From NCBI RefSeq assembly GCF_013626205.1, contig NZ_QHJE01000001.1, positions 2,460,501 through 2,524,500 of the forward strand: a DNA stretch of 64,000 nucleotides, in the 5' to 3' direction. Of the stretch, positions 1 to 64,000 are shown piece after piece. A program made the translations under genes and the position numbers. The first letter of the stretch is position 1; every line of letters begins with the position of its first letter. The notes below the pieces were generated by a model that saw only the letters and a program-made list of their open reading frames with translations, was not told the origin of the DNA and ran no database searches. Source of the DNA: Hyphomicrobium methylovorum. Its GTDB lineage: Bacteria > Pseudomonadota > Alphaproteobacteria > Rhizobiales > Hyphomicrobiaceae.

Positions 1-27
1 CTAGCGGCAGACTGGAGATCGATAGAA

Positions 28-525
28 ATGGCAGCTGCGGAACAGGCTCCCGCCCGCATCCTTAATCCAATCGATCTCATTGAGCAGCTCGCTCATGGTC
101 ACGACTGGCCACACGAGCGAGCAAGTGATGAAGAGATGACCCTGATCGTCGCCGGGACTTGGGCGGACTATCACATCTCGATCAACTGGCGCGACGATCT
201 CGAAGCACTCCACCTCGCGTGCGCATTTGACTTCCGGGTGCCGGATAGCCGGTTGACGGAAATGTACAAGCTGATCGCACAGATCAACGAGCAGCTCTGG
301 CTCGGTCACTTCGACCTCTGGACGCAAGAGGGCTTGGTAATGTTCCGGCATGCCCTGTTGCTGAACGGGGCGGTGGCAACGGTCGCGCAGTGCGAGGCGA
401 TGCTCAAGGCAGCTCTCGAAGGCTGCGAGCGCTACTACCAAGCCTTCCAGTTCGTCGTTTGGGCGGGTAAGGAAAGCCGGGAAGCCTTGGTTTCCACGAT
501 GTTCGAGACGCAGGGACAGGCCTAG
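28..525 (+). CDS. YbjN-domain protein
   Basis: A 165-residue soluble protein with no signal peptide or membrane segment. Its pattern (a short acidic helix, then alternating beta strands with WADYHIS and a central NEQLWLGHFDLW stretch, then a long C-terminal helix) fits the YbjN family, which has a type III secretion chaperone-like fold and no established enzymatic role. It lies just upstream of proC on the same strand, an order I recall as common in Rhizobiales. The gap of about 120 bases carries a hairpin, so the two genes may be separately transcribed. The ATG at 28 gives a normal family length. The family call is fairly secure; the function is unknown. Confidence 0.8.
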   Translation: MAAAEQAPARILNPIDLIEQLAHGHDWPHERASDEEMTLIVAGTWADYHISINWRDDLEALHLACAFDFRVPDSRLTEMYKLIAQINEQLWLGHFDLWTQEGLVMFRHALLLNGAVATVAQCEAMLKAALEGCERYYQAFQFVVWAGKESREALVSTMFETQGQA

Positions 526-545
526 CGAGGCGAATTTGGTCTAAC

Positions 546-581
546 GCCTTTCCGGATTTGGCTAAATTGCGGAAAGGCTTT
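546..581 (+). terminator. Possible terminator after the YbjN gene
   Basis: A 9-bp perfect stem (GCCTTTCCG at 546-554 with CGGAAAGGC at 570-578) closes a 15-base loop and is followed by TTTAGCTCT. The T tract is short, so termination would be weak. It sits 21 bases after the stop codon of the YbjN gene and ahead of proC. Confidence 0.4.
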
Positions 582-644
582 AGCTCTCGTATTGTCGTGT
601 TTCCTATCGGAAAACCGTCGCCCGCTTTTCCGGAAGTCCTCTAG

Positions 645-1484
645 GTGTTTCGCGTCATGTCTTTCGCATTTGATGGTCCGGTCGTCCTGGCAGGCGCCGG
701 TAAGATGGGCGGAGCCTTATTGTCGGGCTGGCTCGCGGGCGGTTTGAAGCCCAGCGACATTCTCATTCAAGAACCGAACATTTCAGGTGAGGCAGCGGCG
801 CTTGCTGCCGCGCATGGGCTGACGGTCGTCTCCGAGTTGCCGTCGCTCGATCGTGTGCCTGCGGCGATCGTCGTCGCGGTGAAGCCGCAAGTGCTTGATG
901 CGGTTTTTCCGCCGTTGGCGCGCCTTGCGGGTGTCGATACGGTCATCATGTCGATCGCTGCTGGTAAATCGATAGCCAGTTTCGAGCGCCATCTGCCATC
1001 CGGTGCGGCGGTGGTGCGTGCCATGCCGAATACGCCTGCTGCTATTGGGCGGGGCATATCCGGCGCGGTTGCAAATGCGAACACGAGCGCTTCGCAAAGG
1101 GCGGTCTGCCAATCGCTGCTTGCCGCCGTCGGCGATGTCGTCTGGCTCGATCAGGAAGCGTTGATCGACGCGGTAACGGCGGTATCAGGTTCGGGCCCGG
1201 CGTATGTGTTTGCGCTTGTCGAAGCGATGACGTCTGCCGGGGTAGACGCAGGTCTCGATCAAGAGACGGCGCAGCGCCTTGCGCGCGCGACCGTTTCAGG
1301 CGCGGGCGAACTTTTGGCACGTTCGAAGGATGATGCGGCGACGCTTCGGCAAAACGTAACGTCGCCCGGCGGCACCACGGCGGCTGGTCTCGCGGTGCTG
1401 ATGCGCGAAGGAAGCGGGCTCAAGGAACTCGTTTCGGAGACGGTGCTGGCCGCACAAAAACGTGGCCGCGAGCTTGGCAGCTAA
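645..1484 (+). CDS. proC: Pyrroline-5-carboxylate reductase
   Basis: Catalyses the last step of proline synthesis, NAD(P)H-dependent reduction of pyrroline-5-carboxylate, in the cytoplasm. The N-terminus has the Rossmann dinucleotide motif (VLAGAGKMGGALLSGW). The middle has the conserved VRAMPNTPA segment, and the C-terminal dimerisation domain carries AVSGSGPAYVF and the TSPGGTTAAGL signature of the family. The length of about 279 residues is normal. The start may be GTG 645, with GGAAG eight bases upstream, or in-frame ATG 657; both leave the Rossmann motif whole. It follows a YbjN-domain gene. No oddity seen. Confidence 0.95.
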   Translation: MFRVMSFAFDGPVVLAGAGKMGGALLSGWLAGGLKPSDILIQEPNISGEAAALAAAHGLTVVSELPSLDRVPAAIVVAVKPQVLDAVFPPLARLAGVDTVIMSIAAGKSIASFERHLPSGAAVVRAMPNTPAAIGRGISGAVANANTSASQRAVCQSLLAAVGDVVWLDQEALIDAVTAVSGSGPAYVFALVEAMTSAGVDAGLDQETAQRLARATVSGAGELLARSKDDAATLRQNVTSPGGTTAAGLAVLMREGSGLKELVSETVLAAQKRGRELGS

Positions 1485-1755
1485 CCGGGCTGGGTTCCGA
1501 TTACAGCTAAATCCCGCGGCCTGTTTTTCTCTTCCCGAATGGACTTTCGTCCACGGCGCTCGGGTTATCTGCGGTTCCGAAATCAGGTCTGGAGGACACC
1601 TAAACCTAGTCGAAGCCCGGAACCCGTCCCGAAGGTGTAATATCATAACGTTACAGTCAATTCACAAGGCTGTGTAATTTGCAGTCCCTTGAATTGCCAC
1701 GTTAATTTCTTGGATCAGCGAGTGAGGGCTGGGCGAGGAGTTCGGCTTGGAATCG

Positions 1756-3219
1756 CTACTGAGGCAGCGAGATGATGGCGCGAAGCCCGCCCATCGAGCT
1801 TTCGCCGAGCGCAATCTCGCCGCCGTGGCTCTTGGCGATGTCGCGGGCGATGGCGAGGCCTAGGCCGCTGTTGCCGTCGTCCTGGTTGCGGGCATGGTCG
1901 AGGCGATAGAACGGCCGGAAGACGTTCTCACGTTCTGAAGCTGGAATACCCGGCCCGTTGTCGTCCACTTCGATGCGGACCCAAGCGCCTTCCGGCGCAA
2001 CGCGCACGACGATCTGATCGCCAAAGCGCGCCGCATTGGTCACCAGATTGGTGATCGCCCGTTTGAGGGCGCGGCGCTTCAGTGGCAGCACGATCTCGCC
2101 TTTGCTCTTGCGAACCCTGAGGTCGATCGTCCAGCCGTGAATCGCGGCGTCATCGACGATTTCCTGCAGCAGGTCGGCGAGGTTCGTTTCGACGGCTTCC
2201 TCGCCGCCGTCGCCCTTGGCGAACGCAAGGTAGGCTTCGAGCATATGCTGCATCTCGTTCACATCGGACGCGAGGGCGCGGCTCTCCGCTGTGTCGCCCA
2301 GCAGGGCCAGTTCGAGCTTGAAGCGAGTCAGCACGGTGCGAAGGTCGTGGCTGACGCCGGCGAGCATGGTTGTGCGTTGTTCGACGTGCTGCTTGATGCG
2401 GTCGCTCATCTGCAGGAATGCGGACGCCGCCTGGCGCACTTCACGCGCGCCGCGCGGGCGGAAGTCTTCCGGGATCGATCGTCCTTTACCGAAGGCGTCA
2501 GCGGCATCCGCGAGACGCAGGACGGGTCGGATCTGATTGCGCAGGAAGAGGATCGCGACTGTCAACAGGATGACCGACGATCCGACCATCCAAAGCAGGA
2601 AGATGTGTGAGTTCGATGCGTAGGTCTGGCTGCGTGTCGCGACGAAGCGGAGAATGGCATCGTCCCGCTTAACGCGGATTTCCACATTCTGGGATTCGCC
2701 TACGGTATCGATCCAAAACGGGAGCTGCACATGCTTGCGCAACTCATTCGAGAGCGCGCGGTCCAGCAGACGGAAGAATGGCTTCGGCCCCGGTGGCGGC
2801 AAGTCTCCCGGAGGGAGGACCTCCATCTTCAAATTCAGACGTTCGCGTGCGAGATCGACGATTTTCTGCGCGCCTTCGGATTTTGGAAGGTCGCTATAGA
2901 CTTCGATGAGGGCGGCGATGTCGCGTGCCGTCGCTTCCGATAGTCGGCGCGTAACGGCTTGCCAGTGGCGTTCCATAAAGGCGAACGCGATGACGCCTTC
3001 GAGAACGACGATCGGCGTGATGATGATGAGCAGCGCGCGTGCGTAGAGGCCTTTCGGCAGCAGTTCGCTGCCGATGCCGAGCATGCGGATGACGAGTGGA
3101 TGTTCGCGAAATTGACGATAGCGGGAGCGCGGGCGCTCTCCGTCGGTGTCGTCTTTCGCGTTCGTTTCCTCAGCAATCGCCATCGCCGCCATCCGCCTCA
3201 CCGGCGCCCCCGCAGTCAA
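1756..3219 (-). CDS. EnvZ-like sensor histidine kinase
   Basis: Membrane two-component sensor of about 487 residues. The order is a cytoplasmic N-terminal tail, TM helix 1 (ALLIIITPIVVLEGVIAF), a periplasmic loop of about 110 residues, TM helix 2 (FLLWMVGSSVILLTVAI), HAMP, HisKA with the phospho-accepting His in GVSHDLRT, and HATPase_c with an N box (NLVTNAARFGD), G1 box (DDNGPGIP) and G2 box (GLGLAIARDI). It starts 15 bases after the stop of an OmpR-type regulator and almost certainly forms a pair with it. This MarR - regulator - kinase operon faces a branched-chain aminotransferase gene. The stimulus cannot be read from the sequence. Confidence 0.92.
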   Translation of the reverse strand: MTAGAPVRRMAAMAIAEETNAKDDTDGERPRSRYRQFREHPLVIRMLGIGSELLPKGLYARALLIIITPIVVLEGVIAFAFMERHWQAVTRRLSEATARDIAALIEVYSDLPKSEGAQKIVDLARERLNLKMEVLPPGDLPPPGPKPFFRLLDRALSNELRKHVQLPFWIDTVGESQNVEIRVKRDDAILRFVATRSQTYASNSHIFLLWMVGSSVILLTVAILFLRNQIRPVLRLADAADAFGKGRSIPEDFRPRGAREVRQAASAFLQMSDRIKQHVEQRTTMLAGVSHDLRTVLTRFKLELALLGDTAESRALASDVNEMQHMLEAYLAFAKGDGGEEAVETNLADLLQEIVDDAAIHGWTIDLRVRKSKGEIVLPLKRRALKRAITNLVTNAARFGDQIVVRVAPEGAWVRIEVDDNGPGIPASERENVFRPFYRLDHARNQDDGNSGLGLAIARDIAKSHGGEIALGESSMGGLRAIISLPQ

Positions 3220-3234
3220 GCGGCGAATTGAATA

Positions 3235-3957
3235 TCAATCTATGTAAAGAATATAGCCCTTGCCCCGCACGGTCTGCAGGTAAACAGGGTTCGAAGGGTC
3301 GGTCTCGATCTTGCGGCGAAGGCGGTTGATCTGCACGTCGATGGCGCGTTCGCTGCCCGTGCTGTCGTCGCTGGATAGTTCGTGTCGAGGAACCGCAACG
3401 CCGATGCGCTGGGCGAACAGGCGCAGAAGATCGCGTTCGCGCTCGGTGAGCTTGATGGCTTCGTCATCGCGTTTGAGTTCGCCGCGCGTAATGGAGAAGA
3501 CGCAGCCGCCCATGCGGATTTCATCGCGCGACGAGGTGGAGGCGGGTGTCTGACCGCGGCGCAGGATGTTGCGCAGGCGAAGAAGCAATTCGCGCGGCTC
3601 GAACGGTTTCGAGACATAATCGTCAACGCCAGCTTCAAGGCCAGTGATGCGATCTTCCGCGTCAGCCAATGCCGTCAACATGCAGATCGGTACGGGCCGC
3701 GTCGATTTCAGGTCGCGCGCGAGAGTGAGGCCGCATTCTCCCGGCATCATGACGTCGAGGAGAACGAGATCAAAGGCGAGGCCGCGCATGAAAGCGCGAG
3801 CAGTGGCGGCGTCGGCCGCTTCGGTAACGCGGAAACCGTTACTGGTCAGAAACCGGCCGAGAAGGGCGCGAATCTTCTGATCGTCGTCGACGACCAGAAC
3901 GTGTGGTGCATTGTCAGCGAGAGGTTCCGAACGTTCCGCAATCATCAATGAACTCAT
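3235..3957 (-). CDS. OmpR-family response regulator
   Basis: A 240-residue DNA-binding regulator. The N-terminal receiver has the acidic pair in VLVVDDDQ, the phospho-acceptor Asp in LLDVMMP and the KPF lysine. The C-terminal winged helix ends in the typical RRKIETDPSNPVYLQTVRG segment. It lies between a marR-like gene (11-base gap) and the EnvZ-like kinase (15-base gap), so all three are probably one transcript. The cognate kinase should be the neighbour; targets are unknown. Confidence 0.93.
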   Translation of the reverse strand: MSSLMIAERSEPLADNAPHVLVVDDDQKIRALLGRFLTSNGFRVTEAADAATARAFMRGLAFDLVLLDVMMPGECGLTLARDLKSTRPVPICMLTALADAEDRITGLEAGVDDYVSKPFEPRELLLRLRNILRRGQTPASTSSRDEIRMGGCVFSITRGELKRDDEAIKLTERERDLLRLFAQRIGVAVPRHELSSDDSTGSERAIDVQINRLRRKIETDPSNPVYLQTVRGKGYILYID

Positions 3958-3968
3958 TCGTTGCGGGC

Positions 3969-4541
3969 CTAGCTTCCCGAAAGCTCAGGATGCTCGCCTC
4001 TAATAAGCCGTTCGACCTTGGGCTGATCCTCTTCAGCGATCATCGCGAAAAGGAAGGCGCGTGCCAAGGCTTGCGTTCCGGGACCGAGCTTCGTCAAAGC
4101 CCCTTCGACCCGTTTGACCTGTATTTGTGTCAGTTTGTCGGTCAGGCGTGTTCCCTTGGCCGAAAGATAAAGTCGACGTTCACGGCGATCTTCACTGCCC
4201 GCGCGCTGAACAACGAAGCCTTCGTCAACGAGTTGCTTCAAAACGCGCGCAAGCGATTGCTTCGTTATCTTCAAGATATCCAGCAATTCCGCGACCTTCA
4301 GGCCTGGATTGCGATGAACAAAGTGTAGCACTCGATGGTGCGCACGGCCAAAACCGTATTGCTCCAGAATTGCGTCCGGATCGCCCGTGAAGTCACGGTA
4401 GGCAAAGTAAAACAATTCCACGCAGGAAATCAGATCGGCCAATGGTATTACGCCGCCGGTCGGCGTTTCGGGCTTCGTACGCTCATCGAATTCAACGCCC
4501 GGACCGGGTGGCCGTTCGGATTCTGAATTTATGTCAGCCAT
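3969..4541 (-). CDS. MarR-family transcriptional regulator
   Basis: A 190-residue winged-helix regulator with an extended, proline-rich N-terminus of about 30 residues. The helix-turn-helix region (LKVAELLDILKITKQSLARVLKQL) and the wing (DRRERRLYLSAKG) are typical MarR features. It is the first gene of the minus-strand operon with the OmpR-type regulator and kinase and is divergent from the aminotransferase gene at 4735. The roughly 190-base divergent region is the obvious place for autoregulation. The ligand is unknown. Confidence 0.9.
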   Translation of the reverse strand: MADINSESERPPGPGVEFDERTKPETPTGGVIPLADLISCVELFYFAYRDFTGDPDAILEQYGFGRAHHRVLHFVHRNPGLKVAELLDILKITKQSLARVLKQLVDEGFVVQRAGSEDRRERRLYLSAKGTRLTDKLTQIQVKRVEGALTKLGPGTQALARAFLFAMIAEEDQPKVERLIRGEHPELSGS

Positions 4542-4734
4542 GTTGACTTATTGGCCTCGATCGTATTTTATTTCAAGCGAAATTCGCCCGACCGGCGCGC
4601 ATTTGGGCCGGACCCTTGCAGGCCGCGCAGCTAAGGACTAATCGTCCCGAAACGCGCAGTGCCTGATAGGCCGCAACTCACGCGGCGCCGGCGCGATATC
4701 GAAAAGACAAGACCAGCGGAGGACATAGACTGGC

Positions 4735-5631
4735 ATGGCCGACCTCATCCCTTATCACGACCGCGATGGGCTGATCTGGATGGATGGGGCGATGGTGCCC
4801 TGGCGTGACGCCAAGGTCCACCTGCTGACGCACGCTCTGCACTATGCGAGTTCCGTGTTCGAAGGCGAGCGCGCCTATGACGGCGAGATCTTCAAGCTGC
4901 GGGAACACACCGAGCGACTGATCGAAAGCGCCAGAATTCTTGATTTCACCATTCCTTACAGCGCCGAAGAGATCGACCAGGCCTGTCGCGATGTCGTGAA
5001 GGCCAACAATCTTTCGGATTGCTATGTGCGTCCCGTCGCGTGGCGGGGCAGCGAGCAGATGGGCGTTTCCGCTCAGCAGGCGAAAATTCATCTCGCCATC
5101 GCAGCATGGGACTGGGGCTCCTACTTCCCGATGGAGCAGCGTCTGAAAGGCATTCGCATCACGCATGCGCAATACCGCCGCCCGGACTCGGCTTGTGCGC
5201 CGTCAAAGGCCAAGGCGGCTGGTCTCTATATGATCTGCACAATCGAAAAACATCGTGCAGAGCGGCAGGGATACTCGGATGCCTTGATGCTGGACTATCG
5301 CGGCCGGGTTGCTGAGTGCACGGGTGCGAACCTGTTCCTGATCAAGGATGGGGTGATCCATTCTCCGGTGCCGGATTGCTTCCTGGATGGCATCACGCGG
5401 CGGACAGTGATCGATCTCGCCAAGGCGCGGGGCATCGAAGTGATCGATCGGGTCATCATGCCGGAAGAGCTTGGCAGCTTCTCGGAATGCTTCATCACCG
5501 GTACGGCTGCGGAAATTACGCCGGTTTCGGAAATCGGAGAGCACCGGTATAAGCCGGGCGCGATTACCGAAACACTGCTTGGCGATTACATGAACCTTGT
5601 TCGCCCGAAGGCGCGAGTAGCAGCTGAGTAA
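4735..5631 (+). CDS. ilvE: Branched-chain amino acid aminotransferase
   Basis: PLP fold-type IV aminotransferase of 298 residues that transfers amino groups between Leu/Ile/Val and 2-oxoglutarate. Family features seen are FEGERAYDGEIFKLREH near the N-terminus, the PLP lysine in APSKAKAAGLYM, and EC-GANLFLIKDG plus GITRRTVIDLA in the C-terminal half. An SD-like GGAGG precedes the ATG. It stands alone on the plus strand, divergent from the MarR/OmpR/kinase operon. D-amino-acid transaminase and aminodeoxychorismate lyase share the fold, but the length and the GE-RAYDG motif favour IlvE. Confidence 0.9.
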   Translation: MADLIPYHDRDGLIWMDGAMVPWRDAKVHLLTHALHYASSVFEGERAYDGEIFKLREHTERLIESARILDFTIPYSAEEIDQACRDVVKANNLSDCYVRPVAWRGSEQMGVSAQQAKIHLAIAAWDWGSYFPMEQRLKGIRITHAQYRRPDSACAPSKAKAAGLYMICTIEKHRAERQGYSDALMLDYRGRVAECTGANLFLIKDGVIHSPVPDCFLDGITRRTVIDLAKARGIEVIDRVIMPEELGSFSECFITGTAAEITPVSEIGEHRYKPGAITETLLGDYMNLVRPKARVAAE

Positions 5632-5720
5632 CCAAGCACGCGGTTTTGCCCTGACTGCTCTTGCCTGAGGCGTCGGTTAGGCCGATGCTCGAATGGCATG
5701 AGCGTCATGGACAATGCTGT

Positions 5721-5996
5721 ATGCGTACGTTCGCCCTAACCCTTTTGATTTTGATGGGTGCCGCCCTGGGCGCTAGCGGATCTGCCGTGGCCCAAGAGGG
5801 GCCTGGCGGGGCAATCAATCCGCATCGCGATTGTCAGACATTGTTGACATGCAACTTCAAGAAGGGCGGAAGTTGGCGCGGCTGCGTATCATCCTATTCG
5901 TGCAGGAGATGCGAGTTCGTATCGGCGCCATGCAAGATCGGCGGCAGCAAGCGACGCCACTGTCAGCGGATGGATTGCGGGTGGAGCGGAAGCTGA
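5721..5996 (+). CDS. Small cysteine-rich exported protein
   Basis: Not recognised. From ATG 5721 the product is about 91 residues, beginning with a clear signal peptide (MRTFALTLLILMG... ending near AVAQ). The mature part is basic and holds about nine cysteines in a compact pattern, including CRRC, so it should be a disulfide-rich periplasmic or secreted protein. A longer frame opens at 5661, but its extra 20 residues do not look like a leader. It follows ilvE by about 90 bases. Confidence 0.55.
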   Translation: MRTFALTLLILMGAALGASGSAVAQEGPGGAINPHRDCQTLLTCNFKKGGSWRGCVSSYSCRRCEFVSAPCKIGGSKRRHCQRMDCGWSGS

Positions 5997-6031
5997 AGCC
6001 ACACGTGCTTCTTTGAACTTAGATGTGCTGC

Positions 6032-6283
6032 TTAGTGATTGAGGCGCAGAATGAGCGGCGCGCATACCAATCCAAGAAAAACAGCGATCGCAATCGCGGT
6101 GATCACAACCGTCTGATAGGCGAGCGGACTTCCGATCCAGCTCGCGACTGCGCTTATCAACACGGCCCACAAAGCAGCGGGCACGAGCGTCGCTATGCCA
6201 AGACCGAGAGCGCGTGCAAACCGTCCAGCCAGAGGACGGCTTAAGGTCTGATGGTGCGGAACAGTGTTTGCTATCGTCTGCAT
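6032..6283 (-). CDS. Small two-helix membrane protein
   Basis: An 83-residue protein with two strongly hydrophobic segments (about residues 27-50 and 55-78) separated by a short polar turn, and a basic N-terminus. It resembles small inner-membrane proteins of unknown function. No neighbour suggests a role. It is convergent with the Cys-rich exported protein gene. Confidence 0.55.
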   Translation of the reverse strand: MQTIANTVPHHQTLSRPLAGRFARALGLGIATLVPAALWAVLISAVASWIGSPLAYQTVVITAIAIAVFLGLVCAPLILRLNH

Positions 6284-6715
6284 AACAGCTTCGCCCCAGT
6301 TCGAAGAACATCATTCAAGAAAATTCGCGTCGTGCCGTCGAGTTCCACCGTCGAAGCGTATGGCCGCACAATGAACCGTTCGTTAATAATATTCGAACGC
6401 TTTTAACGAAGCGAAACAGGGCATTTCCATGGCGCTACCACTTTAGTTCTGCACCAATGCACGTGCGCCAAACTTGGTAAAGTTCGCATGCGCCCGGTTT
6501 CCACTGTTTCGTTAAGGTACGCTGATTCTCCGTGAGTTTGATTTCCAATTTTTTCAACGGCGTTTCATTGCTTGCTACCAAGCGGTTAGCGCGCTGGGCT
6601 GACGGTGCTGGTCACGTCGATACCCAGTAGACGGCTTCGCACGAGCTTTATATGGACGTCGTTGCTGGGCTGATTGATATGGTCCGCAGTGGGATAACAA
6701 GAGGTGCGAAATTCG
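6284..6715. other. Intergenic region, no gene seen
   Basis: About 430 bases without a convincing reading frame. The octamer TTCGTTAA occurs at 6379 and 6508 and in inverted form at 6403, flanking an AT-rich stretch. The region should hold promoters for the small membrane protein (leftward) and the VOC protein gene (rightward). Confidence 0.4.
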
Positions 6716-7096
6716 ATGGCGATTACGTTTGCACCGGCTGTTCCCATTCTCAGGCTTTTTGACGAAAGCAAAACGAGGGATTTCTACGTCGGCTTTCTGG
6801 GTTTCAAAGTGGACTGGGAACATCGCTTCGAGCCGGACATGCCGCTCTATATGCAGGTGTCGCGCGGCGGTTGCTTGATCCATCTTTCCGAACATCACGG
6901 CGATGTCGCGCCGGGTGGCGGCGTGCGCATCGGTGTTGATGACATCGTTGCGTACCGGACGGAGATCATGGCGAAGGGTTACAAATACATGCGTCCCGGA
7001 ATCGAGGACACGCCCTGGGGAACGTCAGAAATGAAAGTGATGGATCCGTCGTTCAATCGACTGACGTTCTTTGCGCCTCGGAACGAGGGCTCATAA
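6716..7096 (+). CDS. VOC-family (glyoxalase/bleomycin resistance) protein
   Basis: A 126-residue single vicinal-oxygen-chelate domain protein. The N-terminal VPILRLFDESKTRDFYVGFLGF strand-helix and the C-terminal WGTSEMKVMDPSFNRLTFF strand pair fit the bleomycin-resistance subgroup. ATG 6716 follows AAGAGGTG and is preferred over the GTG at 6704. The gene is followed after four bases by arfB, so they are probably co-transcribed. The substrate is unknown; binding or resistance roles are both known in this family. Confidence 0.8.
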   Translation: MAITFAPAVPILRLFDESKTRDFYVGFLGFKVDWEHRFEPDMPLYMQVSRGGCLIHLSEHHGDVAPGGGVRIGVDDIVAYRTEIMAKGYKYMRPGIEDTPWGTSEMKVMDPSFNRLTFFAPRNEGS

Positions 7097-7100
7097 GCCA

Positions 7101-7520
7101 GTGCGCATATCGGAGACGGTCGAGATCGAAGACGCGGAGATCGAGGAGCGTTTTGTGCGCGCTTCAGGTCCCGGCGGACAGAACGTCAACAAGGTTTCGA
7201 CGGCTGTCGAATTGCGTTTCGATCTCCGGATGAATCGCTCGATCCCGGATTACGCGCGCGGAAAGCTGAAGCGCTTGGCAGGCCGCAGGCTGACGACCGA
7301 GGGCGTGATTGTTATTCAAGCCGATAGGTTTCGCAGTCAGGAGCAGAACCGCGCGGATGCGCGCGAGCGGTTGAAAGCGCTCGTCGTCGAGGCGCTGGAG
7401 CGTCCGAAGCCGCGTATCAAAACGCGCCCATCACGCGGACAGCGCGAAGAACGCATCAAGGCGAAGACCGTTCGCGGGCGGGTCAAGAAGATGCGTAGCG
7501 GCAAGGTGGACTACGATTGA
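7101..7520 (+). CDS. arfB: Alternative ribosome-rescue factor / peptidyl-tRNA hydrolase
   Basis: Rescues stalled ribosomes by hydrolysing peptidyl-tRNA. The GGQ motif is present as GPGGQNVNK, about 25 residues from the start, and the C-terminal tail is rich in Lys/Arg (RVKKMRSGK), as needed to enter the mRNA channel. The length of about 140 residues fits ArfB/YaeJ rather than full release factors. GTG 7101 is the likely start, four bases after the VOC gene stop. Confidence 0.88.
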   Translation: MRISETVEIEDAEIEERFVRASGPGGQNVNKVSTAVELRFDLRMNRSIPDYARGKLKRLAGRRLTTEGVIVIQADRFRSQEQNRADARERLKALVVEALERPKPRIKTRPSRGQREERIKAKTVRGRVKKMRSGKVDYD

Positions 7521-7773
7521 GTTCAGCGCGGTCGCGCTAACCCTGCGCGTTTTGCATCGCTAGAAATGCCGAAAGCGAAACTGCTGCGTGAGGCGAGTTG
7601 GGCGCGGGCTTGCGGATTTTTTCGTGCTCTATGAATGGAGCGCGCAAGCGGTGGAAAATTTTTTGGAAGTGCAATGTCGGTGGGTTGGGGTCGTCCCCGA
7701 TTGAGCATTGCGCGACGGTCGTCCGATTTCGCGCTGACGTTCTTAAAGTTGGATCAAGAGAAGCGGTTCGCGT

Positions 7774-8715
7774 TCACCATTGTTTTGTGACGGACAGACG
7801 GAGCGATCTCGGTTCGAGTGGATGGAAGTGAATATCCTCGACGCCGTCGGCGCCCTCGCCCGGGAGGCGGGATGCGTAATAGTAATCGATCTGGCTCGAG
7901 GTTTCGTCGAACAGATTGAAGGCGTCGAGCCTGACGATCAATCCGTCGTCGAACCTATAACCGACCCTCGCTGAGACCGGTGTGCTCGATTGCGACCGCA
8001 CTGAGTTGTCTTCGACCAGTGGCCGGGGACCGAAGTAGCGAACATTGACGCTGCCGAACCATCCGTCGAGGTTATCGAATGAAAGCCCGGCACTTACGAC
8101 GCCTTCGATGGCGCCGGGGATGCGTTTGCCGGGTGCCCCTGGATCATCGACGCGGAACCGGGCGCGTGTGTAGGCGGCGTCTAAATCGAGTGTCAGCCAG
8201 GGCAGCAACTTTACATCAAGCGAGTACTCGGCCCCGATCCGCCGGCTTGGGCGGCTGGCCTCGGTCGTTCCTGCGTCGCCGACGAACACGATCTCGGAAT
8301 CGAAGTCGAGCGCGAAGACCGACAAGGTGCTGGTTATGCGTGAGTTCGGCTGCGTGCGTATGCCGATTTCCGCGCCCTCGGAGCGAACGAGGAATGGCGA
8401 CGGTAGTACACGATCGCCGCTGACTGGATCGATGTTCGTTACTGTTCCGCGAGCGTCGTTGCTGTGAAAGCCGGTTCCGGCATTTAAGTACAACTCTGTT
8501 CCCGACCAGGGACCCAGAACCAAGCCAAATTTCGGACTGAGGATCGCGTCGCTTTTGTCTCCGGAGTTCGCCGGGTTGTCGCTTTCGACATCGGCGGTAT
8601 AGAAATCCGCGCGTAAGCCCGTCGTGGTCCGGATCCAATCGGTCCAGCGAATGGTGACTTCGCCGAAAGCACCGATGCTGCCTTCCTCGATCTTGTCCGC
8701 GCGCATGGTGGACAC
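7774..8715 (-). pseudogene. Truncated TonB-dependent receptor (C-terminal barrel remnant)
   Basis: The 313-residue frame matches only the C-terminal beta-barrel part of a TonB-dependent siderophore or metal receptor: repeated amphipathic strands (TGLRADFYTADVESDNP, LYLNAGTGFHSNDARG, SARVGYRFDDGLIVRLDAFNLFD) and a final aromatic (VTKQW). The signal peptide, TonB box and plug domain expected in a 650-750 residue receptor are absent, and the upstream DNA to the permease gene at 8888 has no room for them. It is best read as a gene cut off at its 5' end by an old rearrangement. Confidence 0.75.
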
Positions 8716-8887
8716 GTCCGGGACGCGCTTGCTCTTTGTCGTGCGTCGCGCGTCAGTGCATCGGACTGCTCAATGCTATAAATAGTCCGCCGGGTAGTTT
8801 TTGAAATCCGACCCTGTGATCTCCTTCAAAATGATCCCGATACTCCTAACGAGGCATCGGGCAAAAAAAATAGACGGGGAGTGAGCG

Positions 8888-10519
8888 ATGTCGGAGGCCG
8901 TTTTAGCCGCCACGTCTGCGCCGAATTCAGCACAGACGTTTACGATGCACCGCACATTGAATTGGACACACGCGTTCTGGTTCGCAGCCGGAACGCCCGT
9001 GTTGGTTCTTTTTTCTATTGGTGCGGTCGCATCGGCAGCAGGAAATATCTCAGCGGGAGTTTGGATACTCTCGATGCTGATCGGTTTTGCACAATGCTTT
9101 ACATACGCTGAGATTTCGGGACTTTTTCCGAAGAAGTCCGGCGGCGCGTCCGTGTATGGCGCGATCGCATGGGTTCGTTACGGCAAGATGCTTGGCCCGA
9201 TTTCAGTTTGGGCCAACTGGTTTTCCTGGTCGCCTGTTCTCGCCATCGGCTCAGGATTGGCCGCTGGTTACGTTCTCAATTTGCTATTCCCAGCGGACTC
9301 GCTGATCCGAACCTGGCAAGTCACTCTGTTCGATCTCAGCTTCATCAAGGAAGGCGTCGTTGTTCGTTTCAACGCAACGTTCTTTCTTGGCTTAGCATTG
9401 ATGCTTACCGTTTTTGCCATTCAGCATCGCGGTATTCTGAAGGCTGCTCGCGTGCAGATGATCGTTGCGATTGCGGTTCTTCTTCCGCTCTTGCTTACCG
9501 GCATCGTGCCGCTGCTTACTGGTGACGTGCGGTCTGAAAACTTTACGCCATTCGTTCCGCTCATCGTCGATGCTGCGGGCAATCCCACGAACGGCGCTTG
9601 GGACATGGTGGGTATCACCACGTTCATGGCGTGCATGCTGCTCGCAGCTTGGTCTACGTATCCATTCGAGACCGCTGTTTGCTATGTCAGCGAATTCAAG
9701 AACCCAGGCTACGATACGGTTCGTGCTCTGCTGTATTCGGGCTTGCTTTGCATCGCGTTCTACACGCTGGTTCCCATCGCGTTCCAAGGCTATCTCGGTC
9801 TCCAGGGGTTATTGGATCCTGGCATCTATGATGGAACGGGTGTCGGCAAGGTGTTGGCGCAGATGGTCGGTGCAGGGCCGATCCTCGGAAACCTCATCAT
9901 CTGCGTACTGACACTGTCGATCTGTCTGGTCGTTATGACTGCGATGGCGGGCTCGTCTCGTACTTTGTATCAGGGTTCGCACGACGGCTGGCTGCCGAAG
10001 TATCTGTCGCGGGTTAACAGCCACGGCGCGCCTGTGGCTGCTATGTGGACGGATCTCGCCGTCAACGCCGTGCTGCTGTCGATCTCGGACTACGTGTTCC
10101 TGATCGTGTTGGCGAACACGACCTACATGGTCTTCGTGTTTCTCAACCTTCAGGCTGGATGGTTGCATCGTATCGATCGTCCGAATGCAGAGCGGCCGTA
10201 TCGCGCGCAGAATTGGCTTCTCGCCATCGGCGCTGTGTGCGGCTTCATCAACCTGCTCATCATGGGCTGGGGTGCGGACTTCTGGGGACAGCGCGTGCTG
10301 TTGACCAGCATTCTGATCGTTGCTGGCATCATCCCGATCTTCGCTTACCGCCACTATGTGACGGATAAGGGCAAGTTCCCACCGTGGATGCAGGAAGACC
10401 TTGAGGAGAATGGTCAGCTCATCAAAAAGCGGGCCGGTATGCTCCCGTACCTCACGCTGATTGCAGGTGGTTTGACCGTGTACCTCGGTAGTCAGCTGGC
10501 GGCGTATCACGTGCCCTAG
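8888..10519 (+). CDS. APC-family amino acid/amine permease
   Basis: Inner-membrane transporter of 543 residues with about 12 hydrophobic segments. The first helices (AAGTPVLVLFSIGAVASAAGN) carry the Gly-rich unwound segment seen in the amino acid-polyamine-organocation superfamily, and FPKKSGGASVYG is the APC motif between helices 2 and 3. A good SD (GGGGAG) precedes the ATG. The substrate is not evident; amino acids or amines are usual. No operon partner: the next gene is convergent. Confidence 0.85.
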   Translation: MSEAVLAATSAPNSAQTFTMHRTLNWTHAFWFAAGTPVLVLFSIGAVASAAGNISAGVWILSMLIGFAQCFTYAEISGLFPKKSGGASVYGAIAWVRYGKMLGPISVWANWFSWSPVLAIGSGLAAGYVLNLLFPADSLIRTWQVTLFDLSFIKEGVVVRFNATFFLGLALMLTVFAIQHRGILKAARVQMIVAIAVLLPLLLTGIVPLLTGDVRSENFTPFVPLIVDAAGNPTNGAWDMVGITTFMACMLLAAWSTYPFETAVCYVSEFKNPGYDTVRALLYSGLLCIAFYTLVPIAFQGYLGLQGLLDPGIYDGTGVGKVLAQMVGAGPILGNLIICVLTLSICLVVMTAMAGSSRTLYQGSHDGWLPKYLSRVNSHGAPVAAMWTDLAVNAVLLSISDYVFLIVLANTTYMVFVFLNLQAGWLHRIDRPNAERPYRAQNWLLAIGAVCGFINLLIMGWGADFWGQRVLLTSILIVAGIIPIFAYRHYVTDKGKFPPWMQEDLEENGQLIKKRAGMLPYLTLIAGGLTVYLGSQLAAYHVP

Positions 10520-10662
10520 CCACAGCTATAGGCCGATGAGAACGCCGGAATGATTGCCTGCGTTTTCATCGGTCGACGAAAAGCCCGTCCGCAGTTTTTC
10601 TCGCTGCGGACAACTTGGCACTTCGCCCTTCGGGTCGAGGTGCCCTTTTCGTTTGTTGATCG

Positions 10663-11067
10663 TCAGCGAGTACTGAGGCTTGCGGTCGTGGCGGGTTTTT
10701 CCGGTGCCCCTCGGCGGAACTGCATGTTGCAGTTCTTCGCGACCGAGACCTTTTCGAGTGTTTCGAATTCGCCCTTCAAGCGTCCGAGTTCGGCAGCAGA
10801 TACACCATCTCCCTTTATGAAGAAGAGAGTTGGCCAGAAGAGAACGAGGCCTACGCCCATGGCGACTGCATCGTTAGTGGCATTGGAATCTTGAACACCA
10901 GCGAGCTGAGCAGCTCTAGCGGAGACGCGTTCTGCTTCCGCGCCGATTTGCGCGCAGGTGTAGTTGTCATACTGGATCGGCGAAACGTACTGAGCGGCGA
11001 TGTCGTTCGACGACGATGCGCAGCCTTCCAGCAGCAGGCACACCATTGCGGCGAGTATGGGCTTCAT
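10663..11067 (-). CDS. Putative lipoprotein
   Basis: A 134-residue exported protein with a short signal peptide and a lipobox (LLEGC), so it should be lipid-anchored in the cell envelope. The mature part contains YDNYTCAQIGAEAERV and a hydrophobic stretch AMGVGLVLFWPTLFFI, a layout I know from small alphaproteobacterial lipoproteins of unknown function. It is convergent with the APC permease gene; between them GTCCGCAG/CTGCGGAC at 10587-10611 can pair but lacks a T tract. Confidence 0.7.
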   Translation of the reverse strand: MKPILAAMVCLLLEGCASSSNDIAAQYVSPIQYDNYTCAQIGAEAERVSARAAQLAGVQDSNATNDAVAMGVGLVLFWPTLFFIKGDGVSAAELGRLKGEFETLEKVSVAKNCNMQFRRGAPEKPATTASLSTR

Positions 11068-11413
11068 GAATCTCTCCCCCGGGTATTTTTCGCAACAGAA
11101 TGCGAATCGGTGAGAGGCGCTATTTGGGGCGGCAGATTTTGCACCGGTATTACGCGTTTAGAGCATTTGCTCCACGGGAATCCGGTGACGGGCGACCAGA
11201 CGGGCGTGTCTGGGCTTGCGGTAGCTGGAAATCGTGGCGCGCTTGACGAGGAGCCGTCGAGCAACGCGAATCGGATTTGTGCAGCGAAAGCGTTGAGATT
11301 GCTGTTGGGGGAGCGATCATGACAACGCGGGAGCCCGCTGTTGCAGGTCCCGCGTTGAAAACAGGCGTATCGCGTTACTTGATAAAGTTCATGCCCTCAG
11401 AAGAGAGAGGCTC
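11068..11413. other. Intergenic region with an inverted repeat
   Basis: No gene supported. A perfect 10-bp inverted repeat (CAACGCGGGA at 11323-11332 with TCCCGCGTTG at 11348-11357, 15-base loop) lies downstream of the minus-strand exported protein gene. It may end that transcript, though no clear T run follows. Confidence 0.4.
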
Positions 11414-11980
11414 TTACTTTACCGGCAACATGATGTGCTCGTAGGGCGTGTCCGGCCACATGACGTAGGGCTTCGTCGGATCAGCCTTGGCGTCGCGCGG
11501 ATATGCCTTCAGCATTTCCTTCGCATCCGTTCCCACGATCATGACGTGGGGGCCGGTTTGAACCCAGTTGTTCGTGGCGGTTGCTTCAGGGCTCTTGTCA
11601 TAAGGATCGGTATTGCTGACGCCGCTGTCGCCATTCAGCATGTACATGAAGCCGACGGCTGCAGTCGGGGGCTTCTTTTCCTGCCAAGACATTGCCCATT
11701 CCATGGCTGCCTTGTCGGCGCACATCGGCTCACCGTTGCCGTGGTTGCCGGGATCCATGCAGGTCCAGCCGTTGGTGCCATCTTGGATGGTTTTCATTTT
11801 GCCGTCCGCGCCCATGTTCAGGATCGTGGCGTGGTCGACGATCGCGGTCGGAGCGGCGGTGCGAAGCACCTTAATCAGCTCTTCGTCCGTTCTCATTACA
11901 CCAGGGCTATGGGCATTTGCCGCCGGCATTGCGCTCACAAAAGCGGCCGCGGCAATGAGGCCGGCCAAGCTAATCTTCAT
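11414..11980 (-). CDS. Exported protein of unknown function
   Basis: A protein of about 188 residues with a clean signal peptide (MKISLAGLIAAAAFVSAMPAANA). The mature part contains ATILNMGADGKMKTIQDG, NGWTCMDPG and a C-terminal YVMWPDTPYEHIMLP segment. I do not recognise a named domain; similar small periplasmic proteins occur widely in Proteobacteria. It is a single gene; the stem-loop at 11323-11357 follows it. Confidence 0.75.
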   Translation of the reverse strand: MKISLAGLIAAAAFVSAMPAANAHSPGVMRTDEELIKVLRTAAPTAIVDHATILNMGADGKMKTIQDGTNGWTCMDPGNHGNGEPMCADKAAMEWAMSWQEKKPPTAAVGFMYMLNGDSGVSNTDPYDKSPEATATNNWVQTGPHVMIVGTDAKEMLKAYPRDAKADPTKPYVMWPDTPYEHIMLPVK

Positions 11981-12508
11981 CAAATTACTCCTTTAGCGTT
12001 TCGTTCTATTGCTTTTTATTATGGCTATCGAGATCGCGGACGGGAGCAGCCGAGGACATCGAACCCGATAATCGTCGTCGCCCTAGCGAGCACGGCGCCG
12101 GGAGGCAATTGGCGATGCCATCCGATGCTAAGTTATCTTAGTGGAGGAACGCGATGAGTCTCACTTGGTACAAATACGTCTTTAGGGCGTAATAACACTC
12201 GATTGGTGTTGTAATTGAGCAGTGTGCGGCCGCATGTTTCGCATTTGCGAAACTTAAAAAACCACGATGTTTATTGGTAATTAGAGCGTCGGCCGGTCTT
12301 CTAAAATCACGATGAAGGGTCGCCTTATGAGTACGGGCGAGGTCCAAAAAATGTACTACCGTGCAGGTCGCGAAGGATGATCCGATTCACGGATCTATCG
12401 CCATAGGGATGAATGGAATGGCGCAAGCTAGTTGACCGCTACTGCGGTGCGAAAACAGCAGAACGCGTTACAACGCAATTGTTGCCGGTTTAAAAAATAG
12501 ATTTCGAA
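11981..12508. other. Gene-free stretch
   Basis: About 530 bases with no convincing gene on either strand. It should hold the promoter of the exported protein gene and the 3' end of the FixJ-like regulator transcript. Confidence 0.4.
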
Positions 12509-13129
12509 TTAGGTATTCGCGTGCAGCATCTCGATCAGCTCGCCAAGTGATTTAGCGCCGGTCTTGCTCATTATAGTTGCGCGATGACCTTCCACGGTGC
12601 GGACAGAAATTTTCAGGATCGAGGCGATTACTTTGTTCGCCTTTCCTGTGCGCAGAAGATTGAGCACTTCTTTTTCGCGCTTTGTCAGTGATGAAAGGCT
12701 GCGGTTGTATTCCTGCCGACGTTCTTCTTGTTCCCAGATCGCGCCATACGTCGACAATGCCGATTGAACGGTATCGAGCAACAATTGATCGTTGAACGGC
12801 TTCTGTAGAAACTCGACCGCGCCGGCCTTCATGGCGCGAACGGCAATCGAAACGTCGCCATGGCCGGTGATGATGATGATGGGGATGAGAGAGCCGAGTG
12901 CTTTCAGGCGCTCCTGAAGTTCCAAGCCGCTCATGCCCGGCATTCTGATATCGAGAATGATGCAGCCGCGCGTTTCCGGCGTGTAGTTCGCGAGAAACTC
13001 GTCCGCCGATGAGAAGACCTGAACTTTCAGCTTCACCTGTCCCATGAGCCACCTCAAGGCATCACGGACGGCAGGATCGTCATCAACGATGAAAACTGTG
13101 TCGGTCTTCTTAGTCTGTGTCTGTTGCAT
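12509..13129 (-). CDS. FixJ/NodW-like response regulator
   Basis: About 207 residues. The receiver has VFIVDDDPAVRDALRW, the phospho-acceptor Asp in CIILDIRMPGMSG and the KPF lysine. The C-terminal LuxR-type helix-turn-helix shows LTKREKEVLNLL and SVRTVEGHRATIM. The start at ATG 13129 overlaps the end of the kinase gene by about 20 bases, which argues for translational coupling and a matched pair. A longer frame opens at 13219 but would run deep into the kinase. It and the kinase lie downstream of the DszC-like gene of block A, so that module may be under their control or co-transcribed. Confidence 0.9.
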   Translation of the reverse strand: MQQTQTKKTDTVFIVDDDPAVRDALRWLMGQVKLKVQVFSSADEFLANYTPETRGCIILDIRMPGMSGLELQERLKALGSLIPIIIITGHGDVSIAVRAMKAGAVEFLQKPFNDQLLLDTVQSALSTYGAIWEQEERRQEYNRSLSSLTKREKEVLNLLRTGKANKVIASILKISVRTVEGHRATIMSKTGAKSLGELIEMLHANT

Positions 13130-15611
13130 CTTGCCGATTATTCCAGTTCGGTAGCGTGAGACAGAATGTAGAGCCTTTTGGGGATGAGGACGCGAGCCAA
13201 AGTTTTCCGCCATGCCCATCCACGATGGACTGGCTGATGCTTAGTCCGACGCCCAATCCAGCTTCCTTGGTCGTATAAAAAGGTTCAAATAGCCGGTGGA
13301 ATTTTTCAACGGGGCATCCGTGGCCTGTATCGGTGATCGTTAATTTCGTGAAGTTTCGGCCTTCCAGACTCACCTTTATAGATATTTTTTTCTTCCGGCT
13401 GGATTCAACGCTTGCCAGCGCGTCGATGCTATTGCGGACAAGATTGATGAGCACCTGCTGGATCTGAATTGAGTCCGCGAAAACGAGTTGGTTTTTCTTG
13501 GGAAATTTCAGTTCAACACTGATGTTGTTTTCCTTGAGCTCCGTTTGGATAAATCCAACGGATATCTCAACGATCTCGCGAATGTTCGCTCGCTGCTTCC
13601 GGATTTGACGTTTCCGCGAGAAATCTCGAATTCGCGAGAAGATTTCGTCTGCGCGTTCGGCTTGGCGCACGATCTGAGTCAGGCCGTGCTGTAGATCATC
13701 AAGTTCGGCTTCGCCGGCGCGCATTTTCCGCAAGCAGGTTTGGGCATACGTCATTATCGCGCACAGAGGTTGATTGAGTTCGTGCGCGAGGCCCGAAACC
13801 ATTCCGCCGAGCGTGCTGAGCCGGGCCACATGGGTGAGTTCTGCTTGCCGCTTCCGGTCGCGCTCTTTGGCTTCCACTAGAGCCGTCACATTTTGCCCGG
13901 TTGCGATGAGATGCGTGGTCTCTCCGACGTCATCCTTGAGCGGACTGATCGTCATCTGCTCGTGGTAGAGGTCGCCGCTCTTGGTTTTGCTGCTGAGAAG
14001 AAACCGGTAGTCAGTTCCGTTATTTATCGCAGTCCAAAGTTCCTCACTAGAAGGATCCTCGGGCTGGAGAAATCCTGCTGTTGAGCCGACGATCTCGTCG
14101 CGCGAATAACCGGTGAGAAATTGATAAGATGGATTGGCGTATTCAACGATCCCGGTACGGTCTGTGATGATCACCGAGTCTGCTGTCTGTTCAATAGCGC
14201 TCGAGAGCTTACGCATATGCGCCTCGGCGCGCTCGCGCTGAAGTTCGCCGGAGATCCACCGCGACATCAGTTTCAAGATTTCGCGTTCAGCCGACGAGAA
14301 TGGCATTCTGTGCGGCGCATCACTCATGAAGCAGAGTGTGCCGAAGACAGATTCGCCAACGATAATGCGAACGCCTAGGTACGATTCAATACCGCACTCG
14401 CCGTAGGAGGGGTGGTCGTGCCAGGCTGTTCCGCTCGTGCGTTCGACTGCAACAGGTTCAGACGACTGTACCGTCGTCTTGCAGAATGTATTTTCGAGCC
14501 TGAATGTTGCGCCCGGCAAAAATCGTTTGTTGTCTGAAACCGACGCGACAATGCTGAGTTTATCGCCTTCGACCTGCGAAAGCATCGCGATCGGAAGACC
14601 GAACTGCTCGCAGCCGAGATGAAGAAAATCGCGAATCTTATCGTTCAGGGCGCCGGTGTTTCCGGTGCTGATCGAATGGAGCGTGCGCAGCGCGTTCGCA
14701 ATGAGCCGAAGCTCTACGACGGCTTCGGTGCGCTGCCGTTCGGATTGAACGCGGAGGGTGACCTCCTGCACGACCAGCATCGCGCAGCGGTCTTGCGTTG
14801 GGCGTGAAAATGGCGCTGCGGTGACTTCGACAAAAGAGACTTTGTCTTTGGTTGTTTGAAGTTCAAAAAGCTCCGGGCGCGGCTGGTCATTGGCGTCGAC
14901 GGCCTGGGTCAACAAACTTTCGAGGCGGCTTTTTTCGCTTTTCGGAAAGAGCTTATACAGCGACGTTTCGCGATGCGCTTGGTCGGATATTCCGAAGATC
15001 TGCCGAGCCTGGCGATTGATCTTCAGAATCTTTCCGCCGGACGTTGTCGCGAGAACGCCGATCGGTTCATGGTCGAACAGGCCTTCAATATACTCGGCTG
15101 TCTCGGGATGCAGTAAGGGCAAAACCTCGAGCTGCACATGGGCGTTCGCCATCGCCGCGTCTTGGTAGAGAAGACGCTGCTTTCGTCGCTGTGCCGCATC
15201 GATGAGGACGTCTGACAGGCCGTCCATATCGGTCGTCGGCCAGACGATGATCTCGTGCCCGACGAATGGGCTAAACATCAGGTCTTGACGCAAGCGAGCG
15301 CATTGCGCTGCGCCGCTGAGGATGATGATAGGAACGCGCTTATCGACGGAATGAATGCGCTGTACTGCGTTAACGGGTTCTTTTACGTCGCTTCCCAACA
15401 GCACAGCGTCGATTGTTTTGAGCTGCGAACTCGAGTTTGGGAATTTGCTGTCGTCAAAAGATTCTATGCGGTGTCGTTTGGTCAGATGCTGAGAAATGTG
15501 TTTGGCAACGCTTCGATCCACGTTGACGAAGACGACGCGACTGAGGTCGTCTCCTTCGCCGTCTGCGCGCCGGTTCATATTGATCACTGCCTTGGCGCTG
15601 CTAACAGACAA
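13110..15611 (-). CDS. PAS-GAF-PAS histidine kinase with degenerate receiver
   Basis: An 833-residue soluble kinase. Residues 20-150 look like a receiver domain that lacks the normal Asp pocket (RVVFVNVDRS, then AVLLGSDVKE). Then come PAS (about 170-290), GAF (about 310-450), PAS (about 465-590), HisKA with LAHELNQPL, and HATPase_c (NLVRNSIDAL, DTGHGCP, GVGLSISQSI). The H-box type is that of FixL/ThrY-like kinases. TTG 15611 has GGGGAG six bases upstream; ATG 15578 is an alternative. No TM helices are seen, so the signal is probably intracellular (redox, gas, small molecule), but no haem pocket can be proven. Confidence 0.88.
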   Translation of the reverse strand: MSVSSAKAVINMNRRADGEGDDLSRVVFVNVDRSVAKHISQHLTKRHRIESFDDSKFPNSSSQLKTIDAVLLGSDVKEPVNAVQRIHSVDKRVPIIILSGAAQCARLRQDLMFSPFVGHEIIVWPTTDMDGLSDVLIDAAQRRKQRLLYQDAAMANAHVQLEVLPLLHPETAEYIEGLFDHEPIGVLATTSGGKILKINRQARQIFGISDQAHRETSLYKLFPKSEKSRLESLLTQAVDANDQPRPELFELQTTKDKVSFVEVTAAPFSRPTQDRCAMLVVQEVTLRVQSERQRTEAVVELRLIANALRTLHSISTGNTGALNDKIRDFLHLGCEQFGLPIAMLSQVEGDKLSIVASVSDNKRFLPGATFRLENTFCKTTVQSSEPVAVERTSGTAWHDHPSYGECGIESYLGVRIIVGESVFGTLCFMSDAPHRMPFSSAEREILKLMSRWISGELQRERAEAHMRKLSSAIEQTADSVIITDRTGIVEYANPSYQFLTGYSRDEIVGSTAGFLQPEDPSSEELWTAINNGTDYRFLLSSKTKSGDLYHEQMTISPLKDDVGETTHLIATGQNVTALVEAKERDRKRQAELTHVARLSTLGGMVSGLAHELNQPLCAIMTYAQTCLRKMRAGEAELDDLQHGLTQIVRQAERADEIFSRIRDFSRKRQIRKQRANIREIVEISVGFIQTELKENNISVELKFPKKNQLVFADSIQIQQVLINLVRNSIDALASVESSRKKKISIKVSLEGRNFTKLTITDTGHGCPVEKFHRLFEPFYTTKEAGLGVGLSISQSIVDGHGGKLWLASSSPKGSTFCLTLPNWNNRQDATDTD

Positions 15612-15676
15612 TTCAAACTCCCCGACGGTCGGACCGAGGATAGAGCGTCACCCTATCGTGTGCCTCGACGATATAT

Positions 15677-16843
15677 TTAATCAGCCAGCAGCGGCACACC
15701 CAAGAGGGATTTTCCAATCCAAATCTTCAGCAGATCTGTTGTTGGCGACATGAGGTGAACCGCGCGCGCGTCCCGCAGATGTCGTGATAGCTTTGACGTT
15801 TCTGCATAGCCGCGCCCCCCGGTGAGCGTCATAGCTTCGTTGACGATGGCGACTGCGCTCTCAGCAACTTCGGCCTTGCTGGCCATGATCGCGGTCAGCG
15901 AGTCCTGTTCTCCGTTGTCGAAGCTCGCGGCGGCGCCGTAGACCAGCCGTCGGGTGCGTTCAAGCATGCACCAGAGTGCTCCAAAGCGATGTTGGATGAT
16001 GGGCGCTTGCGATAGCGCGCCGGAGTGTACGTGGCGCCGGGAAAGGATGTGTGCGCGGGCTTCGTCCAAAGCGCTGGCGGCAACGCCGAGATAGGTCGAC
16101 GCCATCGCGATTAGGAAGAACGGCGTTATAACGTTGAAGATATACCAGATCTGGTCGCCTTCCCGGCCGAGCAGGTTGGAGCGCGGGACGAGAACCCCAT
16201 CGAGTGTCATCATGCGCGAAGAATTTCCGCGCATGCCGAACCCATTCCAGTTGCTGCCCCAGCTCAAGCCTTGCGATTCACCGGGAACGACAACGCACGA
16301 GAACTGACCGGCAGGGGCGTCTGGATCGCCGGATACCGCGGATACAACATATGAGTCTGCGCAGCCGCCGTTCGTGACGAATACTTTCTCGCCGCTAATC
16401 GCGTATTGGTCACGCGAAACGGAAACGAGGCTCGTCTGCGGTAGATAATAATAGACGCCGGATCCCGCCTCACTCAGCGACAGCGTTGTGATGTGTTTGC
16501 CTTCACAGATCGGCGTGAGGAAACTTTCGCGTTGAACGTCGGTCGCGTTGGCTGCGATGACGGAAGATCCGACGCAATGCATTCCAAAGCAGATGCCCGT
16601 CGAAGCGCATTCTCGGCTGATCGTCTCGCATACGCGAGCCATCATCAGCATGCCCTGGCCCTTGCCGCCGTATTGCTTAGGGACGACGAGGCCACCAAAG
16701 CCCTCAGCGAGTAGCGTCCGCATCCCCTCTTCGGGCCAGCGCGCGTCGCGATCCACCGAGGCGGCGTTCTTTGCAAGAACGCTTGTTGCTATCTCCTCAG
16801 CCTTTTTAAGGATCGATTGTCCGCCGCCCTCCCAAGGATTCAT
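15677..16843 (-). CDS. DszC/MsuC-like flavin monooxygenase (acyl-CoA dehydrogenase fold), copy A
   Basis: About 388 residues with the acyl-CoA dehydrogenase fold (LSLSEAGSG and EKVFVTNGG in the FAD-binding beta domain, LTGGRGYAETSKLSRHLRD near the end). Where medium-chain dehydrogenases have the catalytic Glu (YEGTNE), this protein has MSPTTD, so classical acyl-CoA oxidation is unlikely. The C-terminal PTTDLL..W.G pattern is that of class D flavin monooxygenases such as DszC, SfnC and MsuC, which use reduced flavin on organosulfur compounds. ATG 16843, behind AGGAAG, matches the start of its close paralogue at 54168-55334. It follows a Nif11 gene and a frameshifted small gene, and precedes the kinase-regulator pair. 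Confidence 0.8.
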   Translation of the reverse strand: MNPWEGGGQSILKKAEEIATSVLAKNAASVDRDARWPEEGMRTLLAEGFGGLVVPKQYGGKGQGMLMMARVCETISRECASTGICFGMHCVGSSVIAANATDVQRESFLTPICEGKHITTLSLSEAGSGVYYYLPQTSLVSVSRDQYAISGEKVFVTNGGCADSYVVSAVSGDPDAPAGQFSCVVVPGESQGLSWGSNWNGFGMRGNSSRMMTLDGVLVPRSNLLGREGDQIWYIFNVITPFFLIAMASTYLGVAASALDEARAHILSRRHVHSGALSQAPIIQHRFGALWCMLERTRRLVYGAAASFDNGEQDSLTAIMASKAEVAESAVAIVNEAMTLTGGRGYAETSKLSRHLRDARAVHLMSPTTDLLKIWIGKSLLGVPLLAD

Positions 16844-16966
16844 CAGATCTGACTTCCTGGCTGCGGGCGAGGCGACAAGCCCCTCCCGGTTTTTGTTCTT
16901 TGTTTTGCTATGCGATTTGGTGAGCATGCTAAAGGTGTTCCACCAGTAAAAACAACATGACTTTCG

Positions 16967-17240
16967 TTATATTTCCAAACGGGGTTGTGCCAGCGTCGAC
17001 CCGGTTTGTACTGCTCTTATCGAAGTTTCTGAGAGGATAGCCTTAACCCCTTCGGTCTCTTGGGGGAGCTGATCGCGATAAGGCATTTTTCGAATTGGTT
17101 TCTCTTGGTTGTGTTTCAGACGCCAGTAGCGGATGGACCGAGGCAAGAGCTGTCATCAGGTCGTGCGCGGGATTTTCATTCCTGCTTCCGACGGCGCGGC
17201 CTTCATTCGCCAGGATCGCATTACTTGCGGAGACGCACAT
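16967..17240 (-). pseudogene. Frameshifted relative of the small protein at 55423-55725
   Basis: The 5' part (frame ending at 17043) encodes EGRAVGSRNENPAHDLMTALA, matching EGRAVGTWNGASATELMQELT of the intact small protein in block B. After that the match moves to another frame, which reads KPIRKMPYRDQLPQETEGVKA (compare SPRDIPHRDQIPADLQNFRA) and runs to a stop at 16967. The two frames differ by one base. So the gene carries a single frameshift, or there is a sequencing error in the stretch around 17100-17140. It sits between Nif11 and DszC-like genes exactly as the intact copy does. Confidence 0.7.
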
Positions 17241-17516
17241 TTAGAACCGATCAGCTATCATTCGAAGAACGATCGTCGGAATGATCCCGTCCTTGCCCTG
17301 CTTCTGCTCTTGGACGGCTATCAGTAAGTCCGACTTAGAAAAGCTGAGATCTCTCTCTTTTGCCAAATTACAGTACAGATCAATAAAATCGGATTTGCTT
17401 GGCGTCGCATCAAGGCGTTCAAGGAGAGCCGGATCGTCCATGACGGCCTCACCCAGTTTCTTGATCGCTTTTTTGTATTCGCCGGACTCTATGTCCCTAA
17501 GCTTTCTCTCCCGCAT
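17241..17516 (-). CDS. Nif11-domain small protein, copy A
   Basis: A 91-residue protein. Residues about 20-70 (MDDPALLERLDATPSKSDF...FSKSDLLIAVQEQ) match the Nif11 domain, found in proteins linked to nitrogen fixation and in leader peptides of ribosomal natural products. There is no double-Gly leader cleavage site or Cys-rich core after it; the protein ends in IVLRMIADRF. It is a clear paralogue of the product at 55737-56015, and even the leader just before the ATG (AAACGGAA followed by an A-rich run) is alike. It is first in a minus-strand set with the frameshifted small gene and the DszC-like gene. Confidence 0.78.
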   Translation of the reverse strand: MRERKLRDIESGEYKKAIKKLGEAVMDDPALLERLDATPSKSDFIDLYCNLAKERDLSFSKSDLLIAVQEQKQGKDGIIPTIVLRMIADRF

Positions 17517-18152
17517 TTTTTTCCGTTTCTATTTTTTGATAATCAATTGCCTCACCACGATAGAGCTATGGCCTTCGTCAAAAGACGAATCTTATGAGTG
17601 CCTGATATTCGCGCTTCGAAGGAAATATTATCTCTGCTCCCCAACTGTTTGAATAAGTAAAAATACGCTCCGGAACTCACCTAATCGTCATCGATGCTGG
17701 TGTTTTCATGCGCTGTTCTTGATCGTTTTTTGCTGCGGGTGCGAAGAGGTTTATGACGGCGCCGCTCAGCCATGTCTTCGTGATCGACGTTGCGCTGGTT
17801 TTGCTCGAGGCGGCGTTTTTCTCGCCCAAGATTGTCCAATGTTCGATGGCGGGCAGAGACGTCATCCGAAGCTTTTGCCCTCTGAGGACGACCTCTTCCC
17901 ATCGAGCCCCCAAGAGAGGGCCGTCGTTATGTTGCGGCGCGAATTTTCTCTCTGGAGGACGTGCGTTCCACCGAGGGGAAGGAGAGGGGCGTGCAACTAC
18001 CTAAGTTTGGGTAGTCTAACGGATGGTACACCCATACCCCGTGAGATAATTAGCCGATCAGAGCGACGTTTAAATATGCGCAATTACTGATGATTTCGGC
18101 GGATTGTCGGGGGGGCGCCTGTTGCTCGTGAAGAACTTTATGGGAGTACTAA
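17517..18152. other. Intergenic region before the peroxiredoxin gene
   Basis: About 635 bases between the divergent Nif11 and peroxiredoxin genes. Several overlapping frames exist at 17677-18090 on both strands, but none has family character or a convincing ribosome site. The left part is AT-rich and should hold the Nif11 promoter; the right part should hold the peroxiredoxin promoter. Confidence 0.4.
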
Positions 18153-18788
18153 ATGTCAATACAGCTCGGGCAGATCGCTCCGGATTTTACGCAAGAAAGC
18201 AGCCGGGGTGAAATCTCGTTTCATAAGTGGCTGGGAGATTCATGGGGAATCCTTTTCAGCCATCCCAAAGACTACACGCCTGTCTGCACCACCGAACTCG
18301 CACAAGCTGCGCGCCTCATGCCTGAGTGGGAAAAGCGCAACGTTAAGGTCATCGGTTTGTCGGTCGACTCTGGCGCGAACCACGTCGGCTGGGAAAAGGA
18401 CATCGAGGAAACGCAGGGCCAGTCTCTCAATTTCCCGGTCCTCGCAGACGAAGATCGCACCGTCACTGATCTCTACGGAATGATGCATCCGGAATGCGAT
18501 CCGAACATCACCGTGCGCACCGTATTCATTATCGACCCGGCTAAAAAAGTTCGGCTCATGATGATGTATCCGCCGAGCGCAGGGCGCAATTTCCAAGAGA
18601 TCCTTCGGGTCGTGGACAGCCTGCAGACGTCTGACAAGTACACTGTCGCTACGCCGGTTGATTGGAAGCCGGGCGAGCCGGCAATCATTCCGCCGAGCAT
18701 CTCGAATGAAAAGGCGAAGACGATGTTTCCGCAGGGTTGGAAAGAGCTCAAGCCCTACCTTCGGATCGTAGAGCTGCCCGGGAAGTAA
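18153..18788 (+). CDS. 1-Cys peroxiredoxin (Prx6 type)
   Basis: A 211-residue peroxiredoxin that reduces hydrogen peroxide and organic peroxides. The peroxidatic Cys is in the motif HPKDYTPVCTTEL, about residue 47. The length and the long C-terminal arm (DWKPGEPAIIPPSISNEKA, then WKELKPYLRIV) mark the Prx6/1-Cys group rather than AhpC. It is followed after about 215 bases by an Irr-like regulator. In this sulfur-oxidising context it could remove the peroxide made by methanethiol oxidase, which is an inference. Confidence 0.92.
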   Translation: MSIQLGQIAPDFTQESSRGEISFHKWLGDSWGILFSHPKDYTPVCTTELAQAARLMPEWEKRNVKVIGLSVDSGANHVGWEKDIEETQGQSLNFPVLADEDRTVTDLYGMMHPECDPNITVRTVFIIDPAKKVRLMMMYPPSAGRNFQEILRVVDSLQTSDKYTVATPVDWKPGEPAIIPPSISNEKAKTMFPQGWKELKPYLRIVELPGK

Positions 18789-19003
18789 GATTTCGCTGTT
18801 GCGAATCCTATCTTCCGCATCATTCTCGATATGTCTTCTTCGGGAATCTACTTGGGCGGCGCGGCGTTGAATAAGACGGCGTGCCGCCAAGCATACGCAG
18901 ATACTTCAAGGCGACGAGATGTAATAGACTTGTAACTTATGCCCGGCCGCTGTTGCGTCACCACAAGTCTCGTCGGTTTCCTGCGCAAACGAAAGGAACG
19001 ATC

Positions 19004-19495
19004 ATGGATCTTTTGAAGGACAATGAGCGAGTAAAGAAGTCCTCAGGCGCTGGACGTAGCGACTGTGGCTTCAGCATCGGAGCCTGCGGTACTCATAATG
19101 CAGCAAGCCGTCTCGTTAAGGCCGGCGTGCGCATTACGAGAGAAGGCATGAATCTGGCTCGATTGCTCTTTCAGGACGGAGACAGGCACTTCACGGTAGA
19201 ATCTCTGTTTGAAGAAGCGGATCTCCAAAACGCTCAGCTCTCCTTGTCTGAGATCGACGACACGCTTCAGCAGTTTACCAGCGCAGGGTTGGTGCGGCGA
19301 TTGTCGATAGACGGGCAGAAGACCTGGTACGATACAAACACGACCGAGCATCATCATTTCTATTGTGAAGAGGATGATTGCATCGTCGACATCGAAGATG
19401 GCGAAGTGCTTATCGGTCAGATGCCGCCGATCCCCCATGGGATGGAAGTTGCCGGTGTTGAAGTGGTTGTTCGCCTCAGGCAACGTTGCAAGTGA
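19004..19495 (+). CDS. Irr/Fur-family regulator, copy A
   Basis: A 163-residue Fur-superfamily protein. The C-terminal dimerisation and metal/haem domain has the Irr hallmark WYDTNTTEHHHFYC. ATG 19004 follows GAAAGGA. Compared with its paralogue at 60276, the DNA-binding part has drifted: the region TRQRLELGRLL has become TREGMNLARLL, and the recognition helix ATIYNTLQQF has become SEIDDTLQQF. DNA binding may therefore be altered or lost. The N-terminal Cys pair (CGFSIGAC) partly matches the four-Cys cluster of the paralogue. It lies after the peroxiredoxin gene. Confidence 0.82.
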   Translation: MDLLKDNERVKKSSGAGRSDCGFSIGACGTHNAASRLVKAGVRITREGMNLARLLFQDGDRHFTVESLFEEADLQNAQLSLSEIDDTLQQFTSAGLVRRLSIDGQKTWYDTNTTEHHHFYCEEDDCIVDIEDGEVLIGQMPPIPHGMEVAGVEVVVRLRQRCK

Positions 19496-19759
19496 TCGAG
19501 TGGCCCAGTTTACGTTTTAATTGGGCCATATCCCGCTGAGCGCGTCCTCGCGCATCCGCTGGTTTGCCTTGGATGCGGAGTGCGAGAACTCTGAGCGACG
19601 CGTGGAACGCGACGCTAGCATTCGCAGATCATCGCAGTTTTAAGGCGCTTGATGGACGGCCCTCGGCAGTTGATGCTCCCGGGCCATCCACTATTCCAAC
19701 GATATTCGGTCCGCCTGTAGACGGCCGTAGACACGCGTGAGAGCGGTCAAGATCGGTCG

Positions 19760-20023
19760 TCAGATGTTCTCTTTGCGAACGATGATGGCATGACCGTCTA
19801 GTTTACCGCGCTTGAAGATGTCCTTTGCGCGATCTTCCAAAATCTCGCGATGCTTGATGAATGCGTTCATGTATTCGGATTTTGGAAGATCGATGTTGTT
19901 TTCAAGATGCTCGAGCGCTGCTGCGCGAACCCAGCAAACGACATTCTTCTTTCCGTCGGACATAATCCACCTGACCGCGAGTCCTTCGACTTCGGGTTGA
20001 TCGAGCGTGGCCGTGAGAGTCAT
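19760..20023 (-). CDS. DUF1488-like small protein
   Basis: An 87-residue acidic/basic protein with a beta-rich start (VRWIMSDGKKNVVCWVRAAALEHL) and a helical end (FIKHREILEDRAKDIFKRGKLDG), resembling DUF1488 family members of unknown function. It starts 45 bases after the stop of the MetX-like hydrolase gene on the same strand and is probably in its operon. Confidence 0.65.
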   Translation of the reverse strand: MTLTATLDQPEVEGLAVRWIMSDGKKNVVCWVRAAALEHLENNIDLPKSEYMNAFIKHREILEDRAKDIFKRGKLDGHAIIVRKENI

Positions 20024-20068
20024 GATCTAGCTTTCAGTTGTTAGTGTGTGAATTGGTGGCGTCAGAAT

Positions 20069-21115
20069 TTACGACGCCAGCAACGCGTTGAGGTAGGAGT
20101 CGATCGTGGCATTGTAGCCCGCATCCACTCCAAACAGCGCCAGATGTCCCCAATCCGAAGACACGAGCTTCAGTTCGCTGTTCGGTATCAGGCGTTGTTC
20201 GGCCCGGATGTCAGCTAACGAGAAGAAGAGATCTTCTTCAATGGCGATGACCGCGACCTTTGCAGTTATCTTTGCCAATGCCGCTTCAAGGCTGCCGCGA
20301 CCGTTGAGCGTGACGTCGCCGTTCTGCCATTTGTTGAGCATCAGCAGAAGATTGTTCGCATCCTGAGGAAGGAAATGCGCTTCGACAAAATTCGTGACGA
20401 AATCGTTTGCCGATGTAAATCCGAGGCCGCGCCAACCTTCCATAGTGAAAAGTTTTGCCGTGAAGCCGGATGCTGCAAATAGATGCGCGTGCCGCTTCAG
20501 GCCGCGATGTACAGCGGATGAATCGCTATACATGCCGCCTCTCCAAGCGGGATCGCTGGTGATCGCTTCTTTGAACGTCTGCACGAGCAACTTGTTATGC
20601 GACGAGCATTTCGCTGTTCCTGCGATTGGAGCGGCGCGCTTGACGACATCGGGATATGCAACGGCCCATTCGTATGTCTGTTGGGCTCCCATGGAGCCGC
20701 CGAGAACGAGCTCCAGCTTGGAAATTCCAAAGTGCTCCGTAACCAGCTTGTGCTGAGCCCGCACATCGTCGGCGATAGAAACAGCGGGAAACGCGCCGGC
20801 GTTCATGGGCGAGGGAGTGTTCTGCGGCGACGTCGACAAGCCATTGCCGAGCTGGTTTGGAATGATGATGAAATACTTGCTTGGATCGAGCGCACGTCCA
20901 GGGCCGATGTAGGCCTGTTCAATGATTTTCGACGTGCCCGAGTACCAGGTCGGAAATAGGATGGCGTTGTCTTTGAGAGGTGAAAGCGTGCCGAACGTCG
21001 CGTAAGCCAATTGCGCATTGCGAAGGCGCAAACCACTATCGAGATCGAAATTGCCGAGATCATACAGAGAATAGGGACCGTGGATATTCTGGGAATAATA
21101 TGGGTTATGGTCCAT
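20069..21115 (-). CDS. MetX-like alpha/beta hydrolase
   Basis: A 348-residue alpha/beta-hydrolase of the homoserine O-acetyltransferase family. The nucleophile elbow is GGSMGAQQ (Ser), the likely acid is in IEEDLFF and the His in DWGHLALF. The N-terminal YATFGTLSPLKDNAILFPTWYSG and the PNQLGNGLSTSP loop fit the MetX-like hydrolase subgroup. Many such proteins are not true acetyltransferases, and the site where MetX binds homoserine cannot be confirmed here, so I leave it unnamed. It is followed by a DUF1488-like gene. Its place between an Irr-like and a LysR regulator suggests a role in the block A pathway, but this is only context. Confidence 0.8.
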   Translation of the reverse strand: MDHNPYYSQNIHGPYSLYDLGNFDLDSGLRLRNAQLAYATFGTLSPLKDNAILFPTWYSGTSKIIEQAYIGPGRALDPSKYFIIIPNQLGNGLSTSPQNTPSPMNAGAFPAVSIADDVRAQHKLVTEHFGISKLELVLGGSMGAQQTYEWAVAYPDVVKRAAPIAGTAKCSSHNKLLVQTFKEAITSDPAWRGGMYSDSSAVHRGLKRHAHLFAASGFTAKLFTMEGWRGLGFTSANDFVTNFVEAHFLPQDANNLLLMLNKWQNGDVTLNGRGSLEAALAKITAKVAVIAIEEDLFFSLADIRAEQRLIPNSELKLVSSDWGHLALFGVDAGYNATIDSYLNALLAS

Positions 21116-21415
21116 TATTCCGATCTCCGATCGTTGTTATTGTTCAGGTGAGGCCCCAGAGGGACAGCCGATTTTATTTTCCCTAGGATGATCGTTATAA
21201 GAAATTCGTCGATTTGAAAAGCTCCAAGATCGTTGCGAAGATGTCCGCCAGACGGGCTCGGATTGCGGGGGCTAAAACCTCACAAAATGTGCTTGGTTTG
21301 GGCGTTTTTACGTGTAATCGACGCGTAATGCCCTCGTCTTGACCAGAGACGGGTGGATGCCGTTTTATAGCGAATAGAAGATCGCGTGCGATTGCTAAAC
21401 GATAGGAGCGTTTAG

Positions 21416-21739
21416 GTGATCATTTGCTCATGCACCGTCATATCCGATCTGGATATAGAAGCGGCTGTCGCCGAAATCATGAGCGCCGGACCGGGCGTTA
21501 TTCCGACGCCTGGCGTTGTATTCCGCCATTTGAATAAGCGGATGCAATGTTGTTCATGCGCGCCACTTTCCGTGGCAGCGATTTATAAGGCAATGGATCA
21601 ACTCGCCCGCGACACTCGAATTTCCCCATATGTTCTTGCCGAAGCAAGAGCGAAGCTCATCCGGTTTGAATTGCGCCAGGAAGATCGTCGGCGTCATAAA
21701 TCGGAGATGGAGCAAAGTCAGAGACGCGCCGTCGCGTAA
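21416..21739 (+). CDS. BFD-like [2Fe-2S] protein
   Basis: A 107-residue protein starting at GTG 21416 with an N-terminal (2Fe-2S)-binding domain of the bacterioferritin-associated ferredoxin type: CSC near residue 4 and CCSC near residue 46. The C-terminal half is helical and charged (ARAKLIRFELRQEDRRRHK), longer than usual Bfd (about 64 residues). Bfd releases iron from bacterioferritin by electron transfer. With an Irr-like regulator nearby, an iron role is reasonable. Confidence 0.72.
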   Translation: MIICSCTVISDLDIEAAVAEIMSAGPGVIPTPGVVFRHLNKRMQCCSCAPLSVAAIYKAMDQLARDTRISPYVLAEARAKLIRFELRQEDRRRHKSEMEQSQRRAVA

Positions 21740-21903
21740 TTGGCTGAGCGGGCGCGGTTTTAGCGAACAACCATGTTCAGCGTGGACGCTTAGCGATTTT
21801 TTCCAGTTCGTCCAAGTCACCAATGAAGAAAGCGGAGCGCCGATTCAGTAGGCGGTTCGCGGCAGCTAATTCTAAAAACCGCCGCGTATGAGTTCGTGCG
21901 GGC

Positions 21904-22875
21904 TCAATCGCTGCTTAGTCTGACAGCCTCGCGATGGACGAAGGGCGACAATGCCAAGGGCGTCGGCCAGCACTTCAGCGCGTCGCTCTCCTCGGTCAAG
22001 TTTGACCACAGCTGCGAGAAGAGTTGCGGCGAGATCGTTGAAGGCTTGCCGACTACGAAATATTCAAGCGCAACAGGTCGTCCCTTTTGAACGAGGGGGA
22101 TGGCCACCTGGTTAAATCCGGACAGCTTCGACGCTGGCAGAATTCCGCATGCAAGACTGAGAGATGCGAACTCTTGGATCGCGGAATAGCTGCTTGCTTC
22201 GCCAGCGTATCGTTTTAGTTCGAGGTTTTTTGCGTCGAATAGCTTTGTAATTTGACGTGTAAGTCCGCAGCTGTCGGGAACGAGAACAAACGCTTCCGAT
22301 GCGATGTCCTCGATCGAGACTGACGTGGTGCCTCGCCATTTGGCGCAGTCATCGGTTTTCGGCAGGAAAACCAATGGATCTTGATCCATCGAAGGCCAAG
22401 TGACATCGCCTGAGGCCTGAAGATCGCCGTCATGCGGTGCGATCGCAATGTCGATAAGACCGCGGCCTATAAACTTAACGAGACTGTCGAGATCGACTTC
22501 CCGAAAAATGATATCAACCGCGGGGTGGCTTGTTCTGAGCGGCGCGATGATCTTTGACGCGCGCGCGATGCCGACGATCGGCGATACGCCGACCTGGAGC
22601 GAGACGGCGTCTCTGACGTGATGGCTTTTCGACAGCACTTTTAGATCTTCGAACAGCGAAAGGATTTCGAGGATCGTTGGTAAGAGCTGTTTGCCGTATG
22701 GCGTCAGGTTCATCGTTCGCGTTGTGCGACGGAAAAGGCGGTGGCCGAATTCAGCTTCGAGCTGGGCGAGACCGTTCGAGAGAGTTGGCTGGGTTACAGC
22801 ACAACGGGCGGCGGCCGCGACGAAGCTACCGTTGTCGACCAGAGCTTTGACATATCTCAGCTGCTGCAAATTCAT
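21904..22875 (-). CDS. LysR-family regulator, copy A
   Basis: About 323 residues. The N-terminal helix-turn-helix (MNLQQLRYVKALVDNGSF, then AVTQPTLSNGLAQLE) and the C-terminal substrate-binding fold are typical LTTR. ATG 22875 is chosen because the paralogue at 62212-63150 also begins with MNLQQLRY. The two share RYAGEASSYS and GILPASK-type segments in the effector domain, so they probably sense related ligands. Copy B stands divergent from mtoX; copy A stands alone with a long AT-rich upstream region. Confidence 0.88.
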   Translation of the reverse strand: MNLQQLRYVKALVDNGSFVAAAARCAVTQPTLSNGLAQLEAEFGHRLFRRTTRTMNLTPYGKQLLPTILEILSLFEDLKVLSKSHHVRDAVSLQVGVSPIVGIARASKIIAPLRTSHPAVDIIFREVDLDSLVKFIGRGLIDIAIAPHDGDLQASGDVTWPSMDQDPLVFLPKTDDCAKWRGTTSVSIEDIASEAFVLVPDSCGLTRQITKLFDAKNLELKRYAGEASSYSAIQEFASLSLACGILPASKLSGFNQVAIPLVQKGRPVALEYFVVGKPSTISPQLFSQLWSNLTEESDALKCWPTPLALSPFVHREAVRLSSD

Positions 22876-23467
22876 GGTGTTCTCCCATCCATAGGGATGC
22901 GTCATGAAGTGCAAAGTAGAAACCCCGGGAGATCACGTGCTCGAATACGTACAGGTCCGATCTATGAATAGTTATTTTCAAATATTATCAATCGGATAGG
23001 CTCGCTTCTCGGGCCGGCGCACTACGTCTTTCTAGCTATATTTTTTACGCGGTGAGCGCTGTCCGGAACTCAGTTTGGGATGGTTTTTTCTTGCTGCAGT
23101 GCGAAGAGCACAGCCCATTCGCCGGGAAATGTGCTGGGTGCTTGGAGGCGGGACGGTATGCCTAGCGCGGCGACTCAGTCCCTCGAGCGAATGCTAAAGA
23201 GCCGTTTGAGCGTCCGTTTCGGCAAGATCAAAGACGTTCCGTTGGCGTCATATTGTCATCCGCGCGCCGCGACATCGATGCCTGTTACACGCGTGATAAA
23301 TTCAAAAATCCCTATGTTTCCGGTGATTTTGAAGCCGGTTCGGGCGCCGGCGCGCGCACTCATAGCGTCGGGAAATATCTACATTCTCAAAAAAAATTCT
23401 GACTCCAAATCTGGATGAATTAGCGTGTCCGGTCAGAATAAATCTGAGATCGATTACTTGGTGGGAT
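22876..23467. other. Intergenic region upstream of the LysR copy A gene
   Basis: Nearly 600 bases without a supported gene. Close to the LysR start it is AT-rich (about 22965-22995) with an imperfect palindrome resembling LTTR sites. A frame at 23080-23418 on the plus strand lacks family character and is not called. Confidence 0.35.
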
Positions 23468-24121
23468 TTGCACTTGCAACTTAATGGAACGAATGCGCGT
23501 GCGCAGAGCATCCTTCTGGTCGATGACCAGCCGGTTGTCGCGTTGGGCTGTCAGGAAGTTTTTCGCGCAGACAACGAATTTTCAATCGTACATGCTTCCA
23601 GCATCGCTGAGGCGCGCGTGGCGATTAAGAACATTCGTCCGAAGATCATTATACTGGATGTCCATCTTTCGGATGGTTCCGGCTTCGATCTGATGAGAGA
23701 AATTCGGCGGAAGAATTCATTCGCCAGAGTTATTGTCTTCTCTGCGAGCGAGTGTCCGTTGGTGGCGGCGCATGCTCTTGAATGCGGGGCGACAGGCTAT
23801 GTCTCCAAGAACTGCAGCGCGGAAGATTTGCTTGAAGCGGTGAGAGCTGTTGCGCGCAACGAAGTTTGGCTAAGCGAAAAAATGATGTTGTCGGTCGCGC
23901 TGTTGAAGATCGGCATCAACAAAAACGAGGGTGCTTTAAGCGCGCGCCACACGGATATTCTACGATATCTGGTGCAGGATAAGGATCTGACGGAGATCGC
24001 GACGATAATTTCGCTTTCCTATCGCGCTTTGGTGTTGGAGTGCATTCGTCTTGGCAATCGATTTGGCGTGAGATCGCTCATGGAGTTGCGACGAATAAGT
24101 ACTGAGCTGCGGATCGTTTAA
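23468..24121 (+). CDS. NarL/LuxR-type response regulator (orphan)
   Basis: About 217 residues, probably from TTG 23468. The receiver is intact: LLVDDQPVVALG, phospho-acceptor Asp in IILDVHLSDGSG, and SKN at the Lys position. The C-terminal LuxR-type helix-turn-helix (LSARHTDILRYLV, then DLTEIATIISLSYRALVLE) departs from the consensus TVK..H.. of the recognition helix, so its DNA target may be unusual. No kinase gene is adjacent. A strong terminator follows. It is convergent with soxAXS. Confidence 0.8.
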   Translation: MHLQLNGTNARAQSILLVDDQPVVALGCQEVFRADNEFSIVHASSIAEARVAIKNIRPKIIILDVHLSDGSGFDLMREIRRKNSFARVIVFSASECPLVAAHALECGATGYVSKNCSAEDLLEAVRAVARNEVWLSEKMMLSVALLKIGINKNEGALSARHTDILRYLVQDKDLTEIATIISLSYRALVLECIRLGNRFGVRSLMELRRISTELRIV

Positions 24122-24133
24122 CCCGGCACATCT

Positions 24134-24173
24134 AAAAGGGCCCCAGATCGAAATGCGATTTGGGGCCTTTTTT
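24134..24173 (+). terminator. Rho-independent terminator
   Basis: A GC-rich stem (GGGCCCCA pairing with TGGGGCCT, with further AGAT/ATTT pairing) is followed by CTTTTTTATT. It lies directly after the NarL-type regulator gene and before the convergent soxS end. Confidence 0.85.
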
Positions 24174-24238
24174 ATTGGACTTGCAAGACCTGTTCTGGCT
24201 CAGAATTCTTCGCCGCGTGTCCCAGCAACTTGGGTGAG

Positions 24239-24604
24239 TTAGGGCGTTTCTTTTCGGGTGAAGGTCGACTTTTGAAGCATCTCGGCAAGGAGCTCCCAGA
24301 AGAAATTCTTTCCGGGGTATCCGATCATGCGGCCAACTTCTTTATCGTTCTCGACGAGGAGGAACGTCGGCGTGATCGTGACTGGCTTGGTTATGTAGCT
24401 AGGCAACGGTCCGCGTATGTCGATTTGCCGGAGAGGTGCGAAATGTCCTTCTTCGGATTTCGGATATGCTATGCCGATTTCCTCGTCCCAGAGAATGCAC
24501 CAGTAGCAACCGATCTGCCGTACCATGATGAGTTCGGCTGCGGTGGCGTCGCGTGGAGACATTGCGCAAAGCGCAACCAAAATACTCGCGAAGAACCAGC
24601 GCAT
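24239..24604 (-). CDS. soxS: Periplasmic thioredoxin-fold protein SoxS
   Basis: A 121-residue exported thioredoxin-like protein. It has a signal peptide ending near ATAA and a CxxC active site in RQIGCYWCILWDEE about residue 33, and the fold ends with FLLVENDKEVGRMIGYPG. This matches SoxS of Paracoccus, which keeps the SoxY carrier cysteine active. It is the third gene of a minus-strand soxA-soxX-soxS unit, 39 bases after soxX. The start at 24604 places the leader properly. Confidence 0.82.
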   Translation of the reverse strand: MRWFFASILVALCAMSPRDATAAELIMVRQIGCYWCILWDEEIGIAYPKSEEGHFAPLRQIDIRGPLPSYITKPVTITPTFLLVENDKEVGRMIGYPGKNFFWELLAEMLQKSTFTRKETP

Positions 24605-24643
24605 GCGATCAACTCGGCTTAGATGCGGATGACGCTTCTGGCG

Positions 24644-25300
24644 CTATTTGTTGACCGGGCTTTTGGGGTCGAACAGGTAAGCCAGAACGTCCTTGATTTG
24701 CTGTTCGGAAAGAAATCCATGAACACCAAATCGTGGCATGTTTGAACACGCGAAGCTTGCCTGGGAATTGTAGAGCTTGGCAAATGTTTCTTTTGTCGCT
24801 TCTGCCGTGAAGTTATGGTTTTTACCGTACTCGGCAAGGCTAGGTCCAAGCGATCCAAAAGACATTTCGGTCTTGGCCATTTCGTGGCAAGCGTAGCAGT
24901 TCCCTCCGCGCGCCGCATCTGGAGCGTCGCTGAACTGTCCGCCACGCCCACTTTGCGCGATTTTCTCGCCTTCCTTCCAATCGCCGAGATAGTTTCCGTC
25001 CTTCGGGTAGACGATCGTTGCCAACTCTCGCGCTCGGATTGACGCCGCGACGTCTTCCGGTGGCTCGTTGCGGAAGCGTGAGCAAAGGAGCTGTGTCTCG
25101 TCCTGCTGCAGACGCTTCTTCCACTCAGGGTCGGCATGCGCCCACATCTCTTGAACGGTCGCGTTGAGGCGTTCGTTCGATTCTGCGGGTGCTACGCTTT
25201 TGCTGTCTTGGGCGGCAATCGATGCGACGCCTGCGAAGACGGCGCCGAGGGCTAAAACCGCAGCCAATAGGGTTCTATTAGCGCTTGATTGACGGAACAT
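24644..25300 (-). CDS. soxX: Sulfur-oxidising c-type cytochrome SoxX
   Basis: Small subunit of the SoxXA complex, which forms the thiosulfate-SoxY conjugate in the periplasm. It has a signal peptide ([21 protein letters not shown]), one haem site (CYACH) and a distal Met in the C-terminal SNMPRFG segment. A long N-terminal extension of about 100 residues ([20 protein letters not shown]) is typical of the larger SoxX group. ATG 25300 overlaps the soxA stop by 23 bases, so the two are translationally coupled. Confidence 0.92.
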
Positions 25301-26114
25301 TGATCGGCCCACCATCGGCTTGCTTAGTCAAATACATCATGAGTGCGGTTAGCCCAGCAGAGCCATATTCAGGCGGGGGCATACGCATCTGGCGATAGCA
25401 ATCCCAAAGACGATTCTGCATCGTCCGGGTTTGACTTTGAGACACGCGGTACGTGGGCCAGGAGCCCATCGTGTCGCTTGCGTCTTTGCCAGGCTTGGAA
25501 AGATTAGGCAGCTGCGTGGTGCGAATTTTTGCACCGTCGGCGCTGTGGCAGGTAGCGCAGGAAAAATCGAGAAGCGATCCTCGCCGGTAGAAGAGTTCTT
25601 CGCCAAGCGCGTATGCTTGTTTTTCCTGCGGATGGTCGAGGGGAATGTGGAATGTCTTGCCGCTCGACTTGTTCGCGATGTACGCGACCAGATCTTCCAT
25701 GTCAGAGGTCACGGCCGGCGCGCTGAATTTGCGCGAAAGAACATCGGCTGTGTCTAGTCCCTGCACGTTTTTCATGCACCAGAGAAGGCGCTGCTCGAGA
25801 TCCATGACCTGATCAGCGTCGGCGAAGTAGCGTGGAAGCTCGGCATAAGCGCCCTCGAGCACGCCTGGTCCCTTGCCGAGGTCGCAGGTTTCGAGCGACA
25901 CGTTCTTCGTGCCGCGCGCTAACGCCCATAGGGCTTCTCCACGGTCGACATTCAGAAAAGCTGGATTGGCCATCGGGTCATTGATCATTTCCCGATAGCG
26001 CTGGATCTCGTCACCTGAATCGGCGGAACTCAGTCCTGCTCCCAGGCAGCTGAGGACGAGCATTGCTGCTCCGAAGCCAATGATGCGGGAGCGCGTCTTC
26101 GTTTGTTTCTGCAC
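25278..26114 (-). CDS. soxA: Sulfur-oxidising c-type cytochrome SoxA
   Basis: Catalytic subunit of the L-cysteine S-thiosulfotransferase SoxXA. A 278-residue exported protein with one CxxCH haem site (CATCH) in the second half and the catalytic Cys in [14 protein letters not shown] near the C-terminus; SoxA uses a Cys persulfide haem ligand there. The first half retains a Cys pair (SLETCDLG and LLWCMKN) but no CxxCH, so this is the single-haem type. It is first of the soxAXS unit and divergent from the metallo-beta-lactamase gene and soxYZBCD. Confidence 0.95.
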
Positions 26115-26194
26115 CGGTGTCCCAACACTGTATCATGATGCAATTAGCCGATACTCGACCGGCGCTACCGGAATAGTCTCGCCTCACTCGTGTT

Positions 26195-26213
26195 TTCAAA
26201 TAGTGATTTTGAA
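26195..26213. promoter_or_regulatory. Candidate operator between soxA and the MBL gene
   Basis: In the divergent region there is an AT-rich dyad, TTCAAA at 26195-26200 and TTTGAA at 26208-26213 with a seven-base spacer. It is a plausible site for an ArsR-type SoxR-like repressor, which is not encoded in this window. This is only a pattern match by eye. Confidence 0.3.
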
Positions 26214-26350
26214 TAGCATCATTTTGCAAATGAATATGTGTTTGACGTCAAACCGCACTACTGTTTCCCGAGGCGGACCATGCTCTCGCGAAGAGAGTGA
26301 GGCAGCGCACTTTTTCGATCGGTACAAGCTTTCTAATTGGATGTCAGGCT

Positions 26351-27421
26351 ATGCGCGTCGGTATCATTGTTGGATTGTTGATGGCCTTGGTGGCCTCATC
26401 TGCATCGGCCGCTACGGGCAGTCAGCCGAACGGCGAGGCAGACGGAGCGCGTTCGAACACCGCCGCTAAACTAACAGTTCTTTTCGATGCAATCGGAAAT
26501 CGCGCAGACTTGCGTAAGGACTGGGGCTATGCCGCGCTGGTTGAGGTCGGTGGCCGTCGAATTCTTTTCGATACCGGAAACGATGCGGCGGTCCTCGCGC
26601 ACAACACCAAAGCACTGGGTGTCGATCTCGGGAAGTTGGATTTCGTCGTCATCTCGCACCGGCATGGTGATCATACGACTGGGCTGAGCCATGTCCTCTC
26701 GGTCAATCCCGGCGTCAAGATCTATGCGCCCGAAGAGAAGTTCGGCGTCTTCGGCTCATCGCTGCCAGCAACGTTTCTTCGCCCCGAGCCGCGGCTTCCG
26801 AAAGACTCTCAGTATTTCGGAGGCACGCCACCGGAGCGCATGACGTTTGGCAAGGCATGGCCCGAAGCCAACATCACGTTGATCGACAAGACGACGGAAA
26901 TTGCTCCCGGCGTCCACCTGATTTCTCTCGTGTCTGACAAGCCGGGGACGCTCGAATTGCGAGAGCTATCACTCGCGATTGAAACTCCAGACGGGATTGT
27001 GCTGGTGGTGGGCTGTTCGCATCCCGGCATCGACCGCATTGTCGAGGTCGCGAAAACGATCAACCCCAAGATACATCTCATCGCGGGTGGTCTACACCTC
27101 GTTACGAGTTCCGATGCGGAGATCGCATCTCAGGTCGCCGCGCTGAACGATAAGTTTCATGTTGCGTGGATAGCGGCCGGTCATTGCACCGGTGAGCCAG
27201 CCTTCATGGCGCTGATGGATCGTTTTGGCGATCGCAACATCTATGCTGGCGTTGGGGCGACGATCGGGCTCGGAAGTAATCCGAGGGCGGAGGGATTATC
27301 GACCGTGCGCCATGCGATGGCGACAGGCGAACTCCAGACGTATCGGCAGGCTATGCGGGATAACCTCATTCGCTTCGGTCGCCGTCCGAGCGCCGATGTT
27401 CATAATGGGTCTGGACAGTAG
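26351..27421 (+). CDS. Exported metallo-beta-lactamase-fold hydrolase
   Basis: About 356 residues with a signal peptide (MRVGIIVGLLMALVASSASA), so periplasmic. The metal site is HRHGDHTTG, with further ligands likely in GCSHPGI, AGGLHL and AAGHCTG. It resembles COG1237-type hydrolases. In other sox clusters, exported metallohydrolases (SoxG/SoxH type) of poorly known function are encoded nearby, and this may be their counterpart. ATG 26351 is chosen because it begins the leader. It is separated from soxY by about 475 bases, so it may have its own promoter. Confidence 0.75.
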   Translation: MRVGIIVGLLMALVASSASAATGSQPNGEADGARSNTAAKLTVLFDAIGNRADLRKDWGYAALVEVGGRRILFDTGNDAAVLAHNTKALGVDLGKLDFVVISHRHGDHTTGLSHVLSVNPGVKIYAPEEKFGVFGSSLPATFLRPEPRLPKDSQYFGGTPPERMTFGKAWPEANITLIDKTTEIAPGVHLISLVSDKPGTLELRELSLAIETPDGIVLVVGCSHPGIDRIVEVAKTINPKIHLIAGGLHLVTSSDAEIASQVAALNDKFHVAWIAAGHCTGEPAFMALMDRFGDRNIYAGVGATIGLGSNPRAEGLSTVRHAMATGELQTYRQAMRDNLIRFGRRPSADVHNGSGQ

Positions 27422-27897
27422 GCGCTCCCGCGCTGCGGTAAGTTGCTAACCATACGCAGGGTCGGGAAACGCCGCTCGCTTTGGCGTGGCGAGCGGCTCG
27501 AATCCAATTTCCGTTCGGCGAATACGGTCTCATTTCAATTTATTGGAATTATAAATGAGTGACGCTGGGGCCGTCGCGGTCATGGCGTGGCTTCATGCCC
27601 TTGTATCTGCGTGCAGGCATTGCACAGCAAGGCCTTCTCAGCGTTCCGATGCATCCGTCCTGAACACGTAGGTCCGGAGGGGGGCGTAGGTAGAACCCGC
27701 AGAGATAAATTCGCAATAAAAATATCCCTTCGGATCGCGACGCCAGTATTGTTGAGCAACTTTTGTAGCGCTGGAAATTCCTTCCGCATCGCGCTCACCG
27801 CAGGTCATTTCCGAAAGGTGGGCTGGCGGTTTGCCGGCGCGCACAAGTCGTTCGTACGACGACGAATAACAATCCGGCCGTGAAGAGGAAACAAGTG
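27422..27897. other. Intergenic region upstream of soxY
   Basis: About 475 bases. It contains an AT-rich imperfect palindrome at 27529-27559 with CTCATTT/AAATGAG outer arms and TTCAATTTATTGGAA at its centre, a likely control site for soxYZBCD. A minus-strand frame at 27638-27808 (starting MTCGERDAEG) has protein-like composition but no ribosome site or family match and is left uncalled. Confidence 0.4.
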
Positions 27898-28371
27898 GTG
27901 CCGAAAATTCGAGCTTTGAATGAACCGCGGAGCCGTCGCGAAATTTTGGGCGGAACTATAGCTGCTCTCGCGTTGGTGGCCGTTCCGGGTGGTCAGTTGC
28001 TGGCCTCGACAGCCGAGGTCGATGAGCTGATCCAGAAGCTGGCTGGCGGGAAGAAGGTCCAGGACGGACGCATCACGCTGGATCTTCCGAGCATCGCTGA
28101 AAACGGCTTGGTCGTTCCGCTGAACTTCTCGGTCGAAAGCCCGATGACGGCAGATGACTACGTCAAGTCGGTCCACTTCTTCGCTGACGGAAATCCCAAT
28201 CCGCAACTCGCCGATTACACCTTTACGCCGCTGGCCCCCAAGGCGTCGGCTCAGTTGAGAATTCGGCTTGCGAAAACGCAGAATATTTCGGCAGTGGCCG
28301 TCATGTCGAATGGCGATGTCTACGCCACCAAGAAGGAAGTCAAAGTGACGATCGGCGGCTGCGGCGGCTGA
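27898..28371 (+). CDS. soxY: Sulfur carrier protein SoxY
   Basis: Carries sulfur intermediates covalently on a C-terminal cysteine during thiosulfate oxidation. The Tat signal (SRREILGG followed by a hydrophobic stretch) exports it folded with SoxZ. The mature part is an Ig-like domain, and the last residues are the swinging arm GGCGG with the carrier Cys. GTG 27898 is preferred because AGAGGA lies eight bases upstream; 27880 and 27895 are in frame. It is followed by soxZ, soxB, soxC and soxD. Confidence 0.95.
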   Translation: MPKIRALNEPRSRREILGGTIAALALVAVPGGQLLASTAEVDELIQKLAGGKKVQDGRITLDLPSIAENGLVVPLNFSVESPMTADDYVKSVHFFADGNPNPQLADYTFTPLAPKASAQLRIRLAKTQNISAVAVMSNGDVYATKKEVKVTIGGCGG

Positions 28372-28416
28372 GGTTTAGAACAGTCACCACGTTGGAAACA
28401 CCAGGGATATACGACT

Positions 28417-28746
28417 ATGGCTTCTAAGGTTACGCCGCGCGTGCGGATGCCGGCTACTGCAAAGGCTGGCGAAATTATCGAAGTCAAGACGCTGATCAGC
28501 CACGAGATGGAAAGTGGTCAGCGCAAGGATGCAGCGGGCAAGCTCATTCCTCGCCACATCATCAATAAGTTCACGGCGACCTTTAACGGTCAGGAGATCC
28601 TGAGTGCCGATTGGCATCCGGCGATCTCTGCAAACCCGTATCAATCGTTCCCCGTGAGAGCGACGGAAACCGGAACGTTTGTCTTCACGTGGTTCGATGA
28701 CGATGGCTCGGTCTACAAATCCGAGCACAAAGTCGAAGTTTCTTGA
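28417..28746 (+). CDS. soxZ: Sulfur carrier partner SoxZ
   Basis: A 109-residue protein without a signal peptide, exported with SoxY as a heterodimer. It has an Ig-like fold with the conserved LISHEMESGQR and GTFVFTWFDDDG segments. It lies 45 bases after soxY and 40 bases before soxB. Confidence 0.95.
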   Translation: MASKVTPRVRMPATAKAGEIIEVKTLISHEMESGQRKDAAGKLIPRHIINKFTATFNGQEILSADWHPAISANPYQSFPVRATETGTFVFTWFDDDGSVYKSEHKVEVS

Positions 28747-28786
28747 TGCATTCGGCAGCTGAAGAGAAGGGTTGGCGGATCGCTCT

Positions 28787-30481
28787 ATGACAATCTCGCG
28801 TCGTGAATTCTTTGTAGCTGCGACGGCAATGGCGACGCTGGCGGCTGGGAGCGGCGTTCCGCTCGGTCGCCTCGCCGCCGAAGGCCGTCTCTCGCAGGAC
28901 GATCTTTTATCGTTCGATCCTGTCGGCAACGTTACGCTGATCCATCTCACCGATATTCATGCGCAGCTCGTTCCGATTTATTTCCGGGAACCTTCGGCCA
29001 ATTTCGGTGTCGGTGCTGCTCGGGGACAGGTGCCCCACATCACGGGTGCCGAATTTCGAAAGGCCTTCCGTTTGTCGGAAGGTTCGGCGCTCGCTTATGC
29101 TTTGACGTCGGATGATTTCGACAGCCTAGCGCGCGTTTACGGCCGGATGGGTGGCCTGGATCGAATCGCAACGGTCGTTAAGGCGATCCGTGCAGAGCGC
29201 GGAGATCGAACGCTGCTATTGGATGGTGGAGACACCTGGACCAATAGCTGGTCGTCCTTCCAGAGCAAGGGGCAGGACATGGTGGACGCCATGTCGTTGC
29301 TGAAGCCTGATGCCATGACCGGGCATTGGGAGTTCACGCTCGGAGAGGCGCGCGTTCGCGAGATCGTGGACAAGCTCGGCTTCCCGTTCCTGGCTCAGAA
29401 CGTTCGCGACAACGAGTTCGAGGAAAAGGTTTTCGAAGCCTCGCATATCTTTGAGCGCGGCGGAGTGAAGATCGGCGTTATCGGCCAAGCCTTCCCATAT
29501 ACACCTATCGCCAATCCGCGTTGGATGATCCCGAATTGGGCGTTCGGCATCAGAGAGCGTGAGCTTGCGGAAGAGGTCGAGAAAATTCGCGCGGATGGCG
29601 CGGATATTGTCGTTCTGCTTTCCCACAATGGCTTTGACGTCGATCGCAAGCTGGCCGAACGCGTGCCGGGTATCGATGTCGTTCTCTCGGGTCATACGCA
29701 TGATGCGGTTCCCGAGGTTACGGTCATCGGCAAGACGCTGCTGGTTGCGACTGGCTCGAACGGAAAGTTCGTGTCGCGTCTCGATCTCGATGTGCAGTCG
29801 AAGAAGATCGCCGCCTTCCGCTATCGGCTTATTCCCATCTTCTCCGATGCGATAACGCCCGATCCGGAAATGAAGGCGCAAATCGAAAAAGTGCGCGAGC
29901 CTTACATGAAGGATCTCACGCGCGTTCTGGGTAAGACCGACGGATTCCTCTATCGGCGCGGAAATTTCAGCGGGACGTTAGATACGCTGATTTGTGACGC
30001 GATCCTTGAAGAACGCGACGTCGAGATTTCATTGTCGCCTGGCGTTCGTTGGGGGCCGAGCTTGTTGCCGGATTCTCCGATCACATTCGAGGATGTGACC
30101 AACGCAACGGCGATGAGCTATCCCGCTTGCTATCGCATGACGATGACCGGCGAGCGCCTCAAAGAGGTGTTCGAGGATGTTGCCGACAACATCTTCAATC
30201 CGGATCCGTACTTCCAGCAGGGCGGCGACATGGTTCGCTCTGGCGGCCTCAAGTACACGATTGATATTTCGCAGCCCATCGGCAAGCGGATTTCAAACAT
30301 GACTCTTGCGCGAAACGGGGAAGCGCTGGAGCCCTCGAAAGAATACACGATTGCTGGTTGGGCTAGCGTCAATGAGGGGACCGAAGGCCCGCCGATTTGG
30401 GATGTCGTATCCAACTACATCTCGAAGAAGAAAGTCGTGAGCGTCAATCCCGGCATGGCCGTTGATGTCAAAGGTGTATGA
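28787..30481 (+). CDS. soxB: Thiosulfohydrolase SoxB
   Basis: Dimanganese hydrolase that releases sulfate from SoxY-bound S-thiosulfonate. The protein is about 564 residues with a Tat signal (ISRREFFVAA). Calcineurin-like metal motifs are all present: HLTDIHAQL, DGGDTW, TGHWEF, LSHNGFD and SGHTHD. The C-terminal 5'-nucleotidase-like domain (FSGTLDTLICDAILEE) follows. ATG 28787 is preferred over TTG 28772, which sits too close to GAAGG. Part of soxYZBCD. Confidence 0.95.
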   Translation: MTISRREFFVAATAMATLAAGSGVPLGRLAAEGRLSQDDLLSFDPVGNVTLIHLTDIHAQLVPIYFREPSANFGVGAARGQVPHITGAEFRKAFRLSEGSALAYALTSDDFDSLARVYGRMGGLDRIATVVKAIRAERGDRTLLLDGGDTWTNSWSSFQSKGQDMVDAMSLLKPDAMTGHWEFTLGEARVREIVDKLGFPFLAQNVRDNEFEEKVFEASHIFERGGVKIGVIGQAFPYTPIANPRWMIPNWAFGIRERELAEEVEKIRADGADIVVLLSHNGFDVDRKLAERVPGIDVVLSGHTHDAVPEVTVIGKTLLVATGSNGKFVSRLDLDVQSKKIAAFRYRLIPIFSDAITPDPEMKAQIEKVREPYMKDLTRVLGKTDGFLYRRGNFSGTLDTLICDAILEERDVEISLSPGVRWGPSLLPDSPITFEDVTNATAMSYPACYRMTMTGERLKEVFEDVADNIFNPDPYFQQGGDMVRSGGLKYTIDISQPIGKRISNMTLARNGEALEPSKEYTIAGWASVNEGTEGPPIWDVVSNYISKKKVVSVNPGMAVDVKGV

Positions 30482-30491
30482 GAGCGAACGA

Positions 30492-31790
30492 ATGGCAGAC
30501 GATAATTCGCCGGTTGAAAAAATAAGCACACGCCGACAGTTTCTTGGCGCCGCTGGAATGACGGGCGCAATGCTCGCAGTGGGACACAAGGCTGCTGTTG
30601 CTGCCGAAACGGCAGCAGCGCCAGTTAATCCCGATGTTCTACCGCCGCATGTAGCGGACTGGTCGAAGAGTTTAGGGCCAGGCGTTGCCGACTTTCCGTA
30701 TGGAAAGCCTTCGAAGTTCGAAGCGCATGTCGTTCGTCGTGACGTCGAGTGGCTTACGGCCTCTCGGCAGAGCTCGGTCAACTTCACCCCATGGCATGAC
30801 CTCGACGGCATCATCACGCCGAACGGTCTCTGCTTTGAGCGCCATCATGGCGGTGCGGCTGAGATCGATCCCAACGAACATCGCTTGATGATTCATGGCC
30901 TCGTGGAGAGGCCGCTTATCTTCGCGATGAGCGACATCTTGCGGATGCCGCGAGTCAATCGCGTCTTCTTCCTTGAATGCGCGGCTAACAGCGGAATGGA
31001 GTGGCGCGGTGCGCAGCTCAATGGCTGCCAGTTCACGCACGGCATGATTCACAACGTCATGTATACGGGCGTGCCGCTGAGAGTTCTTCTCGAGGAGGCC
31101 GGCGTGAAGCCGACCGCCAAGTGGCTGCTCGTGGAAGGCGGCGACGCGGCGGGAATGAACAGATCTCTGCCGCTCGAAAAGGCGCTCGACGATTGCTTGC
31201 TGGCGTTCAAGATGAACGGAGAAGCGCTGCGTCCGGAGCAAGGTTATCCGCTCCGTCTCGTCGTGCCGGGTTGGGAAGGCAATATCTGGATCAAGTGGAT
31301 TCGTCGCATCGAAGTCGGCGACAAGCCGTGGTTCGCCCGAGAGGAAACGTCGAAATACACCGACCTCATGGCGGATGGCCGCGCACGCCGCTTTACGTTC
31401 GTGATGGATGCGAAGTCGGTCATTACAAACCCGTCTCCGCAGGCTCCGCTTCGTTTCCGCGGACGCAATGTGCTTACGGGTATCGCTTGGTCTGGCCGAG
31501 GCAAGATCACTCGGGTCGACGTTACGTTGGACGGTGGACGCAACTGGCGCGAAGCTCGGATCGATGGTCCGGTGTTCGATCGCTCGGTAACGCGCTTCTA
31601 TGTCGATTTCGACTGGCAGGGAGAAGAGCTTCTGATCCAGTCGCGCTGTCACGACGAGACTGGCTATCTGCAGCCGACCAAAAATGAGCTGCGAGCTATC
31701 CGCGGCGTCAACTCGATCTACCACAACAATGGCATTCAGACGTGGCTGGTCCGTGCCAATGGAGAAACCGAAAATGTGGAGGTTTCCTAA
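30492..31790 (+). CDS. soxC: Sulfane dehydrogenase molybdenum subunit SoxC
   Basis: Molybdopterin subunit of Sox(CD)2, which removes six electrons from SoxY-bound sulfane sulfur. About 432 residues with a Tat signal ([11 protein letters not shown]). The sulfite-oxidase core shows the molybdenum-ligand Cys in [10 protein letters not shown] and, in the C-terminal dimer domain, [14 protein letters not shown] 30492 lies 10 bases after soxB. Its presence means thiosulfate can be oxidised fully without sulfur globules or the Hdr pathway. Confidence 0.94.
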
Positions 31791-31791
31791 G

Positions 31792-32469
31792 GTGCGTACA
31801 CGTCGTTTGAAAGAGATTGCATGCGCGTTCGCTGTGGCGGGTGCGTTTGGTCTGAGCGGCAGCATTGCTGGGCATGCCGGGGAACGTCTCGGGCTCGGCG
31901 TTCCTGCCACCCCAGAGCAGATCGCCGGGTGGGACATCGATGTGCGACCTGACGGAGTTGGGCTGCCTCCCGGAAAGGGAACAGCGACCGCGGGCGAAGC
32001 CATCTTCCTTGATCACTGTGCCGCGTGCCACGGTGATTTCGCAGAAGGCCGCGATAAGTGGCCCGTGCTCGCTGGCGGGCTTGGTTCTCTTAAAGCGGAT
32101 CGACCTGAGAAGACGATCGGCTCGTACTGGCCGGCCGCGTCGACAGTCTTTGACTACATCAAGCGCGCGATGCCGTTCGGAAATGCGCAGTCACTTTCCG
32201 ACGACGACGTATATGCGCTGACCGCATTTCTTCTCAACATGAACGAGGTCATCAAAGACCCCGATTTCGAACTCAACCAGAAAAATTTCTCGACGATCGT
32301 GATGCCGAACGAGGGCGGTTTCTACGATGACGATCGCGAAACGGCCGAGCGTCAGTTCTGGAATGCAAAGGCCTGCATGAAAGACTGCAAAACCGATGTC
32401 AAGGTCACTGCCACCGCGGCAGTTCTGGATGTGACTCCGGACTCAAAAACCGGACCACACGTCGACTGA
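31792..32469 (+). CDS. soxD: Sulfane dehydrogenase cytochrome subunit SoxD (short, monohaem)
   Basis: c-type cytochrome partner of SoxC. The start is GTG 31792, one base after the soxC stop, with GGAGG (31778-31782) in the end of soxC; the 225-residue product begins with a signal peptide ([19 protein letters not shown]). It has a single haem motif, CAACH at about residues 76-80, and a C-terminal Cys pair (CMKDC) that is not a CxxCH. Paracoccus SoxD is a dihaem protein of nearly 400 residues, so this is the short monohaem type. Confidence 0.9.
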
Positions 32470-32539
32470 GGGGGAATCCATCACCCGAAGTCGGAAATAC
32501 AAGAAAAGACGGCAAAAAAATCAGAAAAAGGGAATGCAC

Positions 32540-33820
32540 ATGTCAATCACGCGTCGTCAGTTTACGGCAGGGATGGGCCAGGCCGCAGTGTTGGCCTCGA
32601 TGGGGCTGAGCGCACCTGCGCTGGGAAATAGCAAAGCGAAAGTCGTCGTGATCGGCGGCGGCGCAGGCGGCGCGACCGCTGCGAAGTATATTTCCAAAGG
32701 CGGGAACGGTGCCGTCGACGTTACGCTGATCGAAGCGTCGAAGTCTTACATCACATGCTTCCATTCCAACCTCGTGCTTGGCGGCATGAAGACGATGGAA
32801 AATATTACGCATTCGTACGATGCGCTTGGTAGCAAGTATGGCATCAAGCTTGTTCATCAGCATGCGGCTGGAATCGATAGAAATGCCCGTCGCATCAGCC
32901 TCGCTGACGGTTCGACGGTTGAATATGATGCGCTTGTTCTTTCTCCCGGCATCGACCTCAAGTACGACAGCGTGCCCGGCTGGTCGAAAGCCGATGAAGA
33001 GAAAATGCCCCACGGCTGGAAGGCCGGTCCTCAAACACTTCTTTTGAAGCAGATGCTCGACGCGACGCCGGATGGCGGAGTGATCGTCATGCTTGCGCCG
33101 CCGAACCCTTATCGTTGCCCGCCGGGACCTTATGAACGCGTTTCGATGATGGCGCACACGCTGAAGCGCGCGGGCAAGACGAAATGCAAGATCATTATTC
33201 TCGATCCCAAGGACAAGTTTTCCAAGCAAGCTCTCTTCTTGGAGGGATGGGAAAAGCATTATCCCAAAATGGTCGAGTGGCTCGGCAAGGATATCTACGA
33301 GAAGATCGTAAAGGTCGATCCGTCGACCAACACGGTCGAGACCTCGTTTGAGACCTACAAGAATGCGGCTCTGGTCAACGTGATCCCGGCACAGATGGCC
33401 GGTGCGATTGCGCGCGACGCGGGTCTCGCAGACGAAACGGGATTTTGCCCGGTCAATCCGGAGACGATGCAGTCGAAGATGGATCCCAACATCTACGTCA
33501 TCGGCGATGCATGCGGTGGCGGTGACATGCCGAAGTCAGCGTTTGGAGCAAACAGCCAAGCGAAAGTCGCTGTCGCTGCAATTTGTGAAAAATATGCAGG
33601 CGCCGCACATCGTGAGACCAGCTTTAACAACATCTGCTGGAGCATAATCGACGATGGTGACGCTGTGAAAGTCGGCGGGCGTTACATCCCGCAGGACGGA
33701 AAAATTGCGTCGGCATCTTCGTTCATCTCAAAGACCGGTGAGGATGCTGGAGTTCGCAAAATGACTCTGGATGAAAACCTGGGTTGGTATGACGCCATGA
33801 TCGGAGACACGTTCCTCTGA
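32540..33820 (+). CDS. FccB/SoxF-type sulfide dehydrogenase flavoprotein
   Basis: Periplasmic FAD enzyme of about 426 residues, exported by Tat (SITRRQFTAGMG). It has the FAD motif VVIGGGAGGATAAKY and both redox-active Cys of flavocytochrome c sulfide dehydrogenases, in RCPPGPYER and GFCPV, plus a final FAD motif (YVIGDACGGG). ATG 32540 follows AAGGGA. FccB normally pairs with a c-type cytochrome FccA; none is encoded next to it, so the electron acceptor is open. It is downstream of soxD by 70 bases and followed by a terminator-like hairpin. SoxF of Paracoccus is the closest known role. Confidence 0.88.
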   Translation: MSITRRQFTAGMGQAAVLASMGLSAPALGNSKAKVVVIGGGAGGATAAKYISKGGNGAVDVTLIEASKSYITCFHSNLVLGGMKTMENITHSYDALGSKYGIKLVHQHAAGIDRNARRISLADGSTVEYDALVLSPGIDLKYDSVPGWSKADEEKMPHGWKAGPQTLLLKQMLDATPDGGVIVMLAPPNPYRCPPGPYERVSMMAHTLKRAGKTKCKIIILDPKDKFSKQALFLEGWEKHYPKMVEWLGKDIYEKIVKVDPSTNTVETSFETYKNAALVNVIPAQMAGAIARDAGLADETGFCPVNPETMQSKMDPNIYVIGDACGGGDMPKSAFGANSQAKVAVAAICEKYAGAAHRETSFNNICWSIIDDGDAVKVGGRYIPQDGKIASASSFISKTGEDAGVRKMTLDENLGWYDAMIGDTFL

Positions 33821-33916
33821 TTTCCGACCGGACAAGACATCTGGACGCCTAGCGATCCGTGCTCTCCGGAGCTCGGATCGTCCCGGCGGGGTCGGCATTT
33901 CTTGTTTGGACGGTTG

Positions 33917-33970
33917 CCCCTTGGGTCTAACGAATCCCGTCTGCCGTGCGGCCCAAGGGGATTCTTTATT
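33917..33970 (+). terminator. Probable terminator of the sox operon
   Basis: CCCCTTGGG at 33917-33925 pairs perfectly with CCCAAGGGG at 33952-33960 and is followed by ATTCTTTATT. The loop of 26 bases can form a smaller inner hairpin. It lies about 100 bases after the fccB-like gene. Confidence 0.55.
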
Positions 33971-34099
33971 GGTCTTATGTTTCGCAGCGGGAGCATTCAT
34001 TGCTTATGCACCATCGGTTCCAGGCCGCACATGGAGCTGATGGGAAGCTGAAATTCGGGATTTCGTAGGTATTCGATTCAGCAACAAAGGTGAGATGTC

Positions 34100-34294
34100 A
34101 TGAAAGCGAACGTCGGGAGCTGGGATCGCTCATTACGGATTGCTATCGGGATCGCGCTGCTCGCCCTCGTATTCGTCGGACCCAAAAGCCTCTGGGGCCT
34201 TCTTGGGCTTGTCCCTCTGATAACCGGATTGGCTCGTTTTTGTCCGGCTTATGGTGCCATGGGTGTGTCGACGTGTGGTTATCACGCAGATTAA
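34100..34294 (+). CDS. DUF2892 small membrane protein
   Basis: A 64-residue inner-membrane protein with two hydrophobic helices (LRIAIGIALLALVFV and WGLLGLVPLITGLARF), ending with CPAYGAMGVSTCGY. This is the YgaP-like DUF2892 domain, often fused to or encoded beside rhodanese and persulfide enzymes. The two Cys at the C-terminal end are typical. AAGGTGAG precedes the ATG. It opens the second plus-strand gene set with the MBL persulfide enzyme. Confidence 0.82.
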   Translation: MKANVGSWDRSLRIAIGIALLALVFVGPKSLWGLLGLVPLITGLARFCPAYGAMGVSTCGYHAD

Positions 34295-34350
34295 TTGGAC
34301 GAGAGAGAGCGTATACTTCCAAGATCTGAGTTTCGTCTGGACGACTTAAC

Positions 34351-35238
34351 ATGATTCCGCACACGGTCGATCTTTCCATCCGGCCCGACATCAAAGCCTT
34401 TTTCGACGAGAAGACGAATACTGTAAGCTACGTTGTAAAAGATCCGGCATCCAAGGCGTGCGCCGTTGTCGATAGCGTGATGGATTTTGATCATGCTGGC
34501 GGGCGCATCTCGTATGAGTCTGCTGACAAGATCATTGAATACATTAAACGCGAAGACCTCACGCTTCAGTGGCTGATCGAAACACACGTGCATGCCGATC
34601 ATCTCTCGGCCGCGCCGTATATCCAGCAGAAGCTTGGCGGCAAGATCGGCATCGGCGAGAACATCAAGCGCGTGCAAGATGTTTTCGGGAAGGTCTTCAA
34701 CGAAGGTAGTGAATTCCAACGTGACGGCAGCCAGTTTGATCGCCTCTTCAAAGACGGGGATACGTATCAGATCGGTGGCATGACGGCGTTTGCGATGTCG
34801 ACGCCAGGACATACGCCTGCCTGTATGGTGCACGTCGTCGGCGATGCGGCTTTGGTCGGCGACACGCTGTTCATGCCGGACGGCGGTACAGCCCGCGCCG
34901 ATTTTCCTGGCGGCGATGCGCGGATTCTCTATCGATCGATCAAGCGGGTTTTGGAGTTGCCGCCGGAGATGCGGCTCTTCATGTGTCACGACTACGGTCC
35001 GGGCGGACGCCCGATCCGCTGGGAGACGACCGTCGCGGAAGAGCGCGCCAGCAATATCCATGTTCGGGATGAACTCACGGAAGACGACTTCGTGAAGATG
35101 CGCGAAGAGCGCGATAAGACGCTCTCTCTTCCGAAGCTCATCATCCCTTCGATCCAAGTCAATATGAAGGGTGGAAACCTGCCGGCGCCCGATGAGCAGG
35201 GGAAGCGCCACCTTAAGATTCCGATCAACGAGCTTTGA
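34351..35238 (+). CDS. Persulfide-dioxygenase-like MBL protein
   Basis: A 295-residue cytoplasmic metallo-beta-lactamase-fold protein without leader. The iron-site motif is THVHADHLS, and the second ligands are in TPGHTPACM, VGDTLFMPD and MCHDYGP. This matches the ETHE1/Blh group, which oxidises glutathione persulfide to sulfite. It is followed after 36 bases by the DUF442-SQR fusion, the classic pairing for converting sulfide to persulfide and then sulfite. True substrate (GSSH or another persulfide) is not proven. Confidence 0.85.
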   Translation: MIPHTVDLSIRPDIKAFFDEKTNTVSYVVKDPASKACAVVDSVMDFDHAGGRISYESADKIIEYIKREDLTLQWLIETHVHADHLSAAPYIQQKLGGKIGIGENIKRVQDVFGKVFNEGSEFQRDGSQFDRLFKDGDTYQIGGMTAFAMSTPGHTPACMVHVVGDAALVGDTLFMPDGGTARADFPGGDARILYRSIKRVLELPPEMRLFMCHDYGPGGRPIRWETTVAEERASNIHVRDELTEDDFVKMREERDKTLSLPKLIIPSIQVNMKGGNLPAPDEQGKRHLKIPINEL

Positions 35239-35274
35239 TATTCAGCATCTTTCCCATCAACGGGGTTTACAGAA

Positions 35275-36942
35275 ATGACCGCCAAAAAACTTTCCAACGA
35301 CGTTTCCGTTTCCGCACAAATCATACCGTCAGAAGTTGCGGAGTTTGCGTCTCAGGGCTTCAAATCCATCATCTGCAATCGCCCCGATAAAGAGGGCGCA
35401 GATCAGGCTCTCTTTTCGGAAATCGAGGCGGCTGCGAAATCCAGCGGATTGTCTGCGCGGTATATCCCGGTGATGACCGGAAAGATCACCGATCAAGACG
35501 TCGAGAAATTTGCGGCTGCGATGGCTGAATTGCCGAAGCCCGTTTTGGCGTACTGTAGAAGCGGAACACGCTCGGCAACGATGTGGGCAATTGTCGAAGG
35601 CGCGCACCGGCCGCCGGCGGAAATTCTGAGTGCTGCGAAAGCCGTCGGATACGATGTTTCGGGTGTTGTGACCCGCCTCTCCAGCAAGGGCAAAATCGAT
35701 CTGGAGCACCCGTCCGCGGTCCACGACATCGTCATTATCGGTGGCGGATCGGCTGGATCGGCGGTTGCGGCGAGCTTGTTGCATCGCCGGGGAGACCTGG
35801 ACATTGCGATCATCGATCCCGCTGAAACGCATTATTATCAGCCCGGCTGGACGTTGGTCGGTGGCGGCGTTTTTAAGAAAGAGCAGACGGCGAAAAGAAT
35901 GGCGACCGTCTTGCCGAGCAAAGTCACGTGGATCAAAGCCGCAGTTACGGCGTTCGAGCCGGATGCGAATAGCGTCATCGTCGAAGGCGGTGGCGTCGTG
36001 CGCTATAGCCAACTCGTCGTATGCCCTGGCATCAAACTGAATTGGGCTGGTGTCGAAGGGCTGCCGGAAACGCTTGGCAAGAACGGCGTCACCTCGAACT
36101 ACCGTTACGATCTGGCGCCCTACACTTGGGAGTTGGTTCGCAATCTGCAGAAGGGGCGCGCGCTCTTCACGCAGCCGCCAATGCCGATCAAATGCGCCGG
36201 CGCGCCGCAGAAGGCGATGTATCTTTCAGCGGATCATTGGCTCAGAACGAAGCGGCTCAACAATATTGACGTCGAGTTCTACAACGCTGGCGGCGTTCTC
36301 TTCGGCGTTGCAGACTACGTTCCGGCGTTGATGGAGTACGTGAAGCGCTACAACGCGAAGCTCAAGTTCAGCCATACGCTGACGGCAATCGACGGACCGG
36401 CGCATAAGGCGTGGTTCAAAAAGACGGGACCGGACGGAAGCTCGGAAACGGTCGAAACGTCGTTCGACATGATCCACGTTTGTCCGCCTCAGACCGCTCC
36501 GGATTTCGTCAGGTCGAGCCCGCTTGCAGACGCAGCAGGTTGGGTGGATGTTGATCCGGCCACGCTGAAGCACAAGAAATATTCGAACATCTTCAGCTTG
36601 GGAGATGCTGCGAATACGCCGAATGCGAAAACGGCGGCTGCAGCGCGCAAGCAGGCTCCGGTCGTGGCAGAGAACATTCTGTTCGACAAGGGAATGAGCC
36701 CTGCTGAGTGCGCGTACGATGGCTACGGTTCATGTCCGCTAACGGTTGAACGCGGCAAGATCGTTCTCGCTGAGTTCTGCTACGGCGGAAAAGTTTCGCC
36801 GTCGTTCCCGAGCTTCATCATCGATGGCAAGCAGCCATCACGCGCCGCGTGGCTTCTTAAAGAGCGGGTTCTTCCGCCGCTCTATTGGAACGCAATGCTG
36901 AAAGGTCGCGAGTGGATGGCGCGGCCCAAGGCTAAAGCGTGA
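35275..36942 (+). CDS. DUF442 sulfurtransferase / type II SQR fusion
   Basis: A 555-residue two-domain protein. Residues 1-110 form a DUF442 (TIGR01244) domain with a phosphatase-like loop C94-R-S-G-T-R99. Residues about 145-555 are a sulfide:quinone oxidoreductase with FAD motif DIVIIGGGSAGSAVAASL, redox Cys in IKCAGAPQK and GYGSCPLTVERGK, and FCYGGKVSPSFP near the end. SQR oxidises sulfide to a persulfide and reduces quinone at the membrane; the DUF442 part can pass the sulfane sulfur on. The gene overlaps the downstream TauE-like gene by four bases. Confidence 0.9.
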   Translation: MTAKKLSNDVSVSAQIIPSEVAEFASQGFKSIICNRPDKEGADQALFSEIEAAAKSSGLSARYIPVMTGKITDQDVEKFAAAMAELPKPVLAYCRSGTRSATMWAIVEGAHRPPAEILSAAKAVGYDVSGVVTRLSSKGKIDLEHPSAVHDIVIIGGGSAGSAVAASLLHRRGDLDIAIIDPAETHYYQPGWTLVGGGVFKKEQTAKRMATVLPSKVTWIKAAVTAFEPDANSVIVEGGGVVRYSQLVVCPGIKLNWAGVEGLPETLGKNGVTSNYRYDLAPYTWELVRNLQKGRALFTQPPMPIKCAGAPQKAMYLSADHWLRTKRLNNIDVEFYNAGGVLFGVADYVPALMEYVKRYNAKLKFSHTLTAIDGPAHKAWFKKTGPDGSSETVETSFDMIHVCPPQTAPDFVRSSPLADAAGWVDVDPATLKHKKYSNIFSLGDAANTPNAKTAAAARKQAPVVAENILFDKGMSPAECAYDGYGSCPLTVERGKIVLAEFCYGGKVSPSFPSFIIDGKQPSRAAWLLKERVLPPLYWNAMLKGREWMARPKAKA

Positions 36943-37724
36943 ATTTTATTCAGGACTTTCTTGCTACCGGCAGCGGGGTGCTCGTCGGCTTTACGCTCGG
37001 GCTGATTGGGGGCGGCGGGTCGATTCTCGCCGTTCCCCTGCTCGTCTATGTTGTCGGCGTCACTAGCCCGCATGTTGCGATCGGAACGAGTGCCGTCGCG
37101 GTTGCGGTGAGTGCTTTGGCCAATCTCGTTGGTCACGCTCGAGCTCAGCGTGTGAAGTGGCGGTGCGCACTTGTCTTCGCCGCGGCGGGTACTGCTGGAG
37201 CAGCTCTCGGCTCGACGTTCGGGAAGCAATTCGATGGCGAACGTCTCCTTACGTTGTTTGGAGTGCTGATGATCGTCATTGCCGGGCTCATGTTTTGGAA
37301 AGGCGATCAGTCCGGAAATCCTGATGTCCGTTTGACGCGTTCCACCGCGCGTCATCTCATGCCGCTGCTCATCGCTTACGGCGTCGGTGTGGGTGCGCTT
37401 GCGGGGTTCTTCGGGATCGGTGGCGGATTTCTAGTGGTGCCTGGCCTTGTGGCCGCGACGGGAATGCCTCTCATTTTTGCGATCGGGTCGTCGCTTGTTT
37501 CCGTCTTTGCTTTTGGAATGACGACGGCGACGAACTACGCGCTTTCCGGATTGATCGATTGGGTCTTGGTTGCGTGCTTTATCGGCGGCGGTCTTGTCGG
37601 CGGAATTGGCGGCCAGGTTCTTGCTCGGAAAATGTCGGAAAAGAAGCGAGCTCTTTCGACAATATTTGCCATTATCGTGGCGATGGTCGGAGCCTACGTT
37701 GTGTGGCGCGGTCTCTCGGCGTAA
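36939..37724 (+). CDS. TauE/SafE-family permease
   Basis: A 261-residue inner-membrane protein with about eight TM helices and two repeats of the family motif (LGLIGGGGSILAVPLLVY, and GALAGFFGIGGGFLVVPGL). The family exports or imports sulfur anions and sulfonates such as sulfite, taurine and sulfoacetate. The start GTG 36939 overlaps the SQR stop (GTGA), so it is coupled to the sulfide-oxidation genes; sulfite export is the simplest role, by inference. Confidence 0.88.
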   Translation: MNFIQDFLATGSGVLVGFTLGLIGGGGSILAVPLLVYVVGVTSPHVAIGTSAVAVAVSALANLVGHARAQRVKWRCALVFAAAGTAGAALGSTFGKQFDGERLLTLFGVLMIVIAGLMFWKGDQSGNPDVRLTRSTARHLMPLLIAYGVGVGALAGFFGIGGGFLVVPGLVAATGMPLIFAIGSSLVSVFAFGMTTATNYALSGLIDWVLVACFIGGGLVGGIGGQVLARKMSEKKRALSTIFAIIVAMVGAYVVWRGLSA

Positions 37725-38327
37725 CGGCTGCGCCAGCCCGATGCGCAATCTCAAAATCCAAAATCGATGCTCCAGGTGGGCTATGTTTGCTTAGGCAGCA
37801 CGCGCGAGCGCTTGCTTGAAGTTCTGCATCGCGTCGCGCGCACATGAAGTGAGAACCGGGACAACGGTTGGCTCTGAAGCGATCCCAATCATGCGGAAAT
37901 AAAAAAAAGACCCCGAAATAATTCGGGGTCTAAGGAGGCGCTGGAAAGTCGTCCGCAGGGAGGTAAACTGTGAAGATCTGTCAGCGTAATTCAGACAATG
38001 CCCCGGATTTTGATTTGCCTAAAGACGATTTCATTGCGGTGGAAGCTGCGCATTAATTCGCTCTTTTTGGCGCGTTTATACGTAGCTTTGCGGGTGTCGC
38101 AATGCGTAAGCACTTCCTGCGTATTCGGGCGCTGAATTAATTCGTAATGCCGTCTGAATATAATCATTCAGGACGTGGCCGTGGGACTGCCTTCGCTCAA
38201 TTCCGATAGCTAATGGCAGCGCCGTCAATCTGGCTATGTAAAGCCGTGCTGTAGCGTGCCGCGTAAAGCGCGTCAGGCAGTGTTCTCCATCAAAGTACAC
38301 CGACGTCGCGACGTCCTATGTCGCCGA
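37725..38327. other. Intergenic region after the TauE-like gene
   Basis: About 600 bases without a supported gene, apart from the hairpin at 37909-37930. Minus-strand frames around 38076-38300 lack family character. Confidence 0.4.
37899..37930 (-). terminator. Minus-strand Rho-independent terminator
   Basis: GACCCCGAA at 37909-37917 pairs with TTCGGGGTC at 37922-37930 around a four-base loop; on the minus strand the stem is followed by a run of eight T. It implies a minus-strand transcript coming from the 38.0-38.6 kb region, where only a small gene (38328-38573) is seen. Confidence 0.8.
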
Positions 38328-38573
38328 TCAGCGTGCGGAGCGTTGTGCGGGGAACATGGCCGCCTTCAGAGATCGACAAATCGATTGGTAAGTTGAGGGA
38401 ATGGGAATGAAGACTTCTTGAAAGACGCCATGCTGGATTTCGAACTTAATGACGTAAGCCGATGGAGTGCCATCCGGGCTCGTAATTTCGGCCGGGCCAA
38501 CTTGAAGATCGTAAATCGCATCCTTGACGAACTGAAGCGTTTCGCTGGCAGCGGCGTTGGTGTTCTGGCGCAT
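38328..38573 (-). CDS. Small hypothetical protein
   Basis: Not recognised. An 81-residue protein (DAIYDLQVGPAEITSPDG, then AYVIKFEIQHGVFQEVFIP) with amphipathic beta character and no leader. A strong minus-strand terminator about 400 bases downstream supports a transcript here. It is between the TauE-like and porin genes. Confidence is modest. Confidence 0.45.
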   Translation of the reverse strand: MRQNTNAAASETLQFVKDAIYDLQVGPAEITSPDGTPSAYVIKFEIQHGVFQEVFIPIPSTYQSICRSLKAAMFPAQRSAR

Positions 38574-38997
38574 GCGTCACCTTTCCGGTGGTTACTCGAA
38601 GACTGTTCGTTCCTCTCGCCGCAGACGTTTGCGAAAGGCGTTGGGCGTTTCGACGGAGCGAAATCTCACGGCATTTGAAGTTTCATGTCATGAGCCGATC
38701 GCGCCCTGAATTCAATCGCGCTGAGCGGTAAGCGTTATAAAAACTGAAGCGTCAAATTCGCGGCAATACCGGATCAAACTTCCGCTTCAACGTACGCTCC
38801 TTGCCTCCGCTATCTACATATTTGAAGTCATCATCATGTGTAGCGAGCGTTCCTCATTCTAATCGACGCGAACGCACTTCGCATTAGGCGACGCATTGCT
38901 CCCGCGTGGATTACCGAAAAATAATAAGAGATTTGATTGCGGAGATTTTGCCCGTGCTGATGAGCAGCTGACTGTAAGCGCTAGGGAATGCTCATAC
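38574..38997. other. Gene-free stretch before the porin terminator
   Basis: About 420 bases with no supported gene. It presumably holds the promoter for the small minus-strand gene at 38328. Confidence 0.35.
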
Positions 38998-39032
38998 AAA
39001 AATTGCCCGAAGCGATGAGCTTCGGGCAACTT
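38998..39032 (-). terminator. Rho-independent terminator of the porin gene
   Basis: On the minus strand TTGCCCGAAG pairs with CTTCGGGCAA across a seven-base loop and runs into TTTTTG. It lies about 40 bases after the porin stop. Confidence 0.85.
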
Positions 39033-39072
39033 AAGATCGACGGAAAGGTAGAACTTTTAGTCTGGTGGTGAA

Positions 39073-40371
39073 TTAGAAGGAGATCAGAGCGCCGGCGACG
39101 ACTTCAGTGAAATCCTTCGTATCCAGGCCGCCCGTAAGCGACCGGGGAAGATCTTCTGTAAGAACGCGTGTCCGGAGCCAAACCTGCATTGCTGCAGCGT
39201 CGATGTCCTGCACAACGCCACCGCCATAGAACGTCTGGCTGGCACCGGCGGCGTGGTTGCCGTCTTTGTCGTAGATGCCGTTAGACGCATGGAGGTATTC
39301 GGCGTAGGGCCGGGTCGTGCCGAGCGAGGTCAGCTTAAGCTTGATACCAGCCTTGGCGTAATAGACGTCGTTGGATTCGTATCCTTCGCTGTCCATATGG
39401 CCCCACTGGAAGTTGCCCCAGATACCTGTCGGGACGTTCTCGAGGTAACCAGCCAACTGGAGATAACGAGAATCAGGCGACCATTGCGGGCCAGCGCCAA
39501 CCGGCGGCGTGACCAGGTTTCTGTCGTTCGTTCCCGAGTAAGAAGCAACGCCCTTCACGAGGAAGTCGCCCCAGGTCTGGGTGTAGTAGCCGGTAACACC
39601 CCACTCGTCGTCTTCGCCCCACGAGGCGACGACTTGGAAGCCGGAGAGAACGGGCGAGTCATAGCGGACTTGGTTGCGTGGTGAGCCTACGCAGTCAGCG
39701 GCACCGCCGCCCCAGCCATGGCACTGGCCACCGGCAGCACCTTTGCCACCACCCCAAGTGAAGTTCGAATAGGAACCGTCGCTCAAGCGAATTCCGAAGT
39801 TCCAGGCATCGTACGTCACCCAGTAGGCGGCCGCCGTGGTCCCAGAAAGATCGGAGTTGAATGCGGCGTTGTCGCCTGCGGGGCTCTGCTTACCGACTGC
39901 GATACGACCGTAGGTGTCGCTCTTCAAGAACCAGTAAGATTCTTCTGCAAACACGCTGTTGGCATCTGCGGACGTCGAATGATTTTGATCGATGGAGTAG
40001 AGGTTATTGTCACGCAATTCGATGCGCATGAAATAACCAGCCGTCAGGCCAGGCGAGATTTGCGCCGAACCCGTGAACTGCACGTTGCTTGCGTAGTTGG
40101 TGCCAAGGCCGACGACATAGGTGTTCTGTTCGACGCCGTCGTCCCACCACATAACCTGCTCCGACACCCAGCCGGTGACCGTCAGAGAAACCTTACGGTT
40201 GCCCTTGCGTGCCGTCGTGGCTTCAAGCTCAGCGATTCGTTCTTCGAGGTCCGCGCAGCAGTTACCCCCGAGGTCGGCCGCCGAAACCTGACTTGCACCA
40301 AATCCGCTGATCAATGTTCCGGTCGCTAATGCGACCATTGCGGCACTCGATGTACTTATCTTCTTTTTCAT
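39073..40371 (-). CDS. Alphaproteobacterial porin
   Basis: A 432-residue outer-membrane porin. It has a signal peptide (AALATGTLISGFGASQVSAA-like), an NCCADLEERIAELEA coiled-coil stretch, then a beta barrel of alternating aromatic strands (YWFLKSDTYGRIAVGKQSPAGDNAAFN is the constriction-loop region), and a C-terminal aromatic ending (AGALISF) needed for BAM recognition. It lies in front of the organosulfur gene set and could admit small sulfones or sulfonates, but its own sequence does not show the substrate. It has its own terminator. Confidence 0.85.
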   Translation of the reverse strand: MKKKISTSSAAMVALATGTLISGFGASQVSAADLGGNCCADLEERIAELEATTARKGNRKVSLTVTGWVSEQVMWWDDGVEQNTYVVGLGTNYASNVQFTGSAQISPGLTAGYFMRIELRDNNLYSIDQNHSTSADANSVFAEESYWFLKSDTYGRIAVGKQSPAGDNAAFNSDLSGTTAAAYWVTYDAWNFGIRLSDGSYSNFTWGGGKGAAGGQCHGWGGGAADCVGSPRNQVRYDSPVLSGFQVVASWGEDDEWGVTGYYTQTWGDFLVKGVASYSGTNDRNLVTPPVGAGPQWSPDSRYLQLAGYLENVPTGIWGNFQWGHMDSEGYESNDVYYAKAGIKLKLTSLGTTRPYAEYLHASNGIYDKDGNHAAGASQTFYGGGVVQDIDAAAMQVWLRTRVLTEDLPRSLTGGLDTKDFTEVVAGALISF

Positions 40372-40864
40372 AGATCCCCCGATCGAGACTCTTAGCTTTG
40401 TTAGTACGTTTGTTGAGTGTGCAACTCAGTATTTTATTGCCCATTAGGTGAGGTGACGATCGATTAAGCGAAACAAATCAAATAAGTGCAGATCGATTCG
40501 GTTCTCTCTCCGTGCGTTCTCATTAGCATGCGGATGAAATCCGATACCATCAAATGGCAAGTTCCGTATAAGGAATGGGAAGCTTGTGATAGTCTTGTCA
40601 CATAAATTCTGCTGTTCTATCAATAACTTTTATCTATAAATCAAGAATACGCTCCGGAGACGCCAGTTAAATTTGGTGCGTGACTAGCTTTGTCGGGGTG
40701 GTGGCAAGTAAAACCGATGTGGCTCGGGACATAGATCTTAGTTTCTCACCAAGAAAAATTGGTGCAATTTCTCACGATCATTGCGATGCACAAACGATCA
40801 CGTCGGATCGGCGGCTTTAAATTGAGGTGTTTAATTTGTAATTCTGAATCACCGTGCTCGATAT
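40372..40864. other. Intergenic region, porin promoter
   Basis: About 490 bases, AT-rich around 40600-40640. No gene supported. It should contain the porin promoter and the 3' end of the VWA gene transcript. Confidence 0.4.
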
Positions 40865-41617
40865 TCAATTGGTGATTGTCTGGCCGGTGCGGTCGATCAG
40901 CCGACTGAAAGGTGTGTCCATTTGGGTGAAGACGGGACATCCGAGTGTTGAATTTAGCGCATCAACCAGTTCGGGAATCGAATCGACTCCGATAAAGCGA
41001 CCGCCTGTTGCCGCAGCGAGGCATTTCATATCGCCGATATCGCGTTCGTTCGATTCGATCATGTCCTTCATTCGATAGCCAACGACATGGATCGTGATTG
41101 CCTTGGCGGTGGCATTGAGAGCTTTCGCAAGCTTGCATGGCTCGCCTCCGCACGTTTCCGCGCCGTCTGTCAGCAGAACGATAACGGCAGCCTTGTTGCG
41201 ATAATCGAGAACATTAGCTGCCTCAGCGACTGAGCTGGTCAAAGGCGTGCGGCCATCGGGGGAAATGCCGGTTAGTTCAGTCATAATCTGCGGCGCTGCA
41301 TTGAATGCCGGTCGCAGATTCAATGTGAAATGACAGTGCCCGCCGGGGCCGTAAGTTATAAGGCCGAGACGCCTTTGAGGTGTGACGTGGGGTAAGCTTT
41401 GCGCCAATGCGTTACGTGCATCGTCAATCCGCGTTACGCTACTGCCGGGGCTATAAGCGTCAATTCCCGACATTGATCCGGATGCATCAAAGACGAGCAT
41501 TGCATCCTCAATGCAGCTCGACATCGGATGTTTGTCGAATTCGGCAACCGCGCTTGATCCAGATAAGAGTGCTGCGGAAATAAATCCGATTAGCTTTCGC
41601 GCGTTACCCATGCCCAA
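40865..41617 (-). CDS. Exported von Willebrand factor A domain protein
   Basis: A 250-residue exported protein (leader KLIGFISAALLSGSSAVAE). The VWA fold with an intact MIDAS site (DASGSMSG, with the Thr in DGRTPLTSS and the Asp in LLTDGAETC) spans most of the chain. Such proteins bind partners via a metal ion; some methylotroph clusters encode VWA proteins (for example mxaL/C-type) for cofactor assembly. Here the neighbours are Fe-S flavoproteins, so its role is open. Cysteines in GAETCGGEPC suggest disulfides. Confidence 0.8.
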   Translation of the reverse strand: MGMGNARKLIGFISAALLSGSSAVAEFDKHPMSSCIEDAMLVFDASGSMSGIDAYSPGSSVTRIDDARNALAQSLPHVTPQRRLGLITYGPGGHCHFTLNLRPAFNAAPQIMTELTGISPDGRTPLTSSVAEAANVLDYRNKAAVIVLLTDGAETCGGEPCKLAKALNATAKAITIHVVGYRMKDMIESNERDIGDMKCLAAATGGRFIGVDSIPELVDALNSTLGCPVFTQMDTPFSRLIDRTGQTITN

Positions 41618-41774
41618 AATTCCGAACGCGATCGTGTTTCATTTATCCATGTAAACATGCGGCCCGCTGCGGGCGAGTGCAACGACTATGATTGTCGTAA
41701 CTTTGTATTTTTCAGCAATGTTACGAACCGCACCGCGCGCGCAGTTTTCGCTCGGTAGCAAGACGCGATGGAGA

Positions 41775-42959
41775 TCAATCAGTGACGTCTGTTGTGGTGG
41801 CGCGCAGTGTTTTCGGATTGCGGTTATTGGCGGGAGAAATAGCCTGGGTCGGGCACGCTTCTACGCAGGCATAGCAGCGAATGCACTCATGCTCATCGAT
41901 GAAAAGGGTGTTGTAGTAGAGGGGTGAGGATACGGCGGGAACAACACGCTCATATCCAACCATTGTTCCATCGGAGCCACGATTCAATTTCGACACGTCA
42001 ACGATGCATGTCGGTTGTGGCTTTACCATTAGGCATTCATCGCAGAGCACGCATTTCGTATTGTCGATGACCGGCGCCGGCGAACTCATATCCTCGAATT
42101 TGTCGTATGCAATATGGTGCTTCGGCATGTTGGCGGCGAGGAGTATTTCGATGCCGTCGTCAATCATGGCTGGGGGGCCGCAAAAATATGCCCGAGCCTT
42201 GCTTACATCCAATATTCCCTGCTTGATAAGTACATCCCGAACATGATTGGTGCCGCGTCCTCGTACGCCACGCCATTTGCTTTTGGCGGGTTCGCGCGAC
42301 AATGTCGGGATGAAATGCAGCTTGTAATCAGGGTGCCAATTGCGCGCGAGAACTTCTAATTCTTTTTGACAGTAGAGGTCGCGCTGGCTGCGTGCGCTGT
42401 AAATGTAATACGCATCGCGAGGTAGTTTGGCGTGGGCGGCGTATTCGAGAATGGAATGAATTGCGCTCATACCGCTGCCGCCCGCGATACCGAGAATTGG
42501 ATCTGTGCTCCCATCGAGCAAGAACTTGCCCATTGGACCACTCACGGTGAGTGGTTCGCCCGTCCGATCTGCTGCTGTTAGCCAAGTAGTAAATTCGCCG
42601 CCGGGCACGTAACGGATGAAGAAAGTCAGTTCAAAAGGGCGTTCTGCTTCTGGGGCCTTGGCCAATGAATAGGAGCGCGGTTTCTTGATATCCTTGTGGC
42701 GCAATACTGCGTATTGACCAGCTCTGAAACCGAAGGAATCTCCGTCGTTTTCGTACTCAACGACAACCTCATAGGTGTCGTGGGTAAGATTACGGATGCG
42801 GCTGATGAACCCTGGCTTTGATTTCACACGGCTGTTTTTTAAGCCAGGGTCGGGCGATGGTAGGGCAGTCAAAGTATCGCTGAATAGCGCAAAGCTTGAG
42901 GGATTTTCTGTCCATTCAAGGATTTCCGAATTGTTTCCCGACTTCGAAAGATCCGCCAT
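41775..42959 (-). CDS. FNR-type flavoprotein with C-terminal ferredoxin domain, copy 1
   Basis: A 394-residue cytoplasmic electron carrier. Residues about 45-150 bind FAD (PRSYSL motif). Residues about 150-280 bind NAD(P)H (GIAGGSGMSAIHSI, YFCGPPAMID). The C-terminal 100 residues hold two Fe-S motifs: CVLCDEC followed by an eight-residue gap before the next Cys, and CIRCYACVEACP. It lacks the N-terminal 2Fe-2S domain of usual oxygenase reductases. It closely resembles the product of 43362-44486; both lie downstream of the molybdopterin oxidoreductase gene and probably feed it electrons. Confidence 0.82.
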   Translation of the reverse strand: MADLSKSGNNSEILEWTENPSSFALFSDTLTALPSPDPGLKNSRVKSKPGFISRIRNLTHDTYEVVVEYENDGDSFGFRAGQYAVLRHKDIKKPRSYSLAKAPEAERPFELTFFIRYVPGGEFTTWLTAADRTGEPLTVSGPMGKFLLDGSTDPILGIAGGSGMSAIHSILEYAAHAKLPRDAYYIYSARSQRDLYCQKELEVLARNWHPDYKLHFIPTLSREPAKSKWRGVRGRGTNHVRDVLIKQGILDVSKARAYFCGPPAMIDDGIEILLAANMPKHHIAYDKFEDMSSPAPVIDNTKCVLCDECLMVKPQPTCIVDVSKLNRGSDGTMVGYERVVPAVSSPLYYNTLFIDEHECIRCYACVEACPTQAISPANNRNPKTLRATTTDVTD

Positions 42960-43361
42960 CCGTAGGTCCTGTTACGATTTGCCGTACGCAATAGTGCGCT
43001 TTAATCACAGGCATTGGGCGATAACAACCCCGCGCTATTGCGAAGATAACTAAGGATAAATACGGATTTGGGGGTCGCGTAATGGGCAGTCTGAACTTCA
43101 GTATTGCCACGCGCCAAAACGGTTCAGCCTCACGGAGCTGACCATTGGGAGCTGAAGGGATTTGGTTTTATTCGTGCTGCGAGACGCTTGCGCGCCGGGT
43201 TTTCTTTGTCGGCGCGGGATCAATATGGCGTCGGCGGTGTTTGCAGCCATTGCTCTTAGAGAGTTGAGCGACGGCATTTATTAGATGCCGTCGCTAATTC
43301 GTGATGCCTGTAGGAATTCAATATCAGCCGCAGACATCCTGCGAATGAGGAGGCGACCCCC
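42960..43361. other. Intergenic region between the two FNR-ferredoxin genes
   Basis: About 400 bases without a supported gene. The spacing suggests that the downstream copy has its own promoter. Confidence 0.4.
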
Positions 43362-44486
43362 TCAGGATATTGTTTGCCGCAAGGTTCGTGGCGTCTTGTC
43401 GTGCTCGGGCGATATTGCGTGAGCCGGGCAGGCCTCCACGCAGGCATAGCAGCGGATGCACGCCTTCGAGTCGATGAACAGAGTATTGTAGTACAGTCCG
43501 GACGTGTACGCCGGATCGACACGTTCGTAGCCCGCAAAGTCCGACGTTTCGGTTTTGATGAGACGCGAGACCTCGACGATGCAATTGGCGGTCGGCTTGA
43601 CCATCAGGCATTCATCGCACAACACGCATTTTGTATTGTCGATGACCGGTGCGGGAGAGCGAGCATCCTCAAACTTATCGAAGTGGATGTCGCGTTCGTC
43701 CATGCCGGCGTTTTTGAGTATCTCGGCGCCTGCATCGATCATTGGTGGCGGACCGCAAAAGAACGCTTTGCAGTTGTTCACGCTCATTTTGCCTGAATCG
43801 AGATAGGTCGATTTGAAATACTCGGTGACGAAGCCTCTGGCGCCCGCCCAGTTGCTGTCTTCGGGTTCGTCGGAGAGGACTTGAACGAATTCGAATTTGT
43901 AGTCCTTGTTCCAGTTTTTGCCGATAGCTGCGATCTCTTCGCTGCAGTAGAGGTCGCGTTGAGCGCGGCCGCCGTAGAGGAAGATGCAGTCGCGCTTGAC
44001 CTTGAGGTTCGCGGCACTTTCAAGTAGCGCCTTGATGGCGCTCATGCCGCTGCCGCCTGCAATGCAGACCATTGTGCGATCGCTTGCGTCGAGCCCGAAT
44101 TTCCCGAGCGGACCGCTGATCGTTATCGGTGCGCCGCTGCGGTCTTTCTCAGCAAGCCAGCTTGAGAATTCTCCGCCATGAACGACGCGTACGAAGAACG
44201 TGTGCTCATTCGGATTTTCGTTTTCAGGCGCGCGGGCAAACGAGTAGGCGCGAGCCTTGGTCAGATCCGGCGTATGCAACGTCGCGTATTGTCCGGCTCT
44301 GCTGCTGATGGGTGGCGAACCTTCATCGCATTTTACTACGAGCTGAAGCGTGTCGTAGTTCAAGCGCGTTACGCTCTTGAGAATACCTTGATTGATCTGA
44401 ACCCTGCTGTTGTGCAGGCGACGATCGGGACGTGGAAGCGGCTTTAGTTCGCAATGCTCCGAGACGTGGGAGATCATAGTCGACAT
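43362..44486 (-). CDS. FNR-type flavoprotein with C-terminal ferredoxin domain, copy 2
   Basis: A 374-residue paralogue of the preceding entry with the same order: FAD-binding barrel (ARAYSFARAP), NAD(P)-binding domain (CIAGGSGMSAIKALLE, FFCGPPPMID), and a 2[4Fe-4S] ferredoxin tail (CVLCDEC then CIRCYACVEACP). It starts 75 bases after the molybdopterin oxidoreductase gene and is probably in its operon, so it likely delivers NAD(P)H electrons to that enzyme or takes them from it. Confidence 0.83.
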   Translation of the reverse strand: MSTMISHVSEHCELKPLPRPDRRLHNSRVQINQGILKSVTRLNYDTLQLVVKCDEGSPPISSRAGQYATLHTPDLTKARAYSFARAPENENPNEHTFFVRVVHGGEFSSWLAEKDRSGAPITISGPLGKFGLDASDRTMVCIAGGSGMSAIKALLESAANLKVKRDCIFLYGGRAQRDLYCSEEIAAIGKNWNKDYKFEFVQVLSDEPEDSNWAGARGFVTEYFKSTYLDSGKMSVNNCKAFFCGPPPMIDAGAEILKNAGMDERDIHFDKFEDARSPAPVIDNTKCVLCDECLMVKPTANCIVEVSRLIKTETSDFAGYERVDPAYTSGLYYNTLFIDSKACIRCYACVEACPAHAISPEHDKTPRTLRQTIS

Positions 44487-44561
44487 TCACTTCTCCATTT
44501 GCGGACAGTGACAACTCTGTTGCTACTGTCCGCGTTATCTTAGTTTCCGTGTACGATATGA

Positions 44562-46736
44562 TCAGGCCATGAGTTTCGCTTTTTCGGCCGACACTTTTTC
44601 GACTTCTGCCAGACACGAATAGAATGTGGGACTGCGACCGAAGTCAGTGACGCGTTCTGAATTGAGGGCATTTATGTTGACGCCATTTGGCGTGTTGCTG
44701 CCCTTGTATTGCTTTTGCGCAGCAATCATTCCCGACAACATGCCTGGAATGATGACGGCGTAGCAGTAGGTCTCGCCACGGTCGTTATAGATGCGGACGA
44801 GATCGCCATCCTTGATACCGCGCTGGGCGGCATCCTCGGGGCTCAGTTCCACTGTCGGCCTCGAGGTCATGGCGTTCAAACGCGGTACGACCTGGAATGA
44901 GTCACCGATGAAGTGATGGGTGGCCGGAGAAAGAACCTGTAGCGGATATTTGGCGCGGAGCGGATCTTCCTGGCCTTCGATCTCAGGCACGTACGTCGGC
45001 AATGGATCCTGGCCAGGATAATCATTGGCGAGCGCTTCGCTGAGGATCTCAATTTTTTTGCTCGGCGTTGGCCAGCCGTTCTTCAGGAAGTTTCTCCGCT
45101 CAGATTCAACGCTTGAGCGGCACCAACCGTTGGTTTCGAATTGCTCCAACGTCAGGCCTTCCATCAACGGATTCACGGGATCGATCAGATCCGCGATCAT
45201 CTCTTCATCCGTCTGCGTGAAGGCATCACCGCTCGTCTCGACGTAGCCCATCTTCTTGGCCATCATCCGGAACATCTCTGTATCGCGGACGCTTTCGCCG
45301 AGCGGCTTGATGGCAGCTTTGCTCAGCGAATAATAGTTCGAGCCGTATGCGGTATGGAGATCCGTTCGCTCGAGCGCGGTATCGGCCGGTAGGACGATGT
45401 CAGCGTACTGGCAGGTGTCAGTCCAGAACGTGTCGTGGACCGCAACGAAGAGATCTTCTCTCATCAGGCCTTTGCGCACGTTATTTGTGTTGGGCGCGGA
45501 ATTGGCCACGTCAGAATTGTAAATGAAGATGGATTTGATCGGTGGGTCGAGCGGCTTGCCATCGATGCCGATGTGGTCCGCGAGTGCCCGGCCAATCTGC
45601 ACCATGCTGGTCATGCGCGATTCAGGGCGCGTTCCGAGTTCTGGTCTTTGCAGCTTGGCGGTCGGAAGATGCAGCCACTGCTCTTCAAGAACGCCGAAGG
45701 CTGCTCCCCCGCACTTTTCGCGCCACGAGCCGGTGATGCACGGCAGGATCAGAATTGACCGGCACATCTGCCCGCCGTTCTGGTGGCGGTTCAAACCATA
45801 GTTGGCGCGGATATAGCTCTTCTTGGTCGATGCATATTCCATCGCCAGCTTGGTGATGATTTCTTCCGAAAGACCGGTGATCTTTGCAACTTTGTCGACC
45901 GGATAATCAGGGAGCTTCTTCTCCAGCAGCTCTTCCCAGCCGTGGGTCTGCTCCTTGAGGAAGTCCATATCGGCTTTGCCAGCGTCGACGATGATCTTCA
46001 TCATTCCGAGCGCGAGAGCGCCGTCGGTGCCTGGGCGTGGCTGGATGTGCCAGTCAGCCATCATCGTTGTTCGCGTGATGCGCGGATCGATTACGATGAT
46101 CTTCGCGCCGCGAGCCTTGGCTGCGTTGAGGAAGGGGATGGCGTGAACGCCGGTGCTTACCAGGTTGGCGCCCCAAAGAATGATCAGTTCGGCGCCGTTG
46201 TCGCAAGCTTCATGAATAGATACGGGATGCGCTAAGCCGTACGTGTAAAGGCCCGCCCACATAGCCGCGAAGATGCAGATGGATTGCTCCAAACGGGCAG
46301 CGCTCATCTTGTTCCAGAAGCGCTGATCCATGCCCCAGAACATCAGAATTCCGCTTTGGCCGGAATACGAGTAGGGCTGCACGGCTTGGGGGCCGTATTT
46401 CTCAATCGTTTCTTTGAAGTTGTTCGTGACGGCGTCGAGCGCTTCGTCCCACGTAATACGCTCAAATCTCGCGCCTGGTCCGCGCGGTCCTACGCGCCGG
46501 TGTGGGTAAAGAATACGATTGTCATTGTATACTAACTCAAGGTAATGATTGACTTTATTGCAAAGGTAACCGCGCGTGATCGGATGTGTTGGGTCACCTT
46601 GAAGCCGAACGGCCTTACCGCTGCGATCGTCAACCGTGACCAACATGGAGCATGTGTCGGGGCAATCGTGAGGACATACGACGTGATGGAGAGAATGCTC
46701 TGCGGGAACTGGTAGTCTGGTGCTAATGAGCGTCAT
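44562..46736 (-). CDS. Molybdopterin oxidoreductase (DMSO reductase superfamily)
   Basis: A 724-residue enzyme of the bis-MGD superfamily. The N-terminal [4Fe-4S] site is C21-x3-C25-x3-C29-x29-C59 (CPHDCPDTC, GYLCNKV). The Mo-MGD domain (IIVIDPRITRT, IQPRPGTDGALALGM) and a C-terminal cofactor-binding domain (LSPATHHFIGDS, GDLVRIYNDRGE) are complete. There is no Tat signal, so it is cytosolic, unlike DmsA, DorA or PhsA. GGAGGAGC precedes the ATG. With NAD(P)H-linked Fe-S flavoproteins next to it, a cytosolic reductase (for example of a sulfone or sulfoxide) or a dehydrogenase is likely; the substrate is unproven. Confidence 0.85.
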   Translation of the reverse strand: MTLISTRLPVPAEHSLHHVVCPHDCPDTCSMLVTVDDRSGKAVRLQGDPTHPITRGYLCNKVNHYLELVYNDNRILYPHRRVGPRGPGARFERITWDEALDAVTNNFKETIEKYGPQAVQPYSYSGQSGILMFWGMDQRFWNKMSAARLEQSICIFAAMWAGLYTYGLAHPVSIHEACDNGAELIILWGANLVSTGVHAIPFLNAAKARGAKIIVIDPRITRTTMMADWHIQPRPGTDGALALGMMKIIVDAGKADMDFLKEQTHGWEELLEKKLPDYPVDKVAKITGLSEEIITKLAMEYASTKKSYIRANYGLNRHQNGGQMCRSILILPCITGSWREKCGGAAFGVLEEQWLHLPTAKLQRPELGTRPESRMTSMVQIGRALADHIGIDGKPLDPPIKSIFIYNSDVANSAPNTNNVRKGLMREDLFVAVHDTFWTDTCQYADIVLPADTALERTDLHTAYGSNYYSLSKAAIKPLGESVRDTEMFRMMAKKMGYVETSGDAFTQTDEEMIADLIDPVNPLMEGLTLEQFETNGWCRSSVESERRNFLKNGWPTPSKKIEILSEALANDYPGQDPLPTYVPEIEGQEDPLRAKYPLQVLSPATHHFIGDSFQVVPRLNAMTSRPTVELSPEDAAQRGIKDGDLVRIYNDRGETYCYAVIIPGMLSGMIAAQKQYKGSNTPNGVNINALNSERVTDFGRSPTFYSCLAEVEKVSAEKAKLMA

Positions 46737-47079
46737 ATTGCTCCTCCGATTTTCTTTTCTTCGAAGCGATTTGGCCCCATTTGCGGTGTCTCATCGCTCC
46801 CGCTCGATTATTCATCGAGGTTGATTAGTCGTGTCTGCACTCTAGAATAACACTAAGTTCAGGTCGTCTAAATAACAATTTCTGCAAATTACGGATTGCT
46901 CGCTGTCAACAAGAAGTCATTGAGCGTTATCTCGGCCGGTCCGCATGATTATTTATTTTCTGAATGTATATATATATGCGGAATACGCATGTAATTGTTC
47001 AATTCAGAGGTTGGCGGCGGAGAGATCTCTCTGGCTTATTGGTTGGCAGTTGCGAACTTGCGGTGTCGTTCGATGCTAC
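46737..47079. other. Intergenic region, promoter of the molybdoenzyme gene
   Basis: About 340 AT-rich bases with a TATATATATAT run near 46965-46976. No gene supported. Confidence 0.4.
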
Positions 47080-47415
47080 TCACATAAAGATGCAGCCGCT
47101 GGGAGTAAGCGCGACAGGCAAATTGCCGAGATCGCGGAGCACAGATGCAAGGCGGAAACTCGTCAGCCGCTCGCTAATTTCCTTTTCGGACGTACGCTCC
47201 AGGAAGCTCCGATGCACGCGAACTATGTGGACCTGGCCCAAGGATTTTAGCTGAAGAACGATCTCATCTTCGTTCTCGTGTATGCGGGCGATGTCGAACT
47301 GAGGAAACTCGGTTCGTAAATACGACATTACTTCCGATAGGCCCGCTTCCGGCTGACTATGCTCCATTTCAAGTGGCGCTCGCGTGTCGGCATCAGCAGA
47401 TATGTCAGTGTGCAT
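47080..47415 (-). CDS. Small unknown protein coupled to the Liv operon
   Basis: Not recognised. A 111-residue protein with an acidic N-terminus and a middle part EVMSYLRTEFPQFDIARIHENEDEIVLQL that suggests an alpha/beta mini-domain, ending in PVALTPSGCIFM. It starts 17 bases after livF on the same strand and so is probably the last gene of the transporter operon. Confidence 0.6.
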   Translation of the reverse strand: MHTDISADADTRAPLEMEHSQPEAGLSEVMSYLRTEFPQFDIARIHENEDEIVLQLKSLGQVHIVRVHRSFLERTSEKEISERLTSFRLASVLRDLGNLPVALTPSGCIFM

Positions 47416-47432
47416 CTGTAGATTTGACTGCT

Positions 47433-48212
47433 CTATGCCGTTGCCGATGGTCCGACGTGAGTATCGTGGCCCAGATAGAATGCCTTGATATCGTCGCGCT
47501 GACGGAGCTCGGCCGTTTTCCCATTGAGAGCTACTTTGCCGTTTTCCAGAACGTAAGCTCGGTCGGCGTATCGCAATGCAATGTTTGAGTTTTGCTCTGC
47601 TACGAGTAGCGAGAGGTTCTCATTCTTGTTCAGAGATTTCAGGAGTTTGAAGATTTCTTCGACGATGATTGGCGCGAGTCCCATTGAGGGTTCGTCGAGG
47701 ATGAGCAGCTTCGGTTTCGCCATCAATGCACGGCCGATCGCCGTCATCTGCTGTTCGCCGCCGGACGTCAGTCCTGCCAGGTTGTTACGTAGAGCGCTCA
47801 GTTTTGGAAATGCAGCATAGATGCGATCGAGATCCCTGCTCAGTTCGCTGCGGCTGATCCGCCGCGAGAGGGCTCCCGTCAGCAAGTTTTCTTCCACAGT
47901 CAGCGCTGGGAAGCAGTGGCGGCCTTCAAGCACCTGAACCAAACCTCTTTCGACGAGGTCAGCCGCCGTGAGATCTTTCGTCGATTTGCCTTCAAACAGA
48001 ATGTCGCCGCGTTCGATTTTACCGCGTTCTGCAGCAAGCAGATTAGAGGCAGCCATCAATGTGGTTGTTTTGCCAGCGCCGTTGGCGCCCAGGAGAGCAA
48101 CGATTTCACCGGGCTCTACCGACAGGCTCACGCCGCGTAGGGCGATGATCCCGAGGTTATAGACGGCCTCGATCTGGTCGATCTTTAGGATAGCTGTTTG
48201 TGTCATCTTCAT
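47433..48212 (-). CDS. livF: Liv-type ABC transporter ATP-binding protein
   Basis: A 259-residue ATPase with Walker A (GANGAGKTT), signature (LTSGGEQQ), Walker B (LLILDEPSMGLAP) and switch His/Gln region (LLVAEQN). The short LivF form without the insertion of LivG. Starts at 48206 or 48212 are both possible. It is separated from the substrate-binding protein gene by a strong stem-loop and followed by a small unknown gene. Confidence 0.9.
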   Translation of the reverse strand: MKMTQTAILKIDQIEAVYNLGIIALRGVSLSVEPGEIVALLGANGAGKTTTLMAASNLLAAERGKIERGDILFEGKSTKDLTAADLVERGLVQVLEGRHCFPALTVEENLLTGALSRRISRSELSRDLDRIYAAFPKLSALRNNLAGLTSGGEQQMTAIGRALMAKPKLLILDEPSMGLAPIIVEEIFKLLKSLNKNENLSLLVAEQNSNIALRYADRAYVLENGKVALNGKTAELRQRDDIKAFYLGHDTHVGPSATA

Positions 48213-48231
48213 CTTCAGCGTGCTTGCCCCG

Positions 48232-48262
48232 TCTGGCAGTGCCGAAGACCGGCACTGCCAGA
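48232..48262 (-). other. Intergenic stem-loop between substrate-binding protein and livF genes
   Basis: TCTGGCAGTGCCG at 48232-48244 and CGGCACTGCCAGA at 48250-48262 form a perfect 13-bp stem with a five-base loop. No T tract follows on the minus strand, so it is more likely an RNA-stabilising or processing element that raises the level of the upstream binding-protein message, as known for other ABC operons, than a full terminator. Confidence 0.6.
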
Positions 48263-48285
48263 TATTTGGGAACAGGGCTTCTAGC

Positions 48286-49638
48286 TTATTTCTGTGCGGT
48301 TTCTTCTTCAGCGCAATTCCGCGGAGTTATACCCTTCTCCTTGGCATATGCGGCTGAAGCATTTTCGATGATAGGACGAAGCATTGCCCAGTCCGGCTTG
48401 ATCCAGTCTGTGACCGGCTCATACTTCGTGCCATCCCACTTCTGGAAGATGAGCAAGCCATTTCCTTCGTGGTTTTCGCACGTCACGTTGATGGAGTGGA
48501 ACAAGCCCTTTGCACCAACCTTATCGACAGCGGCCTCATCAAGATTGAGATGTTCGAGGCCCCAGCGGAATTCATCGCCGGTCAGCATTTTGTTGCCGAA
48601 CTTCTTCTGTGCGACGCGCATTGCTTCGACAGTCAACATGCCGTTCACAATGCCAAGGTTGTGATAGACGCTGCCGATGCGTGATTTATCGGCGAGATCG
48701 CCCTTGTTCGCACCATAGACAGTTTTGATAATGTCCTGGAGGATCGGCGAAGACGTGCCAGACGTCTGGGTCGTAACAGCAGTGTATCCGATACCTGCAT
48801 CGCCGGCGGGCTTCACGTCTTCTTCCGAGTTCGACCAGATGTTGCCGACGATCTTATCGATCGGATATCCGGTGCGGCGTGCCGTCTTGAGCGCCACGGG
48901 ATTCATAATTCCCCAACCGCGGAGGATGATGAAGTCCGGCTTGTAGCGCTTGATTTCGAGCCACTGAGATCCTTGTTCGGCGCCCGGATGAGGGACTTCG
49001 ATGTCCTTCACTTCAAAGCCGTACTTTTCACCCAGCTGCTTCAAGAGAGGGGTCGTCTCTTTGCCATAGGGAGAGCCGTGGAAAAGGATGACGATCTTTT
49101 TCCCTTTGAGGTTCTCCATGCCGCCAAACTTGGATCCAATGTACTGGACGATGGCGGATGTTTCGCTGCCCGAGTTCGTGAGAAGCGGGAACAGGTATTT
49201 GAAGACGCGTCCGTCTGATGATTCAGTACGACCATGGTTGATTGTCGTAAGCGGAACCTGGTCAGCGGTGATCTTATCGGTCATCGCGTAGGAGATGCCG
49301 ACGCTGAGAGGAGTCCAGACGCCCGGAGGAGGATTGTGATCCTTCATTCTCTGGTAGCACTCGACGCCCTTCTCGACTTCGTAACCCGTTTCGCATTCGC
49401 TCCACGTCAGCTTGACGCCGTTGACGCCGCCGTCGCGCATATTGATCAGGTTCATATAGTCGATCATGCCACCGAAGAAGCCTGTGCCGCCGGCGGCGTA
49501 GGGGCCCTGTCGATAAACCTGTAGCGGGAAGTACTGTTCCTCAGCGGATGATGGTGTGGCACCAAGTGAAAATGCAATCAGTGATCCGAGTGCCAGGCTC
49601 TTCAGATAGCCTCGCCCCATTCCGAATGATTTAGTCAT
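48286..49638 (-). CDS. Periplasmic substrate-binding protein of a Liv-type ABC importer
   Basis: A 450-residue type I periplasmic binding protein with a signal peptide (LALGSLIAFSLGATPSSAE). Fold markers are GGVNGVKLTWSECETGYEVEKGVECYQRM, VILFHGSPYGKE and the hinge region. It is longer than LivJ/LivK (about 370), which points to a non-amino-acid ligand; homologues of this size serve amides, urea or aromatic acids. Here a C1-sulfur ligand is conceivable by neighbourhood only. Confidence 0.8.
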   Translation of the reverse strand: MTKSFGMGRGYLKSLALGSLIAFSLGATPSSAEEQYFPLQVYRQGPYAAGGTGFFGGMIDYMNLINMRDGGVNGVKLTWSECETGYEVEKGVECYQRMKDHNPPPGVWTPLSVGISYAMTDKITADQVPLTTINHGRTESSDGRVFKYLFPLLTNSGSETSAIVQYIGSKFGGMENLKGKKIVILFHGSPYGKETTPLLKQLGEKYGFEVKDIEVPHPGAEQGSQWLEIKRYKPDFIILRGWGIMNPVALKTARRTGYPIDKIVGNIWSNSEEDVKPAGDAGIGYTAVTTQTSGTSSPILQDIIKTVYGANKGDLADKSRIGSVYHNLGIVNGMLTVEAMRVAQKKFGNKMLTGDEFRWGLEHLNLDEAAVDKVGAKGLFHSINVTCENHEGNGLLIFQKWDGTKYEPVTDWIKPDWAMLRPIIENASAAYAKEKGITPRNCAEEETAQK

Positions 49639-49739
49639 ATTGGCCGTTTCCTTCTGATACGCTTGTTTGTTTTTATCAGTTTGGCTTGTTTTTATTTTCC
49701 GTTTGCCGTGTGGAAACTACGAGTAAATCGCTGCTAGTC

Positions 49740-50819
49740 TTAGGTGTTTCCGATTGTCTGTAAGTCGCTTGTTTTCTCCTTATCGTTTTTGTTGGCGCCA
49801 GTTATTTTGCGCCACATCCGGTCGATCAGCGCAGACAATCCATCGGGCTCAAAAATGAGAACGAGAATGATCAGGGCGCCGATAATGATTTTCTGGCAGT
49901 TCTCAAGAATGCCGGCGTTTAGATCGGCAAACAGATAGCCGCCTACTCGCGAAAGCAGCAGTGGGAATGCCACCATGAATGCTGCACCAAGATACGATCC
50001 ACGAATGGTCGCCAGACCGCCAATGATGATGCAGAAGAGCACGCTGAAAGAGCGATTGAGATCGAAGCCGCCGTATCCAGCCTGGATCGTTCCCAGATAG
50101 GTGAACGCCCAGAGCACGCCCGAAATGCCGATGATGAACGAGCTGATCGCAAATACGAGGAGCTTGGTTTTCAGGACCGGAACACCAATCACTTTTGCGG
50201 CGAGTTCATTGTCGCGTATGGCGATGAAGTTGAGACCTGCCTGCGTCCGCACAAGACGTGCAACGAAGATGGTCAGCAGGGCGACAATGGTCAGAGCGAC
50301 GAAATACTTGCCCTGGATTGTCTGGACGACATACCCAAATATCGAGATCGGCGGCGCATCGATAACGCCGGACGGGCTGTAGTTTGTGACCCATGGGAAG
50401 TTCGTTGCCCATTGGACAAAGAACTGAGCAGCAAGAGTCGAAATGGCCAGATAGAAGCCGCGCAGCCGGAATGCCGGCAGGCAGAATATGAGACCGATTG
50501 CTGCCGCAAAGAGGCCCGCCAGAATAAAGCTGACGACCATCGTGATATCAGGCACGCGCAGCGTCAGATTATACGCTGCGAATGCGCCGATCGCCATGAA
50601 GGCAGCGCTGGCAAGTGAGACTTGGCCAGCATAGCCCGTAAGCAGGTTGAGCCCCAGTGCTGCGAGACCTAACGCAAGTGTTGGCGCTAGGATCGCGTTG
50701 AACAGATATTCCGATCCGATCAACGGTGGGATTGTGTACGCCGCAGCGAGGATGAATAGAACGCCGGGCGTAATCAGGCTGTTCGTCGCTCTAGACGATG
50801 ATGAAGATGCGCTGGTCAC
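49740..50819 (-). CDS. livM: Liv-type ABC transporter permease LivM
   Basis: About 359 residues with nine or so TM helices and the LivM motif (ALGLNLLTGYAGQVSLASAAFMAIGAFAA-type). GTG 50819 lies two bases after the livH stop and is the natural start; an upstream ATG at 50906 would lie inside livH. The C-terminal tail is charged (KITGANKNDKEKTSDLQ). Confidence 0.88.
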   Translation of the reverse strand: MTSASSSSSRATNSLITPGVLFILAAAYTIPPLIGSEYLFNAILAPTLALGLAALGLNLLTGYAGQVSLASAAFMAIGAFAAYNLTLRVPDITMVVSFILAGLFAAAIGLIFCLPAFRLRGFYLAISTLAAQFFVQWATNFPWVTNYSPSGVIDAPPISIFGYVVQTIQGKYFVALTIVALLTIFVARLVRTQAGLNFIAIRDNELAAKVIGVPVLKTKLLVFAISSFIIGISGVLWAFTYLGTIQAGYGGFDLNRSFSVLFCIIIGGLATIRGSYLGAAFMVAFPLLLSRVGGYLFADLNAGILENCQKIIIGALIILVLIFEPDGLSALIDRMWRKITGANKNDKEKTSDLQTIGNT

Positions 50820-50821
50820 AA

Positions 50822-51712
50822 TCAGACCCTTTCGACGAGACGTTGACCGAACAAGCCGGTGGGGCGAACGAGCAGGAAGATCAGTGCGGCCACATATGCG
50901 AACCACCCTTGGATACCGCCGCCCAGGAACGGGCCGATGTAGACTTCCGAAAGCTTCTCAGCAGCGCCGATGATAAGGCCGCCGACAATCGCTCCGGCAA
51001 TCGAGTCAAAGCCACCCAACACCAGAACCGGGAGTGCCTTCAGAACCACGAGCGAGAGTGAGAACTGAACACCAATGCGGGCGCCCCACAGGAGACCTGC
51101 AACGAGTGCAACAAGACCCGATGCCGCCCAGACAGCAGCCCAGATGCGCGGCAAACGTAGACCGACGGACAAGGAAGCCAGCTGGTCTTGTGCGACTGCT
51201 CGGAATGCCAAGCCCATACGTGTGTAGCGGAAGAAGAACGTGAGAAGTCCAACCATGGCTGCAGCAACAAGAGCAGCGACCAGATCGAATGTGCTGATGA
51301 ACACGCCGCCAACTTCGATCGGCACGTCGTCAATGCCAAGATCGAGGCTGTGAACCTGCGTGCCCCAAATGATCTGAGCAGCTCCTTCGATGATGTAGGA
51401 GAGGCCGAGCGTCGCCATGAAGAGCGTCATCGGCGTCTGGGCAACCAACGGCCGCAGGACGACGCGTTCGATGAGAATTCCCAGCAACACCATGATCGCA
51501 AGCGTAATCACGAACGCGGCCCACATGGGCACGCCGAGTTCGTTCAGACACACGAACGTCAAGGCTGCAAAAAGGAGCTGCGAACCTTGTGCGAAATTGA
51601 ATACGCCAGACGTCTTGTAAATCAGCACGAAGCCCAGTGCGACGAGCGAGTACATGATCCCCGACAGTAAGCCACTGATGAGGACCTCTAGAAAAAATTG
51701 AAACTCTGCCAT
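50822..51712 (-). CDS. livH: Liv-type ABC transporter permease LivH
   Basis: A 296-residue inner-membrane permease with the family segments SGIMYSLVALGFVLIYKTSG and VLGGFDSIAGAIVGGLIIG. It starts 13 bases after livG and is followed directly by livM. Confidence 0.9.
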   Translation of the reverse strand: MAEFQFFLEVLISGLLSGIMYSLVALGFVLIYKTSGVFNFAQGSQLLFAALTFVCLNELGVPMWAAFVITLAIMVLLGILIERVVLRPLVAQTPMTLFMATLGLSYIIEGAAQIIWGTQVHSLDLGIDDVPIEVGGVFISTFDLVAALVAAAMVGLLTFFFRYTRMGLAFRAVAQDQLASLSVGLRLPRIWAAVWAASGLVALVAGLLWGARIGVQFSLSLVVLKALPVLVLGGFDSIAGAIVGGLIIGAAEKLSEVYIGPFLGGGIQGWFAYVAALIFLLVRPTGLFGQRLVERV

Positions 51713-51725
51713 TTAAATGTGCCTC

Positions 51726-52697
51726 TCACTCATCAGCTTCGTGCGGCACGCCTAAGTAGGCGTCGACAACAGCTGGGTCGTTCATAACTTGCGATGGCGT
51801 TCCGTCGGCAATCTTGCGTCCGTAATCGAGAACGCTGACGTAATCCGACAATCCCATAACGACGCCGATGTCGTGCTCAATGAGAACGACCGTCGTTCCG
51901 TATCGACTGCACGCGTCGCGAATAAACTGGGTCATTTCTATTTTTTCAGTGCCGGTCATGCCCGCCATCGGCTCGTCGAGCAGGAGGAGGCGGGGTTCGA
52001 TGACCAGAGCGCGAGCCAGTTCAACGCGCTTCTGCATGCCGTAGGACAGCGACGCGGCGAGGCGATCGCGTACAGATGTCAGATGCATGTGCTCGAGAGC
52101 TTTTTCGACCCGGGCTTCAGTGATCTCGCGTTCCTGACGCGCGCGCTTCGAGCCGAAAATTTGCTGGAACGTATTAGATTTTACAGCAGAGACGCGCCCG
52201 ATTGCGATGTTGTCAAAGACGCTCAGGCCTTTGAAGAGGGCGATGTTCTGGAATGTTCGTGAAACGCCGAGATGGGATAGACGTTCGGTTGGGACGCGGG
52301 AGAAGGAGTTGCCGACGAGGCTGATAACTCCCTTGTTGGGTTTGTAAATGCCGCTGATGACGTTGATCAGAGAGCTTTTGCCCGCGCCGTTGGGGCCAAT
52401 GATTGCCCGGATTTCGCCAGGCTTTACTGTGAGTGAAACATCAGTAAGCGCCTTGATGCCCCCAAAGGCGAGGCTAACGTCTTCGAGGGCTAGGACTGGT
52501 GTTGTGGTGTCTGCGTTGGCGCGAGTAGTTGTCTCCATTGAATTCTTGATTGATACAACCTTTGTGCTCGTTGCGGCATCGCGGTGTTGAGATGTCATTG
52601 GTGAGGCTGTTCCAACACTCATTGGCGCTGTCATTTTGGTTTTCTTGTCCCTAGATTTAGCAGTCGATCGTTGTACGAACTGTACTCGATCGAGCAT
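51726..52697 (-). CDS. livG: Liv-type ABC transporter ATP-binding protein LivG
   Basis: ATPase with Walker A (GPNGAGKSS), signature (LSYGMQKRVELARAL), Walker B (LLLLDEPMAGM) and switch (VVLIEHD). From the first ATG the protein has an unusual Thr/Ser/Lys-rich N-terminal extension of about 65 residues before the ABC domain. In-frame ATGs at 52634, 52622, 52598 and 52538 would give a more usual LivG length; no start has a strong ribosome site. First gene of the transporter operon. Confidence 0.88.
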   Translation of the reverse strand: MLDRVQFVQRSTAKSRDKKTKMTAPMSVGTASPMTSQHRDAATSTKVVSIKNSMETTTRANADTTTPVLALEDVSLAFGGIKALTDVSLTVKPGEIRAIIGPNGAGKSSLINVISGIYKPNKGVISLVGNSFSRVPTERLSHLGVSRTFQNIALFKGLSVFDNIAIGRVSAVKSNTFQQIFGSKRARQEREITEARVEKALEHMHLTSVRDRLAASLSYGMQKRVELARALVIEPRLLLLDEPMAGMTGTEKIEMTQFIRDACSRYGTTVVLIEHDIGVVMGLSDYVSVLDYGRKIADGTPSQVMNDPAVVDAYLGVPHEADE

Positions 52698-54167
52698 CTA
52701 CTTGAAGCGCTTTGCTTGAGTTTGCCGGTACCAAACGCGCCCTCAGCGAGCTCCTCCATTTCATTCTTTCTTCCCCCCTTGAATTCTTCAGAATTTTCTG
52801 TCGTCTCATTCGACAAGCAATATCCGCAATGACGTCGCAATCAGGCACGAGGTGTTCAAACACCTTTTAACGGCTCGCGGAAATCATAATATCCGCGAAG
52901 CATTTGACTGCCCCATGTTGAAATCAGTTGCCGATAGGGAGGATTTTGTTCGAATGGCTTCGCGTGGTTCCGGGCGCGCACGATTATGCAGACGATCTGC
53001 GTAACTTTTGCGGCTAGGAATTTCACGTCGGATCATCGATCACTGTCCTCCGAGCGCACGATCATCGAAATTTCCAATGGTCTCGACTTCTGAAGAAGCG
53101 GAGATTTATGTGGACACAATGCCAGCCGTAGGAAGTTGGCGTGTCCGGTGACTTGCCGAGTTCAACCTAGTTTTCCGCGCCGTCTCATAGGGCGCGCGGA
53201 GATATATTCAAGATCATGAAACCATCTTGCGATTTCTGCTGCTCAGCACACAAATTGTCTTTTTGAAATTATACTGATTTCTTTCTTGAATGAGCTCTTG
53301 CGCATGCTGCAATGCAAACAAAGTAGCTCTAGTAGAGGGATTTTTCGCTCTCGAATCCCCTGAAATGCTTGCAGTTGTGAAGATGTTTGATTGTTGGCGT
53401 GCAGCAATTTTTTGTCACCTTGCCTAGAAACTCCGCACTGATTTTACTTGTGGTTGTTGCTCGATTTCCTCGACGGTGCCGACTAAATTATTCAGAACGG
53501 CTGCGATGACGTCGTCAGAGTTTCTTATTCGAGAAAGTTTCGAGTCTCTCATCCCGTTTTGCTGGAGAAACCAGGCGTCTGTCATAGTCAATTATGCTTC
53601 CGATCCTGCGTTCCGAGAGCCGGATTCGAGGGTGTGGAAGAGGCTTGCTCGTTAAGGAGCTTGTTGAAAACTTTGCTGCGACGGGTGTCATCGAACGGCT
53701 GAATGATTGTGCGGAGACGCACCGCTTGCAGGTTCGATGATGTTCGGCGTCTGCTATAGCAGACGCGAAATCGTTGCGCTGGCGGTTGGGAGCGACCGAG
53801 AGAGTCGCTGCGACGGCGTCACGGGTGCGGGATCGCGTTCGACCATTTTGAGTTCGATCGGACGGCGAATTGAAATCTCTTCCTGGCGCGCGGGATTGCG
53901 CAGAGCGGGTTCGAATATTCGAGTGAGGGATTGAATGTCGAGCTGAGCTTTGGAGGGGGAGATAGGCGCGCTTTTTTCGTAATTCCCCGCGCTTTGAAGC
54001 AATCGATTTTGATTGCGCCAAGCTGACGGAGATCTCCGGCCGGGCGTGCTCCTGTTGACCGAGCGGTCCGCTGTCGAGGGGGCGGCTACGGTCAATGTTT
54101 ACAGAGCTTTTGGGCAAGTCGGGCCTGGGCCAATTGCCCAGGCTCAGCAACGTTTTAGCTTAACGCG
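52698..54167. other. Long gene-poor stretch between livG and the DszC-like gene
   Basis: About 1.47 kb. The part 52860-53500 is AT-rich and has no gene; it should hold the livG promoter. At 53515-54150 the minus strand has overlapping frames in two registers (53515-54150 and 53754-54095). The shorter one, with SPSKAQLDIQSLTRIFEPALRNP and RPIELKMVERDP, has the more protein-like composition, but neither matches a family or has a good ribosome site. It may be a decayed gene. Confidence 0.4.
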
Positions 54168-55334
54168 TTAATCCGCGAGTAGCGGAACGCCAAGCAGGGA
54201 TTTTCCGATCCACGTTTTCAAGAGTTCGGTGGTCGGCGCCATAAGGTGGATCGCGCGAACATCGCGCAAGTGCTTCGAGAGTTTCGACCCTTGCGAGTAA
54301 CCGCGGCCACCGGTGAGCGTCATGGCTTCGTCAACGATGGCGACGGCGCTCTCGGCGACTTCGACTTTACTCGCCATGATCTGCAGAAGTGCGTCGGGGC
54401 TGCCGTTATCGAAGCTGGCTGCCGCGCCGTATACGAGCTGGCGCGCTCGCTCGAGCATGCACCAGAGAGCTCCGATGCGATGTTGGACGATTGGTGCTTG
54501 CGATAACGATCCCGCATGCATGTGGCGGCGTGAAGCCACGTGGTCTCGCGCTTCATCGATCGCGCTTGCAGCAACACCGAGATAGGTGCCAGCCATTGCG
54601 ATGATGAATAGGGGAGTGATTACATTGAAAATGTACCACATCTGATCGCCTTCGCGACCGAGAAGATTTGCGCGCGGAATACGAGCATTTCGCAATATCA
54701 TCGTGCGCGAGGAATTCCCGCGCATGCCCACGCCATTCCAAACTCCTCCCCAGCTCAATCCCTCGGTTGTGCCGGGAACAACGACGCAGGAAAATTGAGC
54801 GGTGGCGTCTTCTTTTTCGCCGGAGACAGCGGAGACAACGTAAGAATCCGCGTGGCTGCCGTTTGTTACAAAAACCTTCTCTCCGGTGAGGCTATAGTAG
54901 TCAGCGGAATGATTGGTGAGCGTCGTTTGGGGGAGGTAATAGTAGCTCCCGGTTCCGGTCTCGCTCAGCGAAAGAGTTGTGATGTGTTTGCCTTCGCATA
55001 TCGGCGTTAGCAACGCCTCGCGTTGGGCATCCGTGGCGTTCGCCGCGATGACGTAAGATCCGACGCAATGCATGCCATAGCAGATGCCGGTGGAGGCGCA
55101 TTCTCTGCTCAACTGCTCGCAAACACGCGCAAGCATTTGCAGGCCTTGGCCCTTGCCGCCGTAAGGTCGGGGGACCACAAGGCCGCCCAGTCCGGCATCA
55201 AGAAGTGCCGTCATGCCTTTTCTGGGCCAAATTGCTTCGCTATCGACTTGGGCAGAATTGGCGGCAAGTACGCTTTTGGCAATCTCTTCGACGTTCTTGA
55301 GAATTGCTAAGGAGCCACCGTCCCAAAAATTCAT
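54168..55334 (-). CDS. DszC/MsuC-like flavin monooxygenase (acyl-CoA dehydrogenase fold), copy B
   Basis: A 388-residue paralogue of the product at 15677-16843, very similar over its whole length. It has the FAD-binding LSLSETGTG and GEKVFVTNGS segments, and MAPTTELLKTWIG at the C-terminus where acyl-CoA dehydrogenases carry the catalytic Glu; here it is Ala. This favours a class D flavin monooxygenase acting on an organosulfur substrate, as DszC, SfnC and MsuC do, but isovaleryl-type dehydrogenases also lack that Glu and hold it elsewhere. It is third in a minus-strand set with Nif11 and the small unknown protein. The azoreductase-like gene upstream could be a flavin reductant source. Confidence 0.8.
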   Translation of the reverse strand: MNFWDGGSLAILKNVEEIAKSVLAANSAQVDSEAIWPRKGMTALLDAGLGGLVVPRPYGGKGQGLQMLARVCEQLSRECASTGICYGMHCVGSYVIAANATDAQREALLTPICEGKHITTLSLSETGTGSYYYLPQTTLTNHSADYYSLTGEKVFVTNGSHADSYVVSAVSGEKEDATAQFSCVVVPGTTEGLSWGGVWNGVGMRGNSSRTMILRNARIPRANLLGREGDQMWYIFNVITPLFIIAMAGTYLGVAASAIDEARDHVASRRHMHAGSLSQAPIVQHRIGALWCMLERARQLVYGAAASFDNGSPDALLQIMASKVEVAESAVAIVDEAMTLTGGRGYSQGSKLSKHLRDVRAIHLMAPTTELLKTWIGKSLLGVPLLAD

Positions 55335-55422
55335 AAATTAGACTCTTCTGAATTCCAAATATGAGGGAGAGGCAAATGCCTCCCCCGTATTGATCGTGAA
55401 AAAAGTCGGCTGGAATGCCTTG

Positions 55423-55725
55423 TCAGTGATGCTCGACAAGGGAAAATGCCAGCACCTTATCAACCGGCTCGATGCGGTTTGCGCCAGCGCCGACTAGGCA
55501 AGACCCGGCTTTATCAACGCACCACAGCGGGTATGCGCGGAAGTTCTGCAGGTCAGCGGGGATCTGATCGCGATGAGGAATATCGCGAGGAGAGACTTTT
55601 TCTCTGCTCTTCTCATCAGCAAGCTGTTTGCGGATGCGGGTGAGTTCCTGCATCAGTTCAGTTGCGGAAGCGCCGTTCCAGGTTCCGACGGCACGTCCTT
55701 CAGTCGTTTTAATTTCGTCGCTCAT
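55423..55725 (-). CDS. Small unknown protein of the Nif11 - DszC-like module
   Basis: Not recognised. A 100-residue soluble protein: EGRAVGTWNGASATELMQELTRIRKQ, a charged linker, then PHRDQIPADLQNFRAYPLWCVDKAGSCLVGAGANRIEPVDKV. It has two Cys in the last third. It lies 11 bases after the Nif11 gene and 88 bases before the DszC-like gene. A frameshifted relative occupies the same slot at 16967-17240, which supports it as a real gene of this module. Confidence 0.7.
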   Translation of the reverse strand: MSDEIKTTEGRAVGTWNGASATELMQELTRIRKQLADEKSREKVSPRDIPHRDQIPADLQNFRAYPLWCVDKAGSCLVGAGANRIEPVDKVLAFSLVEHH

Positions 55726-55736
55726 TTCATCACACC

Positions 55737-56015
55737 TTAAAAGCGATCCATGACCATGCGGAGAATCTTCTTCGGAAGAACGTAGTCCTTTCCGTGCTTC
55801 TGCTCTTGAACAGCAATCAAGAGATCGTCCCTGGTAAAGCTGATGTTCTGTTCCCGCGCCATTTCGCAGTAGACGTTTATGAAAGCTTCTTTTGTTGGCG
55901 TGGCTTCGAGACGATCCAGTAGGGCCGGATCCTTCATCACGAGATCACCGAGCTTTCTCATTTCTTTTTCAAACGGACGCGATTCCGCGTCGCGCTGCAG
56001 TGCTTTTTCCAACAT
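55737..56015 (-). CDS. Nif11-domain small protein, copy B
   Basis: About 92 residues from ATG 56015, which has GGAAG upstream; the frame itself opens at 56060. The Nif11-like part is DPALLDRLEATPTKEAF...ISFTRDDLLIAVQEQ. As in copy A there is no leader cleavage site or peptide core, so it is a stand-alone Nif11 protein rather than a RiPP precursor. It heads the module Nif11 - small protein - DszC-like. Confidence 0.78.
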   Translation of the reverse strand: MLEKALQRDAESRPFEKEMRKLGDLVMKDPALLDRLEATPTKEAFINVYCEMAREQNISFTRDDLLIAVQEQKHGKDYVLPKKILRMVMDRF

Positions 56016-56238
56016 TGTTTTTTTCTTCCGTTTGCTGTGTCGCTGGCAAGAACTCACCACTCCGACGGAGGATTAAAAGTCCTCTGATGAGGTGAGGCTT
56101 GAGGTAAGTAATCGAGCCATTTTAATGCCTGCCAGCGGAGTAGATGAATAGGTAAAATCTACCTAGTTTGTGCAGTGCACGTCGCTATGCGTTTCCGCAA
56201 AACCCACCTGCTAACCGGTAGAAATTTACCCATTTCTC

Positions 56239-56868
56239 TTAACCTGCGTTGGCCAACGCCTTCGCCTCGTTGATGCCGGCAGCAAGCGACGCCGTAAGCG
56301 CTTCTTCTCCGAAGAGGGTCTTTTCAACGCGAATGGTTTGAATGTCGGAGATGCCGATGAAGTTCAGCCAGGAGAGGAGGAAGGCCTTTTGATAGTCGAG
56401 GTTTTCCTCTGAGATCGGCGTTCCCTCGACGTACTCGAGACCGCGCGCGGCGACGACGACTGCGCGCTTACCTTTGAGCATGCCGCCGAAGCCGTTTTCG
56501 TCGAAGGTAAATGTCACGTTTTTCTGCGTAACCAGATCAATCAAGTGCTTCATCTGATACGGGACACCGAAATTCCACATCGGTGTGGCGATCACGATCT
56601 GATCTGCATTTTGGAAACGGGCGCCAAGCGCTTCAATTGCTTTCCATGCGGTTTGCTGATCTGCGCTCAACGGCTGCCCAGCAAGACCTGCGTATTTTGC
56701 TTCGAGTGCGTGGCCGTCAAATGGCGGCAAATTCGCATTCCAAACATCGAGTTCGTCGACCGTTACGGAACCCTTGGATTTTAGTGCGTCTATATAGGCT
56801 TCTGCCACGCGGGCCGATGCCGAAGACGTGCCTCTTGGTGAGGCCTTTATGAAGAGAACCCGCGTCAT
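56239..56868 (-). CDS. azoR: FMN-dependent NADH-azoreductase (AzoR family)
   Basis: A flavodoxin-fold quinone/azo reductase of about 209 residues. The FMN phosphate loop is KASPRGTSSASARV, the second FMN segment is TPMWNFGVPYQMKHLID, and the third is VVAARGLEYVEG. ATG 56868 follows GGGAG. AzoR enzymes reduce quinones and azo dyes with NADH; reduced FMN release to a partner monooxygenase is possible but not shown. It is divergent from the AlkB-like operon. Confidence 0.87.
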   Translation of the reverse strand: MTRVLFIKASPRGTSSASARVAEAYIDALKSKGSVTVDELDVWNANLPPFDGHALEAKYAGLAGQPLSADQQTAWKAIEALGARFQNADQIVIATPMWNFGVPYQMKHLIDLVTQKNVTFTFDENGFGGMLKGKRAVVVAARGLEYVEGTPISEENLDYQKAFLLSWLNFIGISDIQTIRVEKTLFGEEALTASLAAGINEAKALANAG

Positions 56869-57256
56869 CTCGCTCCCAATCTCGTTATTGGTGATGTCTA
56901 TACGGGCACACCAAAACACATCGGGCAGGGGCAGGGGAGACCGTGCAAATACCTAACCATGCGTAATCTGCCGGGTGGTTTATTCACCCCAGCCAGATGT
57001 ATGGAGCAAAGGGGCCTCGATGCGTCACGACTCAATTATCGTCGCGATGACTTCGAGGGTTCAGACTGCTGACTTGGATTGCACTTCAATAGAGTTCTCG
57101 GGTCGCTTCTCTACTGAGGTTCTGCGCGTGCGGAGTGGGCTTCGCTGTTATTGCGACGGGGAGTCGAGATTGTACACGTAGTTCAACTGCGCTGGCTTGC
57201 GTAATCTCACGGATAGATTCGTGAAGTCATAGAGATAAAATGCGGTAAATCGAATT

Positions 57257-57287
57257 CTCTATTTATTCAGAGTGTGAATAAATAGAG
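57257..57287. promoter_or_regulatory. Perfect inverted repeat upstream of the AlkB-like operon
   Basis: CTCTATTTATTC at 57257-57268 and GAATAAATAGAG at 57276-57287 are perfect 12-bp inverted repeats separated by seven bases, about 70 bases before the AlkB-like ATG. The A/T-rich dyad is the kind of site an Irr- or LysR-type protein binds, and the operon itself encodes an Irr-like regulator. It could also form an RNA hairpin. Confidence 0.6.
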
Positions 57288-57354
57288 GCAGTCTAAGCAC
57301 TGCAAAAAATTTCGATTTCAGCCTCTCCGTTGGGGTTCAGGAGGAATAGAAAAA

Positions 57355-58629
57355 ATGAGAAAACTGATACTTGGTCATCTTGTGTATCTATACACGCCGC
57401 TGGGAGTTCTGGCGTGCGTGGTAGGTATCCTACTAGGCGGACATTGGGCCTGGCTCGGTGTTGCAATTTTCGGCTTCAATATCGTCGTCGATACGCTGAC
57501 CTCTGGTCTGCATCTCCGTGGCGCTGCCGCTGATAAGGACGGTTCGCCAGCTGGTATTCCGGCCGTGCTCAACTCCATGATGTACATGCAGTTGATCTCG
57601 TTCATTGCTCTGCAGCTCGCGCTCGCATGGCGTGTTTATCAGTACGTCGCTGGCGTGCCGATCGAAACCATGACCTGGAACGGTTATGAGTTCACGAACG
57701 GTATTGATCTGATCACCTTGGTTGGCGCCACGCTCAGCGCTGGTATGCACCAGGGCCTCGGCATCATGTTCGGTCACGAACTCGCGCATACCAAGGGCAT
57801 CGGCTTCTTGATCTCGCGCTGGATGATGGCTCTCTCGGGCACGGCGCACTTCTGCTTTGCTCACGTCTATAACCATCACCTCGAACTGGGCCGCGCTTGG
57901 CTTGGTCCGGAGGGCAACAAGATGGATGACGACACGGATCCCGCTACGGCTCCGCGTGGTCGCTCGATCTACAAGCACTTCGTGATTTCGCATATCGGTC
58001 AGTCGTACTTCGGTGTCATCACCGAAGGCAAGCGCCTGAAGCGTATGGGCAAATCGTTCTTCTCGTTGTCTAATCGCTGGATTCGCGGTTACATGATGAG
58101 CCTCCCGACCGTAGCTCTCTTCAGCTACGCAGGATACGCCGGCGGCCAAGGCGCCAGCGGTGTTCTGATCGGTCTCGCTGTCATGCTCGTTGTCTGGATC
58201 ATTTCGAACTTCGAGCTCGAAGCGCTGAACTACATGGAGCACTACGGTCTGATCCGTGTGAAGAACGAGCCCATCGAGTATCGTCACTCGTGGGACAATG
58301 ACACGGCTTTCACGAGCTGGGCGTTCATTGAGATCGGTCGTCAGGCAGATCATCACGATCGTGGCGAAACGCACTTCTGGGAACTCACCGGTGTTGGTGG
58401 TCCTCCGACGGGTGCTCCGAACGCACGCATCGGGTACTACACCGAGTTCACTCTCGCGCTGATCCCGCCGCTCTGGCACTACATCATGCGTCGTAAGCTT
58501 GCTATCTGGGATCGTGACTTCGCGACGCCCGAAGAGCGCAAGATTGCTGCGATGATCAATAAGAAGGTCGGTTACGACCTTGATCCGAAGGCGATCGAAG
58601 GTCGCTACCTTGAAGTCAGCTACGTCTGA
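57355..58629 (+). CDS. AlkB/XylM-like membrane di-iron monooxygenase
   Basis: A 424-residue integral membrane protein of the fatty acid desaturase/alkane hydroxylase superfamily. Histidine boxes: HELAH at 141-145, HVYNHH at 170-175, NYMEHYG at 292-298, and ADHH at 331-334 with H340. AlkB and XylM have LQRHxDHH in the last box; here the first His is replaced (IGRQADHH, Gln330), and the second box is AHVYNHH rather than EHxxGHH. TM pairs lie around 8-45, 72-97, 118-139 and 245-285. AGGAGG precedes the ATG. It is first in a four-gene operon with truncated globin, a ferredoxin-FAD reductase and an Irr-like regulator, 3 to 6 kb from mtoX. Substrate unknown; a hydrophobic C1-sulfur compound such as dimethyl sulfide is an inference. 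Confidence 0.82.
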   Translation: MRKLILGHLVYLYTPLGVLACVVGILLGGHWAWLGVAIFGFNIVVDTLTSGLHLRGAAADKDGSPAGIPAVLNSMMYMQLISFIALQLALAWRVYQYVAGVPIETMTWNGYEFTNGIDLITLVGATLSAGMHQGLGIMFGHELAHTKGIGFLISRWMMALSGTAHFCFAHVYNHHLELGRAWLGPEGNKMDDDTDPATAPRGRSIYKHFVISHIGQSYFGVITEGKRLKRMGKSFFSLSNRWIRGYMMSLPTVALFSYAGYAGGQGASGVLIGLAVMLVVWIISNFELEALNYMEHYGLIRVKNEPIEYRHSWDNDTAFTSWAFIEIGRQADHHDRGETHFWELTGVGGPPTGAPNARIGYYTEFTLALIPPLWHYIMRRKLAIWDRDFATPEERKIAAMINKKVGYDLDPKAIEGRYLEVSYV

Positions 58630-58662
58630 TTGTGGGTAATCCCCTTTCAAAATAGATGAATG

Positions 58663-58690
58663 ACGCGATCCACTTCAATGTGGATCGCGT
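58663..58690 (+). other. Intercistronic hairpin before the truncated globin gene
   Basis: ACGCGATCCAC at 58663-58673 and GTGGATCGCGT at 58680-58690 form a perfect 11-bp stem with a six-base loop. The stem ends four bases before the ribosome site AGGAGG (58695-58700). It may stabilise the upstream AlkB-like message or affect globin translation. Confidence 0.6.
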
Positions 58691-58709
58691 TTCCAGGAGG
58701 TCGGAAACC

Positions 58710-59102
58710 ATGAGTATGGAAGCTGTCGCGGAATCGGTTGCTCCCGATGCAACTCTTTATGAGCGGTTGGGCAAACGAGCCGGAATTGAGAAGATCGTCG
58801 AGCAGATTTGGATCAATCACACGACCAATCCCGAAGTTAAGAATCGATACGTCAATAGCGATCCAGTCAACGTGAAGCGACTGGTTACGGAAATGTGCTG
58901 TGCTGGTTTTGGCGGCCCGGAATCTTATTCCGGCAGAGATATGATCACCACCCACACCGGCATGAATATCAACGAAACTGAATTCGTTGCTGTTTGCGAC
59001 GACGTGCTGGATGCGCTGGATAAGAACGGCGTAGGCAAGCGCGAGAAAGATGAAGTCCTCTGCATCCTCTATTCACTGAAGCCCGAAGTCGTTCGCCTCT
59101 AA
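58710..59102 (+). CDS. Group 1 truncated hemoglobin
   Basis: A 130-residue globin. LYERLGKRAGIEKIVEQIW starts the 2/2 fold, and the proximal His is H82 in GRDMITTHTGMNI. ATG 58710 has AGGAGG nine bases upstream. Group 1 globins bind oxygen, NO or sulfide. Its place between a di-iron oxygenase and its reductase suggests oxygen delivery to, or protection of, the oxygenase. Similar roles are proposed for other globins near oxygenases; none is proven here. Confidence 0.85.
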   Translation: MSMEAVAESVAPDATLYERLGKRAGIEKIVEQIWINHTTNPEVKNRYVNSDPVNVKRLVTEMCCAGFGGPESYSGRDMITTHTGMNINETEFVAVCDDVLDALDKNGVGKREKDEVLCILYSLKPEVVRL

Positions 59103-59145
59103 TCGCTCCAAGAGCGATAGCATTCACACCGAAGAGACATTCTTG

Positions 59146-60225
59146 ATGTTCAGCTTTTTCAAGCAAAATAAAGGCCCGTTTACTGCAAAGATTTCCCCTC
59201 TGGGAAAGAGCATTACCGTGAAGAGTGGGTCTTCGGAAAACCTGCTTAAAGCTGCACTCGAGAATGGAATCCAGTGGCCGTACAACTGTCGGGTTGGAAG
59301 TTGCGGCAGCTGCAAATGTAAACTGGTGAGCGGCAAGATAAAGCCGCTCGCCGACTTCAGCTACGTGCTGACGGGCGACGAACTCAAGCAAGGTTACATC
59401 CTCGCCTGTCAGACGTCCCTCAAGGGCGATATCGAGGTCGAAGTTCAGCTCGAAGATACCGCCGGAGTTGAGCTCGCGAAAGCTCGGACGCTCAACGGCA
59501 AGATTTCGAATACCAAGCAATTGACCCATGATATTCTCGAAGTTCAAGTGGAACTCGATGGGCAATTCCAAGACTATTTGCCTGGGCAATATGCGGACAT
59601 TCTCGTTCCAGGTATTGTCGACCGTGCCCGCTCTTATTCATTTTCGCAATCACCAGCGAATGAAAAACCGAATCAGGTCAGCTTCTTCATTCGCAAGGTG
59701 AAGAACGGACAGTTTACCGAATGGCTGCATGGCGACAATCACGTCGGCCACCCAATCGTCCTCGATGGACCTCACGGTAATTTTTACCTTCGTAAGCCTG
59801 AAGGACCGATCGTTCTTATCGCCGGCGGTAGCGGCCTGGCACCGATGAGAGCGCTGATGCAGCAGATTACAGCTGAGGGTGTGAAGTCGCCCGTGACGCT
59901 GATCTTTGGCGCCCGTACGCAGCAGGATCTCTATTGCTCCGAAGAGATTGCCGAATTCAGCTCAGCCATGAATGGCAACTTCAAATACATTCCGGTTCTC
60001 TCAGTCGAGAAGAACGGCGAAGGATGGCAAGGCGCCGTCGGTAATTGCCCGGACGCAATTACTCCTGAAATGATCGATGGAAAAAGCAGTCACGCTTACC
60101 TCTGCGGGCCGCCGCTTATGATCGATGCTGCGATTGATCGCTTGAAAGCGATGGGTCTCGAGGAAAATAGAATCTACTTCGATAAGTTCCTTGATGCGTC
60201 GTCTATGCCTGCGGGACGCGGCTAG
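59146..60225 (+). CDS. Oxygenase reductase: [2Fe-2S] ferredoxin-FAD-NAD(P)H
   Basis: A 359-residue reductase like XylA, MmoC or BenC. The plant-type 2Fe-2S site is C48, C53, C56, C88 (YNCRVGSCGSCKCKL). It is followed by an FAD domain (RARSYSF) and an NAD(P)H domain (LIAGGSGLAPMRALMQ, YLCGPPLMID). It comes 43 bases after the globin gene and should pass NAD(P)H electrons to the AlkB-like monooxygenase. The preferred start is ATG 59146. Confidence 0.92.
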   Translation: MFSFFKQNKGPFTAKISPLGKSITVKSGSSENLLKAALENGIQWPYNCRVGSCGSCKCKLVSGKIKPLADFSYVLTGDELKQGYILACQTSLKGDIEVEVQLEDTAGVELAKARTLNGKISNTKQLTHDILEVQVELDGQFQDYLPGQYADILVPGIVDRARSYSFSQSPANEKPNQVSFFIRKVKNGQFTEWLHGDNHVGHPIVLDGPHGNFYLRKPEGPIVLIAGGSGLAPMRALMQQITAEGVKSPVTLIFGARTQQDLYCSEEIAEFSSAMNGNFKYIPVLSVEKNGEGWQGAVGNCPDAITPEMIDGKSSHAYLCGPPLMIDAAIDRLKAMGLEENRIYFDKFLDASSMPAGRG

Positions 60226-60275
60226 TTTGCCAGTGGACCGTAACGAACAGCTTCAGATTTAGGGATGTCATAGGT

Positions 60276-60761
60276 ATGAGCCTTCCGAGAACTGCTGAGC
60301 ACGAACTTACTTTTACGGCTGCTCCGTGCGGGCGTTGCGATCTCTGCAGCGGATCGTGCGCAACTCGTGAAATCGGGACGATGCTTGTTCAGGCTGGGTT
60401 GCGTCCCACGCGTCAGCGTCTCGAGCTCGGGCGGCTTCTCTTTCAGAATGGTGATCGCCACGTCACGGCAGATTCTCTGCATGACGACGCTAAGAAGCAC
60501 GGCGTTAAAGTTTCTCTCGCGACGATCTACAACACTCTGCAGCAGTTCACGAGCGCCGGTATGCTGCGTCGCCTAGCTATCGACGGTCAGAAGACCTGGT
60601 ACGACACGAACATGTCGGAGCATCATCATTTCTTCTGCGAAGACGATAACTGCGTTCTGGATATCGATAGCACTCATCTGGCTCTGAACCAGATGCCGGA
60701 AGTTCCGCCTGGAATGGAAATCGCCAGAGTGGAAGTCATCGTTCGTTTGCGGCGTTGCTAA
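60276..60761 (+). CDS. Irr/Fur-family regulator with N-terminal Cys cluster, copy B
   Basis: A 161-residue Irr-like protein. The winged helix is intact (RPTRQRLELGRLL, ATIYNTLQQF), with WYDTNMSEHHHFFC at 108-121 in the sensor domain. Unlike Bradyrhizobium Irr it has a Cys cluster C18-x2-C21-x2-C24-x3-C28 at the N-terminus, plus C121, C126 and a C-terminal Cys. The cluster might bind zinc, iron-sulfur or haem. It ends the AlkB-like operon and probably regulates it through the dyad at 57257. Confidence 0.85.
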   Translation: MSLPRTAEHELTFTAAPCGRCDLCSGSCATREIGTMLVQAGLRPTRQRLELGRLLFQNGDRHVTADSLHDDAKKHGVKVSLATIYNTLQQFTSAGMLRRLAIDGQKTWYDTNMSEHHHFFCEDDNCVLDIDSTHLALNQMPEVPPGMEIARVEVIVRLRRC

Positions 60762-60939
60762 TTTCAGCTTCGTCTTAGATCGCGAAGATCTGCTTCGACA
60801 ACGCATGATTGGGTGCCTCCAAGATTGCTCTCACGGCCTCGCTGGTGTTGGCCGCGATCTTGACTGAAAGGCGAAGCCGCCAGCGAACTTTATATCCGCG
60901 CCGACCCATTCTTTGATCTGCTCAAGCTTGGCGACGTCG

Positions 60940-60977
60940 CAAAAAAATAGAGAGACCCGAAGGTCTCTCTTTTTTTG
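60940..60977. terminator. Bidirectional Rho-independent terminator
   Basis: AGAGAGACC and GGTCTCTCT (60949-60970) form a 9-bp stem with loop CGAA, with an A run before and seven T after. It separates the AlkB-like operon from the convergent rhodanese gene and works in both directions. Confidence 0.88.
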
Positions 60978-61012
60978 TGCCCATTTTTTTTTTGCCGCGA
61001 GGCGACAATCGC

Positions 61013-61930
61013 TCAGCGTGGGATGGTCGATTGGGCGTCATGCCCATGCTTTGTCCATGCGAGCATCGAGCCATCGTAAAGTGACGCGGACTTGTAGCCC
61101 AACAGTTCGTGGATCACGAACCATGAAATGGAAGCGACGTGTCCGGTGTTGCAATACGTGATGACCGGCTGATTGGGATTGAAGCCGACAGAAGTCATCG
61201 CGGCGGCGAGCTGATCTTTGTTTCGGAACGTCAGATCGGGATTCAAGTTTGCGTTGAACGGGAAGGATGCTGCGCCAGGGATGTGCCCGAACTTCAAAAT
61301 GTTTGGCCGCTTTTCAATCCCGACGAAGAATTCAAAGAGGCGTGCATCGAGCAGTGTTAGGTTTTTACTCTGTAGCGTTTGCTCGACAGCAGGTGTGCCG
61401 GTGACAAGTTCCGTTCGTTCCGGACGTACAACGAAATTTCCAGGTTGAACTTCATCGTCATCGCCCCAGACTTCACGACTCTCTGCGATCCACTTCGTCG
61501 TTCCGCCGTCGAGTATGGCGACGTTGTCATGCCCATAACGCTTGAGCTGCCAGTAGAGGTATGTCGCGAGGCCGACATCATCCGGTCCTCTGCTTCTATG
61601 CGTGAGAACTATAGGTTGATCGACGGAGACGCCTGCTTTTCTCATGACGTCTTGAAAGGCTTCAGGGCTTACGCTCATTCCATCGACGGGGACGCCAGCT
61701 TCTGGCATCACGCCGCGCAAATTTTTGTAATCGACGCGCACGGATCCGATGATGTGGCCACCTTCCTTAAAGCTGGTGGGGTCATTGCGGACATCGAGAA
61801 CGCGCACAGAATCCTGATTGCGAGCTAGCCATTCTGTCGTGACGAGAGGGCCGGGCAGATCCAGCGCAAATGCGCCAGCCGGGTACGACAGCGCTGCCAT
61901 AGCGAGTGCGATGGTAAAGGATCGCGCCAC
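61013..61930 (-). CDS. Periplasmic double-rhodanese sulfurtransferase
   Basis: About 305 residues from GTG 61930, which has AGGAGG seven bases upstream, beginning with a signal peptide (ARSFTIALAMAALSYPAGA). Two rhodanese domains: the N-terminal one has THRSRGPDD and lacks the Cys; the C-terminal one has the active Cys in ITYCNTGHVASIS. This is the thiosulfate sulfurtransferase (TST/SseA-like) layout. In the periplasm it could move sulfane sulfur from thiosulfate or from sulfide oxidation products. It ends at the shared terminator. Confidence 0.85.
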   Translation of the reverse strand: MARSFTIALAMAALSYPAGAFALDLPGPLVTTEWLARNQDSVRVLDVRNDPTSFKEGGHIIGSVRVDYKNLRGVMPEAGVPVDGMSVSPEAFQDVMRKAGVSVDQPIVLTHRSRGPDDVGLATYLYWQLKRYGHDNVAILDGGTTKWIAESREVWGDDDEVQPGNFVVRPERTELVTGTPAVEQTLQSKNLTLLDARLFEFFVGIEKRPNILKFGHIPGAASFPFNANLNPDLTFRNKDQLAAAMTSVGFNPNQPVITYCNTGHVASISWFVIHELLGYKSASLYDGSMLAWTKHGHDAQSTIPR

Positions 61931-62211
61931 TTCTAATCCTCCTTGATGTTTTTGTGATTGGTTTCTAAGCCGACGGTCATGTCGGATCGTGTGTCGTGTA
62001 TTGCAATGACGACAGTACTGCGATGTGCAGCGTTCGCGCTTCAAATTCTGATGATGAGCGTTACGACGCGCCGCGTACGGATGAGATGAGTATGATAGCG
62101 TTTAGCGCGTAAATACTGGGATTTTTGAGCTTTCACGCGTGCAAGGTGTCTCAATCCGCGAACGAAAATGTCGCGGAGGATGTATGCAGCTTACTGTCGT
62201 GAAGTGCCCGA

Positions 62212-63150
62212 TTATACGACCCAGTCGAGCGCGGAATCTTCTTCGTTCGTCGGCAGGACCAACGGATTTAGATTGTTCCAGATGTCCGAGAAGATATCGG
62301 GCGGCACTGTGTTCGGTTTGCCAAGCGCGAAGTAATCGATCATCACCGGCTTGCCGTTGTTCTTGATCGGAATTGCACCCGAAGCGTTGGTGTCGAACGA
62401 CACTTTTGACGCGGGGAGGATCGCGCAGCCGAGCCCAAGGGACGCCCACTCTTCAATAACGGAGTAGCTGCTTGCCTCACCGGCATAACGCTTGATCGTT
62501 AGGTTCTCGGTTTCGAAAATGCGCTTTATGACGTGCGTTAGACCGCAAATGTTAGGGACGAAGACGAAGGTTTCGTCGGCGATGTCGCTAACGCTGACCT
62601 CGCTGCGATTGTGCCAACGTGCCTTTTCGGATTTCTTCGGCAGGAACATCAAAGGTTCGCTGCACAGAAGCTGGTAAATGCAATCTGCCGGCTGCGCGTC
62701 GATGCTATCGAGCGGCGACAGGATCAAATCGAGCTCTGCGCGTCTCAACGCGTCGGACAGATCCTGCAGATTGCCTTCACGGTAAATTACATTTACGTCA
62801 GGTCGAATTTTTCGGAATGCTTCGAGCGCATCTTCAGCTTGGCGAATGCCGACCACAGGCGATACGCCGACCTGCAAAGTGCAGGGTTTCTGAGTTTTTT
62901 GCTTTGCAAGCTCTTTAATTTTCTCGAAGGCGTTAAGCGTTTCGAGCACCGCTGGCAGTAGTCGTTCGCCTGCAGGTGTTAGGGAAAGGCTTCGCGTTGT
63001 TCGGCGAAAAATGCGTTGACCAAGCTCTGCTTCGAGCTGCGCAATGCCGTTGGATAACGTTGGCTGAGTCACTGCGCAGCTTCCGGCCGCAGCAACAAAC
63101 GATCCCTCTTCGACGAGCGCTCTAAAGTATCTCAGCTGCTGTAGGTTCAC
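62212..63150 (-). CDS. LysR-family regulator, copy B (probable mtoX regulator)
   Basis: About 312 residues from GTG 63150 (MNLQQLRYFRAL). The helix-turn-helix reads AVTQPTLSNGIAQLE. The effector domain shares RYAGEASSYSVIEEWASLG and CAILPASK with the paralogue at 21904. It is divergent from mtoX across a 227-base region with dyads at 63193-63220, the usual arrangement of an LTTR and its target. Confidence 0.88.
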   Translation of the reverse strand: MNLQQLRYFRALVEEGSFVAAAGSCAVTQPTLSNGIAQLEAELGQRIFRRTTRSLSLTPAGERLLPAVLETLNAFEKIKELAKQKTQKPCTLQVGVSPVVGIRQAEDALEAFRKIRPDVNVIYREGNLQDLSDALRRAELDLILSPLDSIDAQPADCIYQLLCSEPLMFLPKKSEKARWHNRSEVSVSDIADETFVFVPNICGLTHVIKRIFETENLTIKRYAGEASSYSVIEEWASLGLGCAILPASKVSFDTNASGAIPIKNNGKPVMIDYFALGKPNTVPPDIFSDIWNNLNPLVLPTNEEDSALDWVV

Positions 63151-63192
63151 GACATGCCCTAGGGTAGCAAAAACCAACCGATTTTCTAATAT

Positions 63193-63220
63193 TGGAACGA
63201 TCTACTAAAATTCCAGATCG
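63193..63220. promoter_or_regulatory. Candidate LysR operator upstream of mtoX
   Basis: Two interleaved dyads: TGGAA (63193-63197) with TTCCA (63211-63215), and CGATC (63198-63202) with GATCG (63216-63220), each with 13 bases between arms. LTTR sites are typically dyads around T-N11-A. It lies 43 bases upstream of the LysR start. Confidence 0.45.
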
Positions 63221-63345
63221 GTTAGCAAGCAATGTCTTTGATCTATAGGTTTGCAAAATAAGGGTCATTGTCAAATACAATTTAAGAAGGTGTACGCGCT
63301 CGGCTATGCTCCTCTTAGCTCACTGAAGAGCAATCTTGAATTAAG

Positions 63346-63364
63346 CCGTCGCATAGTGCGACGG
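63346..63364 (+). promoter_or_regulatory. Hairpin at the mtoX ribosome binding site
   Basis: CCGTCGC (63346-63352) pairs with GCGACGG (63358-63364) around a five-base loop. The right arm overlaps the first bases of the strong SD (GGAAGGAGG, 63363-63371). It may limit or tune mtoX translation. Confidence 0.5.
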
Positions 63365-63377
63365 AAGGAGGACCAAG

Positions 63378-64000
63378 GTGAAGAAGCATTTGTTGGCGGG
63401 CGTTTGTGCCCTAGCCATGGGGTTTGCGGTCATTCCCGGAACGTTCGCAGACGAAACCTGCAATTCGCCGTTCACAACCGCGCTGATCACGGGCCAAGAG
63501 CAGTATCTTCATGTCTGGACGCTCGGCATGCCGGGCATGGGCGATGAGTCTGATAAGCTTGTGACGATCAGTGTTGATCCGAAGTCCGACAAGTACGGCA
63601 AGGTCATCAATACACTTTCGGTTGGCGGACGTGGCGAAGCACATCACACGGGCTTCACCGATGATCGTCGCTACCTGTGGGCTGGCCGTCTGGATGACAA
63701 CAAGATTTTCATCTTCGATCTCATCGATCCGGCGAATCCGAAGCTGATCAAGACGATCACCGACTTCGCTGACCGGACCGGCTATGTTGGCCCGCATACG
63801 TTCTACGCTTTGCCAGGCCGCATGCTTATCCAGGCGCTGTCGAACACGAAGACGCATGACGGTCAGACAGGTTTGGCTGTTTATTCGAACGCAGGTGAGC
63901 TGGTTTCACTGCATCCGATGCCCGTCACCGATGGTGGCGATGGATACGGATATGACATCGGCATCAACCCCGCCAAGAACGTGTTGTTGACCTCCTCCTT
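63378..64000 (+). CDS. mtoX: Methanethiol oxidase, 5' part (selenium-binding protein family)
   Basis: The first 207 residues of an SBP56-family protein, cut by the window end. It starts at GTG 63378 with GGAAGGAGG upstream. The N-terminus is a signal peptide (KKHLLAGVCALAMGFAVIPG, cleaved near TFADE), so it is periplasmic like the characterised Hyphomicrobium enzyme. The chain then shows QEQYLHVWTLG, GEAHHTGFTDDRRYLWAGRLDD and GYVGPHTFYALPGRML, which match known MtoX. The enzyme splits methanethiol to formaldehyde, sulfide and hydrogen peroxide. A divergent LysR gene probably controls it. Genes expected downstream (SCO1/SenC and MauG type) lie outside the window. Confidence 0.93.
   Translation, partial: MKKHLLAGVCALAMGFAVIPGTFADETCNSPFTTALITGQEQYLHVWTLGMPGMGDESDKLVTISVDPKSDKYGKVINTLSVGGRGEAHHTGFTDDRRYLWAGRLDDNKIFIFDLIDPANPKLIKTITDFADRTGYVGPHTFYALPGRMLIQALSNTKTHDGQTGLAVYSNAGELVSLHPMPVTDGGDGYGYDIGINPAKNVLLTSS

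Follow-up and report, generated by a model that had tools for sequence, protein, structure and literature searches.

A membrane di-iron monooxygenase operon near mtoX in Hyphomicrobium methylovorum encodes a candidate dimethyl sulfide C-monooxygenase

The plus-strand operon at positions 57355-60761 of the window (the whole analyzed stretch of 64,000 nucleotides of Hyphomicrobium methylovorum DNA) probably encodes a membrane-bound di-iron C-monooxygenase of dimethyl sulfide (DMS) that feeds the methanethiol oxidase MtoX, a reading to which we assign a probability of roughly 0.6. NADH electrons would pass through a Fer2-FAD-NAD reductase to the di-iron center, which would hydroxylate one methyl group of DMS (CH3-S-CH3 + O2 + NADH + H+ -> CH3-S-CH2OH + NAD+ + H2O). 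The product would then break down to formaldehyde, entering C1 metabolism, and methanethiol, taken up by periplasmic MtoX. Bacterial breakdown is described as a major sink of DMS, a climate-active gas, in the accessible part of PMC6548844.

The operon comprises in a row the genes for the oxygenase, a globin, a reductase, and an Irr-type regulator, identified from open reading frames and profile matches, and the gaps between these genes measure 80, 43, and 50 bases. All four members of the plus-strand operon proposed by an earlier sequence-only reading were located, with matches above curated cut-offs. The likely starts of the globin gene (58710, behind AGGAGG) and the reductase gene (59146) lie just 3' of the longest-ORF starts. 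The order oxygenase-globin-reductase is seen in other genera, too (23 of the 80 loci taken as the best 80 of 134 relatives in a genome scan), and such recurrence indicates that the arrangement is not due to chance. At the same frequency of 23/80, the globin was rejected as an obligatory part.

The oxygenase gene (57355-58629, plus strand) encodes a candidate DMS C-monooxygenase of 424 amino acids from the AlkB/XylM superfamily. Its sole Pfam match is FA_desaturase (PF00487; 73.6 bits against a curated cut-off of 29.7) and no NCBIfam model matches, which sets it apart from the luciferase-type DmoA family (TIGR03860). The four histidine motifs read HELAH, HVYNHH, NYMEHYG, and RQADHH; their histidines are conserved across the 86 rows of the family except for gaps at the first two motifs in one truncated row (L100), and variants of the HYG motif occur, such as NFMGHYG in 6 rows and NYMEHFG in 3. 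An AlphaFold model (pTM 0.86) matches below an E value of 0.001 only AlkB (8f6t and 8sbb). Together, the motif histidines and this exclusive match of the predicted fold place it in the membrane di-iron hydroxylase superfamily (AlkB/XylM/FA_desaturase), within which the family forms a clade of its own (86 rows, support 99/99) separate from AlkB and XylM.

Compared to its relatives, the oxygenase has the NYxEHYG motif and the predicted fold of AlkB (query TM 0.66-0.71) at 21-24% identity, but it is not an AlkB alkane monooxygenase proper, since it sits on a separate branch and its operon has a Fer2 reductase and no rubredoxin. Like XylM/XylA of pWW0, the operon places a membrane di-iron hydroxylase gene ahead of a 2Fe-2S reductase gene. 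However, XylM is only 28% identical, occurs in other hosts, carries NHINHH instead of RQADHH as its fourth motif, and differs from the oxygenase family, which has globin or GST-like neighbors; assignment to xylene monooxygenases was rejected because the two XylM rows branch on their own outside the 86-row clade. Reductase-oxygenase fusions (Polaromonas pPNAP01, G042) likewise combine a Fer2-FAD-NAD reductase with an AlkB-type oxygenase, but do so in a single protein on a separate branch. DmoA (6ak1) catalyzes the reaction that we propose for the oxygenase (DMS to methanethiol and formaldehyde), yet it is a luciferase-type flavoprotein from another family.

The globin (58710-59102, plus strand) matches Bac_globin (PF01152) with 40.1 bits against a cut-off of 21, and its sequence family makes it a group 1 truncated hemoglobin, like its top PDB relatives 8ugz, 8uzu, and 7tt9. 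It is probably an accessory factor, buffering or scavenging O2 or NO in the vicinity of the oxygenase; the sequence-only reading had suggested that it might supply oxygen. The presumed electron donor (59146-60225, plus strand) is an NADH reductase of the XylA/BenC type with 2Fe-2S, FAD, and NAD domains (PF00111, PF00970, and PF00175), all of which match above curated cut-offs, and its position next to the hydroxylase gene reproduces the XylMA-type two-component arrangement. Among the best 80 of 134 relatives, a reductase or 2Fe-2S ferredoxin lies downstream of the oxygenase in 32 loci (locus L042 is scored as ferredoxin-only because the contig ends there), while the 4 kb that follow the oxygenase on its strand contain no such match in the other 48, a point against the proposed reading. 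The last gene (60276-60761, plus strand) encodes a Fur-family regulator that carries an additional Cys-rich stretch at its N-terminus and whose scores over equivalog cut-offs (NF045678, 201.5 against 150; NF045677, 199.8 against 170) class it as Irr; such a regulator accompanies the operon in Hyphomicrobiaceae loci only.

As the sequence-only reading had noted, mtoX begins about 2.6 kb beyond the operon, at 63378 on the plus strand, and it runs past the window end at 64000. The full gene (locus L022) reaches 754.6 bits with the NCBIfam equivalog NF052453 (cut-off 650), and a rhodanese gene and a LysR gene, both on the minus strand, lie in between. The oxygenase family mostly travels with the methanethiol-breakdown enzyme MtoX. 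Among the matches listed, carriers of the oxygenase include Hyphomicrobium, Thiobacillus, Methylophaga sulfidovorans, Methylophilaceae, and many marine Gammaproteobacteria. We looked for mtoX in 47 carrier genomes, corresponding to 50 of the best 80 loci, and found it in 37, compared to background frequencies of 6/289 and 35/369 genomes (for the second set, Fisher p is about 1e-23, uncorrected for ancestry). Homologs mostly in mtoX-free genomes would have spoken against the sequence-only reading, and the opposite is observed in the genomes tested. The association is also seen within single groups: in Hyphomicrobiaceae, 4 of 5 carriers but only 7 of 98 others have mtoX (p 4e-4), and in Methylophaga both genes occur in the same 2 of 24 genomes (p 0.004). 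All 17 genomes tested from the window's own subclade contain mtoX, in 8 cases no more than 25 kb away on the same contig. Counting against the proposed reading, it is missing from 10 of the 47 carriers, among them all 5 tested members of a SAR86/MED-G09/OCS116/Rhodobiaceae/Porticoccaceae subclade. Two marine loci (L095 and L105) encode in one run the oxygenase, a GST-like protein, the reductase, a small membrane protein, a FadL-like protein, MtoX, and SCO1/MauG.

Sulfoxidation of thioethers is within the ability of membrane hydrocarbon monooxygenases, and the oxygenase could in principle make DMSO from DMS, either to detoxify it or to balance electrons, rather than forming methanethiol. We consider this highly unlikely, because DMSO would be no feed for MtoX and yet the oxygenase gene travels with mtoX.

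Induction data come from Methylophaga thiooxydans, where the available portion of PMC6548844 reports that growth on DMS highly upregulates both mtoX and MDMS009_226, a "fatty acid desaturase". By contig matching, MDMS009_226 falls on C25 of genome G475, a contig whose single FA_desaturase-family gene is a member of the oxygenase family with 56% identity to the window's protein. MDMS009_226 is therefore very probably the M. thiooxydans ortholog, and induction by DMS, a check proposed in the sequence-only reading, is very probably on record for this gene in that species. In the same portion of that paper the gene is assigned to membrane-lipid upkeep and not to DMS oxidation. A desaturase or hydroxylase that modifies lipids and aids membrane repair under stress from MtoX-derived H2O2 would indeed agree with this published interpretation, with the Pfam name FA_desaturase, and with the co-occurrence with mtoX. 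Nonetheless, such a role appears quite improbable given the AlkB-type HYG motif, the AlkB-like predicted fold, and the XylA-type reductase within the operon. Furthermore, another FA_desaturase gene of G475, located on contig C9, by eye resembles an ordinary acyl desaturase, and the oxygenase family occurs in few genomes (5/289 in one set and 2/24 in Methylophaga), unlike what would be expected of a general repair enzyme.

The primary DMS enzyme of Methylophaga is given as unknown in the accessible sections of PMC6548844, which also state that six Methylophaga genomes lack dmoA, cite that DMS monooxygenase activity was undetected in DMS-grown M. thiooxydans, and mention growth of M. aminisulfidivorans on DMS without mtoX. 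Loss of a membrane enzyme in extracts could be the reason for the undetected activity, and a membrane iron enzyme, if confirmed, would account for no induced methyltransferase being found.

The sequence-only reading was correct that dmoA is absent from the window, but a close DmoA ortholog is encoded elsewhere in the same genome, which can therefore not be regarded as dmoA-free. Another enzyme for the same reaction would be superfluous there, which counts against the proposed role. H. denitrificans, in contrast, uses DMS (PMC6067878), and its genome gave no match to the DmoA family model TIGR03860 at E<=1e-60. By gene count, its oxygenase operon lies inside Hden_0719-0748, the range for which the available text of PMC12423496 describes a drastic response of mtoX and a putative DMS monooxygenase to thiosulfate, leaving the monooxygenase gene and its family unnamed. 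Labeling of soil and lake samples with 13C-DMS marked Methylophilaceae and Thiobacillus in metagenomes without dmoA (PMC4611497); both groups contain oxygenase carriers, and no member of the Methylophilaceae had yet been shown to degrade DMS (PMC4611497). The enzymes of DMS consumption named in the accessible parts of the literature are only DmoA, DdhA, DsoB, and Tmm (2026 review, PMC13360808) or dmoA/DmoAB, dso, Tmm, and Ddh (PMC8262859 and PMC8520302). No AlkB-type enzyme for DMS was named in the literature searched, which left subscription journals mostly outside, and an earlier naming is possible.

The oxygenase is thus a strong candidate for the missing first step of DMS degradation in several bacterial groups. 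On balance, we lean towards a new, DmoA-unrelated family of membrane di-iron DMS C-monooxygenases that is tied to MtoX, often has a globin or GST-like partner of its own, and supplies this enzyme in Methylophaga, Thiobacillus, Methylophilaceae, H. denitrificans, and a wide range of marine sulfur-oxidizing Gammaproteobacteria; if so, it adds a marker gene for DMS consumption. The demethylation of DMS for MtoX suggested by the sequence-only reading fits the presence of mtoX in most carriers and the very probable DMS induction, though the substrate is what we infer. It seems rather unlikely that another small hydrophobic sulfur or C1 compound yielding or accompanying methanethiol (dimethyl disulfide, other methyl sulfides, or carbon disulfide) is the true substrate and DMS at most a side substrate. 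The DmoA ortholog in the window's genome, a DmoA-like gene in H. zavarzinii, and thiocyanate-reactor Thiobacillus MAGs (by record names) among the carriers listed would suit such a compound, as would FadL-type porins near some oxygenase copies, which hint at a larger hydrophobic substrate and count against DMS. The very probable DMS induction in M. thiooxydans and the use of DMS by H. denitrificans without a DmoA-family match point back to DMS.

An acyl-CoA-dehydrogenase-like flavoprotein (54168-55334, minus strand; paralog at 15677-16927) is a conserved neighbor, with relatives in M. thiooxydans and in 19 of the 80 loci that ranked best among 134. DszC-type monooxygenases belong to the same superfamily (a weak match), and the flavoprotein gene could be the gene behind the putative DMS monooxygenase left unnamed in the available part of PMC12423496. 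That it attacks DMS with the membrane oxygenase as an accessory is nevertheless very improbable: dehydrogenase families give its best matches, though with scores short of their cut-offs, and no match to it was found in L095 and L105, the marine loci whose single run joins oxygenase, reductase, and mtoX.

A hairpin resembling an intrinsic terminator, its stem 9 pairs long and followed by a T run, lies behind the operon (60949-60970, plus strand), which the sequence-only reading had ending at a strong terminator. The region holds no more hairpins of this kind (13) than shuffled sequence does (mean 14.1), so this one must be judged on its own strength. A response regulator and a PAS-type histidine kinase (12509-15611, minus strand), whose relatives lie less than 10 kb from the operon in three loci (L014, L015, and L016), may regulate the operon. 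A 13-base palindrome (57257-57287) was rejected as operator because it is absent upstream of the 14 relatives checked. About 140 bases 5' of the oxygenase gene, the block CGTARTCTCACGSATRGA (57200-57217, plus strand) is a candidate regulatory element that is matched exactly in 5 of 5 Hyphomicrobiaceae carrier genomes examined.

The sequence-only reading described an AlkB-like monooxygenase, a globin, a reductase and an Irr-like regulator in one plus-strand operon ending at a terminator, and this arrangement is present as stated: a membrane oxygenase matching PF00487 (57355-58629), a group 1 globin (58710-59102), a Fer2-FAD-NAD reductase of the XylA/BenC type (59146-60225) and an Irr-type regulator (60276-60761), with a hairpin 3' of the latter at 60949-60970. 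mtoX, which passes the NCBIfam methanethiol oxidase equivalog, starts at 63378. The reading with the best support is that the operon encodes a membrane di-iron dimethyl sulfide (DMS) monooxygenase that feeds MtoX, a predicted function to which we give a probability of roughly 0.6. The oxygenase is a new family of predicted function within a known superfamily: PF00487 is its sole Pfam match, no NCBIfam model matches it, and among PDB entries only AlkB structures are related to it at E<=0.001, both by sequence and by predicted fold (pLDDT 82, pTM 0.86; matching 8f6t and 8sbb). A 94-row tree groups the window protein with its relatives as a clade of 86 rows on a long stem (support 99/99), separate from XylM, AlkB and reductase-oxygenase fusions. 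Throughout these 86 rows the motif histidines are kept, except for gaps in the truncated row L100, and the HYG motif is variable in some. As with the reductase of the window operon, the 2Fe-2S protein of pWW0 comes after xylM. At loci L156 (Polaromonas pPNAP01) and L020 (genome G042), a related oxygenase and a Fer2-FAD-NAD reductase are fused into one protein of ~750 residues. A perfect 13-base inverted repeat (57257-57287) precedes the oxygenase gene by 67 bases and was not found in the relatives checked.

The proposed association with mtoX extends across genomes. Among the best 80 of 134 relatives, 50 loci representing 47 carrier genomes were tested (E<=1e-60), and mtoX is present in 37 of these genomes and not found in 10, compared to a background of 6/289 genomes from the window's class (the window genome included) and 35/369 in that of Methylophaga sulfidovorans, where at least 5 of the 35 are known carriers. 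Fisher tests on this co-occurrence ignore shared ancestry, and contrasts within genera and families therefore weigh more: in Methylophaga, oxygenase and mtoX occur in the same 2 of 24 genomes, and within Hyphomicrobiaceae 4/5 carriers have mtoX versus 7/98 others. In the window's own subclade, all 17 carrier genomes have mtoX, and in 8 of them it shares a contig with the oxygenase at a distance of at most 25 kb (L028, L029, L035, L038, L100, L031, L036 and L041); L026 is linked at 34 kb, and linkage is not shown for the remaining 8. Two marine loci (L095 and L105) have a single same-strand run encoding oxygenase, GST-like protein, reductase, small membrane protein, FadL-like protein, MtoX and SCO1/MauG. 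In L105, Pfam confirms MtoX, SCO1/MauG and the reductase; its GST-like and FadL-like proteins have no Pfam match and take their names from clustering with proteins of L088 and related loci.

Counting against the reading, 10 carriers lack mtoX, and half of them fall into one nine-row subclade of SAR86, MED-G09, OCS116, Rhodobiaceae and Porticoccaceae records (its other 4 rows have no label), whose examined rows have ferredoxin alone and whose function and substrate may differ. Since many carriers are metagenome-assembled genomes (MAGs), absence of mtoX is soft evidence. Ferredoxin alone, with mtoX not found, was seen in L069, L083, L092, L096 and L097, which are SAR86, MED-G09, OCS116 and related records. 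Also on the contrary side, 48 of the best 80 of 134 loci contain no same-strand match to a reductase or ferredoxin in the 4 kb downstream, in some cases because the contig ends. Some marine genomes have two oxygenase copies, one with and one without reductase (L053/L103 in G429; L055/L095 in G430).

In the window's class, Alphaproteobacteria, 5/289 genomes match at E<=1e-40, including the window's own, two of them only at 36-37% identity; in the window's family 5/103 genomes have the gene, one as a contig-end fragment. Named genomes that carry one of the best 80 of 134 relatives include Hyphomicrobium zavarzinii, Thiobacillus thioparus DSM 505, other Thiobacillus MAGs, Parasulfuritortus, Methylobacillus sp. 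MM3, M. sulfidovorans, Thiothrix, Thiodiazotropha, and many marine Gammaproteobacteria, SAR86, OCS116 and MED-G09. M. sulfidovorans is described as a DMS user (PMC6548844), as are many isolates of Hyphomicrobium and Thiobacillus, not necessarily the carrier strains (PMC4611497). The available text of PMC4611497 reports label from 13C-DMS in Methylophilaceae and Thiobacillus and no dmoA in the metagenomes, concludes that an alternative enzyme is in use, and adds that DMS degradation had yet to be shown for any member of the Methylophilaceae; both groups include oxygenase carriers among the best 80 of 134 relatives. In a Rhizobium sp. MAG (L034, JAIBEL010000073), the oxygenase is near-identical to that of T. 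thioparus, reflecting either recent transfer or a mis-binned contig.

For Methylophaga thiooxydans, the available text of PMC6548844 describes the primary DMS enzyme as missing, dmoA as present in 0/6 Methylophaga genomes, and a "fatty acid desaturase" (MDMS009_226) as highly induced on DMS. The matched genome G475 has two mtoX genes. That on contig C25 is an ORF of 467 codons with a Met at 41, giving the 427 and +40 residues stated there for MDMS009_211, while that on C16 has 465, the same as MDMS009_768. C25 also encodes a KDPG aldolase corresponding to MDMS009_149 (in an aldolase search confined to this contig) and, behind a SulP permease, the APS kinase and methylguanine methyltransferase that mark mto-cluster 1; on C16, a FadL-type protein and a dihydrolipoamide-dehydrogenase-like protein with a lipoyl domain match what MDMS009_906 and _809 should encode. 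C25 thus carries tags 149 and 211 and, by our assignment of the paper's paired genes, also 140, 261, 274 and 284. Because these flanking numbers fall on C25 and 768, 809 and 906 on C16, MDMS009_226 belongs to C25. The FA_desaturase family has two members in G475, one being the C25 oxygenase and the other a C9 gene resembling an ordinary acyl desaturase, and we infer from contig placement of the tags, rather than the tag's sequence, that MDMS009_226 is the oxygenase. Around it lie a globin, GST, reductase, FadL-type porin and second globin, with the mtoX cluster 7.7 kb off. Counting against the oxygenase reading, M. thiooxydans on DMS showed no DMS monooxygenase activity, as cited in PMC6548844. 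The second truncated globin (L109:298-789), beside the FadL-type porin, has a leader-like N-terminus by eye and is possibly periplasmic.

Hyphomicrobium denitrificans X is a DMS user (PMC6067878). In the H. denitrificans genome G329, the order tusA, soxR, soxA, soxY (genes by eye, tags from the literature) is that published for Hden_0698-0704. Counting from the Pfam TauE protein taken as Hden_0720, we estimate the oxygenase at ~Hden_0730-0735 and mtoX at ~0739-0743, inside the region Hden_0719-0748. According to PMC12423496, this region, including putative DMS monooxygenase and MtoX genes, alters drastically with thiosulfate; the monooxygenase gene is left unnamed in its available text. A DMS monooxygenase there is thus an idea already in print, in passing; the present analysis adds the oxygenase family, where it occurs, and a link to Methylophaga and Thiobacillus. 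TIGR03860 has no match at E<=1e-60 in G329 and G340 and matches strongly in G342, H. zavarzinii (G357) and the window's genome (3.4 Mb, 4 contigs). Against the DMS monooxygenase reading, the window's organism also has DmoA, a close orthologue outside the window (G000:C1:572407-573687, L138; 909 bits to PDB 6ak1), ~1.9 Mb from the operon along the same contig and 91% identical to the G342 copy. The window's genome may have two DMS monooxygenases.

The globin occurs in 23 of the best 80 of 134 loci, always with reductase or ferredoxin, and in 17/17 loci of the window's subclade. Irr matches adjoin the operon at Hyphomicrobiaceae loci only, and the block CGTARTCTCACGSATRGA lies upstream of the oxygenase in all five Hyphomicrobiaceae carrier genomes. 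Recurrent neighbours are a histidine kinase/response regulator pair, an acyl-CoA-dehydrogenase-like protein and a MetX-like hydrolase. In the window, the relatives' neighbour set (kinase, regulator, acyl-CoA-dehydrogenase-like, peroxiredoxin, Irr, MetX-like, LysR) is split and partly duplicated between 12509-22914 and 54168-63177, with ~31 kb of other genes between. A second Irr-type regulator immediately follows the peroxiredoxin gene (18153-19495); in L014, L015 and L016, peroxiredoxin is directly upstream of the oxygenase. The stretch 41775-52697 holds a DMSO-reductase-family molybdoenzyme (below every cut-off), two FAD/NAD reductases with 4Fe-4S domains and, by eye, a branched-chain-type ABC transporter.
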